Positions 1 through 64,000 of a DNA stretch of 64,000 nt are shown here, one piece after another. Source of the stretch: Natronobacterium haloterrestre (GTDB taxonomy: Archaea > Halobacteriota > Halobacteria > Halobacteriales > Natrialbaceae); assembly GCF_900112205.1 (NCBI RefSeq), contig NZ_FOKW01000002.1:186001-250000 (forward strand), written 5' to 3'. How positions within the stretch are numbered: position 1 is the first letter of the stretch; every line of letters begins with the position of its first letter. A program made the position numbers and the translations under genes. The notes under the pieces were generated by a model. That model worked only from the letters and a program-made list of their open reading frames with translations, was not told the origin of the DNA and ran no database searches.

Positions 1-326
1 AACAGGAGGACTTCTGGGCAGTCCGCGCCGCGAGTCTCCTGCGCAAGGTCGCCGACCGCGGTCCCATCGGTGTCGAACGGCTCGCGACCGAGTACGGCGG
101 CGCGAAGGGCGGCTCCACCCGCTACCGCGTCGCTCCCGCTCACCGCACCGACGGCTCCCGGAACCTGATCCGGACCATCCTCCAGCAGCTCGAGGAGGAA
201 GGGCTCGTCGAGACCGCCGAGGGCGAAGGTCGCCGCGTCACCCCCGACGGCCAGAGTCTGCTGGACGACACTGCCGGCGACGTCCTCGAAGAACTCGACC
301 GTCCGGAACTCGAGCGCTACGCGTAG
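1..326 (+). CDS. rps19e: 30S ribosomal protein S19e (5' truncated by window edge)
   Basis: The reading frame is open from base 3 and ends at a TAG at 324-326. About 108 codons of the C-terminal part are visible. The translation begins QEDFWAVRAASLLRKVA and contains YGGAKGGSTRYRVAPAHR and LQQLEEEGLVE, which are characteristic of the winged-helix ribosomal protein S19e of archaea and eukaryotes. S19e is a small-subunit protein needed for late 30S/40S maturation. The start codon lies outside the window. The next gene on the same strand is the PDCD5-like protein, an S19e neighbour that I know from other haloarchaea, which supports the call. Confidence 0.93.
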   Translation, partial: QEDFWAVRAASLLRKVADRGPIGVERLATEYGGAKGGSTRYRVAPAHRTDGSRNLIRTILQQLEEEGLVETAEGEGRRVTPDGQSLLDDTAGDVLEELDRPELERYA

Positions 327-496
327 ATTACGCTACACTATACGAGTCGAGACGAGACGGCACGATACCGTAACCTACCCCGACGCCGCGGACGTTCGTT
401 TTCCCGGCGACACCCTCGCTTTCTCCGCCAGCCCGGCGTCTGTCGGTCGGAAGTCCGTAATCATTTTCCCGCCTGCAGGAGTATACTCGTATAGTC

Positions 497-844
497 ATGA
501 GCGAACGCCCGGACGAGGAGAAACTCGAGGAGTTGCGACAGAAGAAGATGGAGCAACTGCAGGAACGGGCCGAAGGGCAAGACGCCGAGACACAGGAGGC
601 CGCCAAGCAACAGGCCGAAGCCCAGAAGAACGCGGTGCTGCGCCAGCATCTCACCGACGACGCCCGCAAGCGACTCAACACCGTCAAGATGAGCAAGCCC
701 CAGTTCGGCGAGCAGGTCGAGCGCCAGGTCGTCTCGCTCGCCCGCAGCGGCCGGATTCAGGGCAAAATCGACGACGAAAAGATGAAACAGCTCCTCAAGG
801 AGCTGAAACCCGACTCCAAGAGCTTCGACATCCAGCGCCGGTGA
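497..844 (+). CDS. PDCD5-family DNA-binding protein
   Basis: This 115-residue protein has a charged helical N-terminus ([18 protein letters not shown], about residues 7-24) and a compact C-terminal helical bundle with [14 protein letters not shown] and a lysine-rich tail. This is the architecture of the archaeal MTH1615/PDCD5 family, small triple-helix-bundle proteins annotated as DNA-binding. The ATG at 497 lies about 170 bases after S19e. An AT-rich stretch (GTATACTCGTATAG, 481-494) sits just before the start, so it may have its own leaderless promoter. Its exact role in archaea is not settled. The gene ends one base before the GTG of the next gene, which implies co-transcription. Confidence 0.88.
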
Positions 845-845
845 C

Positions 846-1445
846 GTGACGGTGATGGACCTCGGCTTGCTCTACAGCGGCGGGAAGGATTCGACGCTCG
901 CGGCGCTTCTCCTCGAGGACTTCTACGACGTGACCCTGACGACGGCCCACTTCGGCATCAGCGACGACTGGGAGCACGCCCGCGAGACCGCCGACGACCT
1001 CGGGTTCGACTTCCGACGCCTGGAACTCGATCCGGACGTCGCCTACGAGGCCGTCGACCGCATCCGGGAGGACGGCTTCCCCCGGAACGGCATCCAGCAC
1101 GTCCACCAGCACGCGCTCGAGGAACTCGCGGCCGCGGACTTCGCCGCCATCGCGGACGGGACCCGACGCGACGACCGCGTGCCGACCGTCTCCCGCGCAC
1201 AGGCACAGAGCCTCGAGGACCGACACGGCGTCGACTACATCGCACCCCTCTCGGGGTTCGGCCGCGGCGCGGTCGACCGCCTGGTCGACACCCACCTCGA
1301 GGTGACGGTCGGCCCCAGCGAGGAGATTCGCCGGGCCGACTACGAGGCCGAACTACGGGCGATCATCGCCGAGGAAGACGGCCGCGAAGCGGTCCGGGAT
1401 TTCTTCCCGGATCACGAGCAGACGTACGTGACGGGAGTGCGATAA
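846..1445 (+). CDS. PP-loop (ATP pyrophosphatase) superfamily protein
   Basis: A 199-residue protein with the P-loop-like motif LLYSGGKDST at about residues 8-17, the signature of N-type ATP pyrophosphatases. These adenylate a substrate before amide or thiol transfer, as in diphthamide synthetase, asparagine synthetase and tRNA thiolases. A second conserved stretch, ADGTRRDDRVPTVSRAQAQSLE, follows near the middle. The GTG at 846 follows the upstream stop (842-844) by one base; an in-frame ATG at 855 is an equally plausible start. The protein is shorter than Dph6 or ThiI and has no RNA-binding domain that I can see, so the substrate is unknown. Coupling to the PDCD5-like and S19e genes hints at a translation-linked role, which is inference. 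Confidence 0.7.
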   Translation: MTVMDLGLLYSGGKDSTLAALLLEDFYDVTLTTAHFGISDDWEHARETADDLGFDFRRLELDPDVAYEAVDRIREDGFPRNGIQHVHQHALEELAAADFAAIADGTRRDDRVPTVSRAQAQSLEDRHGVDYIAPLSGFGRGAVDRLVDTHLEVTVGPSEEIRRADYEAELRAIIAEEDGREAVRDFFPDHEQTYVTGVR

Positions 1446-1571
1446 CGCCACCTGGTTTTCGGTTTCGCCGTTCCGTTCTGGACTCGGGATCCGACGCAGT
1501 GTCGTCGTACCTATCGGTCGTCTCCCGTCCCCGATAGCAACGACTACATACCGGGAAATCGACCAGCGAAC

Positions 1572-2234
1572 GTGACAGCGACCGTGTATTTCGACCTCGA
1601 CGGAACGCTGCTCGAGTACACGCGCCCGTTCGACGAGTTGTTCGCGCGGACGCTTCCCGACGGGGTCGACGCGACGGAATCGATGGTGAAGACCTACTCC
1701 GACCGGGTGCTCGCCGCCCTGGACGACCTCGAGGACGATCCCTACGAGCGGGCGTTCGCCGCGGTTTGTCGCGAGTACGACGTGCCTGGTGATCCAGCGG
1801 CGCTCGCCGACGAATACGTCGAGACCGAGGTCGCCGCGACCCGGGTCCCCGAAACGACGCGTCGACTCGTCGAACTCGTCGCCCGGGAGCACCGCGCCGG
1901 AGTTCTCACGAACGGCGACGGGCGGATGCAGCGGCGCAAACTCACAGCGCACGGACTCGACGACCTCGTCGAGTCGGTCGTCGTCTCGAACGAGTTCGGC
2001 GCTCGCAAGCCGGCGAGCGAAATTTTCGAGCACGCGAAGGCGGAACTTCCCGCCGAAACGTTCGTCTACGTCGGCGACACCTTCGAGGAGGACATCGTTC
2101 CTGCTCGAGAGTGTGGGTTCGAAACGGTGTACGTCGGCGACGACGCTCGCACGGAAGCGACACTGACGGTGGCCGACCTCGACGATCTGGCTGCAGTGTT
2201 GCGTCCCTTACTGGACGGGACGACCAGTTCCTGA
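1572..2234 (+). CDS. HAD-superfamily hydrolase (phosphatase)
   Basis: A 220-residue protein opening with YFDLDGTLLEY, HAD motif I with the nucleophile and acid/base aspartates (residues 6 and 8). Motif II is in AGVLTNGDG (Thr), motif III lysine in EFGARKPASEIF, and motif IV in YVGDTFEEDIVPA. The alpha-helical cap lies between motif I and motif II, as in subfamily I enzymes such as phosphoglycolate phosphatase. It is expected to dephosphorylate a small cytoplasmic metabolite; the substrate cannot be read from sequence. The start is GTG at 1572, preceded by an AT-rich patch around 1540-1556 compatible with a promoter. No close operon partner. Confidence 0.82.
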   Translation: MTATVYFDLDGTLLEYTRPFDELFARTLPDGVDATESMVKTYSDRVLAALDDLEDDPYERAFAAVCREYDVPGDPAALADEYVETEVAATRVPETTRRLVELVAREHRAGVLTNGDGRMQRRKLTAHGLDDLVESVVVSNEFGARKPASEIFEHAKAELPAETFVYVGDTFEEDIVPARECGFETVYVGDDARTEATLTVADLDDLAAVLRPLLDGTTSS

Positions 2235-2473
2235 GTGCGAAGCGTCCCGTCGCTGGTAGCGGAGCGTTCGACCAGTGGTGGGCCAGCAGGGGTCCGTCGC
2301 GCGATTTCAGACCCGGAAAACGCTCGTCTCCCTCTTTTATGCCAGTTCGATAAGGTGATGCTGCTGTCGATTCCCGGTCCGCCTCTCGCCAGCCATTAGT
2401 CCACGATTCCTAGCGTAAAATAAGATAGAATGATTTTAGTATACTTACTAGATACCTTTGGCCGCACTGGTAC

Positions 2474-3475
2474 ATGAGTGGGTATCTAGACGCCGTCCGG
2501 AACCTGCTCGGGACGATCGCGCGGTCGTACGTGACGATCGTCCTGATCGCCCTCCTCGTCGGAGCCGCCGTCGCTCCGGTTGCCTGGGGGGCGACGAGCG
2601 AACCCGACGGCACGGTTGCAGTGATCGAGATGGACAGTTCGATAACCGAACGAAGCGCCGAAGCAGTGACGGACGACTTGCGGGAGGCGCGACAGAACGA
2701 ATCGATCGACGCCGTCGTCCTTGCTGTCGACAGTCCCGGCGGCGGGGTCACGGCCAGCGAGAGCCTCTATCTGGCGGTCGAGCGAACCGCCCAGGAGATG
2801 CCGGTGGTCACGAGCATCCAGTCCGTTGGTGCGTCGGGCGGCTACTACATGAGCGCCCCCAGCGACGAGATCTACGTCAACCCGAGTTCGACCGTCGGAA
2901 GCATCGGCGTGCGTGCGACCCACATCGATTCCTCGTCCCCTGACCGGGAGATCACCACGGGACCGGACAAATCCGGGATGACGAGAGAACAGGTCAAACA
3001 GCGGGCCGAGAAGATGAAACAGACGTTCATCGGCTCGGTGGTCGAACACCGCGGCGACGAACTCGAGCTCTCCGAGACGGAACTCGCGTACGCGAACGTC
3101 TACATCGGCGTCGAAGCCGTCGACAACGGACTCGCGGACGAGATCGGTGACACGGACGTCGCGATCGGAGCGGCCGCCGAACAGGCCGGACTGAACGATT
3201 ACGAGGTCGTCGAACTGAGCGACGATCGGACGCTCGGACTGCCGATCCTCTTCGAGGGTGGCGAAGACGGCGAGCCGGTCGTCGTCGACGAACCGCACGA
3301 CCATCCCCAGACGTTCGGCGACTACGGCGGCGTCGAGACGCCCGCGTTCCTCGCGGTGTGGGGCTCGGTCGAGGGCGAGAGCGGGACGGTCGTCGATACG
3401 GCCGAATCCGATGCCGCCACGCAGATCGGAGACGAAGACGGAGACGCCGATACCAACGGGGGTGAACGACCATGA
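2474..3475 (+). CDS. sppA: Signal peptide peptidase SppA-like serine protease (family S49)
   Basis: A 333-residue membrane-anchored S49 peptidase. Residues 16-40 form one N-terminal membrane helix. Ser121 in SVGASGGYYMS is the nucleophile and Lys166 in GPDKSGMTREQ the likely general base, followed by the usual GSIGV stretch between them. The family cleaves leftover signal peptides within the membrane or degrades membrane-associated proteins. The catalytic region ends near residue 235; the rest is an acidic extension. An AT-rich block with TAGTATACTTACTAG (2435-2451) lies 25-40 bases before the ATG and is a good leaderless promoter. The stop overlaps the next ATG (ATGA), so the two genes are translationally coupled. 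Confidence 0.88.
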   Translation: MSGYLDAVRNLLGTIARSYVTIVLIALLVGAAVAPVAWGATSEPDGTVAVIEMDSSITERSAEAVTDDLREARQNESIDAVVLAVDSPGGGVTASESLYLAVERTAQEMPVVTSIQSVGASGGYYMSAPSDEIYVNPSSTVGSIGVRATHIDSSSPDREITTGPDKSGMTREQVKQRAEKMKQTFIGSVVEHRGDELELSETELAYANVYIGVEAVDNGLADEIGDTDVAIGAAAEQAGLNDYEVVELSDDRTLGLPILFEGGEDGEPVVVDEPHDHPQTFGDYGGVETPAFLAVWGSVEGESGTVVDTAESDAATQIGDEDGDADTNGGERP

Positions 3476-4485
3476 CCGTGGATCGCAACGAACTTCGATC
3501 GCGGCTCCTCGTGTTCGTCGTCGTCGTCGCGTTGACGGTCACTGGCGTCGCCACCGCCGGCGTCGTCACCGACCAGGGCACGACCGAGAAGCCCACCGTC
3601 GAGGAGGCTCACTTTCAGCCCGAGAGCGTCGACGCACCGGTACTCGAGCGCGGCGGCGACATCTCGATCGACGCTGGGACGGGTTCGAAGACGATCGTGA
3701 TCGACGTCGCCCACTCGAACGACGTTTCCGTCGAGGACCTCCAGCCGGCGGTCTCGGCCCTGACGGCGGCCGGGCACACGGTCGAATACTACGACCTCGA
3801 CCCCGACGCACGGCCCGAGAAGCGCGAGGAAGGGCTTACCGACGCGCTCGAGGGAGCCGACGCGTACGTCGTGGTCGACCCCGGAGCCCGGTACCTGCCG
3901 AGCGAGGCGGAACTCGTCTCCGAGTTCGCGGAGGCGGACGGTCGCGTCCTGTTCCTCGGCGGTCCCGAGAGCGACGACGGCGGGTCGATCCTCGGTGCGT
4001 TCGGGTTGATGGGGCCGGCGATGGACGACGACGGCGAGTTCGCGTCGGTGACCTCCCCCTTCGGGATCGGCTACGACACCGGCTACCTGTACGACATGGA
4101 GAACTACGAGACGAACTACCGGACGATCGGCGTGACGCCGCCGGCCGACTCGGACCTCACCGAAGGAGTCGATCGCGTCGTTCTCGACGGTCCGACGCAG
4201 GTGCTGACCGCAGGCGACGAACTGCTGACGACGAACCCGACGGCGGAACACTCCGAGAGTCGCGAAGCCGACGAGTACGCCGTCGCTGCCCGGAACGACA
4301 ACGCGGTCGCTATCGGTGATACGGCCCTCATGACCACCGAGAACTACAACGTCGCCGACAACGAGGTATTCATCGGAAACGTTCTCGAGTTCCTCGTCAG
4401 CGGGGACGCGGCGACCGGCGATCTCGGCGACGACGAGGCCGATGCCGACGCTGATCCCGATCGCGCTCCTGCCCAGGGTGAATAG
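3472..4485 (+). CDS. DUF4350-like secreted or anchored protein coupled to SppA
   Basis: A 337-residue protein with an N-terminal hydrophobic segment (residues 12-30, a membrane anchor or signal peptide), a globular alpha/beta region with VIDVAHSN, YYDLDPDARPEK and VLFLGGPES, and an acidic C-terminal tail. The fold pattern recalls DUF4350/GldG-type domains, which resemble glutamine-amidotransferase-like sugar-binding domains without a catalytic cysteine. The start ATG overlaps the sppA stop by four bases, so the two products are probably made together and may act at the same membrane. The biochemical function is unknown. Confidence 0.68.
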   Translation: MTVDRNELRSRLLVFVVVVALTVTGVATAGVVTDQGTTEKPTVEEAHFQPESVDAPVLERGGDISIDAGTGSKTIVIDVAHSNDVSVEDLQPAVSALTAAGHTVEYYDLDPDARPEKREEGLTDALEGADAYVVVDPGARYLPSEAELVSEFAEADGRVLFLGGPESDDGGSILGAFGLMGPAMDDDGEFASVTSPFGIGYDTGYLYDMENYETNYRTIGVTPPADSDLTEGVDRVVLDGPTQVLTAGDELLTTNPTAEHSESREADEYAVAARNDNAVAIGDTALMTTENYNVADNEVFIGNVLEFLVSGDAATGDLGDDEADADADPDRAPAQGE

Positions 4486-4607
4486 CGGGGCGAAACTTTC
4501 GGGGTTCGGCCCTGCTCTCTGGGGCCCGACTCGAGCGGTACGCACAGGCGCGTGACTCTCCGGTCGAGAGGAAAGGATAGAAGTCCGCGCTCGGCCAACT
4601 CCTTTCC

Positions 4608-5906
4608 ATGTACGACCGAATCAAGGGCTTTCGTGACTTCTACCCCGAGGAGATGGCCGCTCGTCGGGAGACCATCGATACCCTCGAGGACACCGCCCGC
4701 AGGTACGGCTTCCGCGAGATCGGGACGCCGGCTCTGGAGCGCGCGGAGATGTGGACCGACAAGAGCGGCGACGACATCGTCGAGGAACTGTACGCCTTCG
4801 AGGACCAGGGTGGCCGCCACGTCACGCTGACGCCGGAACTCACGCCGACCGTCGCGCGGATGGTCGTCGCCAAACAGCAGGAACTCTCGAAGCCGATCAA
4901 GTGGTTCTCCACGCGGCCGTTCTGGCGCTACGAGCAGGTCCAGCAGGGCCGCCAGCGCGAGTTCTACCAGACCAACGTCGACATCTTCGGCTCGGCCGAA
5001 CCCGAGGCCGACGCCGAGATCCTGGCGTGGGCCGCCGACGCTCTGACGAACCTCGGGCTCACGGGCGAGCACTTCGAGTTCCGCATCTCCCACCGCGATA
5101 TCCTGGGTGGCGTTCTCGAGACCTACGACGCGGAGGTCGACACCGACGACGCGATCCGCGCGGTCGACAAATCGGACAAGCTCTCGACGGCCGAGTACCA
5201 CGACCTGCTCGTCGAGGCCGGCCTCGACTACGATCAGGCCGCCGAGTTCGACGACCTCGTCGCCGGCGGCGACCTGGAGGAGGTCAAGGCCTTCGCCGAG
5301 ACCGAACGGGTGACCGACGCCGTCGAGAACCTCCAGGCCGTGCTCGCGGCCGCCGAGGACTTCGGCGCGCGCGAGTACTGTACGATCTCGCTCGAGACGG
5401 CCCGCGGGCTGGACTACTACACGGGCGTCGTCTTCGAGTGTTTCGACTCGACCGGCGAGGTGTCGCGGTCGGTCTTCGGCGGCGGCCGGTACGACGACCT
5501 AATCGAAGGGTTCGGCGGCCAGCCGACGCCCGCCGTCGGCGTCGCGCCGGGACACGCCACGCTCTCTCTGCTCTGTCAGCGCGCGGGCGTCTGGCCCGAC
5601 GAGGAGTTGACGACCGACTATTACGTCCTCCAGATCGGCGATACCCGCACGGAAGCCGCCCGGATTACCCAGACGCTGCGCGACCGCGGTCACGTCGTCG
5701 AGACCGACGTCGCGGGCCGGTCGTTCGGCGCGCAACTCGATTACGCGGACTCGATCAACGCCGAGACGGTCGTCATCGTCGGCGAACAGGACCTGGCGAA
5801 CGACGAACTAACGATCAAAGACATGGAAACGGGCGACCAGACACAGGTCCCCGTCGACGAGTTCCCCGGCGACCGCGACCGTCCGACGTTCGACGATTTC
5901 GCCTGA
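4608..5906 (+). CDS. hisS: Histidyl-tRNA synthetase
   Basis: A 432-residue class II aminoacyl-tRNA synthetase. Motif 2 is at RPFWRYEQVQQGRQREFYQ with Arg107. The histidine-specific motif GLDYYTGVVFE and motif 3 FGGGRYDDLIEGFGG are both intact. A C-terminal anticodon-binding domain follows from about residue 335 (DYYVLQIGDTRTEA to the end). The enzyme charges tRNA-His in the cytoplasm. The ATG at 4608 is the first methionine before the conserved DRIKGFRDFYPEE start, and GAAAGGATAGAAGT at about 4569-4582 is a plausible box A. Length is typical for archaeal HisS. Confidence 0.96.
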   Translation: MYDRIKGFRDFYPEEMAARRETIDTLEDTARRYGFREIGTPALERAEMWTDKSGDDIVEELYAFEDQGGRHVTLTPELTPTVARMVVAKQQELSKPIKWFSTRPFWRYEQVQQGRQREFYQTNVDIFGSAEPEADAEILAWAADALTNLGLTGEHFEFRISHRDILGGVLETYDAEVDTDDAIRAVDKSDKLSTAEYHDLLVEAGLDYDQAAEFDDLVAGGDLEEVKAFAETERVTDAVENLQAVLAAAEDFGAREYCTISLETARGLDYYTGVVFECFDSTGEVSRSVFGGGRYDDLIEGFGGQPTPAVGVAPGHATLSLLCQRAGVWPDEELTTDYYVLQIGDTRTEAARITQTLRDRGHVVETDVAGRSFGAQLDYADSINAETVVIVGEQDLANDELTIKDMETGDQTQVPVDEFPGDRDRPTFDDFA

Positions 5907-5918
5907 CGCGGCGGTCTA

Positions 5919-5950
<32 letters not shown>

Positions 5951-5978
5951 ATTTCGCAGTCGTTACGCCCTTGCCCCC

Positions 5979-6236
5979 TCAACGTTCTTCCGTCCGCTCG
6001 AGTCGACCGATCGCCGGAAACCGATCCCCGGAGCCGGAGCCTCCGGGGGCCGTGCCCGTTCCGGACGTCTCCGCTGTGTCGAGCCTTCCGTGATCGCCGG
6101 AGCCACCCCGCTCGATGTCCGCTCGCTCGACCGCGTGCCCCGTTTCGCGAAAGTGTTCGAGCATCGCCCGATCCAGTGCCGTCGACTCCCCCGACGTTTC
6201 CTGCCAGTCGCAGGTTCTGCAGTACGCGTCCCCCAC
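5979..6236 (-). CDS. Putative small zinc-finger protein
   Basis: A minus-strand frame, 85 residues from the GTG at 6236, or 119 from an ATG at 6338. It carries YCRTCDWQE, a Cys-X2-Cys pair, followed about 25 residues later by HFRETGH, a His-X5-His pair, and then a Gly/Ser-rich tail. This CxxC...HxxxxxH pattern recurs in small haloarchaeal zinc-finger proteins that I know only as uncharacterised families. Codon third positions are GC-rich. The start is uncertain: the ATG at 6338 would leave almost no room for promoters between it and the divergent HTH gene at 6354. If it is not a gene, then 5950-6353 has no coding content that I recognise. Confidence 0.42.
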   Translation of the reverse strand: MGDAYCRTCDWQETSGESTALDRAMLEHFRETGHAVERADIERGGSGDHGRLDTAETSGTGTAPGGSGSGDRFPAIGRLERTEER

Positions 6237-6353
6237 GACGGCATCGACGCGTGCACGTCCCGTGAACGAACTGGTTCTACATAGATGGGGTTGATGAGGG
6301 CGACCGATCGGTACAGGCACAGAATATTTTCCGATCACACCGATAGGACCGAT

Positions 6354-7091
6354 ATGTCGACGATACTCGAGTTTCGCCTTCCGTTAGCGGCGTTCCCGCT
6401 CGGCGTCGCGATCGAACGCGAGCCGTCGCGCCGGGTCGAACTCGAGCGGATCGTCCCGACCGACGAGACGGCCCTCCCCTTCTTCTGGGTGTGGGGGAAG
6501 ACGGAGCGCGACGCTTTCGAGTCCGATCTCCGGGAACGTCGCGCGGTCCGGGAACTCGAGGAGGTCTCCCGGACCGACGAGGGCCGGCTGTACCGGGCGC
6601 GGTGGAACGCGGAGATCGAGGGGTTCGTCCGCGGCGTCACCGAAATCGGCGGGACGATCCTCCGCGGGCGGGGGACGGAGGAGGGATGGCGCGTCGCCAT
6701 CCGATTCGGCGAGCGGGCCGCTGTGAGTCGGTTCCGGGAGTACTGCCGCGAGCACGACGTCTCGATCACGGTCGACAGGATCTATACGGCCGCGGAGACG
6801 GGGACGGAAGCCGGTACCGATGGCGGGTACGAACTGACCGACGAGCAACGCGAGACCGTCCGCCGCGCCTACGAGGCGGGCTACTTCCGCCAGCCCCGGG
6901 GGGTCACCCAGACCGAACTGGCGGCGGAGTTCGGGCTCAGCCAGCGGGCGATCTCCCGGCGGCTCCACCGCGGGCTCTCGCGGCTCGTCGGGTCGACGGT
7001 GGGTGCCGATCTCGAGGAGGCCGATGCCGATACTGACCGGGACGGAGACGCTAACGGGGACGGAGACCGCGGGCCGGAAAACGCGTCGTGA
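6354..7091 (+). CDS. HTH_10 (bacterio-opsin-activator-type) transcriptional regulator
   Basis: From the ATG at 6354 the product is 245 residues. Its N-terminal part (STILEFRLPLAAFPLG) is the GAF/HTH-associated domain typical of haloarchaeal regulators of the bacterio-opsin activator group. The C-terminal helix-turn-helix is seen in TEEQRETVRRAYEAGYF-like sequence (actual TDEQRETVRRAYEAGYF), QTELAAEFGLSQRAISRRLHR and LSRLVG. A longer frame starts upstream at 6285, but the family begins at MSTILEF, and an AT-rich box (AGAATATTTTCC, 6320-6331) sits at the right distance for a leaderless start at 6354. The acidic tail after about residue 215 is low complexity. The inducer and targets are unknown; the window's bop gene is 15 kb away and no link can be shown. 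Confidence 0.85.
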   Translation: MSTILEFRLPLAAFPLGVAIEREPSRRVELERIVPTDETALPFFWVWGKTERDAFESDLRERRAVRELEEVSRTDEGRLYRARWNAEIEGFVRGVTEIGGTILRGRGTEEGWRVAIRFGERAAVSRFREYCREHDVSITVDRIYTAAETGTEAGTDGGYELTDEQRETVRRAYEAGYFRQPRGVTQTELAAEFGLSQRAISRRLHRGLSRLVGSTVGADLEEADADTDRDGDANGDGDRGPENAS

Positions 7092-7133
7092 TCCGGGCCC
7101 ACCGTTAACTACGGGGCCGGTGTACGACGCCCG

Positions 7134-8633
7134 ATGGCCGATTCCGACCCCGACACCCGCCCGAACGTTCTACTCGTGCTCACGGACCAGGAGCGATACG
7201 ACCTCTCGGCCCCGGACGGCCCGCCGGTCGAAACCGAGGCGATCGACCGGCTCTCGAGTGAAGGACTGCGGTTCGAGCGGGCCTTTACCCCGATCAGTAT
7301 CTGCTCGAGCGCCCGGGCGTCGCTGCTGACCGGCCAGTTCCCCCACGGCCACGGGATGCTGAACAACTGCCACGAGGACGATGCCATCCGACCGAACCTG
7401 CCCGCCGACATCCCGACGTTCTCCGAACTGCTGGACGCGAACGGCTACGACTGCACGTACACGGGGAAGTGGCACGTCGGCCGGGATCAGACGCCCGAAA
7501 CGTTCGGTTTCTCCTATCTGGGCGGCAGCGACGTCCACCACGACGACATCGACGACGCGTTCCGCGAGTACCGGCGGGAGCGTGGCACTCCCGTAGGGGA
7601 GGTCGACCTCGAGGAGGAACTCTACACGGGCGAGGACCCGCGGGACGGCAGCGAGGGAACCTTCGTCGCGGCGACGACGCCGGTCGACGTCGAGGAGACC
7701 CGCGCCTGGTTCCTCGCGGAGCGGACGATCGAGGCGCTCGAGTCCCACGCTGATGGGGACGGCGACCCCGGCCCGTTCTTCCACCGTGCCGACTTCTACG
7801 GGCCCCACCACCCCTACGTCGTCCCCGAACCGTACGCCTCGATGTACGATCCCGACGAGGTCGAACTACCCGACAGCTACGCCGAGACCTTCGACGGGAA
7901 GCCACAGGTCCACGAGAACTACCTCCACTACCGGGGCGTCGCCGGCTTCGACCGGGAGCTATGGGCCGAAGCCATCGCGAAGTACTGGGGGTTCGTGACG
8001 CTGATCGACGACCAACTCGGACGGGTCCTCGAGGCGCTCGACGAGTACGGCCTGGCCGACGGGACGGTCGTCGTTCACGCTTCCGACCACGGGGACTTCG
8101 CCGGGGGTCACCGCCAGTTCAACAAGGGGCCGCTGATGTACGACGACACCTACCGGATCCCGCTGCAGATACGGTGGCCCGGCGAGATCGACCCGGGGTC
8201 GGTCCGTGCGGCCCCCGTCCTCCTGCACGACCTGGCACCGACGTTCCTCGAGTTGGCCGGCGTTTCGGTTCCCGGGGAGTTCGACGCTCGCAGCCTCCGC
8301 CCGTTGCTCGAGAACGGTGGGGCGGTCCCCGACGACGGCGAGTGGCCGGACTCCGTCTTCGCCCAGTACCACGGCGACGAGTTCGGCCTCTACAGCCAGC
8401 GGATGGTCCGCACCGACCGGTACAAGTACGTCTACAACGGGCCGGACGTCGACGAACTGTACGACCTCGCGGCCGATCCGGCGGAGCTACAGAACCTGAT
8501 CGATCACCCCGACTACGCGGACGTCCGGGCGGCGATGCGCGAGCGACTGGTCGACTGGATGGGTCGCACGGAAGACCCGAACCGTGGGTGGGTTCCGGAC
8601 GTCCTCGACCTCGAGGAGACGTCGGCGGGCTGA
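7134..8633 (+). CDS. Sulfatase-family hydrolase with a non-canonical active-site motif
   Basis: A 499-residue alkaline-phosphatase-superfamily protein. Metal-site residues appear in NVLLVLTDQERYD at the N-terminus and in SDHGDFAGGHRQFNKGPLMYD near residue 305. The active-site segment reads ICSSARASLLTGQFPHGHGM, with Cys57 where sulfatases form formylglycine. The usual C-x-P-x-R (or C-x-A-x-R) motif is C-S-S-A-R here, so position +2 is Ser. It could be a true sulfatase, a phosphonate monoester hydrolase or another phospho/sulfo-hydrolase. There is no signal peptide, so it is expected in the cytoplasm. The start ATG lies 43 bases after the HTH_10 regulator, which may control it; that is inference from proximity. 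Confidence 0.83.
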   Translation: MADSDPDTRPNVLLVLTDQERYDLSAPDGPPVETEAIDRLSSEGLRFERAFTPISICSSARASLLTGQFPHGHGMLNNCHEDDAIRPNLPADIPTFSELLDANGYDCTYTGKWHVGRDQTPETFGFSYLGGSDVHHDDIDDAFREYRRERGTPVGEVDLEEELYTGEDPRDGSEGTFVAATTPVDVEETRAWFLAERTIEALESHADGDGDPGPFFHRADFYGPHHPYVVPEPYASMYDPDEVELPDSYAETFDGKPQVHENYLHYRGVAGFDRELWAEAIAKYWGFVTLIDDQLGRVLEALDEYGLADGTVVVHASDHGDFAGGHRQFNKGPLMYDDTYRIPLQIRWPGEIDPGSVRAAPVLLHDLAPTFLELAGVSVPGEFDARSLRPLLENGGAVPDDGEWPDSVFAQYHGDEFGLYSQRMVRTDRYKYVYNGPDVDELYDLAADPAELQNLIDHPDYADVRAAMRERLVDWMGRTEDPNRGWVPDVLDLEETSAG

Positions 8634-8740
8634 CTCCCGTGACGCGATCGGCCCTCGCCAAAGCGTACGTTTACGGTGCCGAGGCGGTTACCTCCGTCCA
8701 TGACCGACGACGCGAACGAACCCGAGGGGGTGTGGCGACG

Positions 8741-9235
8741 ATGACGGCCGCTGTGGGCGACCCCGGCCCCGACGAACTCCGGGAAGAGGCCGACGAACTC
8801 GAACGGATCGCCAGTGGGCTCGAGGACCTGATCGTCGAACTCCGGGACGAGCCCGTCAGGGACACCCGACTCGAGGGCCTGTACGACGAGGCGACGACGA
8901 GCGATCCGGGGATCTGGAACACCGTGACGGCGTTCATCGACGTCGAGGACGGCGAGGCGGTCGTCTCCGACGAGTCGAAGCTCGCCCAGGGATCGTGGGC
9001 GCCCGAGATCGTCGAGGACTGCGACGCGATGGTCACGATCGACATCCAGCGCGGGCTGATGCCCGACGACTTCGAGTACCTCGTCGGGAAGAAACTGGAA
9101 GACGAGATCACGGAGCTGCGCGAGGAGGCCGCGAAGATCCGCCAGCAGGCACACGAACTCGAACGAGAGCAAGAACGAGAGCGAGAGCGAGAACGAGAGC
9201 AAGAACGAGAGCAAGAGGAAAACGACGGCTCCTGA
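8741..9235 (+). CDS. Conserved-looking haloarchaeal hypothetical protein with charged tail
   Basis: About 164 residues from ATG 8741; an in-frame GTG at 8732 is possible. The first 125 residues look globular (DPGPDELREEADELERIASG, then IWNTVTAFIDVEDGE and GWAPEIV-like segments). The end is an arginine/glutamate repeat of the form EREQERERE, predicted to be a single charged helix or coiled coil. I recognise no domain and assign no function. A 14-codon frame (8700-8744) starts at the first ATG upstream and ends in an ATGA overlap with the 8741 start. It may be a leader peptide, or an accident. Confidence 0.6.
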   Translation: MTAAVGDPGPDELREEADELERIASGLEDLIVELRDEPVRDTRLEGLYDEATTSDPGIWNTVTAFIDVEDGEAVVSDESKLAQGSWAPEIVEDCDAMVTIDIQRGLMPDDFEYLVGKKLEDEITELREEAAKIRQQAHELEREQEREREREREQEREQEENDGS

Positions 9236-9283
9236 TCCCCGACCCCCTCGAGGCCAGCGTCGGCTCGCGGGAGGGTCGGACGG

Positions 9284-10261
9284 TTACTCCCCTCGCGACC
9301 CCGAGTCGGCCGGCGCGAGGGTGCGCGACTCCAGGTCGTCGAGGTCGTCGAACGGTCTCGCGACTTCCGTCGGCGGCCCGACGTCCCCCGGTCCCGGCTG
9401 GACGATCGGCGCGAGCGCCTCGAGCGTGTCCACCAGCCGCGGGCCCGGCCGGTTGAGGTAGTGGTCGCCGTCCATCGCCCAGACCCGGCCCTCCCGAACG
9501 GCCGTCAGGTCCGTCCATCCCTCGCGTTCGGTGAGGTCGGTCCGGTTCGCGGCCGTCTGCTCGAGGTCGAACCCGCAGGGGGCGACGATCACGACCTCGG
9601 GGTCGTAATCGCGGATTTCGTCCCACTCGCGGGGCCGGGACCGCTCGCCCGGCTCGGCCAGGCCGTACTCGCCGCCGGCCCACTCGACGAGTTCGGCCGT
9701 CCAGTGGCCGGCGATCATCGCCGGGTCGGTCCAGTCGAAGATCGCGACCCGCGGGCGCTCCTCGCTCTCGAGGCCCAGCCCGGCGGTGCGGTCCCTGACG
9801 GCGGCGATCCGTTCCTCGAGTTCCGTCCGGACCTCGCGGGCGCGCTCCTCGCGGCCCGTCGCCGCGCCGATGCGCTCCACGTCGGCGAGGACGTCCTCGA
9901 CGCTGTGGGGGTCCGTGGTCAGCAGTTCCGGATCGGCGTCGATCTCCGCGACGGCGTCGGCGACGACGGCCTCGTCGACCGCACAGACGTCGCACATCCC
10001 CTGGGTGACGATCAGGTCGGGGTCCAGCCGCTCGAGTGTGGCGACGTCGACCTCGTAGACGCCGTCCTCGTCCGCCGTCGTCTCGAGTACCTGTCGGTCG
10101 ATCTCCCCGCTCGAGGTGGCCGACTCGATGCGCGACCGGGTAACTGACGGCAGCGATTCGACCTCGGGGGGAAAGTCACACTCGTGAGAGACGCCGACGG
10201 GTTCGAGCCCGAGCGCGGCGACGATCTCCGTCGCCGACGGGAGCGTGGTAACGACGCGCAT
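9284..10261 (-). CDS. Cobalamin-binding-protein-like periplasmic-binding-fold protein (BtuF-like)
   Basis: A 325-residue protein from the ATG at 10261, where the conserved start MRVVTTLPSATEIVAALG begins; the frame extends further upstream without family similarity. Motifs seen are GVSHECDFP, LIVTQGMCDVCAVDE, and the second lobe with WTDPAMIAGHW and GEYGLAEPGE. This matches the class III substrate-binding fold of BtuF and related vitamin B12 binders. There is no signal peptide or lipobox, so it may work in the cytoplasm in corrinoid handling, or B12 may not be its ligand. No BtuC or BtuD gene is nearby. The TonB-independent archaeal context is consistent with a stand-alone protein. Confidence 0.78.
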   Translation of the reverse strand: MRVVTTLPSATEIVAALGLEPVGVSHECDFPPEVESLPSVTRSRIESATSSGEIDRQVLETTADEDGVYEVDVATLERLDPDLIVTQGMCDVCAVDEAVVADAVAEIDADPELLTTDPHSVEDVLADVERIGAATGREERAREVRTELEERIAAVRDRTAGLGLESEERPRVAIFDWTDPAMIAGHWTAELVEWAGGEYGLAEPGERSRPREWDEIRDYDPEVVIVAPCGFDLEQTAANRTDLTEREGWTDLTAVREGRVWAMDGDHYLNRPGPRLVDTLEALAPIVQPGPGDVGPPTEVARPFDDLDDLESRTLAPADSGSRGE

Positions 10262-10332
10262 GAGCCCCGGTTGGACGCCGACGGACAAAATCATTGTCAT
10301 AGTGAAACAAACGCCGGAGTGGTTGGCGCGGG

Positions 10333-11031
10333 CTATCGCTCGCCGCCGGTGTCGTATCGATCGGCGTCCGCGTTCGAGTCCGGATCGGCGTCGAGGTCCG
10401 ATCCGTCCGGGCCGTCGTCGACGTCGAACTCGTCGGTCTCGAGTTCGTCGCCGTCGACGTTGACGCTTCCCTCCTGGATCTCGATCACGACGCCGTCGTG
10501 GTCCTCGGACCGGCCGAGCATTCGGCTCGCGGCCGACTCGACCTCGCGGTTGACCTCCCAGACGAACCGCAACACGGACTCGAGTTCCGCGCCGGCGGAG
10601 CCGACGGCGCTGCGTCCGGGTCCGTGTCCGCGGTCGGGTTCGGGGCCGGATTCAGGTTCGGGTTCGAGTTCGGAGTCGTGGGTATGATCGTGCTCGTGGT
10701 CGTGGCCGCGGTCGCGGTCGCGGTCGCGGTCGTACTCGGGAGACAGGTCACCCGCGGCCATCGCTGGACCGGCCCCGAGGTCGCGGGCCACCCCGGAGGG
10801 CAACTCGCCGGGGCTTCGTGCTCCTTCCGGGTGGAGGTACTGGATCGGGTGCTCGTTGGGCACTTCCCGCAGGTCCACGTCGAACGACCAGAGGTACGGC
10901 AGGACCTGCAGTGCGTATCCCTGGGGCTTCGGCGCTCGGCGACCCGCCGCGGAGAAGACCGTCGCGATCGCCGTCGTTCCCGCATCGGTGTCGTAGTAGA
11001 GGCCCGGAACGCCTGGAATGGAGACGCGCAT
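10333..11031 (-). CDS. Hypothetical protein with Asp/Arg- and His-rich low-complexity linker
   Basis: From the ATG at 11031 (MRVSIPGVPGLYYDTDAG) the product is 232 residues; the open frame reaches 11379 but overlaps the SDR gene and lacks sensible codons there. Residues 1-95 look globular, with LQVLPYLWSFDVDLREVP. Then comes a stretch of alternating Asp/Arg and His/Asp (DRDRDRDRGHDHEHDHTHD), then an acidic Glu-Pro region, a short helical segment (ELESVLRFVWEVNREVES) and an acidic tail. The His/Asp run could bind divalent metal. I do not recognise the family. It sits between the BtuF-like and SDR genes, all on the minus strand. Confidence 0.6.
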   Translation of the reverse strand: MRVSIPGVPGLYYDTDAGTTAIATVFSAAGRRAPKPQGYALQVLPYLWSFDVDLREVPNEHPIQYLHPEGARSPGELPSGVARDLGAGPAMAAGDLSPEYDRDRDRDRGHDHEHDHTHDSELEPEPESGPEPDRGHGPGRSAVGSAGAELESVLRFVWEVNREVESAASRMLGRSEDHDGVVIEIQEGSVNVDGDELETDEFDVDDGPDGSDLDADPDSNADADRYDTGGER

Positions 11032-11117
11032 ACTCGAGTCGTGGCGACGACGGCTCCTGAGTACCATGCCGGCAGATCCAGGGTCGGGGTATATCGGGCG
11101 AACGGACTCTCCGCCGA

Positions 11118-11870
11118 TCAGAACCCGTCCGCGAACTTGTCCCGGCGGTTGATATCGAGTTCGCTCACGCTCGAGCCCTCCTGGCTCGCGGCGAAGACGA
11201 TCGCGTCGGCGACCTCCTCGGGTTCGCTCGCCTCGCCCGTCTCGAAGTGCTCGGCGAAGGTCTTCCCGTCCGTGGTCTCGAACTCCGAACGGACCTCGGC
11301 GGGGTTGACGATCGTGACGCCGACGTCGTCGTCGCCGACCTGTGCGGCGACGCTCTTGGCGAACCCGCGAACCCACCACTTCGAGGCCGCGTAGACGGGG
11401 TTGAACGACCGCGGGTACTGGCCGGCGAAACTCCCGACGAAGATCAGGTGCCCGTCGCGCTCGCGGACGTGGGGGATCGCCGCCCGCGTCGCGTAGAAGA
11501 CGCCGTCGACGTTGGTCTCCTGCATCGTCTCGTACTCCTCGGTCGTCATCTCGGCGACGTCGCTGCCCCGCGAGAGGCCGGCGTTGTTCACCAGCACGTC
11601 GATGCCGCCGAACGTCGCGACCGTCTCGTCGATCAGCGCGTCGACCTCGTCCTCTTCCCGAACGTTCGTGGGAACGACCAGCGTCTCGACGCCGTGTTCG
11701 GCCTCGAGTTCGGTCGCCAGTTCCGTCAGCCGATCCTCGCTGCGGGCCGCCAGTACGACGTTCGCTCCCGCGGCCGCGAGCCGGCGGCAGGTCGCCGCGC
11801 CGATGCCCGAACTCGCGCCCGTGACGATCGCGACGCTTCGCTCGAGGGTGCCGTCGCTGGGTCGTGTCAT
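11118..11870 (-). CDS. Short-chain dehydrogenase/reductase
   Basis: A 250-residue SDR. The nucleotide-binding motif TGASSGIG is at about residues 17-24, the NNAG motif at about 92-95, the catalytic Ser in FVGSFAG and the Tyr-x3-Lys in YAASKWW (VYAASK). The final residues, SELDINRRDKFADGF, match the C-terminus of haloarchaeal SDRs annotated as NADP-dependent oxidoreductases. It reduces or oxidises a small alcohol or ketone in the cytoplasm; the substrate is unknown. The ATG at 11870 is at the canonical distance from the glycine-rich motif. Confidence 0.9.
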   Translation of the reverse strand: MTRPSDGTLERSVAIVTGASSGIGAATCRRLAAAGANVVLAARSEDRLTELATELEAEHGVETLVVPTNVREEDEVDALIDETVATFGGIDVLVNNAGLSRGSDVAEMTTEEYETMQETNVDGVFYATRAAIPHVRERDGHLIFVGSFAGQYPRSFNPVYAASKWWVRGFAKSVAAQVGDDDVGVTIVNPAEVRSEFETTDGKTFAEHFETGEASEPEEVADAIVFAASQEGSSVSELDINRRDKFADGF

Positions 11871-11972
11871 CGAGTGGAACGACCGCGTCGCGGCCCTAAT
11901 CGGTTTCGGGAGGACCTCGCTCGAGCCGAACGGACGTCGACCGAGCCGTGCAGTCCCCGGGGCGGTCGACGG

Positions 11973-12401
11973 TCAGTCGTCCTCGGCGGTCGGGAGCGCG
12001 ACGACCGGCCGGTCGGCCTTGGTCACCAGTTTCAGCGACAGGTCCCCCGAGAGGAACTGCATCAGTCGGTTGCCGCCGCGCGAGCGGTAGACGATGGCGC
12101 TCGCGCCGACCTCGTCGGCGGCCTCGAGGATGGCGCCGACGACGTTCCGGGCGTAGGCCGTGTGCTCGCCGGCGTCGGGGAACACCTCCCGGACGGCGGC
12201 GTACGACTCCGCGGCGATCTCCTCGGACTGTTCGACCGGCGTCTTGTCGGGGACGCCGCCCCCCTTCTCGACGACGTGCAGGGTCGTCACGCGGCCGGGG
12301 TCGTACCGCGCCAGGGCCTTCGCCGACTGGCGGGCGTCGTCCGGGTGTGCGACCGGCAGGAGGACGTGTTCGAGAAGGTCCCGATCGTGGCTCGTGTCCA
12401 T
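11973..12401 (-). CDS. Universal stress protein (UspA family)
   Basis: A 142-residue Usp-fold protein: beta strand HVLLPVAHPDDARQSAKAL at the start, TLHVVEKGG in the middle, ASAIVYRSRGGNRLMQFLSGDLSLKLV and PVVALP at the end. ATP-binding Usp proteins carry G-x2-G-x9-G-S/T before the last strand. Here the region reads SRGGNRLMQFLSGDLS, which only partly fits, so nucleotide binding is uncertain. Usp proteins are small cytoplasmic dimers linked to stress responses. The gene is monocistronic, with AT-rich AGGTTTTGCGG upstream at about 12427. Confidence 0.86.
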   Translation of the reverse strand: MDTSHDRDLLEHVLLPVAHPDDARQSAKALARYDPGRVTTLHVVEKGGGVPDKTPVEQSEEIAAESYAAVREVFPDAGEHTAYARNVVGAILEAADEVGASAIVYRSRGGNRLMQFLSGDLSLKLVTKADRPVVALPTAEDD

Positions 12402-12506
12402 GTGCGTACAAGACCGACCCGCAGCATAAGGTTTTGCGGCTCCGGGTAGCGGTTTCGACCCGTCGTGGACTCGAGTCGGCTCCGCGACCCGCGGCCGGAA
12501 CGCGGC

Positions 12507-14042
12507 TCAGTAGCCGTCGAGGTCGTATAGCTCGCCGTACTTCGACTCGACGTACTCGAGGAAGTAATCGGCGGTCAGCGGTTCGCCCGTCGCGACCTCG
12601 ATCAGTTCCTCCGTCGGGTACCGCTGCCCGTACCGGTGGACGTGGTCGGTCATCCACTCCCAGATCGGCTCGAACTCGCCCTCGCGGACGAGACCGTCGA
12701 CGTCTAAGTCCTCCCGGATCGCGGCGTCTAGCTGTGCGGCCAGGACGCTGCCGACGGTGTACCCCTGGAAGGCGGCGAAACTGCTCGACCAGTGGGTGTC
12801 CTGGAGACAGCCCTCCGCGTCGGTCTCGGGGCGGACGCCCAGGTACTCCTCCATCTTCTCGTTCCAGACCTCGGGGATCTCCGAGACGTCGAGGTCGCCC
12901 TCGACGAACGCCCGGTCGATCTCACACCGGAGGATGATGTGGAGGTGGTAGGTCAGTTCGTCCGCCTCGACCCGGATCAGGTTCTCGGGGTAGATCCGGT
13001 TGACCGCCGCGTAGGCCTCGTCGACGGTGACGTCCTCCAAGTGCGGGAAGTGTTCTTTCATCCGCGGCAGGAACAGCTCCCAGAACGGCTTCGTGCGGCC
13101 GACGTGGTTCTCCCAGAACCGCGACTGGGACTCGTGGACGCCGGAGGACCGGGACTGGCCGAGCGGGTTGCCGTACTCCGCTTTCGGCAGCCCGAGCTGG
13201 TAGCTCGCGTGGCCGAACTCGTGGACCGTCGCCGTCAGCGCGTCGATCGGGTCGTCCTCCCTGAAGCGGGTGGTGATCCGCGCGTCGAACTGATTGCCCG
13301 ACATGAACGGGTGGGGTGCGGTATCGAGGCGGCCGTGCTCCTCGGGGTAGCCCAGCAGGTCGACGACCTCCTCCGAGAGGGCCATCTGATCCGCCTCGTC
13401 GTAGGTGTACTCCGGATCGCGGAACACCGACGGGAGCTCCCGGCCGTCCTCCTCGATCGCCTCGATCAGCGGGACCAGCCCCTCGCGGAGTTCGTCGAAG
13501 ATATCCTCGACGGTCTCGAGCGGCAGGTACGGCTGGCTGTCCTCGTAGAGCACCCGGTAGGGGTTCGCGTCGGGGTCGATCGCCGCCGCCCGCTCGCGGT
13601 GGAGGTCCCGAAGCTCTTCGAGGGCGGGCGCGAAGTGCTCGAAGTCGTCCTCGGCTTTCGCCTCCTGCCAGACCTGCTGGGCCTCGGCCTGGTGGGCCGC
13701 GAGCCGTTCGACGAGATCCGACGGCACCTCCGCGGAGCGCTCGTACTCCCGCCGGAGTTCGCGGACGACGGCCGCTTGCTCGTCGGTCAAGTCGGCCGAC
13801 GATAGCTCCTCGAGCCACTCCCCCACGTCGTCGTCGACGAGCAGGTCGTGGCTCACGCCCGAAATCGTCGAGAGCTGGCCCGCGCGGGCGGGGGTCCCGC
13901 CCTCGGGCATCATCACGCGCTGGTCCCAGCCCAGCGCCATCGACGCCATCCGGAGGTTCGTCAGCTTCTCGGAGCGCTCGAGGAGGTCGCGGTACGCGTC
14001 GGGCGCACTCTCGATGTCGTGGCCCTCGTCAGCAGTTGCCAT
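12507..14042 (-). CDS. Metal-dependent carboxypeptidase, family M32 (copy A)
   Basis: A 511-residue Taq-type carboxypeptidase. The zinc motif HEFGH is at residues 274-278 (TATVHEFGHASYQLG) and the third ligand is expected in the downstream SGVHESQSRFWENHVGR block. The family motifs DTAPHPFMSG (about 240-249) and NLIRVEADELTYHLHI are present. It trims residues from peptide C-termini in the cytoplasm. A closely similar M32 gene lies immediately upstream on the same strand with a 93-base gap, so this is a tandem duplication. Length equals that of characterised M32 enzymes, and nothing essential is missing. Confidence 0.94.
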   Translation of the reverse strand: MATADEGHDIESAPDAYRDLLERSEKLTNLRMASMALGWDQRVMMPEGGTPARAGQLSTISGVSHDLLVDDDVGEWLEELSSADLTDEQAAVVRELRREYERSAEVPSDLVERLAAHQAEAQQVWQEAKAEDDFEHFAPALEELRDLHRERAAAIDPDANPYRVLYEDSQPYLPLETVEDIFDELREGLVPLIEAIEEDGRELPSVFRDPEYTYDEADQMALSEEVVDLLGYPEEHGRLDTAPHPFMSGNQFDARITTRFREDDPIDALTATVHEFGHASYQLGLPKAEYGNPLGQSRSSGVHESQSRFWENHVGRTKPFWELFLPRMKEHFPHLEDVTVDEAYAAVNRIYPENLIRVEADELTYHLHIILRCEIDRAFVEGDLDVSEIPEVWNEKMEEYLGVRPETDAEGCLQDTHWSSSFAAFQGYTVGSVLAAQLDAAIREDLDVDGLVREGEFEPIWEWMTDHVHRYGQRYPTEELIEVATGEPLTADYFLEYVESKYGELYDLDGY

Positions 14043-14135
14043 GTTTCGGTTCGAAAGGCGGAACGATACTAAATCCTCGGGTAGGGGCGACTGACGAACG
14101 GCTCGGCGAGAACGCGCGGTGGCGACCGAATTACC

Positions 14136-15665
14136 TTACGAGAGGTCGTATAGCTCGCCGTACTTCTCGTCGACGTACTCGAGGAAGTAGTCCGCGGTGA
14201 ACGGCTCCCCGGTCGCGCGTTCGATCAGTTCGGGCGTGGTGTACCGACAGCCGTGCTGGTGGACGTTCTCGCGGAGCCAGCCGTTGAGCTCGTCGAACTC
14301 GCCTTCGCGGACGTCCTCGGAGAGGTCGCCCAGCTCGTCCTCGGCGGCGGCGTACAGCTGCGCCGCGAGCACCGAACCCAGCGAGTACGTCGGGAAGTAG
14401 CCGAAGGAGCCGTGCGACCAGTGGATGTCCTGGAGACAGCCCTCCGCGTCGGTCTCGGGACGGACGCCCAGGTACTCCTCGTACTTGTCGTTCCAGACCT
14501 CCGGCACGTCTTCGACCGCGAGGTCGCCCGAGATCAGTTCGCGTTCGATCTCGAACCGGATGACGATGTGGAGGTGGTAGGTGAGTTCGTCCGCCTCGAC
14601 GCGGATGAGGTTGTCGTCGTAGACCTGGTTGGCGGCCTCGTACGCTTCTTCGGGCGTGACGTCCTCGAGTTCGGGGAACCGCTCGCGGGCGGTCGGCAGG
14701 AAGCCCTCCCAGAACGGCCGGGAGCGACCGACGTGGTTCTCCCAGAGCCGCGACTGGGACTCGTGGACCGAGAGGTCGCGGGATTCGCCAAGCGGCGTCC
14801 CGTAGCCGTCGTCGGGCAGGCCGAGCGTGTAGTTGGCGTGGCCGAACTCGTGGATCGTCGACGTGATCGAGCCCAGCAGGTCCTCCTCGTCGAACCGCGT
14901 GGTGACGCGGGCGTCGAACTGCGTCCCCGAGGAGAACGGGTGGGGCGCGGTGTCGAGACGGCCGCGATCCCAGTCGTAGCCCAGCGAGTCGAGGACGTCG
15001 CGGGCCAGCGCCTCCTGGTCGTCGTCGTCGAACTGGCCAGCGAACGCGTCGGTCGCGAGGTCGACGTCACTCGCGTCGATCTCGTCGATCAGCGGGACGA
15101 GTTCGTCCCGGAGCCGCTCGAGGACGCGCTCGGCGGTCTCGAGATCGAGGTACGGCTCGTACTCCGAGAAGAGGACCGCGTAGGGATCGGCGTCGGGATC
15201 GACGTGTTCGGCGTACTCCCGCTTGAGGTCGACGAGTTTCTCGAGGACGGGCGCGAACTCCTCGAAGTCGTCTTCCTCCTTGGCTTTCTTCCACTTCGGG
15301 TGGGCGTTGGCGGTCGTCTCGGAGATCTCCTCGACGAGTTCCGCCGGGACACTGGTCTCGCGGTCGTACTGGCGGCGGACCTCTCGGACGACCGCCTCCT
15401 GCTCGTCCGAGAGCTCCGCGTCCTCGAGGGTCTCGAGGAGGTCGCCGGTCTCGTCGGCGGTCAGCAGTTCGTGTTCGAGCGAGGACAGCGTCGAGAGCTG
15501 CTGTGCCCGTGCGGGCGTCCCCTCCTCGGGCATGACGACTTCCTGGTCCCACCGCAGGACGCCGGCAGCGTTCGAGACGTTCGAGATGCGCTGGACGCGC
15601 TCCTCGAACCGTTCGTAGGCGTCTTCGGTTCCGTCCCCTTCGGGCTCGGCCTGATCGGTTGCCAT
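14136..15665 (-). CDS. Metal-dependent carboxypeptidase, family M32 (copy B)
   Basis: Using the ATG at 15665 (MATDQAEPEG) the product is 509 residues; the frame stays open for 27 codons upstream, but alignment with copy A supports this start. HEFGH is at residues 272-276 (STIHEFGHANYTLG), and DTAPHPFSSG, SVHESQSRLWENHVGR and NLIRVEADELTYHLHI are conserved. The C-termini of the two copies are almost identical (SKYGELYDLDGY and DEKYGELYDLS). Each keeps the complete active site, so both are likely active and may differ in substrate size or regulation. The order B then A along the minus strand suggests co-transcription. Confidence 0.93.
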   Translation of the reverse strand: MATDQAEPEGDGTEDAYERFEERVQRISNVSNAAGVLRWDQEVVMPEEGTPARAQQLSTLSSLEHELLTADETGDLLETLEDAELSDEQEAVVREVRRQYDRETSVPAELVEEISETTANAHPKWKKAKEEDDFEEFAPVLEKLVDLKREYAEHVDPDADPYAVLFSEYEPYLDLETAERVLERLRDELVPLIDEIDASDVDLATDAFAGQFDDDDQEALARDVLDSLGYDWDRGRLDTAPHPFSSGTQFDARVTTRFDEEDLLGSITSTIHEFGHANYTLGLPDDGYGTPLGESRDLSVHESQSRLWENHVGRSRPFWEGFLPTARERFPELEDVTPEEAYEAANQVYDDNLIRVEADELTYHLHIVIRFEIERELISGDLAVEDVPEVWNDKYEEYLGVRPETDAEGCLQDIHWSHGSFGYFPTYSLGSVLAAQLYAAAEDELGDLSEDVREGEFDELNGWLRENVHQHGCRYTTPELIERATGEPFTADYFLEYVDEKYGELYDLS

Positions 15666-15809
15666 CGTCGGATGTATTGGATGAACTGTCATCAACGTCT
15701 TGGTTCCGGGCGTCTTCGAGCGGTTCGCGGAACGGCTCGAGGCCACGGGTAAAATCCGACGAGAAGGTGCAAGCCGTGAACTGTTCGCTCCGGCTGACGA
15801 GTTCTACAC

Positions 15810-16166
15810 ATGGTCGTCGCATCGATCATCGTCTTCGTCGCTAGCCTGCTCATCGGCGCGCTCGGCATCTACGTCGGCGCGCGCGTGATCGTCGGCGCGG
15901 GTGACTACGATCACGCGATCGTCACCGCGTTGATCGGCGCGATCGTCTGGGCGATCGTCGGCTTCTTCGTCGGCTGGATACCGCTTCTGGGGCCGTTGCT
16001 CGCCCTGCTCGCATACGTCGCAGTGATAAACGTCCGGTACCCGGGCGACTGGACGGCCGCCACGATGATCGGCCTGCTCGCGTGGGTGACCGTCCTGGTC
16101 GCGCTCTACGCGCTCGCAGCGGTCGGGATCACCGGGTTCAACGCGGTCGGCGTCCCGGGGCTGTAA
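15810..16166 (+). CDS. Small integral membrane protein, unknown function
   Basis: A 118-residue, strongly hydrophobic protein with three to four predicted membrane helices (about residues 2-28, 38-60, 62-75 and 85-110), separated by short loops such as GAGDYDHAIV and VRYPGDWTAA. I know similar proteins in haloarchaea only as uncharacterised. The ATG at 15810 lies about 145 bases from the divergent M32 copy B, and the GGTAAAATCC sequence at 15749-15758 could hold its box A. It ends 30 bases before the convergent M20 gene. Confidence 0.68.
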   Translation: MVVASIIVFVASLLIGALGIYVGARVIVGAGDYDHAIVTALIGAIVWAIVGFFVGWIPLLGPLLALLAYVAVINVRYPGDWTAATMIGLLAWVTVLVALYALAAVGITGFNAVGVPGL

Positions 16167-16195
16167 CCAGGCCGTCGCCGCGGCGGCCCCTTCCC

Positions 16196-17296
16196 TTACC
16201 CGCCCGTCCACCCCTCCGCTACCCGCCGGTACGTCTCCCGGCAGCGTTCGAGCACGTCGATCGAGACGCTCTCGCCGTCGGTGTGGGCCTCGCCGGGTTC
16301 GGCGGGGCCACAGACGACACACTCCGTGCCGGCCGTCGAGAGCCAGCCGGCGTCGGTCGCGTGGGGTTTCACGACGCGTTCGGGCGTCCCCGACTGGGCC
16401 GCGTCGGCCGCCTCGCGGACGGCCTCGGCGAACGCCTCGTCGCCGCACCGTATCGGCGGCAGGTCTTGGTCGACGGTCCACGCGACGCCCTCGATCCCCT
16501 CGACGCGCTCGAGCGGCGCGCGCTCGCCGGGCACCGTCCGTTCGTCGACCGTGATCTCACAGCGGTCGGGGACGACGTTCATCGCCGTCCCGCCCTCGAC
16601 TTCGGTGACGACGACGCTCCCCTCGAGTCGCTCGCCGGCCACCTCTACCGCCGGGGGCTCGAGGTCCCGAACCACGGAGACGGCGTCGGTCGCCCGGTAA
16701 ACGGCGTTCTCGCCGGCGTCGGCCTCGCTGGCGTGGGCGGCCGTCCCGACCGCCGTGATCGTACTCCCGCGTCGACCCTTGTGGGCGACGGCGACGTCGG
16801 TGACGCCCGGACTCGAGTAGCCGGTCGACCCCTCGCCGACGACGGCGTAGTCGGGTGAGAATCCCTCGTCGATTGCGTGTCGCGCGCCGACGCCGCCGAC
16901 CTCCTCGCCGACGAAACTGGCGAAGACGAGTTCGCCGCCGGGGTCGGCCTCGACGAACGCGAGCGCGGCGGCCGCGACGGCGCCTTTCATGTCCGCGGTC
17001 CCGCGGCCGTAGAGCCGCCCGTCGCGTTCCTCGACGGCGTACTCGTCGTCGCTCGTGACCTGCGACGCGGCGGGTTCGACCACGTCGTGGTGGCCGACCA
17101 GCGCGAGCGTCTCCCCGCCCGCAGCACCCTTTCTCGCGATCACGTTCCCGACCTCGTCGCGAGTGATCGTCGTTTCCGCGTCGGCTTCCCGTCGCAGCCA
17201 CTCCTCGAGGAAATCGCCCGCGGCGGTCTCGTCGTCGTAACTCGGGATCGAGACCAACTCGCGGGTCAGGTCGACGACGCTTGCGTTCGCGTCCAT
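16196..17296 (-). CDS. M20-family metallopeptidase / deacylase (ArgE-DapE type)
   Basis: A 366-residue protein from the ATG at 17296. Binuclear-zinc motifs are visible: LALVGHHDVVEPA (first His and catalytic Asp), YGRGTADMKGA (bridging Asp), SFVGEEVGG (general-base Glu and metal Glu) and the C-terminal CGPAEPGEAHTDGE (last His ligand). The family removes acyl or peptide groups from amino acids, as in ArgE, DapE or LysK. Several haloarchaeal homologues are annotated as succinyl-diaminopimelate desuccinylase, but the substrate here is not decided by context: its neighbours are not biosynthetic. The upstream extension of the frame to 17389 overlaps the hemAT 3' end and was rejected. Confidence 0.87.
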   Translation of the reverse strand: MDANASVVDLTRELVSIPSYDDETAAGDFLEEWLRREADAETTITRDEVGNVIARKGAAGGETLALVGHHDVVEPAASQVTSDDEYAVEERDGRLYGRGTADMKGAVAAAALAFVEADPGGELVFASFVGEEVGGVGARHAIDEGFSPDYAVVGEGSTGYSSPGVTDVAVAHKGRRGSTITAVGTAAHASEADAGENAVYRATDAVSVVRDLEPPAVEVAGERLEGSVVVTEVEGGTAMNVVPDRCEITVDERTVPGERAPLERVEGIEGVAWTVDQDLPPIRCGDEAFAEAVREAADAAQSGTPERVVKPHATDAGWLSTAGTECVVCGPAEPGEAHTDGESVSIDVLERCRETYRRVAEGWTGG

Positions 17297-17348
17297 GGAC
17301 CACGGTTCGGCGTCCCGCGTGTTGATTGCACCGGCGCGTTCGCGTCGG

Positions 17349-19016
17349 CTACGCTCGCCGTTCGGCCCCGTCCCCGCCCTCGGCGACACGTTCGTACACC
17401 GGTTCCCGGTCGACCGTGTCGACGTCGGTCAGCCGCGAGACGGCCTCGCTCACCTTCTGGAGGCTCGCGGTCTGTTCCTGGCTCGCGGCCGCGACCGACT
17501 CCGCCGCGTCGGCGACCTGTTCGGCGGTCCGCGAGAGGGCGTCGACCGACTCGGCGGTCGCCTCGACGCTGCGGGCCTGCTGGTCGGCCGCCGCGGCGAC
17601 GTCGTCCATCCCCGCGGCGGTCGACCGGGCGGACTCGTGGATCTCCTCGAGCGACGCGGCCGTCTCCCGGATGCAGTCGCCGCCGCGGTCGACGCGTTCG
17701 CTCGTCTCGTCGGCCGTTTCGACGGCGTCCTCGGTCGCCGCTGCGACGCCCTCGAGGGCGGTTTCGATCGCCTCCACGTCGGCCTTGGTCTGCTCGGCGA
17801 AGGAACGCACCTCGTCGGCGATGATCGCCAGCGCGTCGTCGTCGGCCCCGGAGCGGGTCGACTCGATCTTCGCGTTCGACGCGAGGACGGTCGTCCGCTG
17901 TGCGAGCGCGTCGAGCCGTTCGATGGCCTCGTCGATCTCCTCGGTCCGGGATTCGAGATCCGCCGCCGCCGACGCAACCCGATCCGTCGCCGCCTCGATC
18001 GCCTCGAGTTCCGCGAGGGCCTCGTCTGCGGCGTCGGTCCCCTCGGCCGCGAGCCGTTCGGTTCGCTCGCTCTCCTCGCGGGTCTCTGCCGCGACGCTCG
18101 CGACCTCCTGTGCGGCCGCACTGACCTCGTCGATCTCACTTGCGGCCTCCTGGACGTTCGCCGCCTGGCTCTCGGTGTGCTGGCTGATCCCCTCCGCCCG
18201 GCGCGCGACGACCTCGCTCGCCTCGTGGATCTCGTCGAGGGGCTTCTCGACGTCGGCTTCGACGTCGCGGGCGAGCCGTTCGTGGCGCTCGATGGCCTCC
18301 TCGAGGTCCCGCGCGTAGGAGTCGACGTACGTCTCGGTCGCGATCTGCATGTCGAGGTTGATGATCCGCAACAGCGAGAGCACGTCCTGCATCCCGTCGT
18401 CGATCGCCTCGCGGACGGCGTCCTCGAGGGTCTCCTCGATTCCGTCGACCCCGGAATCGTCGTTCCCGAGACCGAGAGAAGCGACGAGTCCTCCCAGCCC
18501 GCCCTCCGTCTCCTCCTCGCGGTCGGCGAGCCACTCCTCGATCGCGTCGACGACCTGCTGCTGGACGCGGTCGTTCACCCGGCGCATGATGAGGTCGTAG
18601 TAGACGCCGTACTGTCCCACGTACTGTTTCAGGGGCATGTCCAGCAGTTCGTGGAGCTTGCCGATCCGCGCCCGGTTCCGGAAGTACGACAGGTCGTAGT
18701 CGCCGGTCGCGAGCGAGACGAGGTAGGCCCGCTGGGTTTGCTTGAGCTGTTCGACACCCTTCGGCGAGCGCTCGATCACCTCCCGGGCCTGTTCGTACTC
18801 GAGCAGGTTCTCGTAGAACTCGTCGGCGATCTCGTTTTGGCTCTCGCGCAGCATCGGCTCGAGGTCGGCCAGCCGCCGTTCGTCGGCCTCGTCGAATCCG
18901 ATGAAGTCCTTCCGCCAGGCGACGTCTTTGGCGTCGAGTCCGATCCCGTCGACGAGCCGTTCGACCTCGAGGAACTCGTTCAGCCCACCCTGGCCGAACG
19001 TTTGCTCCGGATTCAT
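17349..19016 (-). CDS. hemAT: Globin-coupled methyl-accepting transducer (HemAT)
   Basis: A 555-residue soluble sensor with no membrane helix. Residues 30-190 form a globin sensor domain. The proximal haem ligand is probably His122 in IGKLHELLDMPLKQYVGQYGVYY-type sequence (20-residue core KLHELLDMPLKQYVGQY), which matches HemAT of Halobacterium. Residues 230-540 are a coiled-coil methyl-accepting signalling domain with EVRSFAEQTKADVEAIE, the CheA/CheW-contact hairpin. It senses oxygen and signals to CheA for aerotaxis. TTTAAATTTTGG (19038-19049) lies about 25 bases before the ATG, a good leaderless promoter. No che genes occur in the window. Confidence 0.94.
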   Translation of the reverse strand: MNPEQTFGQGGLNEFLEVERLVDGIGLDAKDVAWRKDFIGFDEADERRLADLEPMLRESQNEIADEFYENLLEYEQAREVIERSPKGVEQLKQTQRAYLVSLATGDYDLSYFRNRARIGKLHELLDMPLKQYVGQYGVYYDLIMRRVNDRVQQQVVDAIEEWLADREEETEGGLGGLVASLGLGNDDSGVDGIEETLEDAVREAIDDGMQDVLSLLRIINLDMQIATETYVDSYARDLEEAIERHERLARDVEADVEKPLDEIHEASEVVARRAEGISQHTESQAANVQEAASEIDEVSAAAQEVASVAAETREESERTERLAAEGTDAADEALAELEAIEAATDRVASAAADLESRTEEIDEAIERLDALAQRTTVLASNAKIESTRSGADDDALAIIADEVRSFAEQTKADVEAIETALEGVAAATEDAVETADETSERVDRGGDCIRETAASLEEIHESARSTAAGMDDVAAAADQQARSVEATAESVDALSRTAEQVADAAESVAAASQEQTASLQKVSEAVSRLTDVDTVDREPVYERVAEGGDGAERRA

Positions 19017-19158
19017 GGCAGAACGTGTTCGGTCCGGGATTTAAATTTTGGTCGGTGATTCCAACAACGTGATAGTTCGGCCGACGGTGACCGGAGCGGG
19101 CTAGCACCCCGTCTTACGACGTGAACACCCTTATGGGCGTACGTACCCGAGTGAGCGT

Positions 19159-21039
19159 ATGAACGTCGTGCCGGACACGAGCGTGGTCATCGACGGCCGC
19201 GTCTCGTCGACGATCGAAGACGGGCAGTTCGAGGGAGCGACGATCTCGGTTCCCGAAGCCGTCGTCGCGGAACTCGAGGCGCAGGCCAACGACGGCATCG
19301 AGACCGGCTGGGACGGCCTCGAGGAGCTCCAGCGGCTCGCCGAACTGGCCGACGAGGGCGAGATCGAACTCGAGTACGTCGGCGAGCGGCCAAGCGCCAT
19401 CGAGCGCGGTCACGCCTCCGAGGGCGAGATCGACGCGATCATCCGCGATCTGGCGGAGGACCTGGACGCGACCTTCCTCACCAGCGACGTCGTCCAGGCG
19501 GAGGTCGCCGAGGCGAAGGGACTCGACGTCGAACATATCTCCCCCGAGACCCGCGAGGTCGAGGTCGGCACGCTCACCGTCGAGACCTACTTCGACGACT
19601 CGACGATGAGCGTCCACCTCAAGACCGGGATGGTCCCGATGGCCAAGCGGGGCGAACTCGGCGACATGCACTACCAGAAGATCGCCGAGGATCCCCTCGA
19701 CGAGGGGACGATGGACGAGTACGCCCGGGAGGTCGTCGACGCCGCCAAGGAGTCGCCGGACGGCTTCCTCGAGCTCTCGGAGCCGGGCATGAAGATCGTC
19801 CAGTTCCGTGACTACCGGATCGCGATCGGCCGGCCACCCTTCTCGGACGGTATCGAGATCACCGCGGTCCGCCCGATCGCCCAGACCGACATCGAGGACT
19901 ACGAGAACGCCGAGGAGCTGAAAGAACGGCTGCTCGAGCGCCAGCGCGGCGTTCTCATCTCGGGGGCGCCCGGGGCCGGGAAGTCGACTTTCGCGCAGGC
20001 GGTCGCCCGGTTCATCTCGGACCACGACTACGCGGTCAAGACGATGGAGAAGCCCCGGGACCTGCAGGTCGGCCCCGATATCACCCAGTACACGGAACTC
20101 GGCGGGCAGATGGCAAAGACCGCCGATGCCCTGCTGATGGTCCGTCCCGACTACACCATCTACGACGAGGTCCGCAAGACCAATGACTTCGAGGTCTTCG
20201 CCGACATGCGCCTGGCCGGCGTCGGGATGATCGGTGTCGTCCACGCGACCCGACCGATCGACGCCCTCCAGCGACTCGTCGGCCGCGTCGAACTCGGGAT
20301 GATCCCCCAGGTGGTCGACACCGTCGTCTACATCGAGGCTGGCGAGGTCGAGACCGTCTACGACGTGCGGACGGAGGTCAAGGTCCCCGCGGGCCTCACC
20401 GAGGAGGACCTCGCCCGCCCGGTCATCCAGGTCACCAACTTCGAGACGGGCGAACCCGAGTACGAGATCTACACGTTCAACCGCCAGGTCGTCACCGTCC
20501 CGCTCAAAGACGAGGAGGGCGGGCCCGGCAGCGAGTCCGGCGTCGACCGCATCGCCAAACAGGAGATCGAACGCGAGATCCGCTCGATCGCGCGGGGTTA
20601 CGTCGACGTCGAACTCCGAAGCCAGGACAAGGCGGTCGTCTACGTCGAGGAGGACGACATCTCGAGCGTCATCGGCAAGGGCGGCGGCCGCATCACGGAC
20701 GTCGAGAACCGCCTGGGGATCGACATCGACGTACGGACTCACGACGAGAACCCGAACTACGGCGCTGGTTCCGGCGGCGCCGGCGCGAGCGGTGACGGCG
20801 GCACCGGCGGTCAGGCCGGACAGATGGTCACGCCCGAAGTGACCTCCAGACACATCGTGATCCCCGTCGACGGCAACCACGGCGAGACCGTCGAAGTCCA
20901 GGCCGGAGGCGACTACCTCTTCACCGCGACGGTGAGCCGCGGCGGCGAGATCCAGGTGTCACGCGGGAGCGCGATCGCCGAGGAACTCGAGGGGGCGATC
21001 GATCGGAAGGATCCGATTACGGTCGTGCCGTCCTCGTAG
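19159..21039 (+). CDS. PIN-domain / PilT-like ATPase / KH-domain protein (PINc-VapC ATPase family)
   Basis: A 626-residue three-part protein. Residues 1-140 are a PIN-like domain ([28 protein letters not shown]). A VirB11/PilT-type ATPase follows, with Walker [16 protein letters not shown] near residue 275, Walker B-like [15 protein letters not shown] and [16 protein letters not shown] domain is at about 505-545 ([19 protein letters not shown]). This fusion is common in archaea; it is presumed to act on RNA, but I know of no settled substrate. GGCGTACGTACCCGAG before the start and TTATGGGCG (19130-19138) are AT-poor, so the promoter is unclear. The C-terminal linker is Gly-rich, followed by a short beta domain. 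Confidence 0.9.
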
Positions 21040-21063
21040 ACGGCTTTTAGCGTAGCTTTTTCG
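21040..21063 (+). terminator. T-rich terminator after the PIN/KH ATPase
   Basis: Two T-runs (21045-21048 and 21057-21061) follow the stop codon within 25 bases, the pattern of intrinsic archaeal termination. There is no strong hairpin. Confidence 0.5.
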
Positions 21064-21275
21064 AGGAGAGAGGCGAGCACCGCGAGCGGCTCCGACGAGA
21101 AAGAGGTACGTGTGCGAGATCCTGGTGTCGCGCGGGAGCGTGATCGCCGGCGCTGTCCGTCGATTACGTTCGGTCGCCGAAAAAATGAATCGCGGGTCGG
21201 TTTCGCGGTCTCGCGGTCTCGCGGTCCCGCGAGGGCCGGCGCGGAACCGGCCGTCGGGTCGGCGTTGCCGGCTCG

Positions 21276-22001
21276 TTAGCTCGGTGCGGCCGTCGGCGTG
21301 ACGGCGCTCTCGAGGACCGAGCGGCTGCGGAGCAAGACCACACCGAATCCGACCTTCGCCGAGAGGTCGAGCACCATGAACGCGGCCGTCTCCCAGTACA
21401 GCGGGAGGATGCCGAACGTTCCTTCGGTGCCGAGGATCCAGACGACCGGGTACAGGAGCCACAGCACGATGACCAGGTTACGAAGGGTGCCGAACAGCGA
21501 CGCGACCTCGGCGGACTTGCTTCGGGCCTTCTCGGAGAGGGTCCCCACGAGGACGTACAGGAGGACCAGCAGGGCGCCGGTGCTGATGCCCCACCACGCG
21601 ATGCGGGTCGCGGGAGTCGACGCGAACGTCGCGATCGCGCCGGTGCCGATCATGAACACGTCGAGTCCGATCAGCGTCGCGATCGTGTTGCGGTTCGCTC
21701 CGGCGAGCAGCGACAGGTCGAGCAACAGGAGCGGCGTCGTGAACAGCCAGTCGGTGTATCGCGCCCAGTAGATCGTGAGCGCCTCGTCGCCGACCATGAC
21801 TTCGGTGACGCCGAAGCCCGTCGCCATCGCGAAGTAATTCACCGCCGCGATGGCCGTAATGAATATCGTGATGATGTAAAACTCCTGCATCTTCGCGTCG
21901 CGAACGCCGCGTCCGCGGCCGACGAAGTACAGGGTGCCGAGTGTCATTCCTATCGTCCCGATCCACAGCCACAGGGATTCCGGACCGACTGCTGTGGTCA
22001 T
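21276..22001 (-). CDS. bop: Bacteriorhodopsin-type proton pump (deltarhodopsin-like)
   Basis: A 241-residue seven-helix retinal protein. All pump residues are in place: Arg81, Asp84 (proton acceptor), Thr88, Asp95 (proton donor) in [19 protein letters not shown], and the retinal lysine Lys216 in [14 protein letters not shown]. Release-group glutamates are Glu193 and Glu204; the FG loop between them ([12 protein letters not shown]) is one residue longer than in Halobacterium bacteriorhodopsin. Acceptor and donor identity exclude a halorhodopsin or sensory rhodopsin. The sequence strongly resembles deltarhodopsin as I remember it. It pumps protons outward in the light. No brp/blh or bat gene lies in the window. 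Confidence 0.97.
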
Positions 22002-22031
22002 ATATAAATGTTCGATCGATTGTTATATACT
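22002..22031 (-). promoter_or_regulatory. bop promoter (TATA box at 22023-22030)
   Basis: Reading the minus strand, GTATATAAC ends 22 bases before the bop ATG, and AT-rich TTTATATA abuts the start codon. This spacing predicts a transcript starting at or within a few bases of the ATG (leaderless), as for the Halobacterium bop gene. Confidence 0.65.
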
Positions 22032-22172
22032 GGTTATGCCTAACGAGATACCCCCCCTCCAACCTACGAGCGACTGAACGTCCGGATAGTTGACCATGGG
22101 TACAAAACCGTAGCGTATATCCAGCGTCCTCGTCTCCCAATACATAGCCCGACGCGATTCCTTTCAGAACAG

Positions 22173-22775
22173 ATGACCCCAACCGATCCGAACGATCCGA
22201 TCGCGGACGCACTGCTCGGCGAATCGACGTACGAACGGCTCCGAGTGGAGCGATACGCGCTGATCAAACGCCGGATTCCGGAAAAACTCGTCTACCAGAG
22301 CGCCCTCCTGTTTGCGCTCGCGCTCGTCGTTCCGATCGTCGCTACCTATCCGTCCTCGGTCCAGGCCGGCTTCCCGGGCGGCGATCCCCTGTGGTCGTCG
22401 CCGCTTGTCCTCTGGGTCGGCGTCTACGCCGGCGGCATCGAGTTGGCAACGGCAACGTGTCTCGTTGCGGTGGCTCTCGTTCGTCGCCGATGGGAACCCC
22501 GGCTCTCGGAGTCGCAGGTGCACGCGTTACTGAACGTCGAGGACGTCGCGTCGATGTTCGGACTGGCGACCGGCGGCTTCGCGATCCTGATCACGGTCGG
22601 GTTCTTCCTGCTCGGCCACGCCGGTCCCGAGACGTTCTCCTCAGTCGTCGAAGCCGCCCCGCGCAACCCCTACGGAGCGACCGGTCTCTCCGTCCCCGTG
22701 ATCGCAGTCGGCACCGCGGCGGCGATCAGTTCCTCCGTCGTGTACTCGATCGGCCGGTACCTCTCACACGACTGA
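22173..22775 (+). CDS. Four-helix membrane protein divergent from bop, unknown function
   Basis: A 200-residue protein. A charged N-terminal cytoplasmic segment (ESTYERLRVERYALIKRRIPEK) is followed by four predicted membrane helices, roughly at residues 42-60, 77-101, 127-150 and 172-196. I recognise no family. It is transcribed away from bop with 171 bases between the two starts, so regulatory sequences may be shared. It is not Brp/Blh: it is too short and lacks the His-rich helices of that carotenoid dioxygenase family. A role linked to the rhodopsin is possible but rests only on position. Confidence 0.7.
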   Translation: MTPTDPNDPIADALLGESTYERLRVERYALIKRRIPEKLVYQSALLFALALVVPIVATYPSSVQAGFPGGDPLWSSPLVLWVGVYAGGIELATATCLVAVALVRRRWEPRLSESQVHALLNVEDVASMFGLATGGFAILITVGFFLLGHAGPETFSSVVEAAPRNPYGATGLSVPVIAVGTAAAISSSVVYSIGRYLSHD

Positions 22776-22799
22776 ACTCGGCCGAGCCACCGACTCGAG

Positions 22800-23474
22800 T
22801 CAGGCCTCGTCGCGTCGCTTCTGGAACCGACGAGCGACCAGCACGAACGGACCCGCCAGTACCAGAAACAGCTGCCAGCCGCTCTCGGCGACCGGAAACA
22901 GCCGTTCGACCGGTTCGTCGGGTTCCTCGACCGTGTCCGAGGGTTCGACCGGGTTGGCGACGTGCGTGTCCGCGGTCGTCCCCGTCGCCCCCACGTCCGT
23001 CACCTCGCCGCCGTCGGCGCCGACGTCGACGTCGACGAACGTCTGGACGATCCCATCGGTCGTCGAGAGGGCGAGTTCCCCTTCGAGGCGGAGGAACCGA
23101 TCGTAGACAGGATAGAAGGCGTTGATCCCCTCGAGATGGGCGTAATCCAGCAGCGCGTGGGCGAAGACGTGGACGAACAGGGCGACCCACGCCACAGTAA
23201 CGCCTCGCTGCCCCCATCGGCCGCGGAGCCACGACCGCTCGGAGTCGCGGTAGCGGGTGTCCCAGTACAGCCACAGGCCGGCCAGCAACGGGAGAGTCAG
23301 GTTGTGTAACAGGGCACGGTGGGCACCGTCTAACCACAGCCCGGCAGCAGAGTCGATCTCGGGGAAAGCGACCAGAGCGAGGAGGACGGCGACGACCCGT
23401 CGATCGAGCACGCCTCGCCACAGCCCCGCTGCGAGCAGGAGTGCGAAGCCGGCGTGGACGGTCGTCGACGGCAT
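22800..23474 (-). CDS. YdjM/DUF457-like membrane-bound putative metal-dependent hydrolase (intact copy)
   Basis: A 224-residue membrane protein starting at ATG 23474. Putative metal ligands of the LexA-regulated YdjM group appear: TTVHAGFALL (His7), VAFPEIDSAAG (Asp), HRALLHN (two His) and AHALLDYAH (two His and Asp). Four or five membrane helices are predicted, with an acidic linker (about 140-190) and a last helix before a basic tail. Members may cleave a phosphoester or act in phospholipid turnover, but no activity is established. The ATG overlaps the stop of the upstream paralogue by one base (TGATG), so the two are translationally coupled. Confidence 0.75.
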   Translation of the reverse strand: MPSTTVHAGFALLLAAGLWRGVLDRRVVAVLLALVAFPEIDSAAGLWLDGAHRALLHNLTLPLLAGLWLYWDTRYRDSERSWLRGRWGQRGVTVAWVALFVHVFAHALLDYAHLEGINAFYPVYDRFLRLEGELALSTTDGIVQTFVDVDVGADGGEVTDVGATGTTADTHVANPVEPSDTVEEPDEPVERLFPVAESGWQLFLVLAGPFVLVARRFQKRRDEA

Positions 23475-24133
23475 CACCGCTCACCCGCCGTTCCCGAGAG
23501 GTGGAATCGAACAGCGACGGCAGCCACCGCAGCCCCGACGACGGTCAGTTGCCAGCCCGACTCGACGATCGTGAGTCGCCGTTCGATGCCCGTCTCGAGT
23601 CCGGGTCCGGGCGTCGGGTTCACCCAGGTCTCGACGTGGTGGTTGGCGGTCGTGCCGGGCGAAGACAGCCACAGCAGACCCTCGCCGCGTTCGACGAACG
23701 TCAGGATCACGCCCTCGTGGGTCGACAGGAGGAGTCGGCCGACGACCGCGTAGAACCGGTCGTGGACCGGATAGAGCAGGTTCACGCCGCCGGGCCCGAA
23801 CAGATCGAGACCGATTCCGGCGACTGCGTAGGCAGCGAGCGCGACCCAGGCGACGCGGACGCCGTCCCAGCCCCACCGTCGGCGGAGCCACGATCGGTCG
23901 GGATCACGGTAGCGGGTATCCCAGTAGAGGGCGACGAACACCGCGCCCGGGAGCAACAGCGTGTGGAAAGCGGCGTTGGTCGCGCCCGGAACCGCGAGGC
24001 CCAGAACCGCGTCGAGGTCGGGAACCGCCGCGGCGACGGCGACGACGAGGACGGACCGGCGATCGAACGCCGAACCCAGCAACGCGAGCGCGAACAACGC
24101 GCCGACGGCGACGTTGACCGTCGTCGGTGCCAT
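23474..24133 (-). CDS. YdjM/DUF457-like membrane protein (paralogue lacking metal ligands)
   Basis: A 219-residue paralogue of the downstream gene. Both share ALYWDTRYRDPDRSWLRRRWG-type sequence (LYWDTRYRD, RSWLR, RWG), LYPVHDRFY, a hydrophobic C-terminal helix and ESGWQL. Yet the histidines of the intact copy are replaced: TTVHAG becomes TTVNVAV, HRALLHN becomes TNAAFHT, and AHALLDYAH becomes AGIGLDLFG. Asp in AVPDLDAV is kept. It is therefore likely a non-catalytic partner or a protein with another function, not an active hydrolase. Start ATG at 24133. The pair forms a two-gene operon. Confidence 0.72.
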   Translation of the reverse strand: MAPTTVNVAVGALFALALLGSAFDRRSVLVVAVAAAVPDLDAVLGLAVPGATNAAFHTLLLPGAVFVALYWDTRYRDPDRSWLRRRWGWDGVRVAWVALAAYAVAGIGLDLFGPGGVNLLYPVHDRFYAVVGRLLLSTHEGVILTFVERGEGLLWLSSPGTTANHHVETWVNPTPGPGLETGIERRLTIVESGWQLTVVGAAVAAVAVRFHLSGTAGER

Positions 24134-24198
24134 GGTAGCAACTCCGACTCGAGGCCGGTAAACGTATCGGCGGTGTTATAGAAAGTACGAGGCGAAAA

Positions 24199-24218
24199 CC
24201 CACGGCTTTAGCCGTGGG
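24199..24218. repeat. Left-end subterminal hairpin of the TnpB element
   Basis: CCCACGGC-TTTA-GCCGTGGG is a perfect 8-bp stem with a TTTA loop, the kind of imperfect palindrome that TnpA recognises in IS200/IS605 elements. Its loop matches that of the right-end hairpin. Confidence 0.8.
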
Positions 24219-24305
24219 ATGAAGCCGACAACTGGGAATCAACCACGCTCCAGTAACAGGCCGACTCCCCCAACGTTTAAGAAACATCTGCCCTACATAT
24301 AAGAT

Positions 24306-25557
<1,252 letters not shown>

Positions 25558-25645
25558 TAGCTCAAGTTTCCGGTGGCGGTCCGCCGGGATCGCCCTCCGG
25601 TCGGCGGGAGACGCGGGCAGACCCGCAACGGAAAACGAAGACCGC

Positions 25646-26059
25646 CTAGCCGTCGGTGTCCATCGTGTACAGATCCGGATTGCGCCACCAGAACAGGCCC
25701 CACGAGAGCAGGAATCCGGCCGCCATCGCGACCAGTTCCTGCAGCAGTCGCCAGGTTCCCAGATCGATGATCGCGACCAGTGCGATCGACGACCCCACGG
25801 CCGCACCGACGAGGACGAACGCGACGTCGCCGACGATGCGTTCGCGCGGGTTCTCCCAGTAGTGCTGTCGGTCCTCGTCGTACCAGACCCCGACGTAGAT
25901 CAGCACGGGCGACATCGCCGTGATGATGGTAATGACCTGGTACCGTTCCGGAAGGATCCCCTGGGAGATCAACACCGCGTTGACCAGTTGCGCGACGAGC
26001 GACGCGGCGAACAGTCCCACCAGCAGCCATCCCCACCGCGGTAACCGTTCCTTGTCCAT
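25646..26059 (-). CDS. Four-helix membrane protein, unknown function
   Basis: A 137-residue protein with predicted membrane helices at about residues 10-30, 42-60, 76-96 and 104-124. The first loop carries LPERYQ and the second YDEDRQHYWENPRERIVGD. I recognise no family. The start ATG at 26059 sits next to AAAATAATCCTG (26079-26090), an AT-rich promoter-like region on the minus strand. The TnpB element lies just downstream of its 3' end and does not interrupt it. Confidence 0.65.
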   Translation of the reverse strand: MDKERLPRWGWLLVGLFAASLVAQLVNAVLISQGILPERYQVITIITAMSPVLIYVGVWYDEDRQHYWENPRERIVGDVAFVLVGAAVGSSIALVAIIDLGTWRLLQELVAMAAGFLLSWGLFWWRNPDLYTMDTDG

Positions 26060-26158
26060 GATCGGGAACGGTTACTGCTGGAAAATAATCCTGCCGTTTG
26101 TCCGTTTCCCGGTTCGTGACCGGCATCGCCGGGACGATTCAGCGTCGGGTCGGGAGGC

Positions 26159-26452
26159 TCACTCCGCGCAGCAGGCGTCTTTCTTCGGCGACTCGTCGAC
26201 GCCGTTGCCGTCCGCAGCGACCGGTTCTTCGAGCCGGTAGAGACTCTGTCGCGCGTCCGCAAAGTAGATGTCCTCATCGACGATGCCGATCTCCTCGAGT
26301 CGCTCGAGCGCGTATCGAACGGTCCGGGCCGAAAGCATCGATTCCTCGACGATCTGTTTCTGCGTCAGGGGCCCGTCGTACTCGAGTACCTTGAAAACGA
26401 GTTTCGCACTTGGAGGTAAGTCCTCGATTTCCTCCCCGTCAGTCTCTGCCAT
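26159..26452 (-). CDS. Winged-helix transcriptional regulator (MarR/HTH_24-like)
   Basis: A 97-residue protein. A winged helix-turn-helix fills residues 12-75: PSAKLVFKVLEYDGPLT, QKQIVEESMLSARTVRYALERLEEIG and the wing DEDIYFADARQSLYRL. The C-terminal tail ends in KKDACCAE, with two adjacent cysteines that could sense a metal or redox state. That idea is inference. Small wHTH proteins of this kind are common haloarchaeal repressors. The promoter region contains AGTATAAAGCTTG (26475-26487). Targets are unknown. Confidence 0.85.
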   Translation of the reverse strand: MAETDGEEIEDLPPSAKLVFKVLEYDGPLTQKQIVEESMLSARTVRYALERLEEIGIVDEDIYFADARQSLYRLEEPVAADGNGVDESPKKDACCAE

Positions 26453-26642
26453 ATTACGTTTCGAAAGGTCCCAGGAGTATAAAGCTTGAGCCTTACCAGC
26501 GTCTTTCGTACAAAATTCCGTGAATCTGGCGGAGTTAAAATGTATTGTGTGGCGTCGAGACGGACGAAATACGCATTTGACTACCTAGTCAGGATCGTCC
26601 GGTGGAGAGACGGCGAGAACAACGGGTCGCGGCCGGACTCCG

Positions 26643-28253
26643 TTATCCTTCGCCGATCATCCGGTCCTCGTCCTCCCACTCACGCTTGCGAAGTTCGTAC
26701 TTCTGGGTCTTTCCGGTGGCCGTCTTGGGTAGCTCCTCGACGAACTCGACGCGGCGGACGACCTTGTAGCTCGCGAGCCGTTCGCGGGTGTAGTCGGTTA
26801 GCTCCTCGGCCGACACCGGCGGGTTCTCCGCATCGCCGTTCGATGGCACGACGAACGCCTTCGGGGTCTCTCCCCACTCCTCGCTCGGCGCGGGGATCAC
26901 CGCCGCGTCGGCCACCGCGTCGTGGTCGAACAGCGCGTCCTCGAGTTCGATGCTCGAGATGTTTTCGCCGCCGGAGATGATGATGTCCTTCTTGCGGTCC
27001 CGGAGCGCGATCATGCCGTTCTCGTCGACCGTCGCGAGGTCGCCCATGTGGTAGTAGCCCTCGACCCGGTCGTTGAACGCCTCCTCGGTCTGTTCGGGCT
27101 TGTTCCAGTAGTGGTCCATCACTTGGTTGCCCCGGACGACGACCTCGCCCAGCGTCTCGTCGTCCTGCGGGACGTCGTTACCGTCCTCGTCGACGACCCG
27201 GACCTCGGTCCCGAGCACGCCTATCCCCTGTCGTTTCTTGATCTCGAAGCGGTTCTCGTCGTCGATGAGCCGCTTGGCGTCGGAGATCGTGATCAGCGGG
27301 CCGGTCTCGGTCGCCCCGTAGAGGTGTTTCAGGTACCAGCCGAACTCGTCCTCGACCGCCCGGATCGTCGCCTCTGGCGGCGCACTTCCGGCGGTCGTCA
27401 CCCGGACCTGGTTCGCGCCGCTCATCTCGGGTTGGTCGTTGTTCTCGTAGTAGTCGATCAACTGGTTGAGCACTGCCGGCGCGGCACAGAGGAAGGAGAC
27501 GTCCTCCTCGCGGATCGCGTCGACGACCTCGTCGGCGTTGACCCCACGCGTACAGACGTGGGTTGCACCCATCCCTGTCACCGCGTAGATGTGGCCCCAG
27601 CCGTTGACGTGGAACATCGGGAGCGTCCACAGGTAGGTGTCGTCGCTCGTGATCTCGTGGTAGATCGACATCAGGTAGGCGTGGATCGTCTCCGTCCGGT
27701 GGGTGCGACAGACGCCTTTCGGATCACCCGTCGTTCCCGAGGTATAGTTGATCGTGATGATTTCGTCTTCGGCCATCTCCGGTTCGTCGTAGTCGGGATC
27801 GGTATCGGAGATCGCGACGTCGAACGACTCCCACTCGCCGTCGACGCGTTCCGTATCGTTGGTGATGAACGTCTCCGTCGGCACCTCGTCGCGGATCTCC
27901 TCGACCTTCTCTGCGTACTCGTAGTCGGCGTAGATGGCGTCGACGCCCGCGTCCGAGAGGATGTACTCGTAGTCGTCGGACGTGAGCCGGTAGTTCAGCG
28001 GCGTAAACACCGCGCCGATGCTCATCGCTCCGTAGGCCGCCTCGAGGTGATAGTGGGTGTTCGGGTCCAGCACGGCGACGCGGTCCCCCTTCTCGATCCC
28101 CCGCTCCTGGAGCGCCGCGGCGAACCGGTCGACGCGGTCTCCGAGTTCGGCGTAGGTAAAGCGGTCGCCGTCGGCCCCGACGACCGCCTCCTCGTCGGCG
28201 TAGTGGTTGCGAGCCTGCTCGAGGAAGTCCGTGACGACGAGTGGTGTCTCCAT
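26643..28253 (-). CDS. AMP-forming acyl-CoA synthetase (fatty acid CoA ligase type)
   Basis: A 536-residue ANL-superfamily enzyme from the ATG at 28253; an alternative ATG at 28277 adds eight residues. The phosphate-binding motif INYTSGTTGDPKGV, the substrate-pocket LYGATETGP, the GYYHMGDLA hinge region and the C-terminal KDIIISGGENIS are intact, and the acyl-adenylate lysine lies in TGKTQKYELR. It activates a carboxylic acid with ATP and CoA. Substrate is probably a short-, medium- or long-chain fatty acid; sequence alone does not fix it. AATATTTCC (28279-28287) is the likely box A. No beta-oxidation genes are adjacent. Confidence 0.9.
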   Translation of the reverse strand: METPLVVTDFLEQARNHYADEEAVVGADGDRFTYAELGDRVDRFAAALQERGIEKGDRVAVLDPNTHYHLEAAYGAMSIGAVFTPLNYRLTSDDYEYILSDAGVDAIYADYEYAEKVEEIRDEVPTETFITNDTERVDGEWESFDVAISDTDPDYDEPEMAEDEIITINYTSGTTGDPKGVCRTHRTETIHAYLMSIYHEITSDDTYLWTLPMFHVNGWGHIYAVTGMGATHVCTRGVNADEVVDAIREEDVSFLCAAPAVLNQLIDYYENNDQPEMSGANQVRVTTAGSAPPEATIRAVEDEFGWYLKHLYGATETGPLITISDAKRLIDDENRFEIKKRQGIGVLGTEVRVVDEDGNDVPQDDETLGEVVVRGNQVMDHYWNKPEQTEEAFNDRVEGYYHMGDLATVDENGMIALRDRKKDIIISGGENISSIELEDALFDHDAVADAAVIPAPSEEWGETPKAFVVPSNGDAENPPVSAEELTDYTRERLASYKVVRRVEFVEELPKTATGKTQKYELRKREWEDEDRMIGEG

Positions 28254-28438
28254 GACCGGACGTTCAGCAACGACCATGATAATATTTCCTTTTAGGGAGA
28301 CATACGCCAGGACCGACAACCACTCTCCGCCGGAGCCTCGAGTAGGGATCTTTCCTCCGCCCGCTGGTCTTCGACTCGAGCCGTCGCCTGGATCCCGAAC
28401 CCGAACCCCTTTTCACCACCGACGACAGAGTCACGTCC

Positions 28439-28768
28439 ATGTCGACCGAATCGATTAGCGACCGACGCGAGCACATCCGCTCGGTCAGCGTGACCGCGCT
28501 GTCCGCGCTGCTCGGCGTCGGCGCGGCGCTGGCGTCGTTTGCCCTCACGGGCGATCTGCCGCCAGTCGAAGCAGCGACCGACTCCCGGGCGCTGGCGATC
28601 GTCGTCGGGGCGATCCTCGTCCAGTTCCCGCTGATCGAGTACTCGGGTCTCTACGAGGACGACGAGTTCGGCGTGAAACACTACCTGTTCATCACGTTCA
28701 TGACGTTCTCGTTCTGGTTCGTCGTCTGGGGGATCCTCCTGACCGCCCAGTTCCAGGCCCAGCTCTAA
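28439..28768 (+). CDS. EMC6-like small membrane protein coupled to RLI/ABCE1
   Basis: A 109-residue protein with an amphipathic N-terminus (SDRREHIRSVSVTALSALLG) and three predicted membrane helices at about 16-36, 48-66 and 82-104. The pattern, including FPLIEYSGLYEDDEFGVKHYLF between helices 2 and 3 (motif EYSGLYEDDEFGVKHY), fits the archaeal EMC6-like family as I know it. Eukaryotic EMC6 is a core subunit of the ER membrane protein insertase. The gene ends two bases before the RLI ATG, so the two are co-translated. This pairing suggests a link between ribosome recycling and membrane protein biogenesis, which is speculative. Confidence 0.72.
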   Translation: MSTESISDRREHIRSVSVTALSALLGVGAALASFALTGDLPPVEAATDSRALAIVVGAILVQFPLIEYSGLYEDDEFGVKHYLFITFMTFSFWFVVWGILLTAQFQAQL

Positions 28769-28770
28769 CC

Positions 28771-30585
28771 ATGGCTGACGATAGTATCGCCGTCGTAGAC
28801 CTAGAGCGGTGCCAGCCCGATCGGTGTAGCTACGAGTGCAAGAACTACTGTCCGCCCAACCGGACCGGCAAGGAGTGTATCACTCTCCGGGGGGAGGAGA
28901 CGGACGAGGGTCAGCCCGAACAGGTCCGTATCTCCGAGGAGATCTGTCTGGGCGAGACCTGTGGCATCTGCGTCGAGAAGTGTCCTTTCGACGCCATCGA
29001 GATCATCAACCTCCCACAGGAACTGGGGGACGATCCGGCCCACCGCTACGGCGAGAACGCCTTCTCGCTGTACGGGCTGCCCGCGCCACAGGAAGGCAAG
29101 GTGACGGGTATCCTCGGTCCGAACGGGATCGGGAAGACCACCGCGGTCCGTATCCTCGCGGGCGAACTCGAGCCCAACCTCGGCCGTCACGACGACCCGC
29201 CGGGCTGGGACGAGGTGCTCGAGGAGTACCGCGGCACCGAGATCCAGGACTACATCGCGGACGTCCGCGACGGAGAGATCACCGTCGCCCGCAAGCCCCA
29301 GTACGTCGACCAGATCCCGAACCAGTTCGACGGCAACACCCGCCAGTTGCTCGAGAGCACGGACGAACGCGGCGCACTCGAGGAGATCGCCGAACGGCTC
29401 TCGCTGGGTCCGGTCATGGAGCAGTCGATCGAGGACCTCTCGGGCGGCGAACTCCAGCGGGTCGCGCTCGCGGCGACGCTGGTCCGCGATACGGACTTCT
29501 ACTTCCTCGACGAGATCACGCCGTACCTCGACATCGGCCAGCGGGTCACGGCCGCGCGGCTGATCCGCGAACTCGCCGAGGAACAGGGCAAGTCGATGCT
29601 GGTCGTCGAACACGACCTCGCGATCCTCGATCTGGTCGCGGACACGCTCCACGTCGCTTACGGTGAGCCCGGGGCCTACGGTGTCATCACGTCGCCCAAG
29701 TCCGTCCGTAACGGAATCAACGAGTACCTCGCGGGCTACCTCGACAACGAGAACATGCGGATCCGCCAGGATCCTATCGAGTTCCAGGAGCACGCGCCCC
29801 GGACGGCTACCCACGGCGACGTCCTCGTCGACTACCCCGACCTCACCAAGAGCTACGGCGACGGCGAGTTCACCCTCGAGGTCGAGGGCGGCGAGATCCG
29901 CGAGAACGAGGTACTGGGGATCGTCGGGCCGAACGGGATCGGGAAATCGACCTTCGCAAATCTCCTGACGGGCAACTTAGAGCCCGACGAAGGCGAGACC
30001 GATCTCGATCTGGACATCTCGTACAAGCCACAGTACGTGACGATCGACCAGCACATGCGGGTCGACGCCTTCCTCTCCTCGATCACGGACCAGTTCGGCT
30101 CCTCGTACTGGAACACCGAGATCGCCCAGCCGCTCCAGCTCGAGCGGATCATGGAACAGAACCTCTCGGATCTCTCCGGCGGGGAGCGCCAGCGGGTGGC
30201 GATCGCGGCCTGTCTCTCCGACTCCGCCGATCTCTACCTGCTCGACGAACCGTCCGCGCACCTGGACGTCGAACAGCGGGTGCAGGCCACGAGCGCGATC
30301 CGCCGGTACGCCGAACAGCAGGACGCGACGGTGATGGTCATCGACCACGACATCTACACGATCGACCTGCTGGCCGACCGGCTGATGGTTTTCGACGGCG
30401 AACCGGCCGTCGAGGGTCGTGCGACCCCGCCGCAGTCGATGCGTGACGGCATGAACGAGTTCCTGGCGAACCTCGACGTTACGTTCCGGCGCGACGACCG
30501 CACGTCGCGGCCGCGGATCAACAAGCCCGGCTCTCAGCTGGACAAGGAACAGAAATCGCAGGGCGAGTATTACTACGCGCCCTGA
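28771..30585 (+). CDS. rli: Ribosome recycling ATPase RLI/ABCE1
   Basis: A 604-residue soluble twin-ABC protein. The N-terminus holds the two iron-sulfur cluster motifs (Cys14, 19, 23, 27 and 36, and Cys59, 64, 67 and 71). The first ATPase has Walker A GPNGIGKTT and signature LSGGELQR; the second has GPNGIGKST and LSGGERQR, with Walker B YLLDEPSAHLD. It splits terminated ribosomes into subunits together with aRF1/Pelota. All catalytic motifs are present. Directly preceded by the EMC6-like gene. Confidence 0.97.
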   Translation: MADDSIAVVDLERCQPDRCSYECKNYCPPNRTGKECITLRGEETDEGQPEQVRISEEICLGETCGICVEKCPFDAIEIINLPQELGDDPAHRYGENAFSLYGLPAPQEGKVTGILGPNGIGKTTAVRILAGELEPNLGRHDDPPGWDEVLEEYRGTEIQDYIADVRDGEITVARKPQYVDQIPNQFDGNTRQLLESTDERGALEEIAERLSLGPVMEQSIEDLSGGELQRVALAATLVRDTDFYFLDEITPYLDIGQRVTAARLIRELAEEQGKSMLVVEHDLAILDLVADTLHVAYGEPGAYGVITSPKSVRNGINEYLAGYLDNENMRIRQDPIEFQEHAPRTATHGDVLVDYPDLTKSYGDGEFTLEVEGGEIRENEVLGIVGPNGIGKSTFANLLTGNLEPDEGETDLDLDISYKPQYVTIDQHMRVDAFLSSITDQFGSSYWNTEIAQPLQLERIMEQNLSDLSGGERQRVAIAACLSDSADLYLLDEPSAHLDVEQRVQATSAIRRYAEQQDATVMVIDHDIYTIDLLADRLMVFDGEPAVEGRATPPQSMRDGMNEFLANLDVTFRRDDRTSRPRINKPGSQLDKEQKSQGEYYYAP

Positions 30586-30763
30586 GTCGCTGCGGGGCGA
30601 CATCGCGTTCGCGTTCGCATCTGCGTCTGCGTCTGCGTTTGCGTTCCGGTTTTCGACGGTTCCGTTCGTTTCGCCGTCTCGTGTGCGAGTCTCGTGTCCG
30701 AGTCCCGAGTCCGGGACCTCGCCAGTTTCTTGCGGTGGTGGTAAGGACAACTGGTCGAACGGT
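30586..30763. other. Intergenic stretch with (GCGTTC/GCGTCT)n hexamer tract
   Basis: After the RLI stop the sequence carries an irregular hexamer run (about 30605-30650, GCGTTCGCATCTGCGTCTGC and similar). A frame runs through here on the minus strand, but it is the antisense extension of RLI. I see no gene or structured RNA. Confidence 0.5.
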
Positions 30764-30859
30764 CGGGCGGTGAGCCAGTCGGGCGGTGAGCCAGTCAGCC
30801 GGTGAGCCAGTCAGCCGGTGAGCCAGTCAGCCGGTGAGCCAGTCAGCCGGTGAGCCAGT
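30764..30859. repeat. Tandem 16-bp repeat, about 6 copies, abutting the archaemetzincin stop codon
   Basis: Two copies of CGGGCGGTGAGCCAGT (30764, 30780) are followed by four perfect copies of CAGCCGGTGAGCCAGT (30796, 30812, 30828, 30844) and a partial copy up to 30867. The repeats are head to tail without spacers, so this is a minisatellite-like array and not CRISPR. The last copy touches the TGA of the convergent archaemetzincin gene at 30859-30861. Confidence 0.92.
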
Positions 30860-31380
30860 CAGCCGATCAGTCGCTGGCAACTCCCACAGAGGTTCTCCTC
30901 TTTGATGTCGACCTCGCGCACGGTCGGCGAGAAGTTCATCACGCAGCGGTTGTTGTCGCAGTGTTCCAGCCCGTAGGTGTGGCCGATCTCGTGGACGATC
31001 TCCTTTCGGACGCGGTTCTCGAAGATCTCGCTTGCGCTCTTGTTCGAGAAGCCGCCGTCGCTCGAGGTCTGGAGCCGGTAGGTCGAGACCACGCTCCCGC
31101 TGCCGTCGAGGTAGGCCAGCCCGAAGACGTAGTTTCGCCGGCGATAGAAGAGGTCGTGTGGCGTGATCGCGATGTTCTTGTCGCCGCGGCCGACGCGTTC
31201 GGCGAGCTGGATGAACGTCTCCGCGGAGTACTGGTTCCGGCCGGAGTCGTAGGCACCGTTTGGAACCGACTGCGAGTCGTTGATCGTCACCTCGCAGTCG
31301 TAGACCGATCGTAACGCCGACGAGGCCGCCCGCTTGACCTCGGCGGTGACGTTACCGACCGGCACGATGTCGACGAGCAT
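30859..31380 (-). CDS. amzA: Archaemetzincin
   Basis: A 173-residue zinc peptidase from the ATG at 31380; the longer frame to 31428 crosses into the divergent gene. The signature HExxHxxGxxHC is at His130-Cys141 (HEIGHTYGLEHC), and the further cysteines Cys146, Cys165 and Cys168 fit the second structural zinc site of AmzA. Archaemetzincins are cytoplasmic metalloproteases or aminopeptidases of unclear biological role. The 3' end lies in a tandem repeat: a changed repeat number could alter the distance to the next gene but not this coding region. Confidence 0.92.
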   Translation of the reverse strand: MLVDIVPVGNVTAEVKRAASSALRSVYDCEVTINDSQSVPNGAYDSGRNQYSAETFIQLAERVGRGDKNIAITPHDLFYRRRNYVFGLAYLDGSGSVVSTYRLQTSSDGGFSNKSASEIFENRVRKEIVHEIGHTYGLEHCDNNRCVMNFSPTVREVDIKEENLCGSCQRLIG

Positions 31381-31419
31381 GGCAACTGCTATGGGCGGCG
31401 ATACCATAAACGTCCCGCC

Positions 31420-31836
31420 GTGTCCCACTCTCGCCGAAATCTCGAGTCAATGATCGATTACCTGCTCGCGTACGATCGGGTGGTCGAGGTGGGGATCGGT
31501 CGCCGCACCGAACTGGCCGCGACCCTCGTCCGCGAGGGGGTGGCGGTGACGGCGACCGACGTCCACCCGCGGGCGGTCCCGGACGGCGTCCGGTTCGTCG
31601 AGGACGACGTCGTCGACCCCGACCCTGCGGTCTACGCGGGCGCCGACGCGGTCTACGCCCGGAACCTGCCGCCCGAACTCCACCGGCCCGCGCTCGAGGT
31701 CGCCCGCGAGGTCGACGCGGACCTGCTGTTTACGACGCTGGGCGGCGACCAACCGGCGGTTCCGGTCGAGCGGAAGACGATCCGGGAGGGGACGCTGTAC
31801 GTCGCCCGGGAGGGGCCGGGTTCCGGCGGCGGGTAG
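31420..31836 (+). CDS. UPF0146 family protein
   Basis: A 138-residue protein with a shortened Rossmann-like fold: VVEVGIGRRTELAATLV, VTATDVHPRAVPDGVRFV, YARNLPPELHRPALEV and LFTTLGGDQP. This matches the archaeal UPF0146 family, which resembles a minimal SAM-methyltransferase core but lacks a substrate domain. Function unknown. The start is GTG at 31420, 39 bases from the divergent archaemetzincin start; CCATAAACG (31404-31412) lies directly before the GTG. An in-frame ATG at 31450 (MIDYLLAYDR) is an alternative. Confidence 0.8.
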   Translation: MSHSRRNLESMIDYLLAYDRVVEVGIGRRTELAATLVREGVAVTATDVHPRAVPDGVRFVEDDVVDPDPAVYAGADAVYARNLPPELHRPALEVAREVDADLLFTTLGGDQPAVPVERKTIREGTLYVAREGPGSGGG

Positions 31837-31926
31837 CTGGCGGCGAACGAATCGCTGGGGAAGCGCTCGCTGTTGTCCGCGCCCCAAATCGACCGCCTTT
31901 ATTCCCGCCGGCTCGTTCGTGGCCGT

Positions 31927-32814
31927 ATGAACGCAGACGCCGTCGTGTTAGACGTCGACGGAGTGCTCGTCGACGTCGCCGACTCCTACCGGCGCGCGAT
32001 CCTCGAGTCAGTCGAGCACGTCTACGGCCGGACGATCCGCAAGGAGGACGTCCAGCCGTTCAAGGACGCGGGCGGGTTCAACAACGACTGGGAACTGACC
32101 TACGCGGCTGCGCTGTACGTCCTGGCGACCGAGGAGGGGTACGACGCCTCGATCGACGAATTCACCGACCACATCGCCGCGGAGGGTGGCGGCCTCGAGG
32201 CGGCCGAGACCGCCGTCCGCGACGGGATCGGCGCGCGAGCCACTCAGCGCGTGACTGATCGCTGGGATCGCGAACGGCTCCGGGACGTCTTCCAGCAACT
32301 CTACCTCGGCCCCGAACTCTACCGGGGGCTCGAGGGCGGCGAGTTCGACGACGACATCGATTCCGAGGACGCGGGCTTCATCCACGACGAACCGGTTCTG
32401 CTCGAGGACGAGGCTCGCGAGCGACTGCTCGCCGAGTACGACGTCGGGATCCTGACCGGCCGCCCCGAGGCGGAGGCCGAGATCGCGCTCGAGCGCGTCG
32501 GACTCGAGTCGGAGGTGCCCCTCGAACACCGGTTCACGATGGACGACTGGGAGGAAGGGAAGCCCCACCCGCGGGCGCTGACGACGCTCGCAGAGCGGTT
32601 CGACGCCGACGCGGTCGCGTTCGTCGGCGACACGCTCGACGACGTCCGGACCGCGGTCAACGCCGCGGAGGCGGACCCGGACCGGGAGTACCGCGGCGTT
32701 GGCGTCCTGACCGGCGGCCTCACCGGCGAGGAGGGTCGCCGGAAGTACGAACGCGAGGGCGCGAGCGCGGTCCTGACGTCGGTCAACGATCTGCCGGCAC
32801 TGCTCGAGTCCTGA
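31927..32814 (+). CDS. HAD-superfamily phosphatase, TIGR01548-type
   Basis: A 295-residue HAD hydrolase from the ATG at 31927. Motif I is [20 protein letters not shown] (residues 6-25), motif II is in [14 protein letters not shown], motif III Lys is in [10 protein letters not shown], and motif IV is [12 protein letters not shown]. The long insert between motif I and II (about 100 residues) fits the TIGR01548 group, which is largely haloarchaeal and cyanobacterial and sometimes fused to histidine-biosynthesis genes. Substrate unknown; hisH is 4 kb away, so I draw no functional link. CTTTATTCCCGCC (31898-31910) is a probable box A. Confidence 0.85.
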
Positions 32815-32832
32815 CCGTCGTCGTCGGAGCCG

Positions 32833-33279
32833 TCACTTCGAGGGGAGCCGCACGAAGGTGAGCCAGAACTCCTCGAAGGAACTGACGAGGTCGACGAACT
32901 CCTCGGGTTCGACCGGTTTCTGGACGTAGGCGTTCGCGTGGAGGTCGTACGAGCGGGCGATGTCCTCCTCCGCGTCGGAACTCGTCATCACGATGACCGG
33001 GATCCGGCGGAGTTCCGGCTCGGACTTCAGCTCCGAGAGGACGTCCGCGCCGCTGATCCCGGGCAGGTGGAAATCGAGCAACACCAGGTCCGGGTCGGGA
33101 CGATCGGCGTACTCGCCGCGTCCGTAGACGAAATCGAGCGCCGCCTCGCCGTCGGAGACGGTGTTGACGTCGCAGGCGATGCCCGCGTCTTCGAACGACT
33201 CCGAGAACAGTCTGGCGTCCCCTTCGTTCGGCTCGACGAGCAGGATCGTGACGGCATCCGCAGACTGTGGGGGGTTCAT
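32833..33279 (-). CDS. Stand-alone response regulator receiver protein
   Basis: A 148-residue single REC domain from the ATG at 33279. The phosphoacceptor Asp lies in LVLLDFHLPGISGADVL, the switch Ser/Thr in VIVMTSSDAEEDI and the Lys in AYVQKPVEPEEF. Acidic residues of the metal site are in LLVEPNEGDARL, where the usual Asp-Asp is Glu-Pro-Asn-Glu; many haloarchaeal receivers share this change. No output domain follows. It probably works by protein contact with a histidine kinase coded elsewhere. Convergent with the HAD gene, 18 bases apart. Confidence 0.9.
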   Translation of the reverse strand: MNPPQSADAVTILLVEPNEGDARLFSESFEDAGIACDVNTVSDGEAALDFVYGRGEYADRPDPDLVLLDFHLPGISGADVLSELKSEPELRRIPVIVMTSSDAEEDIARSYDLHANAYVQKPVEPEEFVDLVSSFEEFWLTFVRLPSK

Positions 33280-33433
33280 ACGGGATAGTACGGGGCGAAT
33301 CGGATCAACGTCTCGGTGACGGCGATTCCTCGATTCTACGGCTGTCCGACGGGGCGTGACGGAGCACGCAGTGAGGGCCGAACGCTGACCGCCGCCCGTT
33401 TTTTGCCCGTCGTCGGTGTAGGGGAGCCAGCCC

Positions 33434-35020
33434 ATGCCGGCGTTTACCCGCGACGACGATCTCCCCGGCGAACCGACCTCCCCGTGGCTGGCGACGACCC
33501 GAGAGGAGACCGGAAGCGACCGCGTGGCAAGCGACGACGCCGGCGATCCGGCATCCGACCGCTCGCTCGAGTCCCTCCGGTCGGTCGACGTGGCCGTCGT
33601 CGGGGCCGGGATCACTGGCCTCTCTACCGCGATCGAACTCCGGGACCGGGGCGAGACGGTCGCCGTCCTCGAGCGCGACCGCGTCGCGGCCGGGACGACG
33701 GGGCGGTCGACGGCCAAACTGACCAGCCAGCACGGGCTGATCTACGACCACCTGCGCCGGGAGTTCGGCCCGCGAACGGCCGCCACGTACGGGCGGGTTC
33801 AGGAGAACGCCATCGACGCCGTCGAGGACCGCATCGAGGAACTGGGGATCGACCCCGCGTTCGAGCGACGGCCCGCCTATCTCTACGGCGACGAGGCGGA
33901 CCCACTCGAGCGCGAGGCCGAGGCCGCCGAAGCCGCGGGGCTGCCCGCGAGCTACGTCACCTCGGTGCCGCCGTTCGAGCGGGCCCGGGCAGCGGTCCGG
34001 TTCGACGACCAGGCGGCGTTCCACCCGCGGAAGTACCTGCTCGCGGTCGCCGACGAACTGCGGGCGGACGAGGGCGCCTTCCTGTTCGAGGGAACCCGGG
34101 TCACCGACCTCGAGCCCGGCGCGCCGGTTCGCGTCCGGAGTCCGGACGGGACGGTCGCCGCGCGTCGGGCCGTCGTCGCGACGGGGTACCCGATCCTCGA
34201 CCGCGCGGGCTATTTCACCCGGCTGCACCCCAAACGTTCCTACGTGCTCGGACTCCGGCTCGAGGGCCGCGCGCCCGAGGGGATGTATTACCGGACGGGG
34301 AAGAACTACCGGTCGGTACGGACCCACCGCGACGAGGACGGTCGGCTCCTGCTCGTCGGCGGCGAGAACCACAAGACGGGCCAGGGCGGATCGACGCGGG
34401 AACGGTACCGCCGCCTGCTGCGCTGGGCCCGGGAGCGGTTCCCCGTCGCCTCCGTCGCCTACCGGTGGTCAGCCCAGGATTACGTCCCCGCCGACCGCGT
34501 TCCGTTCGTCGGCCGCGCCGGCCCGGGGGCCACGAACGTCTTCGTCGCGACCGGCTTTCGCGGGTGGGGGATGACGAACGGCGTCGCGGCGGGACGGCTC
34601 CTCGCCGAGCGGATCGCGACGCCGGGGGAGGGGCCGGCCGAACTCGAGGTCTTCGACCCGCTGCGGCTGACGCCGAAGGCCTCGCTCGGGACGGCGCTCA
34701 CCGAGAACGCCGACGCCGTCAGCGAGTTCGCGACCGACTGGCTGCGGACGTTTTTCTCGCCCGACCGCTCCGTCCTCGAGCGGGGCGAGGGGAGGGTCCT
34801 GCGACGCGGCGGGGAACCGATCGCCTGCGCGCGCGACGCCGCCGGCGACCGCTACGCCGTCTCGGCGATCTGTCCGCACACGGGGTGTCTGGTCGACTGG
34901 AACGACGCCGAGGCGACCTGGGACTGTCCCTGCCACGGCTCGCGGTTTTCGCCCGACGGCACCCTCCTCGAGGGGCCGGCGACGGAGGGGCTGCCGTCGC
35001 GGGAGCCGCCCGGGAACTGA
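33434..35020 (+). CDS. FAD-dependent oxidoreductase with C-terminal Rieske domain
   Basis: A 528-residue fusion. Residues 50-410 form a DAO-type flavoprotein: VDVAVVGAGITGLSTAIEL (FAD-binding), GTTGRSTAKLTSQHGLIY and GRAGPGATNVFVATGFRGWGM. Residues 455-520 carry a Rieske [2Fe-2S] motif: CPHTGCLVDW and CPCHGSRF, with Cys/His ligands. Flavin plus Rieske fusions of this layout exist in bacteria and haloarchaea without assigned substrate. There is no signal peptide; residues 1-40 are a disordered acidic leader. The ATG at 33434 is preceded by CCCGTTTTTTGCCC (33397-33410). Confidence 0.9.
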   Translation: MPAFTRDDDLPGEPTSPWLATTREETGSDRVASDDAGDPASDRSLESLRSVDVAVVGAGITGLSTAIELRDRGETVAVLERDRVAAGTTGRSTAKLTSQHGLIYDHLRREFGPRTAATYGRVQENAIDAVEDRIEELGIDPAFERRPAYLYGDEADPLEREAEAAEAAGLPASYVTSVPPFERARAAVRFDDQAAFHPRKYLLAVADELRADEGAFLFEGTRVTDLEPGAPVRVRSPDGTVAARRAVVATGYPILDRAGYFTRLHPKRSYVLGLRLEGRAPEGMYYRTGKNYRSVRTHRDEDGRLLLVGGENHKTGQGGSTRERYRRLLRWARERFPVASVAYRWSAQDYVPADRVPFVGRAGPGATNVFVATGFRGWGMTNGVAAGRLLAERIATPGEGPAELEVFDPLRLTPKASLGTALTENADAVSEFATDWLRTFFSPDRSVLERGEGRVLRRGGEPIACARDAAGDRYAVSAICPHTGCLVDWNDAEATWDCPCHGSRFSPDGTLLEGPATEGLPSREPPGN

Positions 35021-35058
35021 CGGGACCGTCGCTCCCGCTCGAGCACGGCTACGGGTGG

Positions 35059-35889
35059 TCAGCGACTCGAGAGCCCAGGATACTCCGCGACGATCCCGTC
35101 GACGCCGGCCGCCGCGAGCTGGTCGTACTGGTGCCAGGTCTCGACGGTCCAGACGTTGACCGCTCGCCCCGCGTCGTGGGCCCGCTCGAGCACGTCGATT
35201 TCCGGTTCATCGGACGGGAACCCTGCGTAGCTCGTAGTCGCGAGCGCCGTTCCGGCGACGGCGTTTCGCGGCGGGTGGATCGCCTCGCAGTCGTATCGGT
35301 CAGCGACCTCGAACCCGGCCTCGAGGTCGTCCCACACGAGAACCCCGGCAGCGTACCGGGAGTCGACCGCCCGGAGCGCGGCCAGCGCGCCCTCGCAGAA
35401 CGAGGAGAACAGCAGTTCCCCGCCGAACCCGTCGCAGACGTCGACGACGCGCTCGACGAACGGTTCCCAGACCGCCCGCCGCTCGTCGCGCTCGTCCGGC
35501 GCGAGCGACTCGCCGACGCGCAGGTCCGCCGCGCCGGGGTTCTTCAGCTCGACGTTGAGACCGACCGTCTCGGGGACTGCCTCGAGCACCTCGGCCAGCG
35601 TCGGCACCGTCTCGTCGGTTCCGAGCACTCGCGCCGACCGTATCTCCTCGAGGGCCGTCTCCCGGACGAGTCCCTCGGCGTCGGTCAGCGGCCGGCCGTC
35701 GCGCTCCCGGGTCCCCTCGAGGCGCTCGTCGTGGACGACGACGGGCGTTCCGCAGGCGGCGGGCTGGACGTCGATCTCGATCATCGTCGCGTCGCTCGCG
35801 GCGGCCTCCCGGACGGCACGGCGGGTGTTCTCGGGCGCGACGCCGGCGTACCCCCTGTGGGCGACGAGTTCGGGCGCGGACGCGTGCAT
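35059..35889 (-). CDS. Glycerophosphodiester phosphodiesterase
   Basis: A 276-residue GDPD-family TIM barrel from the ATG at 35889. Active-site motifs: VAHRGYAGVAPENT (His and Arg-Glu-Asn), TMIEIDVQPA (metal Glu and Asp), PVVVHDERLEGT (second His), GLNVELKNPG (Glu, Lys) and VWTVETWHQ. It hydrolyses glycerophosphodiesters to glycerol phosphate and an alcohol. Haloarchaea have ether lipids, so the natural substrate may be an archaeal headgroup fragment. No transporter lies nearby. The upstream extension of the frame to 36021 has no support. Confidence 0.9.
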   Translation of the reverse strand: MHASAPELVAHRGYAGVAPENTRRAVREAAASDATMIEIDVQPAACGTPVVVHDERLEGTRERDGRPLTDAEGLVRETALEEIRSARVLGTDETVPTLAEVLEAVPETVGLNVELKNPGAADLRVGESLAPDERDERRAVWEPFVERVVDVCDGFGGELLFSSFCEGALAALRAVDSRYAAGVLVWDDLEAGFEVADRYDCEAIHPPRNAVAGTALATTSYAGFPSDEPEIDVLERAHDAGRAVNVWTVETWHQYDQLAAAGVDGIVAEYPGLSSR

Positions 35890-36047
35890 ACCGGAACGAC
35901 GACGGCCCGGGTAATGGAGGCTGTGCTGCCCTTCCGTCGTCCGCGTTTCCCCCGCGGGAGGGGTTTCGCGTCCTCGTTTCGGGTCTCGAGCGTGCCGCTC
36001 GTTGCACGAAAGACAACACACTTGAGCGCTCTCCCCCGAGTACGGGT

Positions 36048-36710
36048 ATGAGCACCGTCCCGTCCGAACCGACGCAGTCGCTCGCCTCCGTGGTCGTCGT
36101 CGACTACGGGTTAGGGAACCTGCGCAGCGTCACCCGCGGCCTCGAGCGTGCGGGCGCAGACGTCGAGATCACCGACGATCCCGCGGCGTTCGAGGCGGCC
36201 GACGGGGTCGTCCTGCCGGGTGTCGGCGCGTTCCGCGAGGGCGTCGAGAACGCCGACCCCCTCCGCGAGGACCTGCTCGCGGTCGCGGAAAGCGACACGC
36301 CGCTGTTCGGGATCTGTCTCGGCATGCAGATGCTGCTGACGACCAGCGAGGAGGGCGAGAACGACGGCGAGTCGGCCGTCCGCGGACTCGACCTGATCCC
36401 CGGCACCAACGTTCGCTTCGACGACGGCCAGAAGGTCCCGCACATGGGCTGGAACCAACTCGAGGTCGAGCGCGAGCATCCGCTCGTCGAGGGAATAGAT
36501 GGGGAACACGCCTACTTCGTCCACTCCTACTACGCCGTTCCGGACGACGGGGACGCCGTGGTCGCGACGACCGACTACGAACGGGAGTTCCCCTCGATCG
36601 TCGCCAACGAGGAGGGCAACGTCTTCGGGACCCAGTTCCACCCGGAGAAGAGCGGCGAGACGGGGCTGCGGATCCTGCGGAACTTCGTGGAGATCTGCGC
36701 CGACGAGTAG
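36048..36710 (+). CDS. hisH: Imidazole glycerol phosphate synthase, glutaminase subunit HisH
   Basis: A 220-residue class I glutamine amidotransferase. The nucleophile is Cys90 in FGICLGMQML. The His and Glu of the triad are in GTQFHPEKSGETGL near residue 200. The HisH signature VVVVDYGLGNLRSV is at 16-29. With HisF it makes the imidazole ring of histidine; hisF is not in the window. Length is normal. A T-rich terminator follows immediately, and the probable replication origin begins 110 bases beyond. Confidence 0.95.
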   Translation: MSTVPSEPTQSLASVVVVDYGLGNLRSVTRGLERAGADVEITDDPAAFEAADGVVLPGVGAFREGVENADPLREDLLAVAESDTPLFGICLGMQMLLTTSEEGENDGESAVRGLDLIPGTNVRFDDGQKVPHMGWNQLEVEREHPLVEGIDGEHAYFVHSYYAVPDDGDAVVATTDYEREFPSIVANEEGNVFGTQFHPEKSGETGLRILRNFVEICADE

Positions 36711-36727
36711 TTTTTCGCTTCTTTCTC
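36711..36727 (+). terminator. T-rich terminator after hisH
   Basis: TTTTT directly follows the TAG (36711-36715) and CTTTCTCT a few bases later. A run of this kind ends transcription in archaea and would shield the origin from read-through. Confidence 0.5.
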
Positions 36728-36818
36728 TCGGGAGCGACGCTCGAGAGGGTCGTTCCGGAACGGTACGGGGAAGCCACGGGATCGGTGACCAGCGGCGGGT
36801 CCCGATCCGCCCGGAGAC

Positions 36819-36840
36819 ACACCCCTCGGTGCCGCTGTAT
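36819..36840 (-). repeat. Inverted ORB-like repeat left of the AT-rich zone
   Basis: Read on the minus strand it is ATACAGCGGCACCGAGGGGT followed by GT. It matches the direct copies to the right at all but two or three positions. Its opposite orientation, on the other side of the AT-rich patch, mirrors known archaeal origins. Confidence 0.8.
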
Positions 36841-37138
36841 GGGCCCTCGAGAAGGACGGAGCGTTCTGAATACGTCGATTATGACTCTTGTTAATCGGGC
36901 GAAGAGGAGGGTGAGCGATAGGCCGGGCCACTGTGAATCGCTATCATTAAATAGAAAACCTGTGTCAAATTCCGTCGAGCGGGTCGAACGGCTCGGCGCT
37001 CGGGCGGGGTCGAACGCCCGTACGCTCTCGAGTAGACGCTTTCCTCGCCGTCAGTTGCGTGTTTGCGCCTCTCGCGGCCGTCCGTCCGATCCCAGCACGA
37101 TCGGACCCCCCTTTCGAATCGACGGCCTCACCACACCG

Positions 37139-37633
37139 ATACAGCGGCACTCCGGGGTGTGTGTCTCCCCATACAGCGGCACCGCGGGGTGTCGAACGAT
37201 CCGTTCGGCCTCGATGACAATTCTTTTGAACCGATACAGCGGAAATACGGTGTTCGCATCGCGCTCGAGGCCGGCGATCCGGCTTCGCGTCGCCTGTCGC
37301 AACGTGGCCGGAAGCCCGTGGGACGACTGGAGACGACCGGAGACGACACGATACAGCGGCACTCCGGGGTCGGGCCCCCTGCTCTCGTGTGCTCCGACCC
37401 GGCGAGAGACCGGGAGACTCGCCTGCGGAGCTCTATCGCGGACCGGGAGGGGCTATACGGCGACACTGCGGGGTCGACCGCACCTATACAGCGGCACCGC
37501 GGGGTCGTCCACGTCTATACAGCGGAACCGAGGGGTGTCCGATCCGCTATACAGCGGAAATACGGGGTCCAAATTCTTATTCAGCGGACGTCAAAATCCG
37601 AAAGTCACGCTATACAGCGGAACTGTGGTTCCG
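37139..37633 (+). repeat. Array of nine direct ORB-like repeats plus one degenerate copy
   Basis: Copies start at 37139, 37171, 37234, 37351, 37455 (variant), 37486, 37517, 37549 and 37612; a degenerate one (TTCAGCGGACG) is at about 37580. The consensus is ATACAGCGG-(C/A)A(C/A)-NNNGGGGT. It resembles the haloarchaeal ORB core CCAGTGGAAAC plus a 3' G-string, with CAGCGG in place of CAGTGG. Spacing is irregular (31-117 bases) and there are no spacers of constant length, which rules out CRISPR. The last copy (37612) is about 60 bases from the orc1 start and may also mediate autoregulation. Confidence 0.85.
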
Positions 37634-37673
37634 AACGCTTAAGTCGGACCCGCGAAACGGTACTCGTATCCGA

Positions 37674-38873
37674 ATGTCGGATTCGATGGACTACTTCGGG
37701 AGCGAGAACGAGATCTTCCGGAACAAGGAACTCCTGCAGGTCTCCCATCTCCCCGACGGCGACCGCATCATCGGCCGCGAGGACGAACTGTCGGACCTCG
37801 CGAACGCGATCAAACCGGCGACGCGGGGCAACACGCCCAACAACGTGCTCGTCTACGGCAAGACGGGGACCGGAAAATCGCTGTGCTCGAAGTTCATCAC
37901 GACCCAGGCCGTCGAACGGGCAGAGCGCAACGACGTGTCGATCGGCGTCGCCTACGTCGACTGCCTCCAGGAGTCGACCGAGACCCAGGCCGTCCAGTCC
38001 GCCGGCCACCAGCTCAACGACCAGCCCGAGACCGACATCTCGATCCCCCACTCGGGGTTGAGCACGTCGGAGTACTACCGGCGGCTGTGGCGGATCATCG
38101 ATACCCGCTACGACGTCGCCCTCATCATCTTAGACGAGGTCGACAAGATCGAGGACGACGACATCCTCATGCAACTCTCGCGGGCCGTCGAGTCCGGCAA
38201 ACTCACCTCGAGCACCGTCGGCGTCATCGGCATTTCGAACAAGGTCCGGTACAAGGACTCGCTGGACGAACGCATCAAATCGAGCCTCTGCGAGCGCGAG
38301 TACGTCTTCTCGCCGTACGACGCGACCCAGATTCGGGAGATTCTCCGGTCGCGCTCGGACGCGTTCCACGAGGGCGTCCTCGAGGACGGCGTCGTCCCCC
38401 GCGTCGCGGCGCTTGCGGCCCGGGAACACGGCGACGCGCGGAAGGCCATCGACATCCTCCGCTTTGCCGGCGAGATCGCCGAGGAGAACGACCTCGAGAC
38501 GGTCACCGAGGACTGCGTCGATCAAGCCCACGAGCGCGAGGAGACAAGCCGGCTGGCGGAACTGATCTCCAAGAGTCCCAGCCACGCGAAACTCGTGCTC
38601 GAGGCGATGGCGCTGTTGACCCAGCAGAAGGAGGGCGACGACGCGCCCGTGACGACCAACGAGGCCTACGACCTCTACAAGCGCCTCTGCGAGCGGGACC
38701 AGTCCGATCACCTGAAACTGCGCCGGGTTCGGGACATCCTCTCGGAACTCGAGTTCCTCTCGATCATCGAACAGGAGCGCAAGTGGGCCGGCAAGGGGAA
38801 GGGCAACTACATGGAAAACCGGCTGATCGACGATCCGGCGGTCATCCTCGCGGCCTGTAACGAGTCGGAGTGA
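37674..38873 (+). CDS. orc1/cdc6: Orc1/Cdc6 replication initiator
   Basis: A 399-residue AAA+ protein from the ATG at 37674. Walker A is YGKTGTGKS at about 61-69, Walker B LIILDEVDKIED at about 145-156, sensor 1 is GVIGISNKVRYKD, sensor 2 is near HGDARKAIDILR, and a winged-helix domain follows at about 305-395. It binds origin boxes and recruits MCM. Haloarchaea encode many Orc1 paralogues, each paired with its own origin repeat type. Here the gene adjoins the repeat array, so it is the likely cognate initiator. The open frame runs upstream to 37389 through the repeats; the start was set at the conserved MSDSMDYFGSENEIF. Confidence 0.95.
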   Translation: MSDSMDYFGSENEIFRNKELLQVSHLPDGDRIIGREDELSDLANAIKPATRGNTPNNVLVYGKTGTGKSLCSKFITTQAVERAERNDVSIGVAYVDCLQESTETQAVQSAGHQLNDQPETDISIPHSGLSTSEYYRRLWRIIDTRYDVALIILDEVDKIEDDDILMQLSRAVESGKLTSSTVGVIGISNKVRYKDSLDERIKSSLCEREYVFSPYDATQIREILRSRSDAFHEGVLEDGVVPRVAALAAREHGDARKAIDILRFAGEIAEENDLETVTEDCVDQAHEREETSRLAELISKSPSHAKLVLEAMALLTQQKEGDDAPVTTNEAYDLYKRLCERDQSDHLKLRRVRDILSELEFLSIIEQERKWAGKGKGNYMENRLIDDPAVILAACNESE

Positions 38874-38885
38874 TTCCAGATCGGG

Positions 38886-39242
38886 TCAGAGGAACTCGCG
38901 AACCTCCGAGTACCACATGTCGTGGTAGTCGACGTGGCCCACCCGCCGGGCGATGGCCACCGCGAGGACGTGCCAGCAGAGGTCCGTCGGATCCTCCGCG
39001 TCGAGGTTGTACTCGCTGTCCTTGCAGGTACAGCCGCCGCCCTCGACGATGTACTCGTCCTCGTAGCCCACGACGATGGTGAAATCGCGGTAGGTCTTGA
39101 CCCGGTTCTCGCTGACGGCGTCGATCGCCCGGATCCCCCGGTCGCCGTGCAGGCGGGAGATCTGCTCGACGATCTCCGGGGTCAGTTCCCCCTCCTCCTC
39201 GAGTTGGGCTTGCCACCGCTCGACGGGCGTGGCCTCCGACAC
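38886..39242 (-). CDS. SWIM zinc-finger domain protein
   Basis: A protein of about 118 residues with a SWIM motif CxCx(n)CxH: CTCKDSEYNLDAEDPTDLCWH-type spacing (CTC and CWH, 16 residues apart). The N-terminus PVERWQAQLEEEGELTP precedes the domain. SWIM proteins bind DNA or partner proteins and in archaea often occur with recombination or ubiquitin-like factors; no specific role can be given. No ATG is usable: GTG at 39242 is chosen because GATTTTACAG (39264-39273) lies about 25 bases upstream. GTG at 39263 is an alternative. Convergent with orc1, 12 bases apart. Confidence 0.8.
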   Translation of the reverse strand: MSEATPVERWQAQLEEEGELTPEIVEQISRLHGDRGIRAIDAVSENRVKTYRDFTIVVGYEDEYIVEGGGCTCKDSEYNLDAEDPTDLCWHVLAVAIARRVGHVDYHDMWYSEVREFL

Positions 39243-39360
39243 GACCGGAACTGTGTACCGCACTGTAAAATCGGTTTGGTTGTTCCGTCGGGAACCCGCG
39301 AGGGGACCGCGCAATCCCGCGGATCGCTGACCGACGGAACCAACGAATCGAAAATCGCCG

Positions 39361-39789
39361 TTACTCGGCGTCCGAATCGCCCGTCGCGCCCTCGAGCACG
39401 ATCGTCACCGTCTCGTCTTCGTCTTCCTCGAGCGTGACGGACTCCTCGACGGTCTCGAACTCGTCGTCGACGCTCTCGACGGTGATGGTGTATTCGCCCT
39501 CGTAGATGAGGCTCGCACCGGTGATCTCGCCGTTCTGGATGTCGTTCCGGTAGTTCGCGGTGAAGTCCTCCTCCTCGCTTTCGATGGTGACCGCGACTCC
39601 GGAGGAGACGGGGTCGCCGTCCTCGTTCTCGAGTCGAATCGTGAGGTCGCCGGGATCGTCGAGTTCGAAGTCGGCGGAGTCGTCGCTTTCTTCCTGCTCT
39701 TCGTCGCCGGTACAACCCGCAAGTCCGACGGCCGCGAGGGCCGTGAGACCTGCACCGAACCGTCGGCGGCTAAGTGATCGTCGGCTCAC
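39361..39789 (-). CDS. Tat-exported lipoprotein, unknown function
   Basis: A 142-residue protein with a twin-arginine signal (SRRRFGAG) and the lipobox LAGC with the lipidated Cys at residue 26. A long acidic linker follows (GDEEQEESDDSADFELDD), then a beta-rich domain at about 48-130 with a pattern such as DLTIRLENEDGDPV and GEYTITVESVDDEF, suggesting a carboxypeptidase-regulatory-like or Ig-like fold. It would be anchored on the outer face of the membrane. Function unknown. AATAAACG (39815-39822) is a plausible promoter on the minus strand. Confidence 0.83.
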   Translation of the reverse strand: MSRRSLSRRRFGAGLTALAAVGLAGCTGDEEQEESDDSADFELDDPGDLTIRLENEDGDPVSSGVAVTIESEEEDFTANYRNDIQNGEITGASLIYEGEYTITVESVDDEFETVEESVTLEEDEDETVTIVLEGATGDSDAE

Positions 39790-39965
39790 ACCTCTTCGCA
39801 GCTTCCCTTTCGAAATAAACGTTCAGATACGATCGGGAACTGTGCATCGGTATCGGTAAACGATGGGCGTATGTCAACTATGAACGTTCGAGATCGTCGG
39901 GCCTGACCCCGGCGACGGGCAGCCGAGACCACGCCGTTTTTCGCCGTCCCCCGACGAGCGTAGGT

Positions 39966-41084
39966 ATGCGCGTCACCGAGGGCGGGGTCGAACTCGAGGT
40001 CCCCGGCGAGCAGACCGAGGGAGTCGAGGAGTCGGTCTTCTACAATCCCAGACAGGAACTGAACCGCGACCTGACGATCGCGACGCTGCGGGCCTACCGC
40101 GACCGCGAGGACCGCGCCGAGTACTATCTCGACGCGATGGCGGCCAGCGGGATCCGCGGGGTCCGCGCCGCGGCCGACGGCTGGGACGTGACCTGCTGCG
40201 ACGTCGAGGAGGAGGCCGTCGAACTGGCCCGCGAGAACCTCGAGCGCAACGGTTTCGACGAGGCGACCGTCGAACACCGCAACGTCAACGCCCTCATGCA
40301 CGAGGAGGTGTTCGACGTGATCGACCTCGATCCGTACGGGACGCCGATGCCGTTCGCCGACGCGGCGTTCGCCAACTGCCGGGACCTCGTCTGCGTGACG
40401 GCGACCGACACCGCGCCGCTGTGTGGCGCTCACTTCAACAGCGGGGTCCGGTCGTACTCCGCCGTCCCCCGGAACACCGACTACCACCCCGAGATGGGCG
40501 TCCGGATCCTGCTGTCGGCGCTCGCCCGCAGCGCCGCGCGGTTCGACGTCGGCGTCACCCCCCTGCTGACCCACGCCACCAGCCACTACGTCCGGACCTA
40601 CCTCGAACTCGAGCACCGGGCGACCGCCGCGGACGCCGCGGTCGACGAACTGGGGTACGTCTATCACTGCGAGGACTGCACCTATCGCGAGACCGAACCC
40701 GGGATGATCGCCGACCCGCTCGAGCGCTGTCCCCACTGTGACGGCGAGCGGTTGCTGACGGCGGGACCGGTCTGGCTCGGGCCGGTTCGCGACCGCGAGT
40801 TCGTCGCTTCGGTACGCGAGGAGATCCCGGACTCGTTCGGGACCGCCGAGAAAGCGCGGGACCTCTGCGGGACGCTCGAGGACGAACTCGACGAGCCGAC
40901 CCACTACGACCAGCACAAACTCTGTCGCAACTGGGGGCTGCCCGCCAACGCGATGGACGAGTTCCTCGCGGACCTCCGGGACGCCGGGTACGAGGCCTCG
41001 CGGGCTCACTACGGCGGGACGACGTTCAAGACGGATGCGAGCGTCGGCGAGATCCGCGAGGCGACCGAGGACCGCCTTGTCTGA
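39966..41084 (+). CDS. trm1: tRNA (guanine(26)-N(2))-dimethyltransferase
   Basis: A 372-residue SAM methyltransferase. Family motifs: [16 protein letters not shown] (SAM-binding), [15 protein letters not shown] (catalytic region), and the zinc-binding CEDCTYRE...CPHCDGE in the C-terminal domain (about residues 235-270). It methylates G26 of most tRNAs, in the hinge between D- and anticodon stems. Length is typical of archaeal Trm1. The ATG at 39966 is the first before [13 protein letters not shown]. Confidence 0.94.
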
Positions 41085-41141
41085 CGGACCCCGACTTCGG
41101 TTTCTAGTTCCCCGTTCGCGACGGAGCCTGCCTATTAGTCC

Positions 41142-42560
41142 GTGCGCGCCGTCAGTTCGTACGTGCTCGATCACAGTTCGGGGCTCGAGTTCGCGACCCG
41201 TACCGTCCGGATCGCGCGCACCCAGCAGCTAACCCTGCTGGCCGCGGGGGTCGCGTTCTACGGGTTCGTTTCGCTGGTACCGCTCGCGCTGCTCGGGATC
41301 GGGATCGCCGCTTCGATCGGGGGTGAGGCACTCGCAATGCGACTCACGACGGCCGCAAACGACGTGCTCACTCCGGCAGCCCAGGAGCTGCTGGCCGAGA
41401 CCGTCCTCGACGAGACCGGACGACGCAGCGCGACGGTCGCCGGCGCGCTCGGCCTGCTGTGGGGCGGTACCCGTGCGCTCCGGGGGCTCGACCGCGCGTT
41501 TTCGGCGATCTACGGGACGGTGGCCACGAAGTCGCTGCTGGACGCGTTCTGGAACTCGACGATCGCCTTCCTCGCGATCTCGATCGGACTCGCGGCGGTC
41601 GGCGCTCTCGAGGTGTTGATCCGCCTCGTCCCGATCCTCCGGATCGGCATCCTCGGTCACGTATTCGTGATTCTCGGGCTGGTCGCGGCGTTCTTTCCGC
41701 TGTACGTGCTCTTCCCTGGCGCGGACGTCGGGTACCGCGAGGCGCTGCCGGGAACGCTGTTCGCGGCGATCGGCTGGTTCGTACTGAGCCGGACGTTCTC
41801 GCTGTACACCAACTTGGCGGGGGAGTACACGGTGTACGGCGCGCTCGGGGCCGTCTTCTTCGTGCTCGTCTGGCTGTACGTCGGCGCACTTCTCCTGATC
41901 CTCGGGGCGATCGGCAACGCCGTGCTTGCCGACCGTGAAGTGGATCGGCAGCTACAAAGTCCCGGCGCTCGACAGGTCCCAACAGGAGCGATGACCGACG
42001 ACGCCACGGGTGCGGACGACGGGACCGCGGAGGACGCCGGTAGCGGGAACGGGACGAACGGTGTCGACGGGGAGGACCGCGAGGATATCGGCGTCGATGC
42101 CGATCGTGGCGCCGCGACGACCGGCACCGGCACCGGCACAGGTACGGGCACGGGTACGGCCACGGCCACCGCCCGAACCCGGGACCGATCGGCCGACGCC
42201 GCGGCGCTTCGAGAGGAGATCGAACGGCTCCGGGACCGCGTCGACTCGTTCGAGTCCGACGTCGAGTCCCGCACCGTCGAGAAGTCCTCGCTCGAGGGCG
42301 AACTCAAACGCTACGTTCGCCGCCGGATCCGCCGCGGGCACGCCCGCGACTGGGGGCCGTACCTCGTCCTGCTGTACGGTACCGCGATGACCATCGCGGC
42401 GTTTTACTTCCTCCAGGGTGGGTGGGCGATCCTGGCGATGTTCGTCGTCTGGACGTCCACGCTGGGGCTTTACGTCCTGTTCGTGTTGTTCAGCGCGGGG
42501 CTGTCCCTGCTGGGCGTTCCCGGTCGTCTGCGGGATCGCGTCGGCGACTGGCGGTCCTGA
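41142..42560 (+). CDS. YihY/BrkB-family membrane protein with C-terminal extension
   Basis: A 472-residue protein. Residues 1-270 are a YihY domain with six predicted helices (AGVAFYGFVSLVPLALLGIG, LGLLWGGTRALRGLDRAF, LGAVFFVLVWLYVGALLLILGA). Then come a low-complexity linker with a Thr-Gly repeat (about 325-345), a predicted coiled coil (ALREEIERLRDRVDSFESD) and two more membrane helices at about 405-425 and 430-455. The family was once called ribonuclease BN; its function remains unknown, perhaps a transporter. The added C-terminal half is not present in bacterial YihY as I know it. The start is GTG at 41142. Confidence 0.85.
   Translation: MRAVSSYVLDHSSGLEFATRTVRIARTQQLTLLAAGVAFYGFVSLVPLALLGIGIAASIGGEALAMRLTTAANDVLTPAAQELLAETVLDETGRRSATVAGALGLLWGGTRALRGLDRAFSAIYGTVATKSLLDAFWNSTIAFLAISIGLAAVGALEVLIRLVPILRIGILGHVFVILGLVAAFFPLYVLFPGADVGYREALPGTLFAAIGWFVLSRTFSLYTNLAGEYTVYGALGAVFFVLVWLYVGALLLILGAIGNAVLADREVDRQLQSPGARQVPTGAMTDDATGADDGTAEDAGSGNGTNGVDGEDREDIGVDADRGAATTGTGTGTGTGTGTATATARTRDRSADAAALREEIERLRDRVDSFESDVESRTVEKSSLEGELKRYVRRRIRRGHARDWGPYLVLLYGTAMTIAAFYFLQGGWAILAMFVVWTSTLGLYVLFVLFSAGLSLLGVPGRLRDRVGDWRS
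42119..42173. repeat. Low-complexity (GGCACC/GGTACG)n tract within the YihY-like gene
   Basis: An imperfect hexamer run encoding alternating Thr-Gly and then Thr-Ala. It forms the flexible linker between the YihY domain and the C-terminal coiled coil, and is a likely hotspot for slippage. Confidence 0.85.
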
Positions 42561-42716
42561 TCGCACCCCCCGATCGGATCCCCTTCGGACGACGCCTCTT
42601 CCTTTCTACTCGAGACTCCTCGATGCCTTCCGTTTCGTCGATCCGGCAACGTGTAGCTTTGCTCGCGCGCCGAGAAAAGACGGCGAGGTCGGATGCCGAC
42701 CGGAACCGGACGGCGT

Positions 42717-44072
42717 TCAGAACGTCTCGAGGTAGCGGTCGAGTTCCCACTGGGAGACGTCGACCAGGTACTCCTCGAACTCCTGGCGCTTGGCCTCGAC
42801 GAACTTCGGCGCGACGTGGTCGCCGAGCGCGTCGTAGACGACCTCGTCCTCCTCGAGGGCGTCGACGGCGTCTCCGAGGTTCGAGGGCAGCGTGTCGATG
42901 CCGTACTCCTCGCGTTTCCGTTCGTCGAACTCGTAGATGTTCTCGCGGACGGGGTCCGGACACTCGAGGTCGTTCTCGATGCCGTCGAGGCCGGCGTGGA
43001 TCATGGTCGCGATGGCGAGGTAGGGGTTACACGACGGGTCGGGCGAACGCAGTTCGATGCGACTCGCCGCCGGAATGCGAGCGGCGGGCTTGCGGATCAG
43101 CGACGAGCGGTTGCGGTCCGACCAGGCGACGTACACCGGCGCCTCGTAGCCGGGCACCAGGCGCTTGTAGCTGTTTACGGTCGGGTTCGCGACCGCCGTG
43201 ATCGCCGGCGCGTGCTCGAGGACGCCCGCGAGGAACGAGCGGGCGGTCTCCGAGAGGTCGAACTCGTCGTCCTCGTCGTGGAAGGCGTTCTCGCCGTCCT
43301 CGGTGAAAAGCGAGATGTGGGTGTGCATCCCCGAACCGTTGATCTTCGGGATCGGCTTGGGCATGAACGTCGCGTGGTAGCCGTGTTCGGCGGCGATGGC
43401 GCGGACGACGGTGCGGAAGGTGGCGACGTTGTCCGCGGTCGCCAGCGCGTCGTCGTAGGTGAAGTTGATCTCGTGTTGGCCCTCCGCGACCTCGTGGTGG
43501 CTGGCCTCGACCTCGAAGCCCATCTCCTCGAGGCCGTAGATGATGTCCCGGCGAACGTCGCTCGCGAGGTCCTTCGGCGCGAGGTCGAAGTAGCCGCCGG
43601 CGTCGTTGGTCTCGGTCGTCGCACGGCCCTCCTCGTCCTCCTCGAAGAGGAAGAACTCGGGTTCCGGCGCGGCGTTGACCGTGTACCCCATCTCCTCGGC
43701 CCGCTCGAGGGCTCGTTTGAGGACGTACCGCGGATCGCCCTCGAACGGTTCGCCGGAGGAGGTGTCGTAGACGTCACAGATCATTCGGGCCGAGCAGCCG
43801 TCCTCGCGGTCCCGCCAGGGGAGGATCGCGAACGTGTCCGGGTCCGGAACCAGACGCATGTCCGACTCCTGGATGCGGACGAACCCTTCGATCGACGAGC
43901 CGTCGAAGTAGATCCCCTCGCGGAACGCCTTCTCGGCCTGGCGGGCCGGCACCGAGACGTTCTTGACGGTGCCCAGAATGTCGGTAAACTGCAGACGGAG
44001 GAAATCGATCTCCTTCTCCTCGATTTCGTCGAGTACCGCCTGTTCGGCGGCACTGATGTTTCCGCTTGTCAT
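42717..44072 (-). CDS. glnA: Glutamine synthetase type I
   Basis: A 451-residue GS. Active-site motifs are present: [65 protein letters not shown] (20-residue segment), [14 protein letters not shown] and [21 protein letters not shown]-type C-terminal region. It makes glutamine from glutamate and ammonia with ATP. I see no adenylylation loop of the bacterial NLYDLP type. It is divergent from an Lrp-type regulator with 126 bases between the starts, an arrangement known from other haloarchaea where the regulator controls glnA. Confidence 0.97.
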
Positions 44073-44198
44073 CCGTATTGTCGTGGTACCCTCGTATCTC
44101 GCCTACTAAAACCCTGCTGCTCTGAGCAAATCTTCCCTTCCCAACAAGGAATTGCATATTCGTAAACTTCTAAAGGGTAGCATGAGTCGTTACAGTTG
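44073..44198. promoter_or_regulatory. Divergent glnA-lrp promoter region
   Basis: Read on the minus strand, TTTTAGTAGG (about 44103-44112) sits 30 bases from the glnA ATG and is its box A. On the plus strand, TTCTAAAGG (44168-44176) sits 24-31 bases from the lrp ATG. Between them is the short palindrome GAATTGCATATTC (44149-44161), arms GAAT/ATTC, a candidate Lrp operator. Confidence 0.55.
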
Positions 44199-44660
44199 AT
44201 GACGTACGAAAATCTCGATGCAAAACTAGTGAATGCACTTCTCGGCGACGGCCGTGCGAGCCTTCGCAGCCTCGCCGAGGAGCTGGACGTCTCCGTCACC
44301 ACCGTCTCCAACCACCTCTCGGATCTCGAGGAGGAGGGCGTCATCGAGGGATACACGCCGCGACTCGACTACGACGCCGTCGGGTACGACGTCACCGCCG
44401 TCATCCAGTTGCAGGTCGAGGGGAACGCGCTCCCGGACATCACGGACACGCTGCGCGATCACCGCCAGATGATCTCGGTGTACGAGGTCACCGGCGACTA
44501 CGACGTGATCGCGATCGGGAAGTTCAAAGATACGGACGGGATGAACGACCAGATCAAGGAACTCCTGACGGATCCGGACATCAAGGCCTCGAACACGAGC
44601 GTCGTCCTCAACGCCGTCAGTGAGAACGAGCAGTTCGAACTCGACGTCGAGGATACCTGA
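44199..44660 (+). CDS. lrp: Lrp/AsnC family transcriptional regulator
   Basis: A 153-residue protein from the ATG at 44199; a TTG just before it is unlikely. An N-terminal HTH ([43 protein letters not shown]) is followed by a RAM/ligand-binding domain ([37 protein letters not shown]). Lrp proteins assemble as octamers and bind amino acids such as leucine or glutamine. Its position divergent to glnA suggests control of nitrogen assimilation. As I recall, a Halobacterium Lrp in the same setting regulates glnA. Confidence 0.93.
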
Positions 44661-44700
44661 ACTTCCGGTTTTGCGGTCGCTTTCGTTCCCGCTCTCGCTC

Positions 44701-46626
44701 TCAGTCGTCGTCGCCGACGAGCCGTTCGGCCGCCGAATCACGGTCGCCGGCCTGGGCGCGCCACAACGTCGCGTATCTCCCGTCTCGCTCGAGTAACTCC
44801 TCGTGCGTGCCGCGTTCGACGATCTCGCCGTCGGCCATCACGAGGATCGTATCGGCGTCCTTGACCGTCGACAGGCGGTGAGCGATCGCCAGCGTCGTCC
44901 GGTCCTCGGTGAGCCGATCGATCGACCGCTGGATCAGCAGTTCGGTCTTCGTGTCGACGGCGCTGGTCGCCTCGTCCAGGATCAACACCTCGGGATCGGC
45001 CAGCACCGTCCGCGCGAGCGCGATCCGCTGGCGCTGGCCGCCCGAGAGTTTGACGCCGCGCTCGCCGACGCGCGTCTCGTAGCCGTCCTCGAGGTCGGTG
45101 ACGAACTCGTGGGCCTGCGCGGCCTTCGCGGCCTCGCGGACGGCCTCGTCGGAGGCGTCGAACTGTCCGTAGCGGATGTTGTCCGCGATCGTCCCGTCGA
45201 AGAGGAACGTGTCCTGGCTGACGTAGCCGACCGCCGACCGGAGGTCGGCCAGCGCGACGTTCCGGACGTCGTGGCCGTCGATCCGCACCGACCCTTCGTC
45301 GACATCGTACAGCCGCAACAGCAGTTTCAGGAGCGTCGACTTGCCCGCGCCCGTCGGGCCGACCAGCGCGACCGTCTCGCCGGGTTCGGCTTCGAAGGAG
45401 ACGTCCTCGATGACGGGCTCCTCGAACGCCCTGTCGTCGGTCGCACGCACCCTGTCGGCGTAGCTGAACGAGACGCCCTCGTAGGTGACTCGCCCCGCGA
45501 CCGGCTCGAGGTCGACCGGCTCCTCGGCGTCGTCGACGTGGACCGGGATGTCCATCAGCCCGAAGATCCGCTCGCTCGAGGCCTTGGCGTTCTCGTACTG
45601 GTCGACGATGTTCGACACCTCCGCGAGCGGGTCGACGATCCGCTGGGTCAGCGTCAGGAAGACGACGAAGTCCCCGACCGACAGCGTGCCGGTGAACGGC
45701 CCCGGCGCGGTTCCCGTCGTGAGCCAGAGCCCGCCGACGAGGAAGGTCGCGACGAATGAGACGCCGGCGAGCAGTTCCATCCCGGGCCGGTAGAAGTAAC
45801 TCAGTTTGAGCACGTCCATCGTCCGCTCGAACATGGTCATCGAGGAGTCGCTGACCCGGTCGGCCTCGTACGCCTCGCTCGAGGTGGTCTTCGTCAGCCC
45901 CATCCCGGCGATGGCGTTCTCGAGGCGGGTGTTGAGTCGGCCGACGGCCGAGCGCTGGCGGACGTACCGCGGTTCGACGGCGCGCATGAACCAGATCGTA
46001 AAGGCGACCATCGCCGGCACCGCAAACAGCGTGACGACGGCGAGTTGCCAGTTCAGGTAGAAGAGGACGGCCGCGATGCCGCCGACCATCACGACGAGTC
46101 GCGCGGAGTTCATCAGGGCGTTGTCCAGGAACCGTTCCAGGTTCTGCGTGTCGTTGTTGAGGACGGCCATGACCTCCCCGGTCTGTTTCTCGTCGAAGAA
46201 GGACATGTCCAGTCGCTGCATCTTCCGGAAAGAATCGACCCGGACGGTGTGCATCACGCTGTGGGCGAACAGGTTGGCCGTGACGCCGTAGATCCACGTG
46301 AAGACTGCCGTCGCGAGGAACGCGACGGCGACCGCCCCGACCGCGAACCAGAACTGGGGGAGTTCGCCGGCCGGCAGCCAGGCTGCGGGGACGAGCGGCA
46401 ACTCGAGCGTCTCCGACTCCCCGGTGAAGATCGCGTCGATGGCGGCCCCCAGCAGTATCGGAGGAACGAGACTCGCCATCCGGGCGAGGAAGTTCGCGAC
46501 CATCCCGACGGTGAAGTAGCCCAGCCGGCCGGGCGCGTACTCGCGGAACAGCCTCGTCAGCGGTCGCTCGACGTCCTCGCGGTAGGCGTCGAACGGCGTC
46601 TCGTCGTCGGTGGCACTCACTGGCAC
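44701..46626 (-). CDS. ABC exporter, fused permease and ATPase
   Basis: A 641-residue half-transporter. Residues 30-370 form the type IV exporter membrane domain with six helices (FTVGMVANFLARMASLVPP, LVVMVGGIAAVLFYL and others). Residues 390-630 are the nucleotide-binding domain with Walker A GPTGAGKST, signature LSGGQRQR, Walker B VLILDEATSAVD and the H-loop in AIAHRLSTV. It probably homodimerises and exports a lipid, peptide or drug. No ATG is available; the GTGs at 46626 and 46620 are both possible starts. Confidence 0.92.
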   Translation of the reverse strand: MPVSATDDETPFDAYREDVERPLTRLFREYAPGRLGYFTVGMVANFLARMASLVPPILLGAAIDAIFTGESETLELPLVPAAWLPAGELPQFWFAVGAVAVAFLATAVFTWIYGVTANLFAHSVMHTVRVDSFRKMQRLDMSFFDEKQTGEVMAVLNNDTQNLERFLDNALMNSARLVVMVGGIAAVLFYLNWQLAVVTLFAVPAMVAFTIWFMRAVEPRYVRQRSAVGRLNTRLENAIAGMGLTKTTSSEAYEADRVSDSSMTMFERTMDVLKLSYFYRPGMELLAGVSFVATFLVGGLWLTTGTAPGPFTGTLSVGDFVVFLTLTQRIVDPLAEVSNIVDQYENAKASSERIFGLMDIPVHVDDAEEPVDLEPVAGRVTYEGVSFSYADRVRATDDRAFEEPVIEDVSFEAEPGETVALVGPTGAGKSTLLKLLLRLYDVDEGSVRIDGHDVRNVALADLRSAVGYVSQDTFLFDGTIADNIRYGQFDASDEAVREAAKAAQAHEFVTDLEDGYETRVGERGVKLSGGQRQRIALARTVLADPEVLILDEATSAVDTKTELLIQRSIDRLTEDRTTLAIAHRLSTVKDADTILVMADGEIVERGTHEELLERDGRYATLWRAQAGDRDSAAERLVGDDD

Positions 46627-46703
46627 GCCAGTTTCGTTTCGAAACGTAAGTCTCCGACGGTTCGCCGCAGTCGGTACGCTCGAGGGGACCGTTCAGAGGC
46701 GAT

Positions 46704-46847
46704 TTAGCGGCGAACGTACAGAAGCGTCGCGCCGAGCGCGAGGAACAGCAGTCCCCACCACAGCGAGTCGCCGGGCAACACCTTGAGGACGAGCGTGACG
46801 ATACCGGACGAGATCAGCGACCAGCCGAGCGTTGTCTGGAAGGCCAT
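46704..46847 (-). CDS. Small membrane protein (47 aa)
   Basis: From the ATG at 46847 the frame gives MAFQTTLGWSLISSGIVTLV, then LKVLPGDSLWW and GLLFLALGATLLYVRR, ending in two arginines. Two predicted membrane helices (about 5-24 and 28-45) form a hairpin. The hydrophobic pattern, GC-rich wobble positions and the clean stop support a real gene below usual length cut-offs. It sits upstream of the ABC exporter on the same strand (77 bases from its GTG) and may be co-transcribed. Function unknown. Confidence 0.6.
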   Translation of the reverse strand: MAFQTTLGWSLISSGIVTLVLKVLPGDSLWWGLLFLALGATLLYVRR

Positions 46848-47318
46848 GGCCGGCGTACGACGGCGAGCACAAAAGATGGCGGGCTTGCCGGAGCGGGAGC
46901 TCGACTCGAGCGAATTCACGTAGCGATCGCGCCAAAACGGATACTTGCGTGTGATCGGCGCTGACAACTGTTCGGGTACTCCGTCGGCGAGCGAGCGGTT
47001 CGAAGAACTCGAGCAGAGTGCGGTTCGGAACTCGAAAGGCAGGGACCGCGGAACGCGAACGGGCGAAGCCCGTGAGACGCCGTTCACCGCGAGCGCCCGG
47101 GGTGCTCGCGGGCCGACGGGCGACCGAAAGCGCGGCGCGACGCGCCACCGAATCGCGAACGGCGTTAGCCGTTAGCCGTGAGCACGGGAGCGAGGGGGCT
47201 TTTGATCGAATTTCACCGACCGTCGGCGCGTCAGAGCGCAGGGCGAAATTTCGTTCGGCTCGCGGGTCGCGTACGCTCCCAGCTTGCATTGCGGAGGGCT
47301 TCGCTTCGCTCGGCCTCC
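46848..47318. other. Gene-free region with multiple inverted repeats
   Basis: Some 470 bases without a credible gene. It contains TAGCCGTTAGCCGTGAGC (47166-47183) with a direct CGTTAGC repeat, GGGCGAAGCCC-type palindromes (47060-47073), and a T-run in GGGGGCTTTTGATC (47195-47208). Just after the thermosome stop (read in minus), GGAGGGC/GGCCTCC (47291-47316) could form a terminator-like stem. Frames through the region have irregular composition. It may be a haloarchaeal intergenic repeat or a terminator cluster. Confidence 0.4.
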
Positions 47319-48986
47319 TTACATCATGCCGCCCATGCCGCCGCCCATGCCGCCGCCCATGCCGCCGGCACCGGGGGCGCCACCTTCGTCGTCGCCCTTG
47401 TCGGTCGAGAGGTCGCCGGCGGAGATGATGTCGTCGATCTTGAGGACGAGGTTCGCGGCCTCGGAGGCGGAGCTGACGGCCTGTTCCTTGGCGTGGGCCG
47501 GCTCGACGACGCCGGCCTCGAAGGTGTCCTCGATGTCGCTCGAGAAGACGTTCAGGCCGGCCTTGACGTCGCCGTCCTCGTGGGCGGCGCGGAGGTCGAC
47601 GAGCGTGTCGATGGAGTCGAGGCCGGCGTTCTCGGCGAGCACGCGGGGGACGAGCTCGAGCGAGTCGGCGAAGGCCTCGACGGCCAGCTGCTCGCGGCCG
47701 GAGACGGAGTCGGCGAAGTTACGGAGTCGCGAGGCGAGTTCGACCTCGATCGCGCCGCCGCCCGCGAGGACGCGGCCGTCGGAGACGGTCTGGGCGACGA
47801 CGTCGAGCGCGTCGTTGACGCCGCGCTCGAGTTCGTCGACGACGTGGTCGGTCGAGCCGCGCAGCAGGAGGGTGACGCCGTGGGCGTCCTCGCCTTCGAC
47901 GTAGAACAGCTCGTCTTCCTCGTCGCGGGTCACGTCGCCGTGGCCGAGGTCGTCGGCGTCGGCGCTCTCGAGGTCGGAGACGATCGCCGCGTCGACGACC
48001 TCCTGTAGGAACTCGAGGTCGGACTTCTTGGCGCGGCGGACGGCGAGGATGCCCTCCTTGGCGAGGTAGTGCTGAGCCAGGTCGTCGATACCCTTCTGGC
48101 AGAAGACGACGTCGGCCCCGAGGTCGGCGATGCGATCGACCTTCTCGCGGAGCTGCTGTTCCTCGCGGTCGAGGAACTTCTGGAGCTGGTCGGGGTCCGT
48201 AACGGAGACTTCGGTGTCTACGTCGGTCTCCTCGACCTCGATGGCCTCGTTCAGCAGCAGGACGTCGGCGTCCTCGGCCTCGACGGGCATGTTGTCGTGG
48301 ACGGGGTCCTTGTCGACGATGCCGCCCTCGAGGAGGTCGGATTCGTCGACGCTGCGGCCCGTCTGGGTCTCGATGTTGAGGAACTCGAGGTCGACGACGT
48401 TCTCGCCCTCGTCGTTCTCGACGGTGACCGCGCGGACGGCGTCGACGATCAGCTGCGAGAGGTGCTCTTTGTTGACCTCGGCGCCCTTGCCGGTCATCGA
48501 GGTCTCGGCGGTCTTACGCAGGAGGTTCTCGTCGCTGGTGTCGATGTCGGTGGCGATGTCGTCGATCTCCTCGCGGGCCTGCTCGGAAGCGAGGTGGAAG
48601 CCCTTGATGATCGCCGTCGGGTGGATGTCCTGCTCGAGGAGGTCCTCGGCGTTTTTCAGCAGTTCGCCGGCGATCGCGACGGCCGTCGTGGTGCCGTCAC
48701 CCGCCTCGTCCTCCTGGGTTTCGGCGACCTCGACGATCATCTCGGCCGTCGGGTTGTCGATGTCCATCTCCTCGAGGATGGTCACGCCGTCGTTGGTGAT
48801 GGTCACCGACCCCATCGAGTCGACGAGCATCTTGTCCATCCCTTTCGGACCGAGGGTCGAGCGGACGGCCTCGGCGACCGCTCGCGCCGCCGAGATGTTG
48901 TAGTCCTGCGCGTCCTTGTCCTTGACGCGCTGGGAGTCCTCGCTCATTACGATCATCGGCTGTCCCTGCTGCATTCGCTGGCTCAT
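47319..48986 (-). CDS. ths: Thermosome subunit (group II chaperonin)
   Basis: A 555-residue chaperonin subunit from the ATG at 48986. ATP-site motifs LGPKGMDKMLVD and GDGTTTAVAIAGELL are intact, as is the apical region with QKGIDDLAQHYLAKEGI. The C-terminus is a Gly/Met tail (GGMGGGMGGGMGGMM) that projects into the folding cavity. It forms a hexadecameric ring with itself or other subunits and folds proteins with ATP. Minus-strand TTATTTTTATG (49019-49029) is the box A, about 35 bases from the ATG; heat induction of related genes is known. Confidence 0.96.
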   Translation of the reverse strand: MSQRMQQGQPMIVMSEDSQRVKDKDAQDYNISAARAVAEAVRSTLGPKGMDKMLVDSMGSVTITNDGVTILEEMDIDNPTAEMIVEVAETQEDEAGDGTTTAVAIAGELLKNAEDLLEQDIHPTAIIKGFHLASEQAREEIDDIATDIDTSDENLLRKTAETSMTGKGAEVNKEHLSQLIVDAVRAVTVENDEGENVVDLEFLNIETQTGRSVDESDLLEGGIVDKDPVHDNMPVEAEDADVLLLNEAIEVEETDVDTEVSVTDPDQLQKFLDREEQQLREKVDRIADLGADVVFCQKGIDDLAQHYLAKEGILAVRRAKKSDLEFLQEVVDAAIVSDLESADADDLGHGDVTRDEEDELFYVEGEDAHGVTLLLRGSTDHVVDELERGVNDALDVVAQTVSDGRVLAGGGAIEVELASRLRNFADSVSGREQLAVEAFADSLELVPRVLAENAGLDSIDTLVDLRAAHEDGDVKAGLNVFSSDIEDTFEAGVVEPAHAKEQAVSSASEAANLVLKIDDIISAGDLSTDKGDDEGGAPGAGGMGGGMGGGMGGMM

Positions 48987-49244
48987 AGTCAAGCGAACCA
49001 TTGATTGTGCTTCTACATAAAAATAACGCTACACCGATACCGCATCCCCAGCCGGAAACTGAAGAGTTAGCTGAAAACCACGGTAATGCGGCCGGATGTT
49101 CGGGATTGAATGTGAATCGATACCACCCGATCGAGCGATCGATGCTCGGTTTCGACCCCTATTTTTAAGTAGTTGGGCGAGCGCCGGTCGTGAAACCCCG
49201 CGGGAGAGGACAAGGATTAACCACCCATCCGCGAATCCGTACGC

Positions 49245-50174
49245 ATGATCGCCTCGGATCGACGCGTGCTCGTGACGGGCGGGGCCGGTTTCATCGGCTC
49301 TCACCTCGTCGAGCGACTGCTGGCTGAGGGCAGCGACGTAACGGTCGTCGACGACTGTTCGAACGGCGACGCCGACCGGGTCCCCGACGGAGTCGACTTC
49401 GTCGAGGCCGACCTGACCGAACCCGACGCGCTCGCGGGCCACCTCGAGGGCGTCGACCTCGTCTTCCACCTCGCGGCGTCGAAACACGTCGACACCGACC
49501 GCCCGCACGGACAGTTCGACGACAACACGCGGATGACCCGCAACCTCCTCGAGGCGATGGCCGACGCCGGCGTGACCGACCTCGCCTACACCTCCTCGTC
49601 GACGGTCTACGGCGAGGCCCCGCGGCCGACGCCGGAGGATTACGCCCCCCTCGAGCCGATCAGCGCCTACGGGGCGAGCAAACTCGCCGACGAGGGGCTG
49701 CTCTCCGCGCGGACCCACAGCCACGACCTGACGGTCTGGACCTTCCGGTTCGCGAACGTCGTCGGCCCGCGCCTTCGGGGTGCAGTCATCCCCGATTTCA
49801 TCGAGAAACTCGAGGAGGATCCCGGGACGCTGACCATCCTCGGCGACGGCCGCCAGGAGAAGTCCTACCTCCACGTCGAGGACTGTCTCGACGCGATCCT
49901 CCACGCCATCGAACACGCAGACGACGCGATGAACACGTTCAACCTGGGTACGCGCACGACCACGTCGGTCGACCGGATCGCCGCCATCGTCGCCGACGAG
50001 ATGGACCTCGATCCCGACTTCGAGTACACCGGCGGCGACCGCGGCTGGACCGGCGACGTCCCGAAGATGCGCCTCTCGATCGAGAAGCTCTCGGCACTCG
50101 GCTGGGAGCCGACGCTCTCGAGCGACGAGGCGGTGCGGCGAGCGACCCGCGAGATCCTCGCGGAACTCCGTTGA
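49245..50174 (+). CDS. NAD-dependent nucleotide-sugar epimerase/dehydratase (GalE-like)
   Basis: A 309-residue extended SDR. NAD motif TGGAGFIGSH is at about residues 11-20, the catalytic Ser/Thr in YTSSSTVYGEA, Tyr-x3-Lys in ISAYGASKLADE, and the sugar-nucleotide site in FRFANVVGPR and LGDGRQEKSYLHVEDC. It probably interconverts UDP-sugars such as UDP-glucose and UDP-galactose. It lies 102 bases upstream of the UPF0104 gene and the GT75 gene, so it could supply the nucleotide sugar for this cluster. It has no TTTAGG operator itself. Function in this context is inference. Confidence 0.87.
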   Translation: MIASDRRVLVTGGAGFIGSHLVERLLAEGSDVTVVDDCSNGDADRVPDGVDFVEADLTEPDALAGHLEGVDLVFHLAASKHVDTDRPHGQFDDNTRMTRNLLEAMADAGVTDLAYTSSSTVYGEAPRPTPEDYAPLEPISAYGASKLADEGLLSARTHSHDLTVWTFRFANVVGPRLRGAVIPDFIEKLEEDPGTLTILGDGRQEKSYLHVEDCLDAILHAIEHADDAMNTFNLGTRTTTSVDRIAAIVADEMDLDPDFEYTGGDRGWTGDVPKMRLSIEKLSALGWEPTLSSDEAVRRATREILAELR

Positions 50175-50236
50175 TCGGATCAGTCGGTTGACCGAAAAGT
50201 CGACCGAGACGGACGGACGGCGACGATCGCACGAGT

Positions 50237-50252
50237 TTTAGGTGGGCTTAAA
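50237..50252. promoter_or_regulatory. DtxR/IdeR-like operator 1 (one mismatch), UPF0104 promoter
   Basis: TTTAGG-TGGG-CTTAAA, an inverted repeat with one mismatch (CTTAAA for CCTAAA). It overlaps the predicted box A CTTAAATA and lies 25-40 bases before the ATG at 50277. Binding by an iron-dependent repressor would block the promoter. Confidence 0.65.
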
Positions 50253-50276
50253 TATCTGCGCTCGAGAGGGCGGAGT

Positions 50277-51413
50277 ATGAACGACGGTGGCGAGCGCGAC
50301 GGGTCAGGGGCCGACGAGGACGGATCGACAGGCGGGGGCATCGGTGCCGCCCTGACCCGCCGTCGGCTGACGATCGCCGGCACGATCCTCGTTCTCATCG
50401 GCCTGGCCGTCGCAGTTCGCGAGATCGACCTCGAGACGGTCGTCGCCGAGGTCGCGGGCGCGGACCCGCGGCTGCTCGCCGCCGCGATCGCCGTCTATCT
50501 CGTCTCGTGGCCGGTCCGCGGCCGGCGGTACGGCGACGTCCTCGCGGCGATGGGACGACGGGTCGGGACGCCGTTTCTCACCGCGGCGATCTTCGTGAGC
50601 CAGACCGCTAACCTCGCCGTTCCGGCGCGGGCCGGCGACGCGACGCGCGCGTACGTTGTCGCCCGGAAGGACGTCCCCTACACCGCCGGCTTCGCGTCGC
50701 TGACGGTCGAACGGCTCTTCGACCTGGCGACGATCGCCGCCCTCGCGGGGGTCGCGACCGGCTGGCTGGCGCTGCAGGGCGAGGCCGGGCCGCTCGACCT
50801 GGCGACGACCGGCGGTGCCCGGACCGCGCTCGTCGCCGCCTCGGCGGTCAGCACCGCGACCGTCGGCGTGGGGCTCGCGGTCGTCACCTCCGCCCGATCG
50901 GAGGTCGGGATCGCACCGTGGCTCCGTCGCCGCGTCGAGGGATCGCCGCGCCTCGAGGCGGCCCTCGATGCCCTGCTCGAGTTCGTCGCGGACGTCCAGC
51001 TCGTCGCCCGGAACCCGCGGGCGGCGCTGGCCGTCGGCGCGACCAGCCTGGTCGTGTGGCTGCTCGACGTGGTGACGGCCGTGCTCGTGCTCGCCGCGCT
51101 GGACAGCGGGCTCGCCGTCGGCTCCCTGCTCGCGGTCGGGACGCTCGCGGTCAGCGTCGGCAACCTCGCGAAGGTCCTGCCGCTGTCCCAGGGCGGCGTC
51201 GGGCTCTACGAGGCCGCGTTCACCGCGCTCGTGGTCGCGCTGACGCCGATCGGTGCGGGAACGGCACTCGCCGCGGCGATCGTCGACCACGCGCTGAAAA
51301 ACGCGGTGACGCTGGTCGGCGGCGGCGTCTCGGTCGCCGCGCTCGGACTCTCCCTGTCCGAGGCCGCCGGCGACGCGTCCGGATCGGGGGATTCCGGCAA
51401 CTTTTTAGGTTAG
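50277..51413 (+). CDS. UPF0104 / AglD-like integral membrane protein (possible flippase or lipid-sugar factor)
   Basis: A 378-residue protein with eight or so predicted membrane helices from residue 25 onward. Motifs typical of the LPG-synthase-TM / UPF0104 family: VPARAGDATRAYVVARKDVP, SLTVERLFDLATI, GNLAKVLPLSQGGVGLYEAAFT (core GGVGLYEAAFT). In haloarchaea the domain occurs in AglD, a dolichol-phosphate glycosyltransferase-linked protein. The acidic N-terminus (1-22) is cytoplasmic. The next operator overlaps its last codons. It is the first gene of the putative iron-controlled cluster. Confidence 0.82.
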   Translation: MNDGGERDGSGADEDGSTGGGIGAALTRRRLTIAGTILVLIGLAVAVREIDLETVVAEVAGADPRLLAAAIAVYLVSWPVRGRRYGDVLAAMGRRVGTPFLTAAIFVSQTANLAVPARAGDATRAYVVARKDVPYTAGFASLTVERLFDLATIAALAGVATGWLALQGEAGPLDLATTGGARTALVAASAVSTATVGVGLAVVTSARSEVGIAPWLRRRVEGSPRLEAALDALLEFVADVQLVARNPRAALAVGATSLVVWLLDVVTAVLVLAALDSGLAVGSLLAVGTLAVSVGNLAKVLPLSQGGVGLYEAAFTALVVALTPIGAGTALAAAIVDHALKNAVTLVGGGVSVAALGLSLSEAAGDASGSGDSGNFLG

Positions 51414-51419
51414 CCTAAA
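51404..51419. promoter_or_regulatory. DtxR/IdeR-like operator 2 (perfect), GT75 promoter
   Basis: TTTAGG-TTAG-CCTAAA, a perfect palindrome that extends to 8-base arms (51402-51421) and contains the bacterial DtxR half-site sequence TTAGGTTAGCCTAA. It overlaps the UPF0104 stop codon and ends 13 bases before the ATG at 51433. Confidence 0.8.
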
Positions 51420-51432
51420 AAATGGCGGAGTA

Positions 51433-52653
51433 ATGAGTCAGGACATCTGCGTCGTCGTTCCGACGATCCGCGAGTACGAATGCATGCGCTCGTACTTCGA
51501 GAACGCACGCGAGCACGGCTTCGACCTCTCGAGGCTGCACGTCGTCCTCGTGACCGAGGACTTCTGTGAGACCGACGAGATGGAACGGATGCTCGAGGAG
51601 GAGGACGTCTCGGGCGAGGTCTTCGACGGCTCCCGTCGCGAGGAGTGGTACGCCGAGCACGGCGTCGAGGAGTACGAACACGTCGTCCCGGCGGCGAGCC
51701 ACGCCGAGACGAGCTTCGGGCTGTTGTACATGTGGGCAAACGACGAGTTCGAGTACGGCTTCTTCATCGACGACGACACCCTCCCGAATCCCGAGGAGGA
51801 CTTCTTCGGCACGCACATGGAGAACCTCGCGTTCGAGGGCGAGATCGAGTCGGTCTCCTCGGACGAGAACTGGGTGAACGTCCTCTACCAGAACGCCGAT
51901 GAACACGGCCTCTACCCGCGGGGCTACCCCTACTCGGCGATGGACGAGACCGTCGAGACCGGCACGACCGAAATCGAGGGCGGGCAGGTCGTCGCCTCGC
52001 AGGGCCTGTGGACCAACGTCCCCGACCTGGACGCCGTTCGCATCCTCATGGACGGCGACCTCGAGGGGCAGGCCCAGACGCGCACGACGGCAGACGACTT
52101 CGGCGAGGATTTCGTCGCCGAGCGGGGTAACTACCTCACCGTCTGCTCGATGAACCTCGCCTTCCGCCGCGAGGTGATCCCCGCGTTCTACCAGCTTCCG
52201 ATGGACGACAACGAGTGGAACGTCGGCCGGTTCGACGACATCTGGTCGGGCGTGTTCCTCAAGCGAGCCTGCGACGTCCTCGGCAAGCGCATCTACAACG
52301 GCGCGCCGCTCTGTGAACACAACAAGGCGCCACGCAGCACCTTCGACGACCTCAACAACGAGGTGCCAGGGCTCGAGTTGAACGAGCACCTCTGGCGGAT
52401 CATCGACAGCGTGGAACCGGAGGTTCCACGGGCCGCTCAGCCGGCGGAGCCGTCTGAGGACGATGCGGGCGAAGACGCCGACTCCTACGCCGAGGTCTTC
52501 GAGGCGATGGCCCACGAACTCGCCGACGGCGACTGGGAGGAGTACAACAACGGAGCGTTCTTCAACTACGTCGGGGAACACATGCTCGACTGGCTCGAGT
52601 GCCTCGAGGCGCTCGACCGACCCGTCGCCGTTGCCGGGAATCGACGCCTATAA
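51433..52653 (+). CDS. GT75 / reversibly glycosylated polypeptide-like protein
   Basis: A 406-residue glycosyltransferase-fold protein (RGP family, often annotated alpha-1,4-glucan-protein synthase). Features: CVVVPTIREYECMRSYF at the start, a metal-binding IDDDTLPNPEEDFF motif (residues about 112-125), and TVCSMNLAFRREVIPAFYQLP and GRFDDIWSGVFLKRACD, which match plant UDP-arabinopyranose mutases. Plant RGPs autoglycosylate with UDP-sugars. Their role in haloarchaea is unknown. The C-terminus has an acidic extension after about residue 330. Preceded by a perfect TTTAGG operator. Confidence 0.85.
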   Translation: MSQDICVVVPTIREYECMRSYFENAREHGFDLSRLHVVLVTEDFCETDEMERMLEEEDVSGEVFDGSRREEWYAEHGVEEYEHVVPAASHAETSFGLLYMWANDEFEYGFFIDDDTLPNPEEDFFGTHMENLAFEGEIESVSSDENWVNVLYQNADEHGLYPRGYPYSAMDETVETGTTEIEGGQVVASQGLWTNVPDLDAVRILMDGDLEGQAQTRTTADDFGEDFVAERGNYLTVCSMNLAFRREVIPAFYQLPMDDNEWNVGRFDDIWSGVFLKRACDVLGKRIYNGAPLCEHNKAPRSTFDDLNNEVPGLELNEHLWRIIDSVEPEVPRAAQPAEPSEDDAGEDADSYAEVFEAMAHELADGDWEEYNNGAFFNYVGEHMLDWLECLEALDRPVAVAGNRRL

Positions 52654-52674
52654 GTGTATTTAGGCGAGCCTAAA
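52648..52674 (+). promoter_or_regulatory. fbpA promoter with DtxR/IdeR-like operator 3 (52659-52674)
   Basis: The box A CTATAAGTG (52648-52656) is followed at once by TTTAGG-CGAG-CCTAAA (52659-52674, perfect palindrome), 5 bases before the ATG. The operator covers the expected transcription start, so a bound repressor would occlude initiation. Confidence 0.82.
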
Positions 52675-52678
52675 CCAT

Positions 52679-53800
52679 ATGACTCGAGATCACGACGCGA
52701 CGGGTCGGCGGGCCTTCCTCGCCGGCTCGGCCGCGCTCGGTACGGCAGGCCTGGCCGGGTGTACAGGCCTCATCGGTGGCGAGGACGAGGAGACCGAGTC
52801 GTCGGTCTTCGGCCAGATCGGCTCCGGCCGCGCGGGCCGACCCGAACCCGAAGGGACGAAGATCGAAGACCTGCCCGACCTCGAGGGCGAACTCCACGTC
52901 TACTCCGGTCGCGGCGAGTTCCTCGTCGGCACGCTGCTCGACGACCTCGAGGAGTACTACGAGGACTTCACGATCGAGCCCCGCTACGGCAACTCCTCCG
53001 AACTGGTCAACCAGATCGCCGAAGAGGGCGACGGGACGCCCGCCGACGTCTTCTACACCGTCGACGCGGCCGCGCTCGGCGCGCTGGCCGACGAGGGTCG
53101 GTCCCGGGAACTGTCCGACGACGTCCTCGAGATGGTCCGTGAGGAGTTCCGGACCGACAACTGGATCGGTACGTCCGGGCGCGCTCGAACGGTGCCGTAC
53201 AACACCGACGCCCTCTCCGAAGACGACATGCCCGACGACATCCAGGCGTACACCGACTTCGACGGCGACCTCGGCTGGGCGCCGTCCTACGGCTCCTGCC
53301 AGGGGTTCGTCACCGCGATGCGGCTGCTCGAGGGCGAGGAGACTACCCGCGAGTGGCTCGAGGGAGTCACCGAGTCGGGCATCACCGACTACAACGACGA
53401 GTTCGCGGTCTGTCAGGCGATCGCCGACGGCGAGATCGACGCCGGCTTCACGAACCACTACTACATCCAGCGCGTTCTCGACGGCTCGCCGGACGCCCCC
53501 ATCGCCACCTCGTTCACGGAGGGTGACGCCGGCGCTGTCTTCGACGTCGCCGGCGCGGCCGTCACCGACGCCGCGGACGATCCCGAACTCGCCGAGAACT
53601 TCATTCGCCACCTCCTCTCGGCCCAGGCCCAGGAGTACTTCGCCACCGAGACCTTCGAGTACCCGCTGATCCCCGACGTCGAACCGGTGGGCGAACTGCC
53701 GACGATCGACGAACTCGACGTCCCGGACCTCGACCTCTCGCGGCTGTCGGAACTCGAGCCGACGATCGACCTCATGCGAGAGGTCGGTATCGACACCTGA
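52679..53800 (+). CDS. Ferric-iron ABC transporter substrate-binding lipoprotein (FbpA-like)
   Basis: A 373-residue protein. A twin-arginine motif (GRRAFLAG) and the lipobox LAGC (Cys at residue 27) give a Tat-exported lipoprotein. The mature protein is a type II periplasmic-binding fold with the class 1 features HVYSGRGEFLV, ADVFYTVDAAALGALA, TSGRARTVPYNT and the family's Tyr-Tyr-containing HYYIQRVL that can bind iron. It captures Fe3+ or a ferric chelate outside the cell. It has a perfect TTTAGG operator. The FbpB-like permease lies 5.6 kb downstream. No ATPase subunit is encoded in the window. Confidence 0.87.
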   Translation: MTRDHDATGRRAFLAGSAALGTAGLAGCTGLIGGEDEETESSVFGQIGSGRAGRPEPEGTKIEDLPDLEGELHVYSGRGEFLVGTLLDDLEEYYEDFTIEPRYGNSSELVNQIAEEGDGTPADVFYTVDAAALGALADEGRSRELSDDVLEMVREEFRTDNWIGTSGRARTVPYNTDALSEDDMPDDIQAYTDFDGDLGWAPSYGSCQGFVTAMRLLEGEETTREWLEGVTESGITDYNDEFAVCQAIADGEIDAGFTNHYYIQRVLDGSPDAPIATSFTEGDAGAVFDVAGAAVTDAADDPELAENFIRHLLSAQAQEYFATETFEYPLIPDVEPVGELPTIDELDVPDLDLSRLSELEPTIDLMREVGIDT

Positions 53801-53833
53801 TCGACGCCTGACTGCCGATCCCCTTCTCCCGTA

Positions 53834-56038
53834 ATGTCCGATCGCCTTCTTCGTCTCCTCTCGCGTCCGATCCGGAGCGATCGCGTCGATCGGCCCACCC
53901 TGTACGCGTTCTGTATCGCCGCCCTCGCCGGCGCGGCCGTCTTCGTTGTCGCGACACAGCTGTTTCCCTACCACTCGAGCAACGACGACGAGGCGGTCTA
54001 TCTCATGCAGGCCGCCATGCTACTCGAGGGGCAACTCGAGCTGTACGTCGGCGACCTCGTCGACGCGTTCCGGCCCTGGTTCTTCGTCGAGGACGGCGGC
54101 CGGCTCTACCCGAAGTACTCGCCGGTGCCCGCGGCGATGTACGCCGCCACGATGGCCGTCTTCGGCGAGCCCCGCGTGACGCTCGCGATCGTCGCGGCGG
54201 GCAACGCGGCACTCACGTACGTTCTGGGATCGCAGGTCTTCGACCGACGGGTGGGCGTCGTCGCCGCCGCGCTCTTCGCGGCCTCCCCGCTTGCACTGCT
54301 GACCTCGTCGGTCTTTCTCCCGTACGCGCCGACGACGCTCTTCAATCTCGCGTTCGCCGTCGCGTACCTGCGAGGCGTCCGCACCGGGCGGCTCCGCGAC
54401 GCGGCGCTCGCGGGCGTCGCGATCGGGCTGGCCTTCTTCGCCAGGCCCTACACCGCCGTCCTGTTTGCCGCGCCGTTCATCGGACACGCGCTGTGGCAGG
54501 TGACCGGCTCGCTTCGCCGGGAGTGGGACGGGACGGTCGCGCTCCGGGCGCTGCCGGATCCGGTCCGGCGACACGCCGTCACCGGGCTGTTCGGGCTGGC
54601 CTTCGTCGGCCTGACGCTCGCGTACAACGCCCGCGTAACCGGCTCGCCGCTGCTCTTTCCCTACGAGGCGTTCGCGCCGCTGGACGGTCCCGGCTTCGGC
54701 TACCGCGAGATCCAGGGTCACTCGATCGAGTACACGCCGGCCCTGGCGCTCGAGGCCAACGGTTACGTCCTCTGGTACTTCGCGACACGGTGGTTCGTCG
54801 CGGGGCCGATCGGGACGCTCGCGGCGCTGGCCGGTCTCGTGCTCGCGCTGAGACGGTGGGCCCCGTCGACGTCGGGCCTCGAGCGGACGCTCGACGGGGA
54901 CCGAACCGCCGGGATCCTCCTGGCCGCCCTGTTCGTCACCGTCCCGCTCGGCAACCTCGCGTTCTGGGGCAACTTCAACGTCCTCGCGACGATGAACGAC
55001 CCGACGAACGGGCTGATCTCGCAGTTCGGCCCCTTCTACCACTTCGACCTGCTCGCGCCGCTGTCGATCTTCGCCGCGTTCGGCTTCGTCGCGGGCTGGC
55101 GACGCCTCCGCGACGCGGCGATCCGTGAGCGGATCCCGGAACCGACCGCGCGGAACGCTCGCCGCCTCGCGCTCGCCGCCCTCGTCACCAGCGCCCTCGT
55201 CGTCGGGGGCGTCAACGCCGCCCTGCTCGCCGGGCCGGTCGAACGCAACGCGGCTCACACCGAGCGGTACGAGACGGCCTACGAACCGTTCGAGCAACGG
55301 GACGTCGAGAACGCGCTCGTCTTCCTGCCGACGCCGTACGGCCAGTGGCAGGGCCACCCCTTCCAGGCGCTTCGCAACGATCCCGGCCTCGACGGCGAGG
55401 CCGTCTACGCCCTCGAGGGCGACCCCGAACACGACTTCGCGGTGCTCGAGGCCTATCCCGACCGGGACTACTACCGCTATGACTACCGCGGCGAGTGGAC
55501 GGCCGGGCCGGACGAACCCGTGATCCCGAAACTCGAGCCGCTCGAGGTCCGGGAGGGCGAAACCCTCGCCGGCGAGACGGTCGTCGGCGTCCCGGATCGA
55601 GTCTCCCGGGCGTCGATCCGCCTCGCGAGCAACGGCTCGACGGCCTGGCACACCGTCGACGACCCGGGCGATTCGCTCGCCGTCGACTGGGAACTGCGGG
55701 CCGGGGCCGGCGACGCGACCGACAACGGCACCGCGCCGGCCGTCGCCTCCCTCGACGTGCCGGACGAGGGAAGCGCGGCCCCCTCGGTGGCGCTCGAGGA
55801 GACGGACGAGGTAGTCCTGACGATCACGCTCGTCCAGTCCGACGGAGGGACGTTCACCTACCGCCAGGCGACGACCGTCCGGGCGACCGACGACGGGATT
55901 GCCGCCGTCTGGCCCCCCGAACGGACCGGTTGCCGACTGGTCACCGAGTGCGGGCGCGAGGGCACGTACCTGCCCGATCGGCCGGACGTCCACCCCGAGT
56001 GGGAGCGGTTCGAGACGCGACTCGAGCCGGCGGACTGA
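53834..56038 (+). CDS. Membrane glycosyltransferase, GT39/ArnT-PMT-like
   Basis: A 734-residue protein with about ten to twelve predicted membrane helices to residue 480 and a soluble C-terminal domain. The first loop has the DDE motif in SSNDDEAVYLMQAAMLLEG (17-residue stretch), as in PMT/ArnT glycosyltransferases that use polyprenyl-phosphate sugars as donors. The C-terminal region has beta-rich segments with ASIRLASNGSTAWH and an acidic tail with GCRLVTECGREG. It lies 33 bases after fbpA, so it is likely in the same iron-controlled unit. Acceptor unknown: a lipid, protein or glycan at the outer face. Confidence 0.8.
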   Translation: MSDRLLRLLSRPIRSDRVDRPTLYAFCIAALAGAAVFVVATQLFPYHSSNDDEAVYLMQAAMLLEGQLELYVGDLVDAFRPWFFVEDGGRLYPKYSPVPAAMYAATMAVFGEPRVTLAIVAAGNAALTYVLGSQVFDRRVGVVAAALFAASPLALLTSSVFLPYAPTTLFNLAFAVAYLRGVRTGRLRDAALAGVAIGLAFFARPYTAVLFAAPFIGHALWQVTGSLRREWDGTVALRALPDPVRRHAVTGLFGLAFVGLTLAYNARVTGSPLLFPYEAFAPLDGPGFGYREIQGHSIEYTPALALEANGYVLWYFATRWFVAGPIGTLAALAGLVLALRRWAPSTSGLERTLDGDRTAGILLAALFVTVPLGNLAFWGNFNVLATMNDPTNGLISQFGPFYHFDLLAPLSIFAAFGFVAGWRRLRDAAIRERIPEPTARNARRLALAALVTSALVVGGVNAALLAGPVERNAAHTERYETAYEPFEQRDVENALVFLPTPYGQWQGHPFQALRNDPGLDGEAVYALEGDPEHDFAVLEAYPDRDYYRYDYRGEWTAGPDEPVIPKLEPLEVREGETLAGETVVGVPDRVSRASIRLASNGSTAWHTVDDPGDSLAVDWELRAGAGDATDNGTAPAVASLDVPDEGSAAPSVALEETDEVVLTITLVQSDGGTFTYRQATTVRATDDGIAAVWPPERTGCRLVTECGREGTYLPDRPDVHPEWERFETRLEPAD

Positions 56039-56158
56039 TCCGGTCTGCGGTACGATTTTCCGGCCTGACCGGGAAAGTTCGCGGTCGGCAACACGTAGTT
56101 CGCACGAGAACCGATCACCGAACCAATACTTTACGTGTCGGCGTGCGTAGTCGGTCGC

Positions 56159-56266
56159 ATGACCGATGCCGGGTCCGAGCGCTCGACCGACGACGACGAG
56201 GAGGAGAGTTCAGGCTGGTTCGATATCGTGCTCGACGTCGTCCTCGAGTCGCTCGGGTTCTTCTAG
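56159..56266 (+). CDS. Small acidic protein with C-terminal amphipathic helix (35 aa)
   Basis: ATG at 56159 gives an acidic segment (TDDDEEESSGWF) and a hydrophobic end (DIVLDVVLESLGFF). CCAATACTTTACG (56123-56135) sits 25-35 bases upstream and makes a good box A, so a leaderless transcript is likely. The stop TAG (56264-56266) overlaps the stop of the convergent GT2 gene in a shared CTAG (56263-56266). Function unknown. Short proteins of this type can act as membrane-associated regulators; that is inference. Confidence 0.55.
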   Translation: MTDAGSERSTDDDEEESSGWFDIVLDVVLESLGFF

Positions 56267-57081
56267 TCCGTCCGGTGTGGTAGCTCCCGAAGCCGCTCCT
56301 CGAGCGCGACCTTGACGATCGAGCGGCCGATCTCGAGGCCGCCCTGGATCGGGTCGAGCTTGGTTTCGCCGGCGCGCTCGCGGTACTCGATCGGGTGTTC
56401 GCGGATATCGTAGCCGCGCATCAGCGGCCGGATCAGGAGCTCGGCCGAGAGACCGGTGTTTTCGGTCCACTCGATCGACTCGACGACCTCGCGGCGGTAG
56501 GCGCGCATCCCCGTCGTGGTGTCGTGCACACGGGTCCCCATCAGGACGCTCGCGACCGCCGCGAAGAGGTGGTTGCCAAGCCGATTGAACGCGGGCATCG
56601 CCTCCGCGCCGTGGTAGAGCCGGTCGCCGCTGACCACGTCGTACCCCCGGTTGATCAACTCGAGGAACTCCGGAAGCTGTTCCATCGGGTAGGTGTCGTC
56701 ACAGTCGGCCGTGACGACGATCGGCCGGTCGGGTTCTAAGATCGCCGCGCGGACGGCGACGCCGTACCCCTGGGGCTCCTGTTCGATCACGGTCGCGCCG
56801 TGCTCGCGGGCGATCTCGGGCGTGCGGTCCGAGGAGCCGTCGACGCAGACGACCTCCGCTTTCCCGTCCGTGATCTCCTCGACGTCCGACAGCACGGTGC
56901 CGATGGCTTCCTCCTCGTTGTACGTTCCCATGACGACGCTGACGTCCTCGAACGTGAACCGGTCGCTGCCGGCCCCGTCGATCGCCTCGGGCGTCGATCC
57001 GTCCGCGTCGCTTGCGTCTTCGTCTGTCGGTGCGATAGCGTCCCGCGTTCCGTCCCCGCCTGTCGTGTCCGTACTACTCAT
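56263..57081 (-). CDS. GT2 family glycosyltransferase (dolichol-phosphate-sugar-synthase-like)
   Basis: A 272-residue enzyme. After an acidic leader (1-42) it starts SVVMGTYNEEEAIG, then has VVCVDGSSDRTPEI, the DxD motif in VTADCDDTYPM, and later HDTTTGMRAYRREV and GLSAELLIRPLMRGYDI, all typical of DPM1/GtrB-type GT2 enzymes. No C-terminal membrane helices are seen, so it works at the inner face. It would transfer a sugar from a nucleotide donor to dolichol phosphate, which the GT39-like enzyme could then use. Operator 4 precedes it. Confidence 0.87.
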   Translation of the reverse strand: MSSTDTTGGDGTRDAIAPTDEDASDADGSTPEAIDGAGSDRFTFEDVSVVMGTYNEEEAIGTVLSDVEEITDGKAEVVCVDGSSDRTPEIAREHGATVIEQEPQGYGVAVRAAILEPDRPIVVTADCDDTYPMEQLPEFLELINRGYDVVSGDRLYHGAEAMPAFNRLGNHLFAAVASVLMGTRVHDTTTGMRAYRREVVESIEWTENTGLSAELLIRPLMRGYDIREHPIEYRERAGETKLDPIQGGLEIGRSIVKVALEERLRELPHRTD

Positions 57082-57113
57082 TGGCGGTACTCTCGTCCGG
57101 TCGCACTTAGGTT

Positions 57114-57129
57114 TTTAGGTTTGCCTAAA
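57114..57129. promoter_or_regulatory. DtxR/IdeR-like operator 4 (perfect), GT2 promoter
   Basis: TTTAGG-TTTG-CCTAAA, a perfect palindrome that extends by one base on each side. It lies 33-48 bases upstream of the GT2 ATG, in the 60-base gap after the GMC oxidoreductase stop. It gives the GT2 gene its own iron-responsive start within the minus-strand gene series. Box A is probably CTAAAAACC, overlapping the arm. Confidence 0.8.
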
Positions 57130-57141
57130 ACAGGTCGGCGG

Positions 57142-58770
57142 TCAGACCGATTCGAGGACGTGATCCGTCGCCTTCAGTGCCAGCGTGGCGATCGTCAGCG
57201 TCGGGTTCATCGCCCCACCGGTCGGGAAGACGGAACTCGAGGCGATCCAGCAGTTCTCGAGGTCGTGGGTCCGCAGGTCGGGACCGACGACGCTCTCCGT
57301 CGGGTCCGTTCCCATCCGCGTCGTCCCCATGTGGTGGTAGGCCGGGCCGGTGTCCTCGGGTCCGACCTGCCAGGTGATCTCCGCGCCCAGTTCCTCGAGG
57401 AGTTCCCGCTGGATCTCGTTGACGCGTTCGATGGTCCGCAGCGCCCGGTCGCCCACGTTCCAGTGGACGTCCGGCACCGGATTGCCGCGGTCGTCGGTGC
57501 GGTCGTAGTCGAGCGCGACGTAGCTGTCCTCGCGGGGGAGTTGCTCGACCAGCGCCCCCAGGCCGACGTGGTTCCCGTACTCCGACCGGAGCCGCTCGAG
57601 CAGGTCGTCGCCCCAGTCGTCGCCGGAAAGCGCCATCTCGACCGGCGAGGGGCCGTCGTAGTTGAAGAACTCGAGTTTGAACGGCGCGAACTCCGCGTCG
57701 GCCCCGTCGTAGAACTGGTGGGACTCGCTGGTGAGGAAGCCGACGTGGTTCTGTCGCGTCGGTTCGTCGAGCAGGCCGCCCATCCCCGCGAAGAGGTGGT
57801 CCATGAAGTACCGCCCGACCAGGCCGCTCGAGTTCGCGAGCCCGTCGGGGTAGTGGCTCGACTCCGAGAGCAACAGCAGACGCGGGGTTTCGACGCCGCC
57901 GCAGGCGATCACGAAGGCGTCGGCCGCCTGGCGGTACTCTCCGTCGGGCGTCGCGTAGACGGCCGCGTCGATCGCGTCCGGCCCGTGCTCGAGTCGCTGG
58001 ACGGGCGCGCGGTCGATCACGGTCGCGCCCTTGCTCTCGGCCCGCTCGACGTGGACCGTCGCGTCGTACTTCGCGCCGGAGGGACAGACCGGCTGGCAGG
58101 TGCCGTAGCCGACGCAGGCGCTCCGGTCGTCGTAGGGCTCGGAGTTGCGGGCGTTGGGGACCGAGTGCATCTCGATCCCGAGTTCGTCGCAGGCCTCGGC
58201 GAACAGCCCGTCGCTGTAGGACGGCGGGAACGCCTCCATCGGGAACGGCTCCTCGCGGGGCGGCGCGAACGGGTTGTCCTCGCCGCCGGCGACGCCGAGT
58301 TCCCGCTCGGCCTCGGCGTAGTAGGGACGGAGGTCGTCGTACTCGAGGGGCCAGTCGACGCCGACGCCCCGGGCCGTCTCGGAGCGGAAGTCGTCCTCGT
58401 GCAGGCGCATCACCATCCCCTGCCAGTGCAGCGTCGAGCCGCCGACACCTTTCACGCGGGCGTGGTTGAGCGGATAGAACCACTCGCCGCTCGCCGAGTG
58501 GGCGTCCCGCTCGGGGTCGCCGTCCCAGACGTCCGGCCGGTCGTATGCGGGCCGGATCGCACGCTCCTGCCGGGCGAGCCTGTCGTCGAAATCGAAGCGC
58601 GGCCCCGCCTCGAGGACGACGACTTCCCGGCCGGCCTGGGCGAGTCGCTCCGCGACGATGCCGCCGGCCGGTCCCGCGCCGATCACGCAGACATCGGCGT
58701 CCTCGACGGGCGAGCGGTCGGCCGCGCCGTCGGCGGGGCTTGCGGATTCGGCCGGGGGTCGCCCGCTCAT
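57142..58770 (-). CDS. GMC family flavin oxidoreductase
   Basis: A 542-residue flavoprotein. The FAD motif CVIGAGPAGGIVAERLAQAG (20 residues) is near residue 30. GMC-type signatures include VGGSTLHWQGMVMRL and the C-terminal GPAYHHMGTTRMG with His (active-site base region) and CWIASSSVFPTGGAMNPTLT. It has no signal peptide. Together with the upstream subunit-3-like gene it resembles gluconate 2-dehydrogenase, an enzyme that oxidises a sugar or alcohol and passes electrons to the membrane. Cytochrome subunit is absent. It starts 13 bases after the upstream gene stop. Confidence 0.88.
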   Translation of the reverse strand: MSGRPPAESASPADGAADRSPVEDADVCVIGAGPAGGIVAERLAQAGREVVVLEAGPRFDFDDRLARQERAIRPAYDRPDVWDGDPERDAHSASGEWFYPLNHARVKGVGGSTLHWQGMVMRLHEDDFRSETARGVGVDWPLEYDDLRPYYAEAERELGVAGGEDNPFAPPREEPFPMEAFPPSYSDGLFAEACDELGIEMHSVPNARNSEPYDDRSACVGYGTCQPVCPSGAKYDATVHVERAESKGATVIDRAPVQRLEHGPDAIDAAVYATPDGEYRQAADAFVIACGGVETPRLLLLSESSHYPDGLANSSGLVGRYFMDHLFAGMGGLLDEPTRQNHVGFLTSESHQFYDGADAEFAPFKLEFFNYDGPSPVEMALSGDDWGDDLLERLRSEYGNHVGLGALVEQLPREDSYVALDYDRTDDRGNPVPDVHWNVGDRALRTIERVNEIQRELLEELGAEITWQVGPEDTGPAYHHMGTTRMGTDPTESVVGPDLRTHDLENCWIASSSVFPTGGAMNPTLTIATLALKATDHVLESV

Positions 58771-58783
58771 GCGTTCACCCCCG

Positions 58784-59332
58784 TCACGGTTCCGGCCCCC
58801 GCTGGTAGGTGTCCATCCCGCCGGGGTGTCCCTGCGGGTTCTCGATGCCGACGAGTTCGCCGCCGGTCGGCGAGGCGTACAGCGCCAGCAACAGTTCGTT
58901 GACGACGTAGTACCGGACCCGCTCGGCGGTCGTCCCGTCGGGGTCCTCGTCGGCCGTGTCGGCCCCCACTTCCCGGAGGAACGACTCGCGGCCGCCGGCC
59001 GAGAGCGTCGCGAACCGGGCGCCGTACCACGCCTCGGCCAACTCGTCGACTTTTGCGACCGTCTCGTCCAGCGCGGTCGCGTGGGTCGGATCCTCGAGTC
59101 GGCCCTCGAGGAAGGCCCCCACGAACTCCTCGATGCCGGTCACCTCCCGTGGATAGACGACCTCGGCGGCAGCGAGCAGCGTCTCCCGGATCCGGTCGGC
59201 GTCGACGGTCTCCGCCCGGGCGTCCGCGTCCCCGCTTGCGCCCCAGTCCGACCGGTCGAGGCCGGCCACCGCGGCCCCGCCGACCCCCAGCGCGGCGAGC
59301 GCCGCGACCGCATCCCGTCTTGTCAGCTCCAT
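58784..59332 (-). CDS. Gluconate 2-dehydrogenase subunit 3-like, Tat-exported
   Basis: A 182-residue protein. The N-terminus MELTRRDAVAALAALGVGGA carries a twin-arginine signal and a hydrophobic stretch, so export through Tat is expected. The rest matches subunit 3 of gluconate 2-dehydrogenase (YPREVTGIEEFVGAFLEGRL, EVVYPRE). In the known complexes this small subunit is the only one with a signal peptide and it carries the folded flavin subunit along. The pair could therefore act outside the membrane. Its start is 9 bases from operator 5. Confidence 0.82.
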   Translation of the reverse strand: MELTRRDAVAALAALGVGGAAVAGLDRSDWGASGDADARAETVDADRIRETLLAAAEVVYPREVTGIEEFVGAFLEGRLEDPTHATALDETVAKVDELAEAWYGARFATLSAGGRESFLREVGADTADEDPDGTTAERVRYYVVNELLLALYASPTGGELVGIENPQGHPGGMDTYQRGPEP

Positions 59333-59340
59333 ACGTTCGG

Positions 59341-59356
59341 ATTAGGCAAACCTAAA
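59341..59356. promoter_or_regulatory. DtxR/IdeR-like operator 5 (one mismatch), divergent dehydrogenase / fbpB promoter
   Basis: ATTAGG-CAAA-CCTAAA lies between two divergent genes. On the minus strand it is 9-24 bases before the dehydrogenase subunit ATG, with a box A (TATAAGG) just upstream of it; on the plus strand CTTATACC (59359-59366) precedes the FbpB-like permease by about 50 bases. One palindrome may therefore control both directions. Confidence 0.75.
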
Positions 59357-59412
59357 CCCTTATACCCGTTGAAACGGGATTTCCGAACACGAACTCACTC
59401 CCGACTACCCCT

Positions 59413-61044
59413 ATGAAATCTCTCCTCTCAGTCCGCCGTTATACGTCGAACGACGAACTGCCGCTCGGGCTGACGCTGCTGTCGGGGGCCATCGCCGCGG
59501 CGATGCTGTTTCCGCTGACGTGGCTCCTCGTCGAGGCCACCCGGGTCGACACCGGCCGCGCGTGGGAGATGTTCGTCCGGACCGAGACCCTCGAAATCCT
59601 CACCAACAGTCTCCTGTTGATGGCTGCGGTGACCCTCTTTTCCGTGCTGCTCGGCGTTCCCCTGGCCTGGCTCACCGTCCAGACGGACCTCCCCTTCCGC
59701 CGGTTCTGGTCCGTCGTCGTCGCCCTGCCGCTGGTCGTCCCCAGTTACATCGGCGCGTTCGCGTTCGTCTCGGCTTTCGGCCCTCGTGGGGAGTTCCAGT
59801 CGATCCTCGAGCCACTGGGCGTCGAACAACTCCCCGAGATCTACGGATTGAGCGGTGCGACGCTGGTCATCACGCTCTACACCTATCCCTACGTCTACCT
59901 GACGACCCGCGCCGCCCTCCTCTCGTTCGATACGACGCTGCTCGACGCTGCCCGGACGCTCAACCACGACACCTGGACCGCGTTCCGCCGTGTCACGCTC
60001 CCGCAGATCCGTCCCGCGGTCGTCGCCGGTGCCCTGCTCGCGGCGCTGTACTCCGTCTCCGACTTCGGGACGCCCGCGATCATGCAACTCCCGGTGTTCA
60101 CCCGCCAGATCTACGTCGAGTTCAACGCCTGGAACCGGGACTATGCCTCGCTGCTCTCCCTCCAACTGCTCGCGATCGTACTCGTCGTGCTGGCACTGGA
60201 GTGGCGCGTCCGGCGGGGCGACTCGAGTCGCGGCGGCGGTGGCGGCGAGGGAACGGGCGGCGGTCCGGTCGTCGAACTCGGCGCCTGGCGCTGGCCGGCG
60301 ATGGCGCTGCCCGCGGCGGTGACGGGGATCGCGCTCGCGGTCCCGCTGTGGATCCTCGGGCTCTGGCTCGTCACCGCCGACCCGAACGCCAGGCCCGAAC
60401 TGGCGTTCGAACTCGAGTACGCGATGAACTCCGTGCTGGTGGCCGGCGCGGCCGCACTGGTGGCCGTCCTCGCCGCCCTGCCGGTGGCGTACTTCGCCGC
60501 CCGGAACGACTCACTGGTCTCGACCGTGCTCGAGCGGGCCACGTACGTCGGCTTCGCGGTGCCGGGCATCGTCCTGGGGCTGGCACTGGTCTACTTCGCG
60601 ACCGGCTACGAGTCGCTGAACCTCTCGTTCGCCCCGACGCTCTACCAGACGCTGCCGCTTTTGATCTTCGCCTACGTGGTCCGCTTCATGCCCCAGGCCG
60701 TCGGCTCGATCCGGACCACGACGCTGCAGGTCGACCCCAAACTGGTCGAGGCCGCCCGCACGCTCGGCGAGACGCCGACCCGGACGTTCCGGAAGATCAC
60801 ATTGCCGCTGATCGCGCCGGGGATGACCGCCGGCGCTGCGCTCGTGTTCCTGACGACGATGAAGGAGTTGCCCGCGACGCTGTTTCTCCGGCCGACGGGC
60901 TTCGACACCCTCGTCACCGTCATCTGGCGGGCCCAGGAGGCCGCCTACTTCCAGTACGCCGCGATCCCTGCACTCATGCTGCTCGTCGTGTCGGGACTCT
61001 CGATGGTCGTGCTCCTCTCGCAGGGGGGCCGCGAGGGCCTCTAA
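59413..61044 (+). CDS. Ferric-iron ABC transporter permease (FbpB-like, two fused domains)
   Basis: A 543-residue permease of about 12 predicted membrane helices in two homologous halves. Each half has an EAA loop: LDAARTLNHDTWTAFRRVTLP near residues 176-196 (core LDAARTLNHDTW) and VEAARTLGETPTRTFRKITLP near 450. Such fused permeases form a complete channel with one ATPase dimer, as in FbpB/SfuB. The ATPase is missing here. The partner is the FbpA-like lipoprotein at 52679. Its end overlaps that of the convergent SRAP gene by four bases. Confidence 0.9.
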   Translation: MKSLLSVRRYTSNDELPLGLTLLSGAIAAAMLFPLTWLLVEATRVDTGRAWEMFVRTETLEILTNSLLLMAAVTLFSVLLGVPLAWLTVQTDLPFRRFWSVVVALPLVVPSYIGAFAFVSAFGPRGEFQSILEPLGVEQLPEIYGLSGATLVITLYTYPYVYLTTRAALLSFDTTLLDAARTLNHDTWTAFRRVTLPQIRPAVVAGALLAALYSVSDFGTPAIMQLPVFTRQIYVEFNAWNRDYASLLSLQLLAIVLVVLALEWRVRRGDSSRGGGGGEGTGGGPVVELGAWRWPAMALPAAVTGIALAVPLWILGLWLVTADPNARPELAFELEYAMNSVLVAGAAALVAVLAALPVAYFAARNDSLVSTVLERATYVGFAVPGIVLGLALVYFATGYESLNLSFAPTLYQTLPLLIFAYVVRFMPQAVGSIRTTTLQVDPKLVEAARTLGETPTRTFRKITLPLIAPGMTAGAALVFLTTMKELPATLFLRPTGFDTLVTVIWRAQEAAYFQYAAIPALMLLVVSGLSMVVLLSQGGREGL

Positions 61045-61754
61045 CCCGTCTCGAGGGGCTCGATCAGCGACGGTTCGTCGATCGAGGGATCGTTGACCGC
61101 CGTCGAGACCGGGTACGCCCGCATCCCGTCGGCCGGGTACGGCTCCAGCAGGTCGCGGCCCTCGTCGCCGTCGCCCTCGAGCCACCGCCGTTCGTCCTCG
61201 GGTTCGAGGATCACCGCCATCCGGTGGTGTAAGTCCGCGACCAGGTCGTTCGGCTCGGTCGTAATGACCGTGAACGTCTCGAGCGGGCCGTCCTTCCGTC
61301 CGGCGTCGTCGCTGCCGCCGCCGAAGGCGTCCAGCCCCGCCTGGGTCGTCGCCTCGTCCGGCTCCCACCGTTCCCACAGGCCCGCCATCGCGAACGGCCG
61401 GTCGTCCTCGAGGGCGACGCGATACGGCTGTTTTCCGTCTGCCGTCTCGACCCACTCGTAGAACCCGTCAGCGGGGACGAGACACCGACGGGACTCGTAG
61501 GCCTCGCGGAAACTCGGCTTCTCGTCGACCGTCTCCGCGCGGGCGTTGATGAGTCCGCCGCTGTCGTCGTCGGCCCACGACGGGACGAGCCCCCACTCGA
61601 GCCGTCGTGCGACGCCGGGATCGGCGTCGGTGATCACGGGAAGCCGCTGGCCCGGGGCCATGTTGTATCGCGGGGAGAACGAGTCGGGAGCAGTCGCGTC
61701 GAATCGCTCCTCGAAGTCGTCGCGCTCGAGGGTGAGGGTGTACCGGCCGCACAT
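61041..61754 (-). CDS. SRAP-domain protein (YedK/HMCES family)
   Basis: A 237-residue protein from the ATG at 61754. It starts MCGRYTL, so that Cys2 becomes the N-terminal residue after methionine removal. Other catalytic residues fit: NARAETV (Asn), ADGFYEW (Glu), and LHHRMAVIL (His). SRAP proteins form a thiazolidine crosslink with abasic sites in single-stranded DNA and protect them from breakage. Acidic insertion around 150-170 is a halophilic feature. The upstream frame extension to 61781 was rejected since it would hide Cys2. Confidence 0.93.
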   Translation of the reverse strand: MCGRYTLTLERDDFEERFDATAPDSFSPRYNMAPGQRLPVITDADPGVARRLEWGLVPSWADDDSGGLINARAETVDEKPSFREAYESRRCLVPADGFYEWVETADGKQPYRVALEDDRPFAMAGLWERWEPDEATTQAGLDAFGGGSDDAGRKDGPLETFTVITTEPNDLVADLHHRMAVILEPEDERRWLEGDGDEGRDLLEPYPADGMRAYPVSTAVNDPSIDEPSLIEPLETG

Positions 61755-61866
61755 GCATCCTACTGTGTGCTCCTGGGTCAAACTGGTTCCGCTCGAGTAT
61801 CGAACCGCCAGAACAGGGATACCAACTGTCGAACCGCTTCGGTCGAAACGTCCGTTTCTCGCTTCG

Positions 61867-63108
61867 TTATGGATTCGACTTGTCCGTCGACTCGTCCTCG
61901 GACCCGTTCGGGTACGGAGTGTACGTACCGTTTGGAGTCATCGTCCCGGACTTCAGGGCGTATTGGCCGACGCCCCTCTCCCGAGACGTCTGTTGGCCCC
62001 GGGAGAGATAGGTATCTGCTACGTTCTTGGCTGCGATGTAGTCCGCGTGACCTCGGCAGCCACACTCCTGACATTCGAACTGATCGCGTGACGTTCGATT
62101 GTTTTCGTGCACGAATCCGCATTCGGGACACCGCCGGCTCGTATTCCTCGGGGACGTGGTGTCGACGAACAGTCCTGCAGCCCTCGCCTTGTATTTCACG
62201 TACTCGTAGAGCGTGTCGAACGCCCACTCCGAGTGCCAGTCTGCTTCCGGAAGCCGATCACGGATACCGTCCAGTTCTTCGAAAACGATACCGTCACAGC
62301 CGTGTCCTCGAGCTTCGTCGACGATACCGTTTGCCACGTCGTGGAGGGCGTGCTTTATGTACTCGGATTCGCGAGCACTCACACGCTCGAGCGTTCGATA
62401 GGCGTTTCGTGTTCCTTGCGCCTGTAGACCGTAGCGCACTCGCTCGAACTCGCGGCGTGCATGGCTCAGTTCGCCAGCCGAGAAAAACTGTGCAGTACTG
62501 GTAACCGCAATCTCGGCCACCCCGAGATCCACTCCGAGAACCGTTCCGTTCTCGATCGGTGGATCGGTTCGTTTCGGTGTTCGAAATCCGAGGTGGAGAA
62601 ACCAGTCACCGTCCCGGTAGTGGAGCGTCGATTCCGTCAGTTCCCACTCGTCGTCCTCGAGATACTGGTACTGGTAGCCATCGTCGTCGGGGAGTTCGAG
62701 ACGTGCACGAACTCGAGAATGGGAATCACACGTCGCGAGCGACACTTCTTCTTCCTCTTCGAACACGGTCATCGTCCGCGCGTCGAACGTCATTGACTCC
62801 GACGTGAACTCGGGTCGAGTAGCGTGCTTTCCGTCTTTCCTGCGTTCGATCCCCGACTTGATCGCGCGGGCAACGTGATGAGTCGCGAGAACCGCGTGTT
62901 GGCTCCCGAGTTCGGTTTCTTCTCGGATCCGATCGTACGCGAGACGTTGGACGGCGGATGCACAATCACACGTTCCCCACGCCATCCTCGATGCGATATT
63001 ACACGCTTCGAGCCACTCGGAGATCGTCCGTTCGAGTAGTTCTGACTGTGACGATGAGACTGATACACGGGTAATAGCGGTGCGACGCTGGTACTCGTCT
63101 CCCGTCAC
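61867..63108 (-). CDS. TnpB-like protein without recognisable element ends
   Basis: A 413-residue TnpB from a GTG at 63108. RuvC residues are intact: Asp194 in LGVDLGVAE, Glu277 in IVFEEL and Asp356 in HADYIAAKN. The zinc ribbon has Cys327, Cys330, Cys346 and Cys349. The N-terminal 50 residues differ from the copy at 24306, with several extra cysteines (ACNIASR, CDCASA). No CCCAC...GTGGG hairpins flank it, unlike the first copy. Two small stems (61903-61912 and 61911-61929) lie near its 3' end. It may be a domesticated or decayed element, or an immobile RNA-guided nuclease. It sits 121 bases upstream of tRNA-Ser on the same strand. Confidence 0.88.
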   Translation of the reverse strand: MTGDEYQRRTAITRVSVSSSQSELLERTISEWLEACNIASRMAWGTCDCASAVQRLAYDRIREETELGSQHAVLATHHVARAIKSGIERRKDGKHATRPEFTSESMTFDARTMTVFEEEEEVSLATCDSHSRVRARLELPDDDGYQYQYLEDDEWELTESTLHYRDGDWFLHLGFRTPKRTDPPIENGTVLGVDLGVAEIAVTSTAQFFSAGELSHARREFERVRYGLQAQGTRNAYRTLERVSARESEYIKHALHDVANGIVDEARGHGCDGIVFEELDGIRDRLPEADWHSEWAFDTLYEYVKYKARAAGLFVDTTSPRNTSRRCPECGFVHENNRTSRDQFECQECGCRGHADYIAAKNVADTYLSRGQQTSRERGVGQYALKSGTMTPNGTYTPYPNGSEDESTDKSNP

Positions 63109-63228
63109 TATGACGACGTTCCTGCGTTATTACTGATAAAGTCTCGACCGATCGACGACTGCTTTTGATTGACCAACGTTCTCTCGAACTGGAAACCTCT
63201 CGACCAAAACTACTGTATTCGAAAAGAA

Positions 63229-63309
63229 CGCCAGGACTGGGATTTGAACCCAGAATCCCAAAGGGAACACGCTTTCCAGGCGTGCGCCTTACCGTTCGGC
63301 CATCCTGGC
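63229..63309 (-). tRNA. tRNA-Ser(GGA)
   Basis: An 81-nt cloverleaf on the minus strand. Acceptor GCCAGGA/TCCTGGC with discriminator G, D arm GCC/GGC with loop GAACGGTAA, anticodon stem CACGC/GCGTG with loop CTGGAAA (anticodon GGA), a long variable arm with CCC/GGG, and T arm CTGGG/CCCAG. The long variable arm and anticodon identify serine. CCA is not encoded. There is no intron. It decodes UCC and UCU. Confidence 0.95.
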
Positions 63310-63336
63310 TCGAGTGCACCTAGCCACGTCCGTCGT

Positions 63337-63585
63337 TTAACTCTTACTTTTGTCGTCGCCGTGTGCCTCGGTTTCGCCCCCCACACGCGCCGACCGGGCG
63401 GCGAGTCGCGGCTCGAGGACGTACGCGCTGGCGGTCGTCGCGACGCCGACGAGCGCGGCCACGGCCGCACCGCGGGGAACCGTCAGCAGGGGCTCGACGA
63501 CCAGGGCGTATCCCTGGAGGAGCACCAGGAACGTCATGAACCCGACCGCTCCCCACAGGAGGGCGGATTTGGTGCGCCGTTCCAT
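63337..63585 (-). CDS. Small two-helix membrane protein, unknown function
   Basis: From the ATG at 63585 (MERRTKSALLWGAVGF) the product is 82 residues with two predicted membrane helices (about 8-30 and 40-62) and a basic/acidic C-terminal tail. A frame extension to 63615 begins with a TTG overlapping the ridA stop and seems less likely. Genes of this kind occur next to ridA in haloarchaea, as I recall, without assigned function. It follows ridA by 24 bases and is probably co-transcribed. Confidence 0.65.
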   Translation of the reverse strand: MERRTKSALLWGAVGFMTFLVLLQGYALVVEPLLTVPRGAAVAALVGVATTASAYVLEPRLAARSARVGGETEAHGDDKSKS

Positions 63586-63607
63586 CTCTCTCGGACTCGT
63601 GGGGCCG

Positions 63608-63988
63608 TCAGTCAAGCGAGGCGATGGCCTCGATCTCTACGCCGACGCCCTTCGGGAGCGCGGCCACCTCGACGGCGCTGCGGGCCGGCGGCTCGGCGTC
63701 GAAGTAGTCGGCGTAGGTTTCGTTCATCGCGTCGAAGTCCTCGATGTCGTCGAGGAACACCGTCACCTTGAGCACGTCCTCGAGGTCGGCGCCTTCCTCC
63801 TCGAGGATCGCCGAGAGGTTCTCCAGTGCCTGCTCGGTCTGGGCCTCGATGGGCTCGTCGTCGAGCAGGTCGCCGTCGGGGGTCATCGGGATCTGGCCGG
63901 CGGTAAAGAGAACGTCGCCGTCGTTGGTCGCCTGGCTGTACGCGCCGACGGCCGCGGGGGCCGCGTCGGTGTCGGTGATGCGTTTCAT
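63608..63988 (-). CDS. ridA: RidA family enamine/imine deaminase
   Basis: A 126-residue RidA protein. It starts KRITDTDAAPAAVGAYSQAT and has FTAGQIPMTPDGDLL, ENLSAILEEEGADLEDVLKVTVFL and ARSAVEVAALPKGVGVEIEA, with the active-site Arg in PPARSAVEV. It speeds hydrolysis of reactive 2-aminoacrylate and similar enamines from PLP enzymes. The ATG is at 63988, 12 bases from the window's end, so its promoter is outside. Confidence 0.95.
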   Translation of the reverse strand: MKRITDTDAAPAAVGAYSQATNDGDVLFTAGQIPMTPDGDLLDDEPIEAQTEQALENLSAILEEEGADLEDVLKVTVFLDDIEDFDAMNETYADYFDAEPPARSAVEVAALPKGVGVEIEAIASLD

Positions 63989-64000
63989 ACCCGGTACCTT

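Follow-up and report, generated by a model that had tools for sequence, protein, structure and literature searches.

Putative iron-repressed dolichol-phosphate glycosylation genes interleaved with a ferric importer in haloarchaea

A set of glycosyltransferase genes interleaved with ferric-uptake genes in Natronobacterium haloterrestre is probably an iron-repressed dolichol-phosphate glycosylation module of haloarchaea, which would add a furanose to a surface acceptor. The window, that is, the whole stretch of DNA analysed, covers 64,000 nt of the forward strand (GCF_900112205.1, NZ_FOKW01000002.1, 186,001-250,000). Five copies of the box TTTAGG-N4-CCTAAA were found in the set, all at operon heads: those starting at 51404, 52659 and 57114 are perfect, while those at 50237 and 59341 carry one mismatch. 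A pattern with a 6-base spacer returned no sites, the actual spacer being 4. Across the whole genome, 18 sites (≤1 mismatch) were found versus 4 for the reversed control pattern, and among relatives 466 sites were found in 128 non-redundant loci versus 1 in 60 shuffled loci. Elsewhere in the same genome, the box heads genes for a FecCD permease, two FhuD-like lipoproteins, FbpC and a halocyanin, plus a RIC-like gene. As siderophore-uptake, FbpC and halocyanin genes are headed in this way, the sequence is probably a DtxR/Idr-type iron box; shared by the iron-uptake genes FecCD, FhuD-like, FbpC and FbpA of one genome, it places the set in a putative DtxR/Idr iron regulon, in agreement with the iron-type control proposed by the first-pass annotation.

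The set begins with a UPF0104/LPG_synthase_TM membrane protein (50277-51413, plus strand; PF03706, 3e-43; TIGR00374, flippase-like), 5′ of which lies a one-mismatch box (TTTAGGTGGGCTTAAA, 50237-50252). A perfect box (TTTAGGTTAGCCTAAA, 51404-51419) sits 29 to 14 nt 5′ of the start codon of the gene for a GT75/RGP NDP-pyranose mutase-like enzyme (51433-52653, plus; PF03214, 2.5e-17; MtdL, 6e-20). Another (TTTAGGCGAGCCTAAA, 52659-52674) precedes a unit of two plus-strand genes: fbpA, for an FbpA-type ferric-iron-binding lipoprotein with a twin-arginine and lipobox start and an NHYY motif (52679-53800), and the GT39 gene, for a GT-C (PMT_2, GT39-like) membrane transferase with a C-terminal DUF7846 (53834-56038; assigned by profile and fold). 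The minus strand carries the gene for a GT2 dolichyl-phosphate hexose transferase (56263-57081; NF041391) with a perfect box at its 5′ side (TTTAGGTTTGCCTAAA, 57114-57129), a GMC oxidoreductase of the FAD glucose/fructose dehydrogenase large-subunit type (57142-58770; PDB 6a2u_B, 1.6e-90) and a Gluconate_2-dh3 (GDH3) small subunit (58784-59332; PF13618, 5e-9; twin-arginine signal MELTRRD). A one-mismatch box (ATTAGGCAAACCTAAA, 59341-59356) occupies the divergent promoter between this GDH3-GMC pair and fbpB, which encodes an FbpB-type iron ABC permease with two BPD_transp_1 stretches (59413-61044, plus; profile).

The coordinates and families given earlier for UPF0104, GT75, FbpA, GT39, GT2 and GalE were confirmed, yet the set proved wider than described there: the Tat-exported FAD sugar dehydrogenase pair (GDH3-GMC) and the FbpB permease, to both of which the divergent box at 59341 is common, are also members. 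The claim that the genes share operators holds for UPF0104, GT75, fbpA and GT2, each of which is boxed, but not for GT39, which has no operator of its own; its start is 33 bp past the fbpA stop, and it is presumably transcribed from the fbpA promoter. The GalE-like SDR gene that adjoins the set upstream (49245-50174, plus) had also been counted in; it lacks a box here, a box stands at GalE in 1 of 48 relatives, and for want of a box it was dropped as a member.

A box was found 5′ of GT75 in 122 of 128 haloarchaeal loci, and thus the gene order and its TTTAGG linkage are not peculiar to a single genome, whereas confinement to one genome is what the first-pass annotation had named as counting against its reading; the linkage of the glycosyltransferase genes with fbpA is likewise kept across haloarchaea. 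Boxes also stand 5′ of FbpA (112 of 121 relatives) and of GT2 (90 of 94, including loci where GT2 is unlinked), as well as at UPF0104 (51 of 60) and GDH3 (54 of 69); at GT39 there is none in 123 relatives, and none was seen at GMC, thermosome or SRAP genes in the relatives' loci. The boxed trio of GT75, GT39 and GT2 spans 13 families of haloarchaea. In Haloferax, where the trio is present with boxes, GT2 lies 87-105 kb away from GT75 and both parts are boxed; two further genomes have the cluster split by 70 kb and by 1.27 Mb, with both halves kept and boxed. Three trio-bearing genomes show no recognisable box at the trio, yet 4 to 10 perfect boxes elsewhere; therefore, iron control is not universal.

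Of 119 genomes, the 56 that have GT75 are exactly those that have GT39-DUF7846 and the GT2 equivalog, while the other 63 lack all three; being present or absent together, these genes form an obligate trio. UPF0104 (64 of 128 loci) is accessory, a syntenic FbpB is found in 108 of the 128 loci, and the GDH3-GMC pair is found in 68, remaining beside GT2 where the cluster splits. In most loci GT39 comes after fbpA, alone or together with fbpB and fbpC, in the same orientation. Three genomes carry the trio with no FbpA homologue (E 1e-15), and FbpA is present in 29 of the 33 trio-less genomes tested. FbpABC and the trio are under the same switch, with neither dependent on the other.

GT75 scores 63.5 bits with PF03214 (cut-off 23.8), and its model aligns with MtdL at a TM of 0.75/0.82. 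The DXD (D109-D111), acceptor arginine (R159), catalytic aspartates (D195 and D260) and metal histidine (H287) of MtdL (PMC9937993) are matched in GT75 by D113-D115, R163, D198, D269 and H296, all of which, together with R266, are invariant among relatives. Judged by these residues, GT75 appears to keep the catalytic apparatus of a mutase, and mutase activity is predicted. P10 and M240 are as in plant-like UAM, while S89, H90 and E42-F44 differ. Positions of the base and sugar pockets are unlike those of both MtdL and plant-like UAM; because they differ from the known GT75 enzymes, a pentose (arabinose) as the sugar, suggested in the first-pass annotation, is unsupported.

The dolichol-phosphate pathway suggested earlier, on the other hand, was upheld. 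GT2 reaches 407.4 bits with NF041391 ('dolichyl-phosphate hexose transferase'), over the equivalog cut-off of 375, and the model of GT39 has the fold of a GT-C transferase (Z of 25.5 with OST, 23.2 with Pmt4 and 21.9 with ArnT) and also resembles Dol-P-Man and arabinofuranosyltransferases (AftD, AftA, EmbB). Rows within 1 Z being tied, the order of these hits does not decide between GT-C families. N50-x-D52-E53, the acidic motif of the first external loop, is invariant in GT39. Its C-terminal DUF7846 is a beta domain. UPF0104 is a putative lipid-linked sugar flippase.

The same enzymes could form a branch of S-layer N-glycan synthesis that attaches a terminal sugar in the manner of AglD/AglR/AglS and is iron-regulated by chance, a reading we consider unlikely. 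GT2, UPF0104 and a PMT-type transferase do make up an AglD-like arrangement known in archaea (PMC5898192), and the GT-C fold is strongly like AglB/OST. However, GT2, over its own equivalog cut-off, is far under that of the AglJ model (140.7 versus 325); HVO_1613, which is related but may not equal GT2, is reported outside N-glycosylation in Haloferax volcanii (PMC9943897); and no Agl gene was recognised among the recurring neighbours of the loci, whose families were identified in part, known Agl genes being not all clustered.

In the preferred reading of an iron-repressed dolichol-phosphate glycosylation module, an iron-loaded repressor, presumably of the DtxR/Idr family, would sit on the boxes, which appear to overlap the core promoter, and keep the genes off; iron starvation would turn them on. 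GT75 would turn the pyranose ring of a nucleotide sugar into the furanose form via an arginine-bound intermediate, GT2 would then probably load the sugar onto dolichol phosphate, UPF0104, if present, may assist flipping of the lipid-linked sugar, and the GT-C transferase with its DUF7846 would pass the sugar to a surface acceptor outside the membrane. Two separate modules, FbpABC and the FAD sugar dehydrogenase exported by Tat, would obey the same switch. The promoters suggest, as the best reading, that the surface glycan is altered in iron starvation. Against this scheme, the set has no linked enzyme that is known to act on an NDP-furanose, and GT2 might accept the pyranose while GT75 serves another transferase. 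In iron-starved Haloferax volcanii, one report gives the UPF0104 protein HVO_1859 as up 11.6-fold and the GalE HVO_0655 as up 12.7-fold (PMC11349517). The best UPF0104 match that Haloferax offers has GT2 fused to UPF0104 and carries no box; the proteome data were dropped as support, orthology with the window genes not being established.

FbpA matches ferric-binding proteins of the PDB (7w3w, 8.6e-55), with its tyrosine pair (NHYY) conserved, and GMC carries a C-X5-C-X3-C motif. A glycan-assisted iron capture could be envisaged from these parts, in which the trio makes an extracellular furanose glycan, the dehydrogenase oxidises sugars to aldonic acids that hold ferric iron at the cell surface, and FbpABC imports it; if true, this would be a glycan-based counterpart of a siderophore in haloarchaeal iron starvation. 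Consistent with it are the presence of the pair under the same boxes in over half of the loci, the glucose/fructose dehydrogenase type of the large subunit and the company that the pair keeps with GT2 on cluster splitting. Yet the dehydrogenase is unlinked in 60 of the 128 loci, three trio genomes lack FbpA, and an enzyme that probably carries a [3Fe-4S] cluster would be an unexpected one to use when iron is scarce; such capture is thus quite improbable.

Lower still is the probability that the acceptor glycosylated by the trio is FbpA or some other surface protein that binds iron, giving the glycosylated iron-binding product that the first-pass annotation had envisaged for iron starvation. 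FbpA is an exported lipoprotein and GT39 follows its gene, but the FbpA-less trio genomes and the many trio-less genomes with FbpA make this very unlikely. DtxR-family regulators for manganese and for iron are related. That kinship and the manganese requirement of MtdL (PMC9937993), by which a manganese switch would suit GT75, leave a slight chance that the boxes answer to manganese or zinc instead of iron, against which stand the co-regulated ferric and siderophore uptake genes and the ferR signal at Haloferax fhu genes described in PMC11349517.

Each enzyme class is already known, while the combination is new as far as the literature searched: in work on haloarchaeal iron regulation, archaeal GT75 and galactofuranose, the set is undescribed, although Leyn and Rodionov 2015 (archaeal DtxR regulons) may list some of the genes, and an obligate, iron-boxed GT75, GT2 and GT-C trio interleaved with a ferric importer was not found. 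If the preferred reading is true, archaeal surface chemistry belongs to the iron-starvation response, and archaea possess a GT75 route to a furanose via dolichol phosphate.

Several known systems resemble parts of the set. With bacterial FAD glucose/fructose dehydrogenases (6a2u, 7w2j), the pair shares the GMC large subunit with C-X5-C-X3-C and the Tat-signal small subunit; unlike them, it has iron boxes and no cytochrome c subunit gene was seen adjoining. As for FbpABC ferric uptake, FbpA, FbpB and FbpC (the last elsewhere in the genome) are all boxed, but the fbp genes here are interleaved with glycosyltransferase genes. GT75 is like MtdL/Hyg20 and plant UAM/RGP in fold and catalytic residues, yet it forms its own clade (33% identity to plant-like UAM), has an invariant H90 at the site of MtdL D87 and E42-D43-F44 in the base loop, and partners a dolichol-phosphate pathway, whereas those enzymes serve antibiotic or plant wall synthesis. 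The AglD/AglR/AglS Dol-P-mannose branch of Haloferax volcanii N-glycosylation likewise has a GT2 synthase, a UPF0104-type domain or flippase and an outside-acting PMT-type transferase; the set here differs in its extra GT75 mutase, its iron boxes and its other GT2 equivalog. Mycobacterial decaprenyl-phosphoryl-arabinofuranose (DPA, Emb/Aft) is the product of other enzymes than those in the set, and the likeness of GT39 to AftD, AftA and EmbB is at the level of fold; the proposed logic, however, is alike, with a polyprenyl-phosphate furanose and GT-C transfer outside.

Annotation and profile searches of the window placed eight genes in one arrangement at 50237-61044: UPF0104, GT75, FbpA (the lipoprotein of a ferric-iron ABC importer) and the GT-C/DUF7846 transferase (GT39) on the plus strand, in that order, then GT2, a GMC oxidoreductase and a Gluconate_2-dh3 small subunit (GDH3) on the minus strand, with the permease gene FbpB last on the plus strand. 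Within this set the palindrome TTTAGG-N4-CCTAAA (hereafter box) occurs five times, three times perfect and twice with one mismatch, at the heads of the transcription units, namely UPF0104, GT75, fbpA(-GT39), GT2 and the divergent GDH3-GMC/fbpB promoter. The operator sharing proposed in the first-pass annotation holds for UPF0104, GT75, FbpA(-GT39) and GT2. GalE (49245-50174) carries no box. The GT75 box spans 29 to 14 nt 5′ of the start codon, the place expected for the core promoter if this haloarchaeal gene is leaderless; thus a bound protein would block transcription. Beside tRNA-Ser (63229-63309), an IS605-type element contributes a gene for the RNA-guided nuclease TnpB/OrfB (61867-63108, minus strand).

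The gene set is real, conserved and box-marked, is wider than was first described, and has a tight enzymatic core. GT75 was present in 56 of 119 relatives, from 13 families, and a search with its Pfam model across 393 genomes in the phylum gave matches in 64, every one within the window's own order. Among 128 non-redundant GT75 loci, the neighbours were GT39 (123), FbpA (121), FbpB (108), GT2 (95), GMC and GDH3 (68) and UPF0104 (64). With at most one mismatch allowed, a box preceded GT75 in 122/128, FbpA in 112/121, GT2 in 90/94, UPF0104 in 51/60 and GDH3 in 54/69 cases, while none was found in these loci before GT39, GMC, thermosome or SRAP genes; the gene order, with its linkage of GT75, fbpA and box, thus extends well beyond one genome, so the first refuting outcome named in the first-pass annotation did not occur. 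An asymmetric box, TTTAGG-N4-CCAAAA, stands upstream of GT2 in many genomes (L057, L062 and L193-L198, loci of relatives), with the same half-site change across families. Extra GT75 copies at two further loci (L079 6257-7411 and L080 9248-10393; 59-61% identity to the window GT75) have no box or partner genes nearby.

Three features were compared genome by genome: GT75, the GT-C enzyme's DUF7846 domain, and a GT2 that scores over the NF041391 cut-off. They are present together in the identical 56 genomes and missing from the identical 63. Linkage is not a sufficient explanation for this co-occurrence, since GT2 and GT75 are 87 to 105 kb apart in six Haloferax genomes, and in two other genomes (G096 and G107) gaps of 70 kb and 1.27 Mb divide the cluster, but each half is retained with its boxes. 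In both split genomes FbpA remains beside GT75, and FbpB beside GT2, GMC and GDH3, so the halves have a common role or at least a common regulon.

FbpA itself is not what ties the trio (GT75, GT39 and GT2) to iron. In Halocatena marina, Halobacteriales archaeon YIM A00010 and Actinarchaeum halophilum (loci L173, L180 and L191), the trio adjoins acyl-CoA metabolism genes, with neither FbpA nor a recognisable box at the locus; these genomes have no FbpA homologue at E 1e-15, and carry 4 to 10 perfect boxes elsewhere. Conversely, when 33 genomes that lack the trio were searched, 29 proved to encode an FbpA homologue, at 37 to 50% identity. FbpABC and the trio are therefore separable modules joined by regulation, which argues against the dedicated glycosylated iron-binding product suggested earlier; the trio's link to iron is regulatory and not obligate. 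The box-less trios, in different lineages, are preceded by the same gene block, with SDR, carboxyl transferase and thiolase genes (around 4400-9700; typed in L173 and L191, matched by equal lengths in L180), which suggests transfer among them of a stretch as if moved as a unit.

GT75 has the MtdL/UAM fold by profile, sequence and predicted structure, all concordant. The MtdL residues that matter for catalysis and metal binding (PMC9937993) are invariant in 58 haloarchaeal sequences save D87 and Q229, replaced by H90 and M240, both likewise invariant. M240 recurs in the plant-like UAM of L103, whereas the base-contact loop reads V-T-E-D-F-C against V-Q-D-G-D-P in the plant-like enzyme, and S89 is another difference. 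With catalytic residues kept and the base loop, S89 and H90 altered, GT75 is likely a pyranose-furanose mutase whose donor sugar cannot be named, and a pentose or arabinose as that sugar finds no support. The L103 enzyme (1492-2472, minus strand; PF03214 452 bits; 33% identity to the window GT75) is a second, full-length RGP/UAM of one haloarchaeon (G117), and adjoins exopolysaccharide-type glycosyltransferase genes.

GT2 scores above its own equivalog cut-off (NF041391). The GT-C enzyme carries an N-x-D-E motif after its first membrane helix, invariant in 36 sequences, and its model (pLDDT 87) is close to OST, Pmt4, ArnT, Dol-P-Man and arabinofuranosyltransferases, with ties within 1 Z that allow no finer family choice. 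Its C-terminal DUF7846 is a beta domain that, by topology, presumably lies outside the membrane. UPF0104 is a predicted flippase family, found in archaea beside PMT-type and AglD-like enzymes (PMC5898192).

The GMC protein matched the glucose dehydrogenase catalytic subunit 6a2u_B across its length (1.6e-90), including C-X5-C-X3-C, the spacing at which this family carries its [3Fe-4S] ligands. GDH3 carries a twin-arginine signal (MELTRRD), and the pair would be exported by hitchhiking. A possible acceptor is a box-headed halocyanin of the same genome (L011).

FbpA matched solved ferric-binding proteins at 9e-55, with the tyrosine pair kept. Other boxes of this genome precede a FecCD permease, two Peripla_BP_2 (FhuD-type) lipoproteins, an FbpC-type ATPase, a halocyanin and a RIC-like gene (assigned from the start of its ORF only). 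As this FbpC, outside the window, is box-headed and has 59 to 71% identity to the in-cluster FbpC of other genera, the window importer, which lacks a local ATPase, is completed under the same switch. The box at the halocyanin-like DUF5059 and copper-binding lipoprotein gene (L011 4-1497, minus strand) is perfect and puts a copper protein on the iron switch, and two perfect boxes, 35 bp apart, stand before a DUF7551/DUF7552 gene (L003 505-1500, minus strand).

Most likely, iron starvation would relieve a candidate DtxR/Idr repressor, GT75 would make an NDP-furanose, GT2 would load a sugar onto dolichol phosphate and GT39 would transfer it outside the cell. The analysis establishes gene identities, boxes, conservation, co-occurrence, residues and folds; iron induction, the product and its acceptor are predictions. 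HVO_1613, which PMC9943897 reports as a DolP glycosyltransferase with no part in N-glycosylation, is a possible Haloferax counterpart of the trio's GT2. In the Haloferax iron-starvation proteome (PMC11349517), UPF0104 HVO_1859 and GalE HVO_0655 are among the strongest inductions, which we do not count as evidence as their orthology to the window genes is not established. The boxes before iron-uptake genes agree with the known DtxR/Idr control in haloarchaea.
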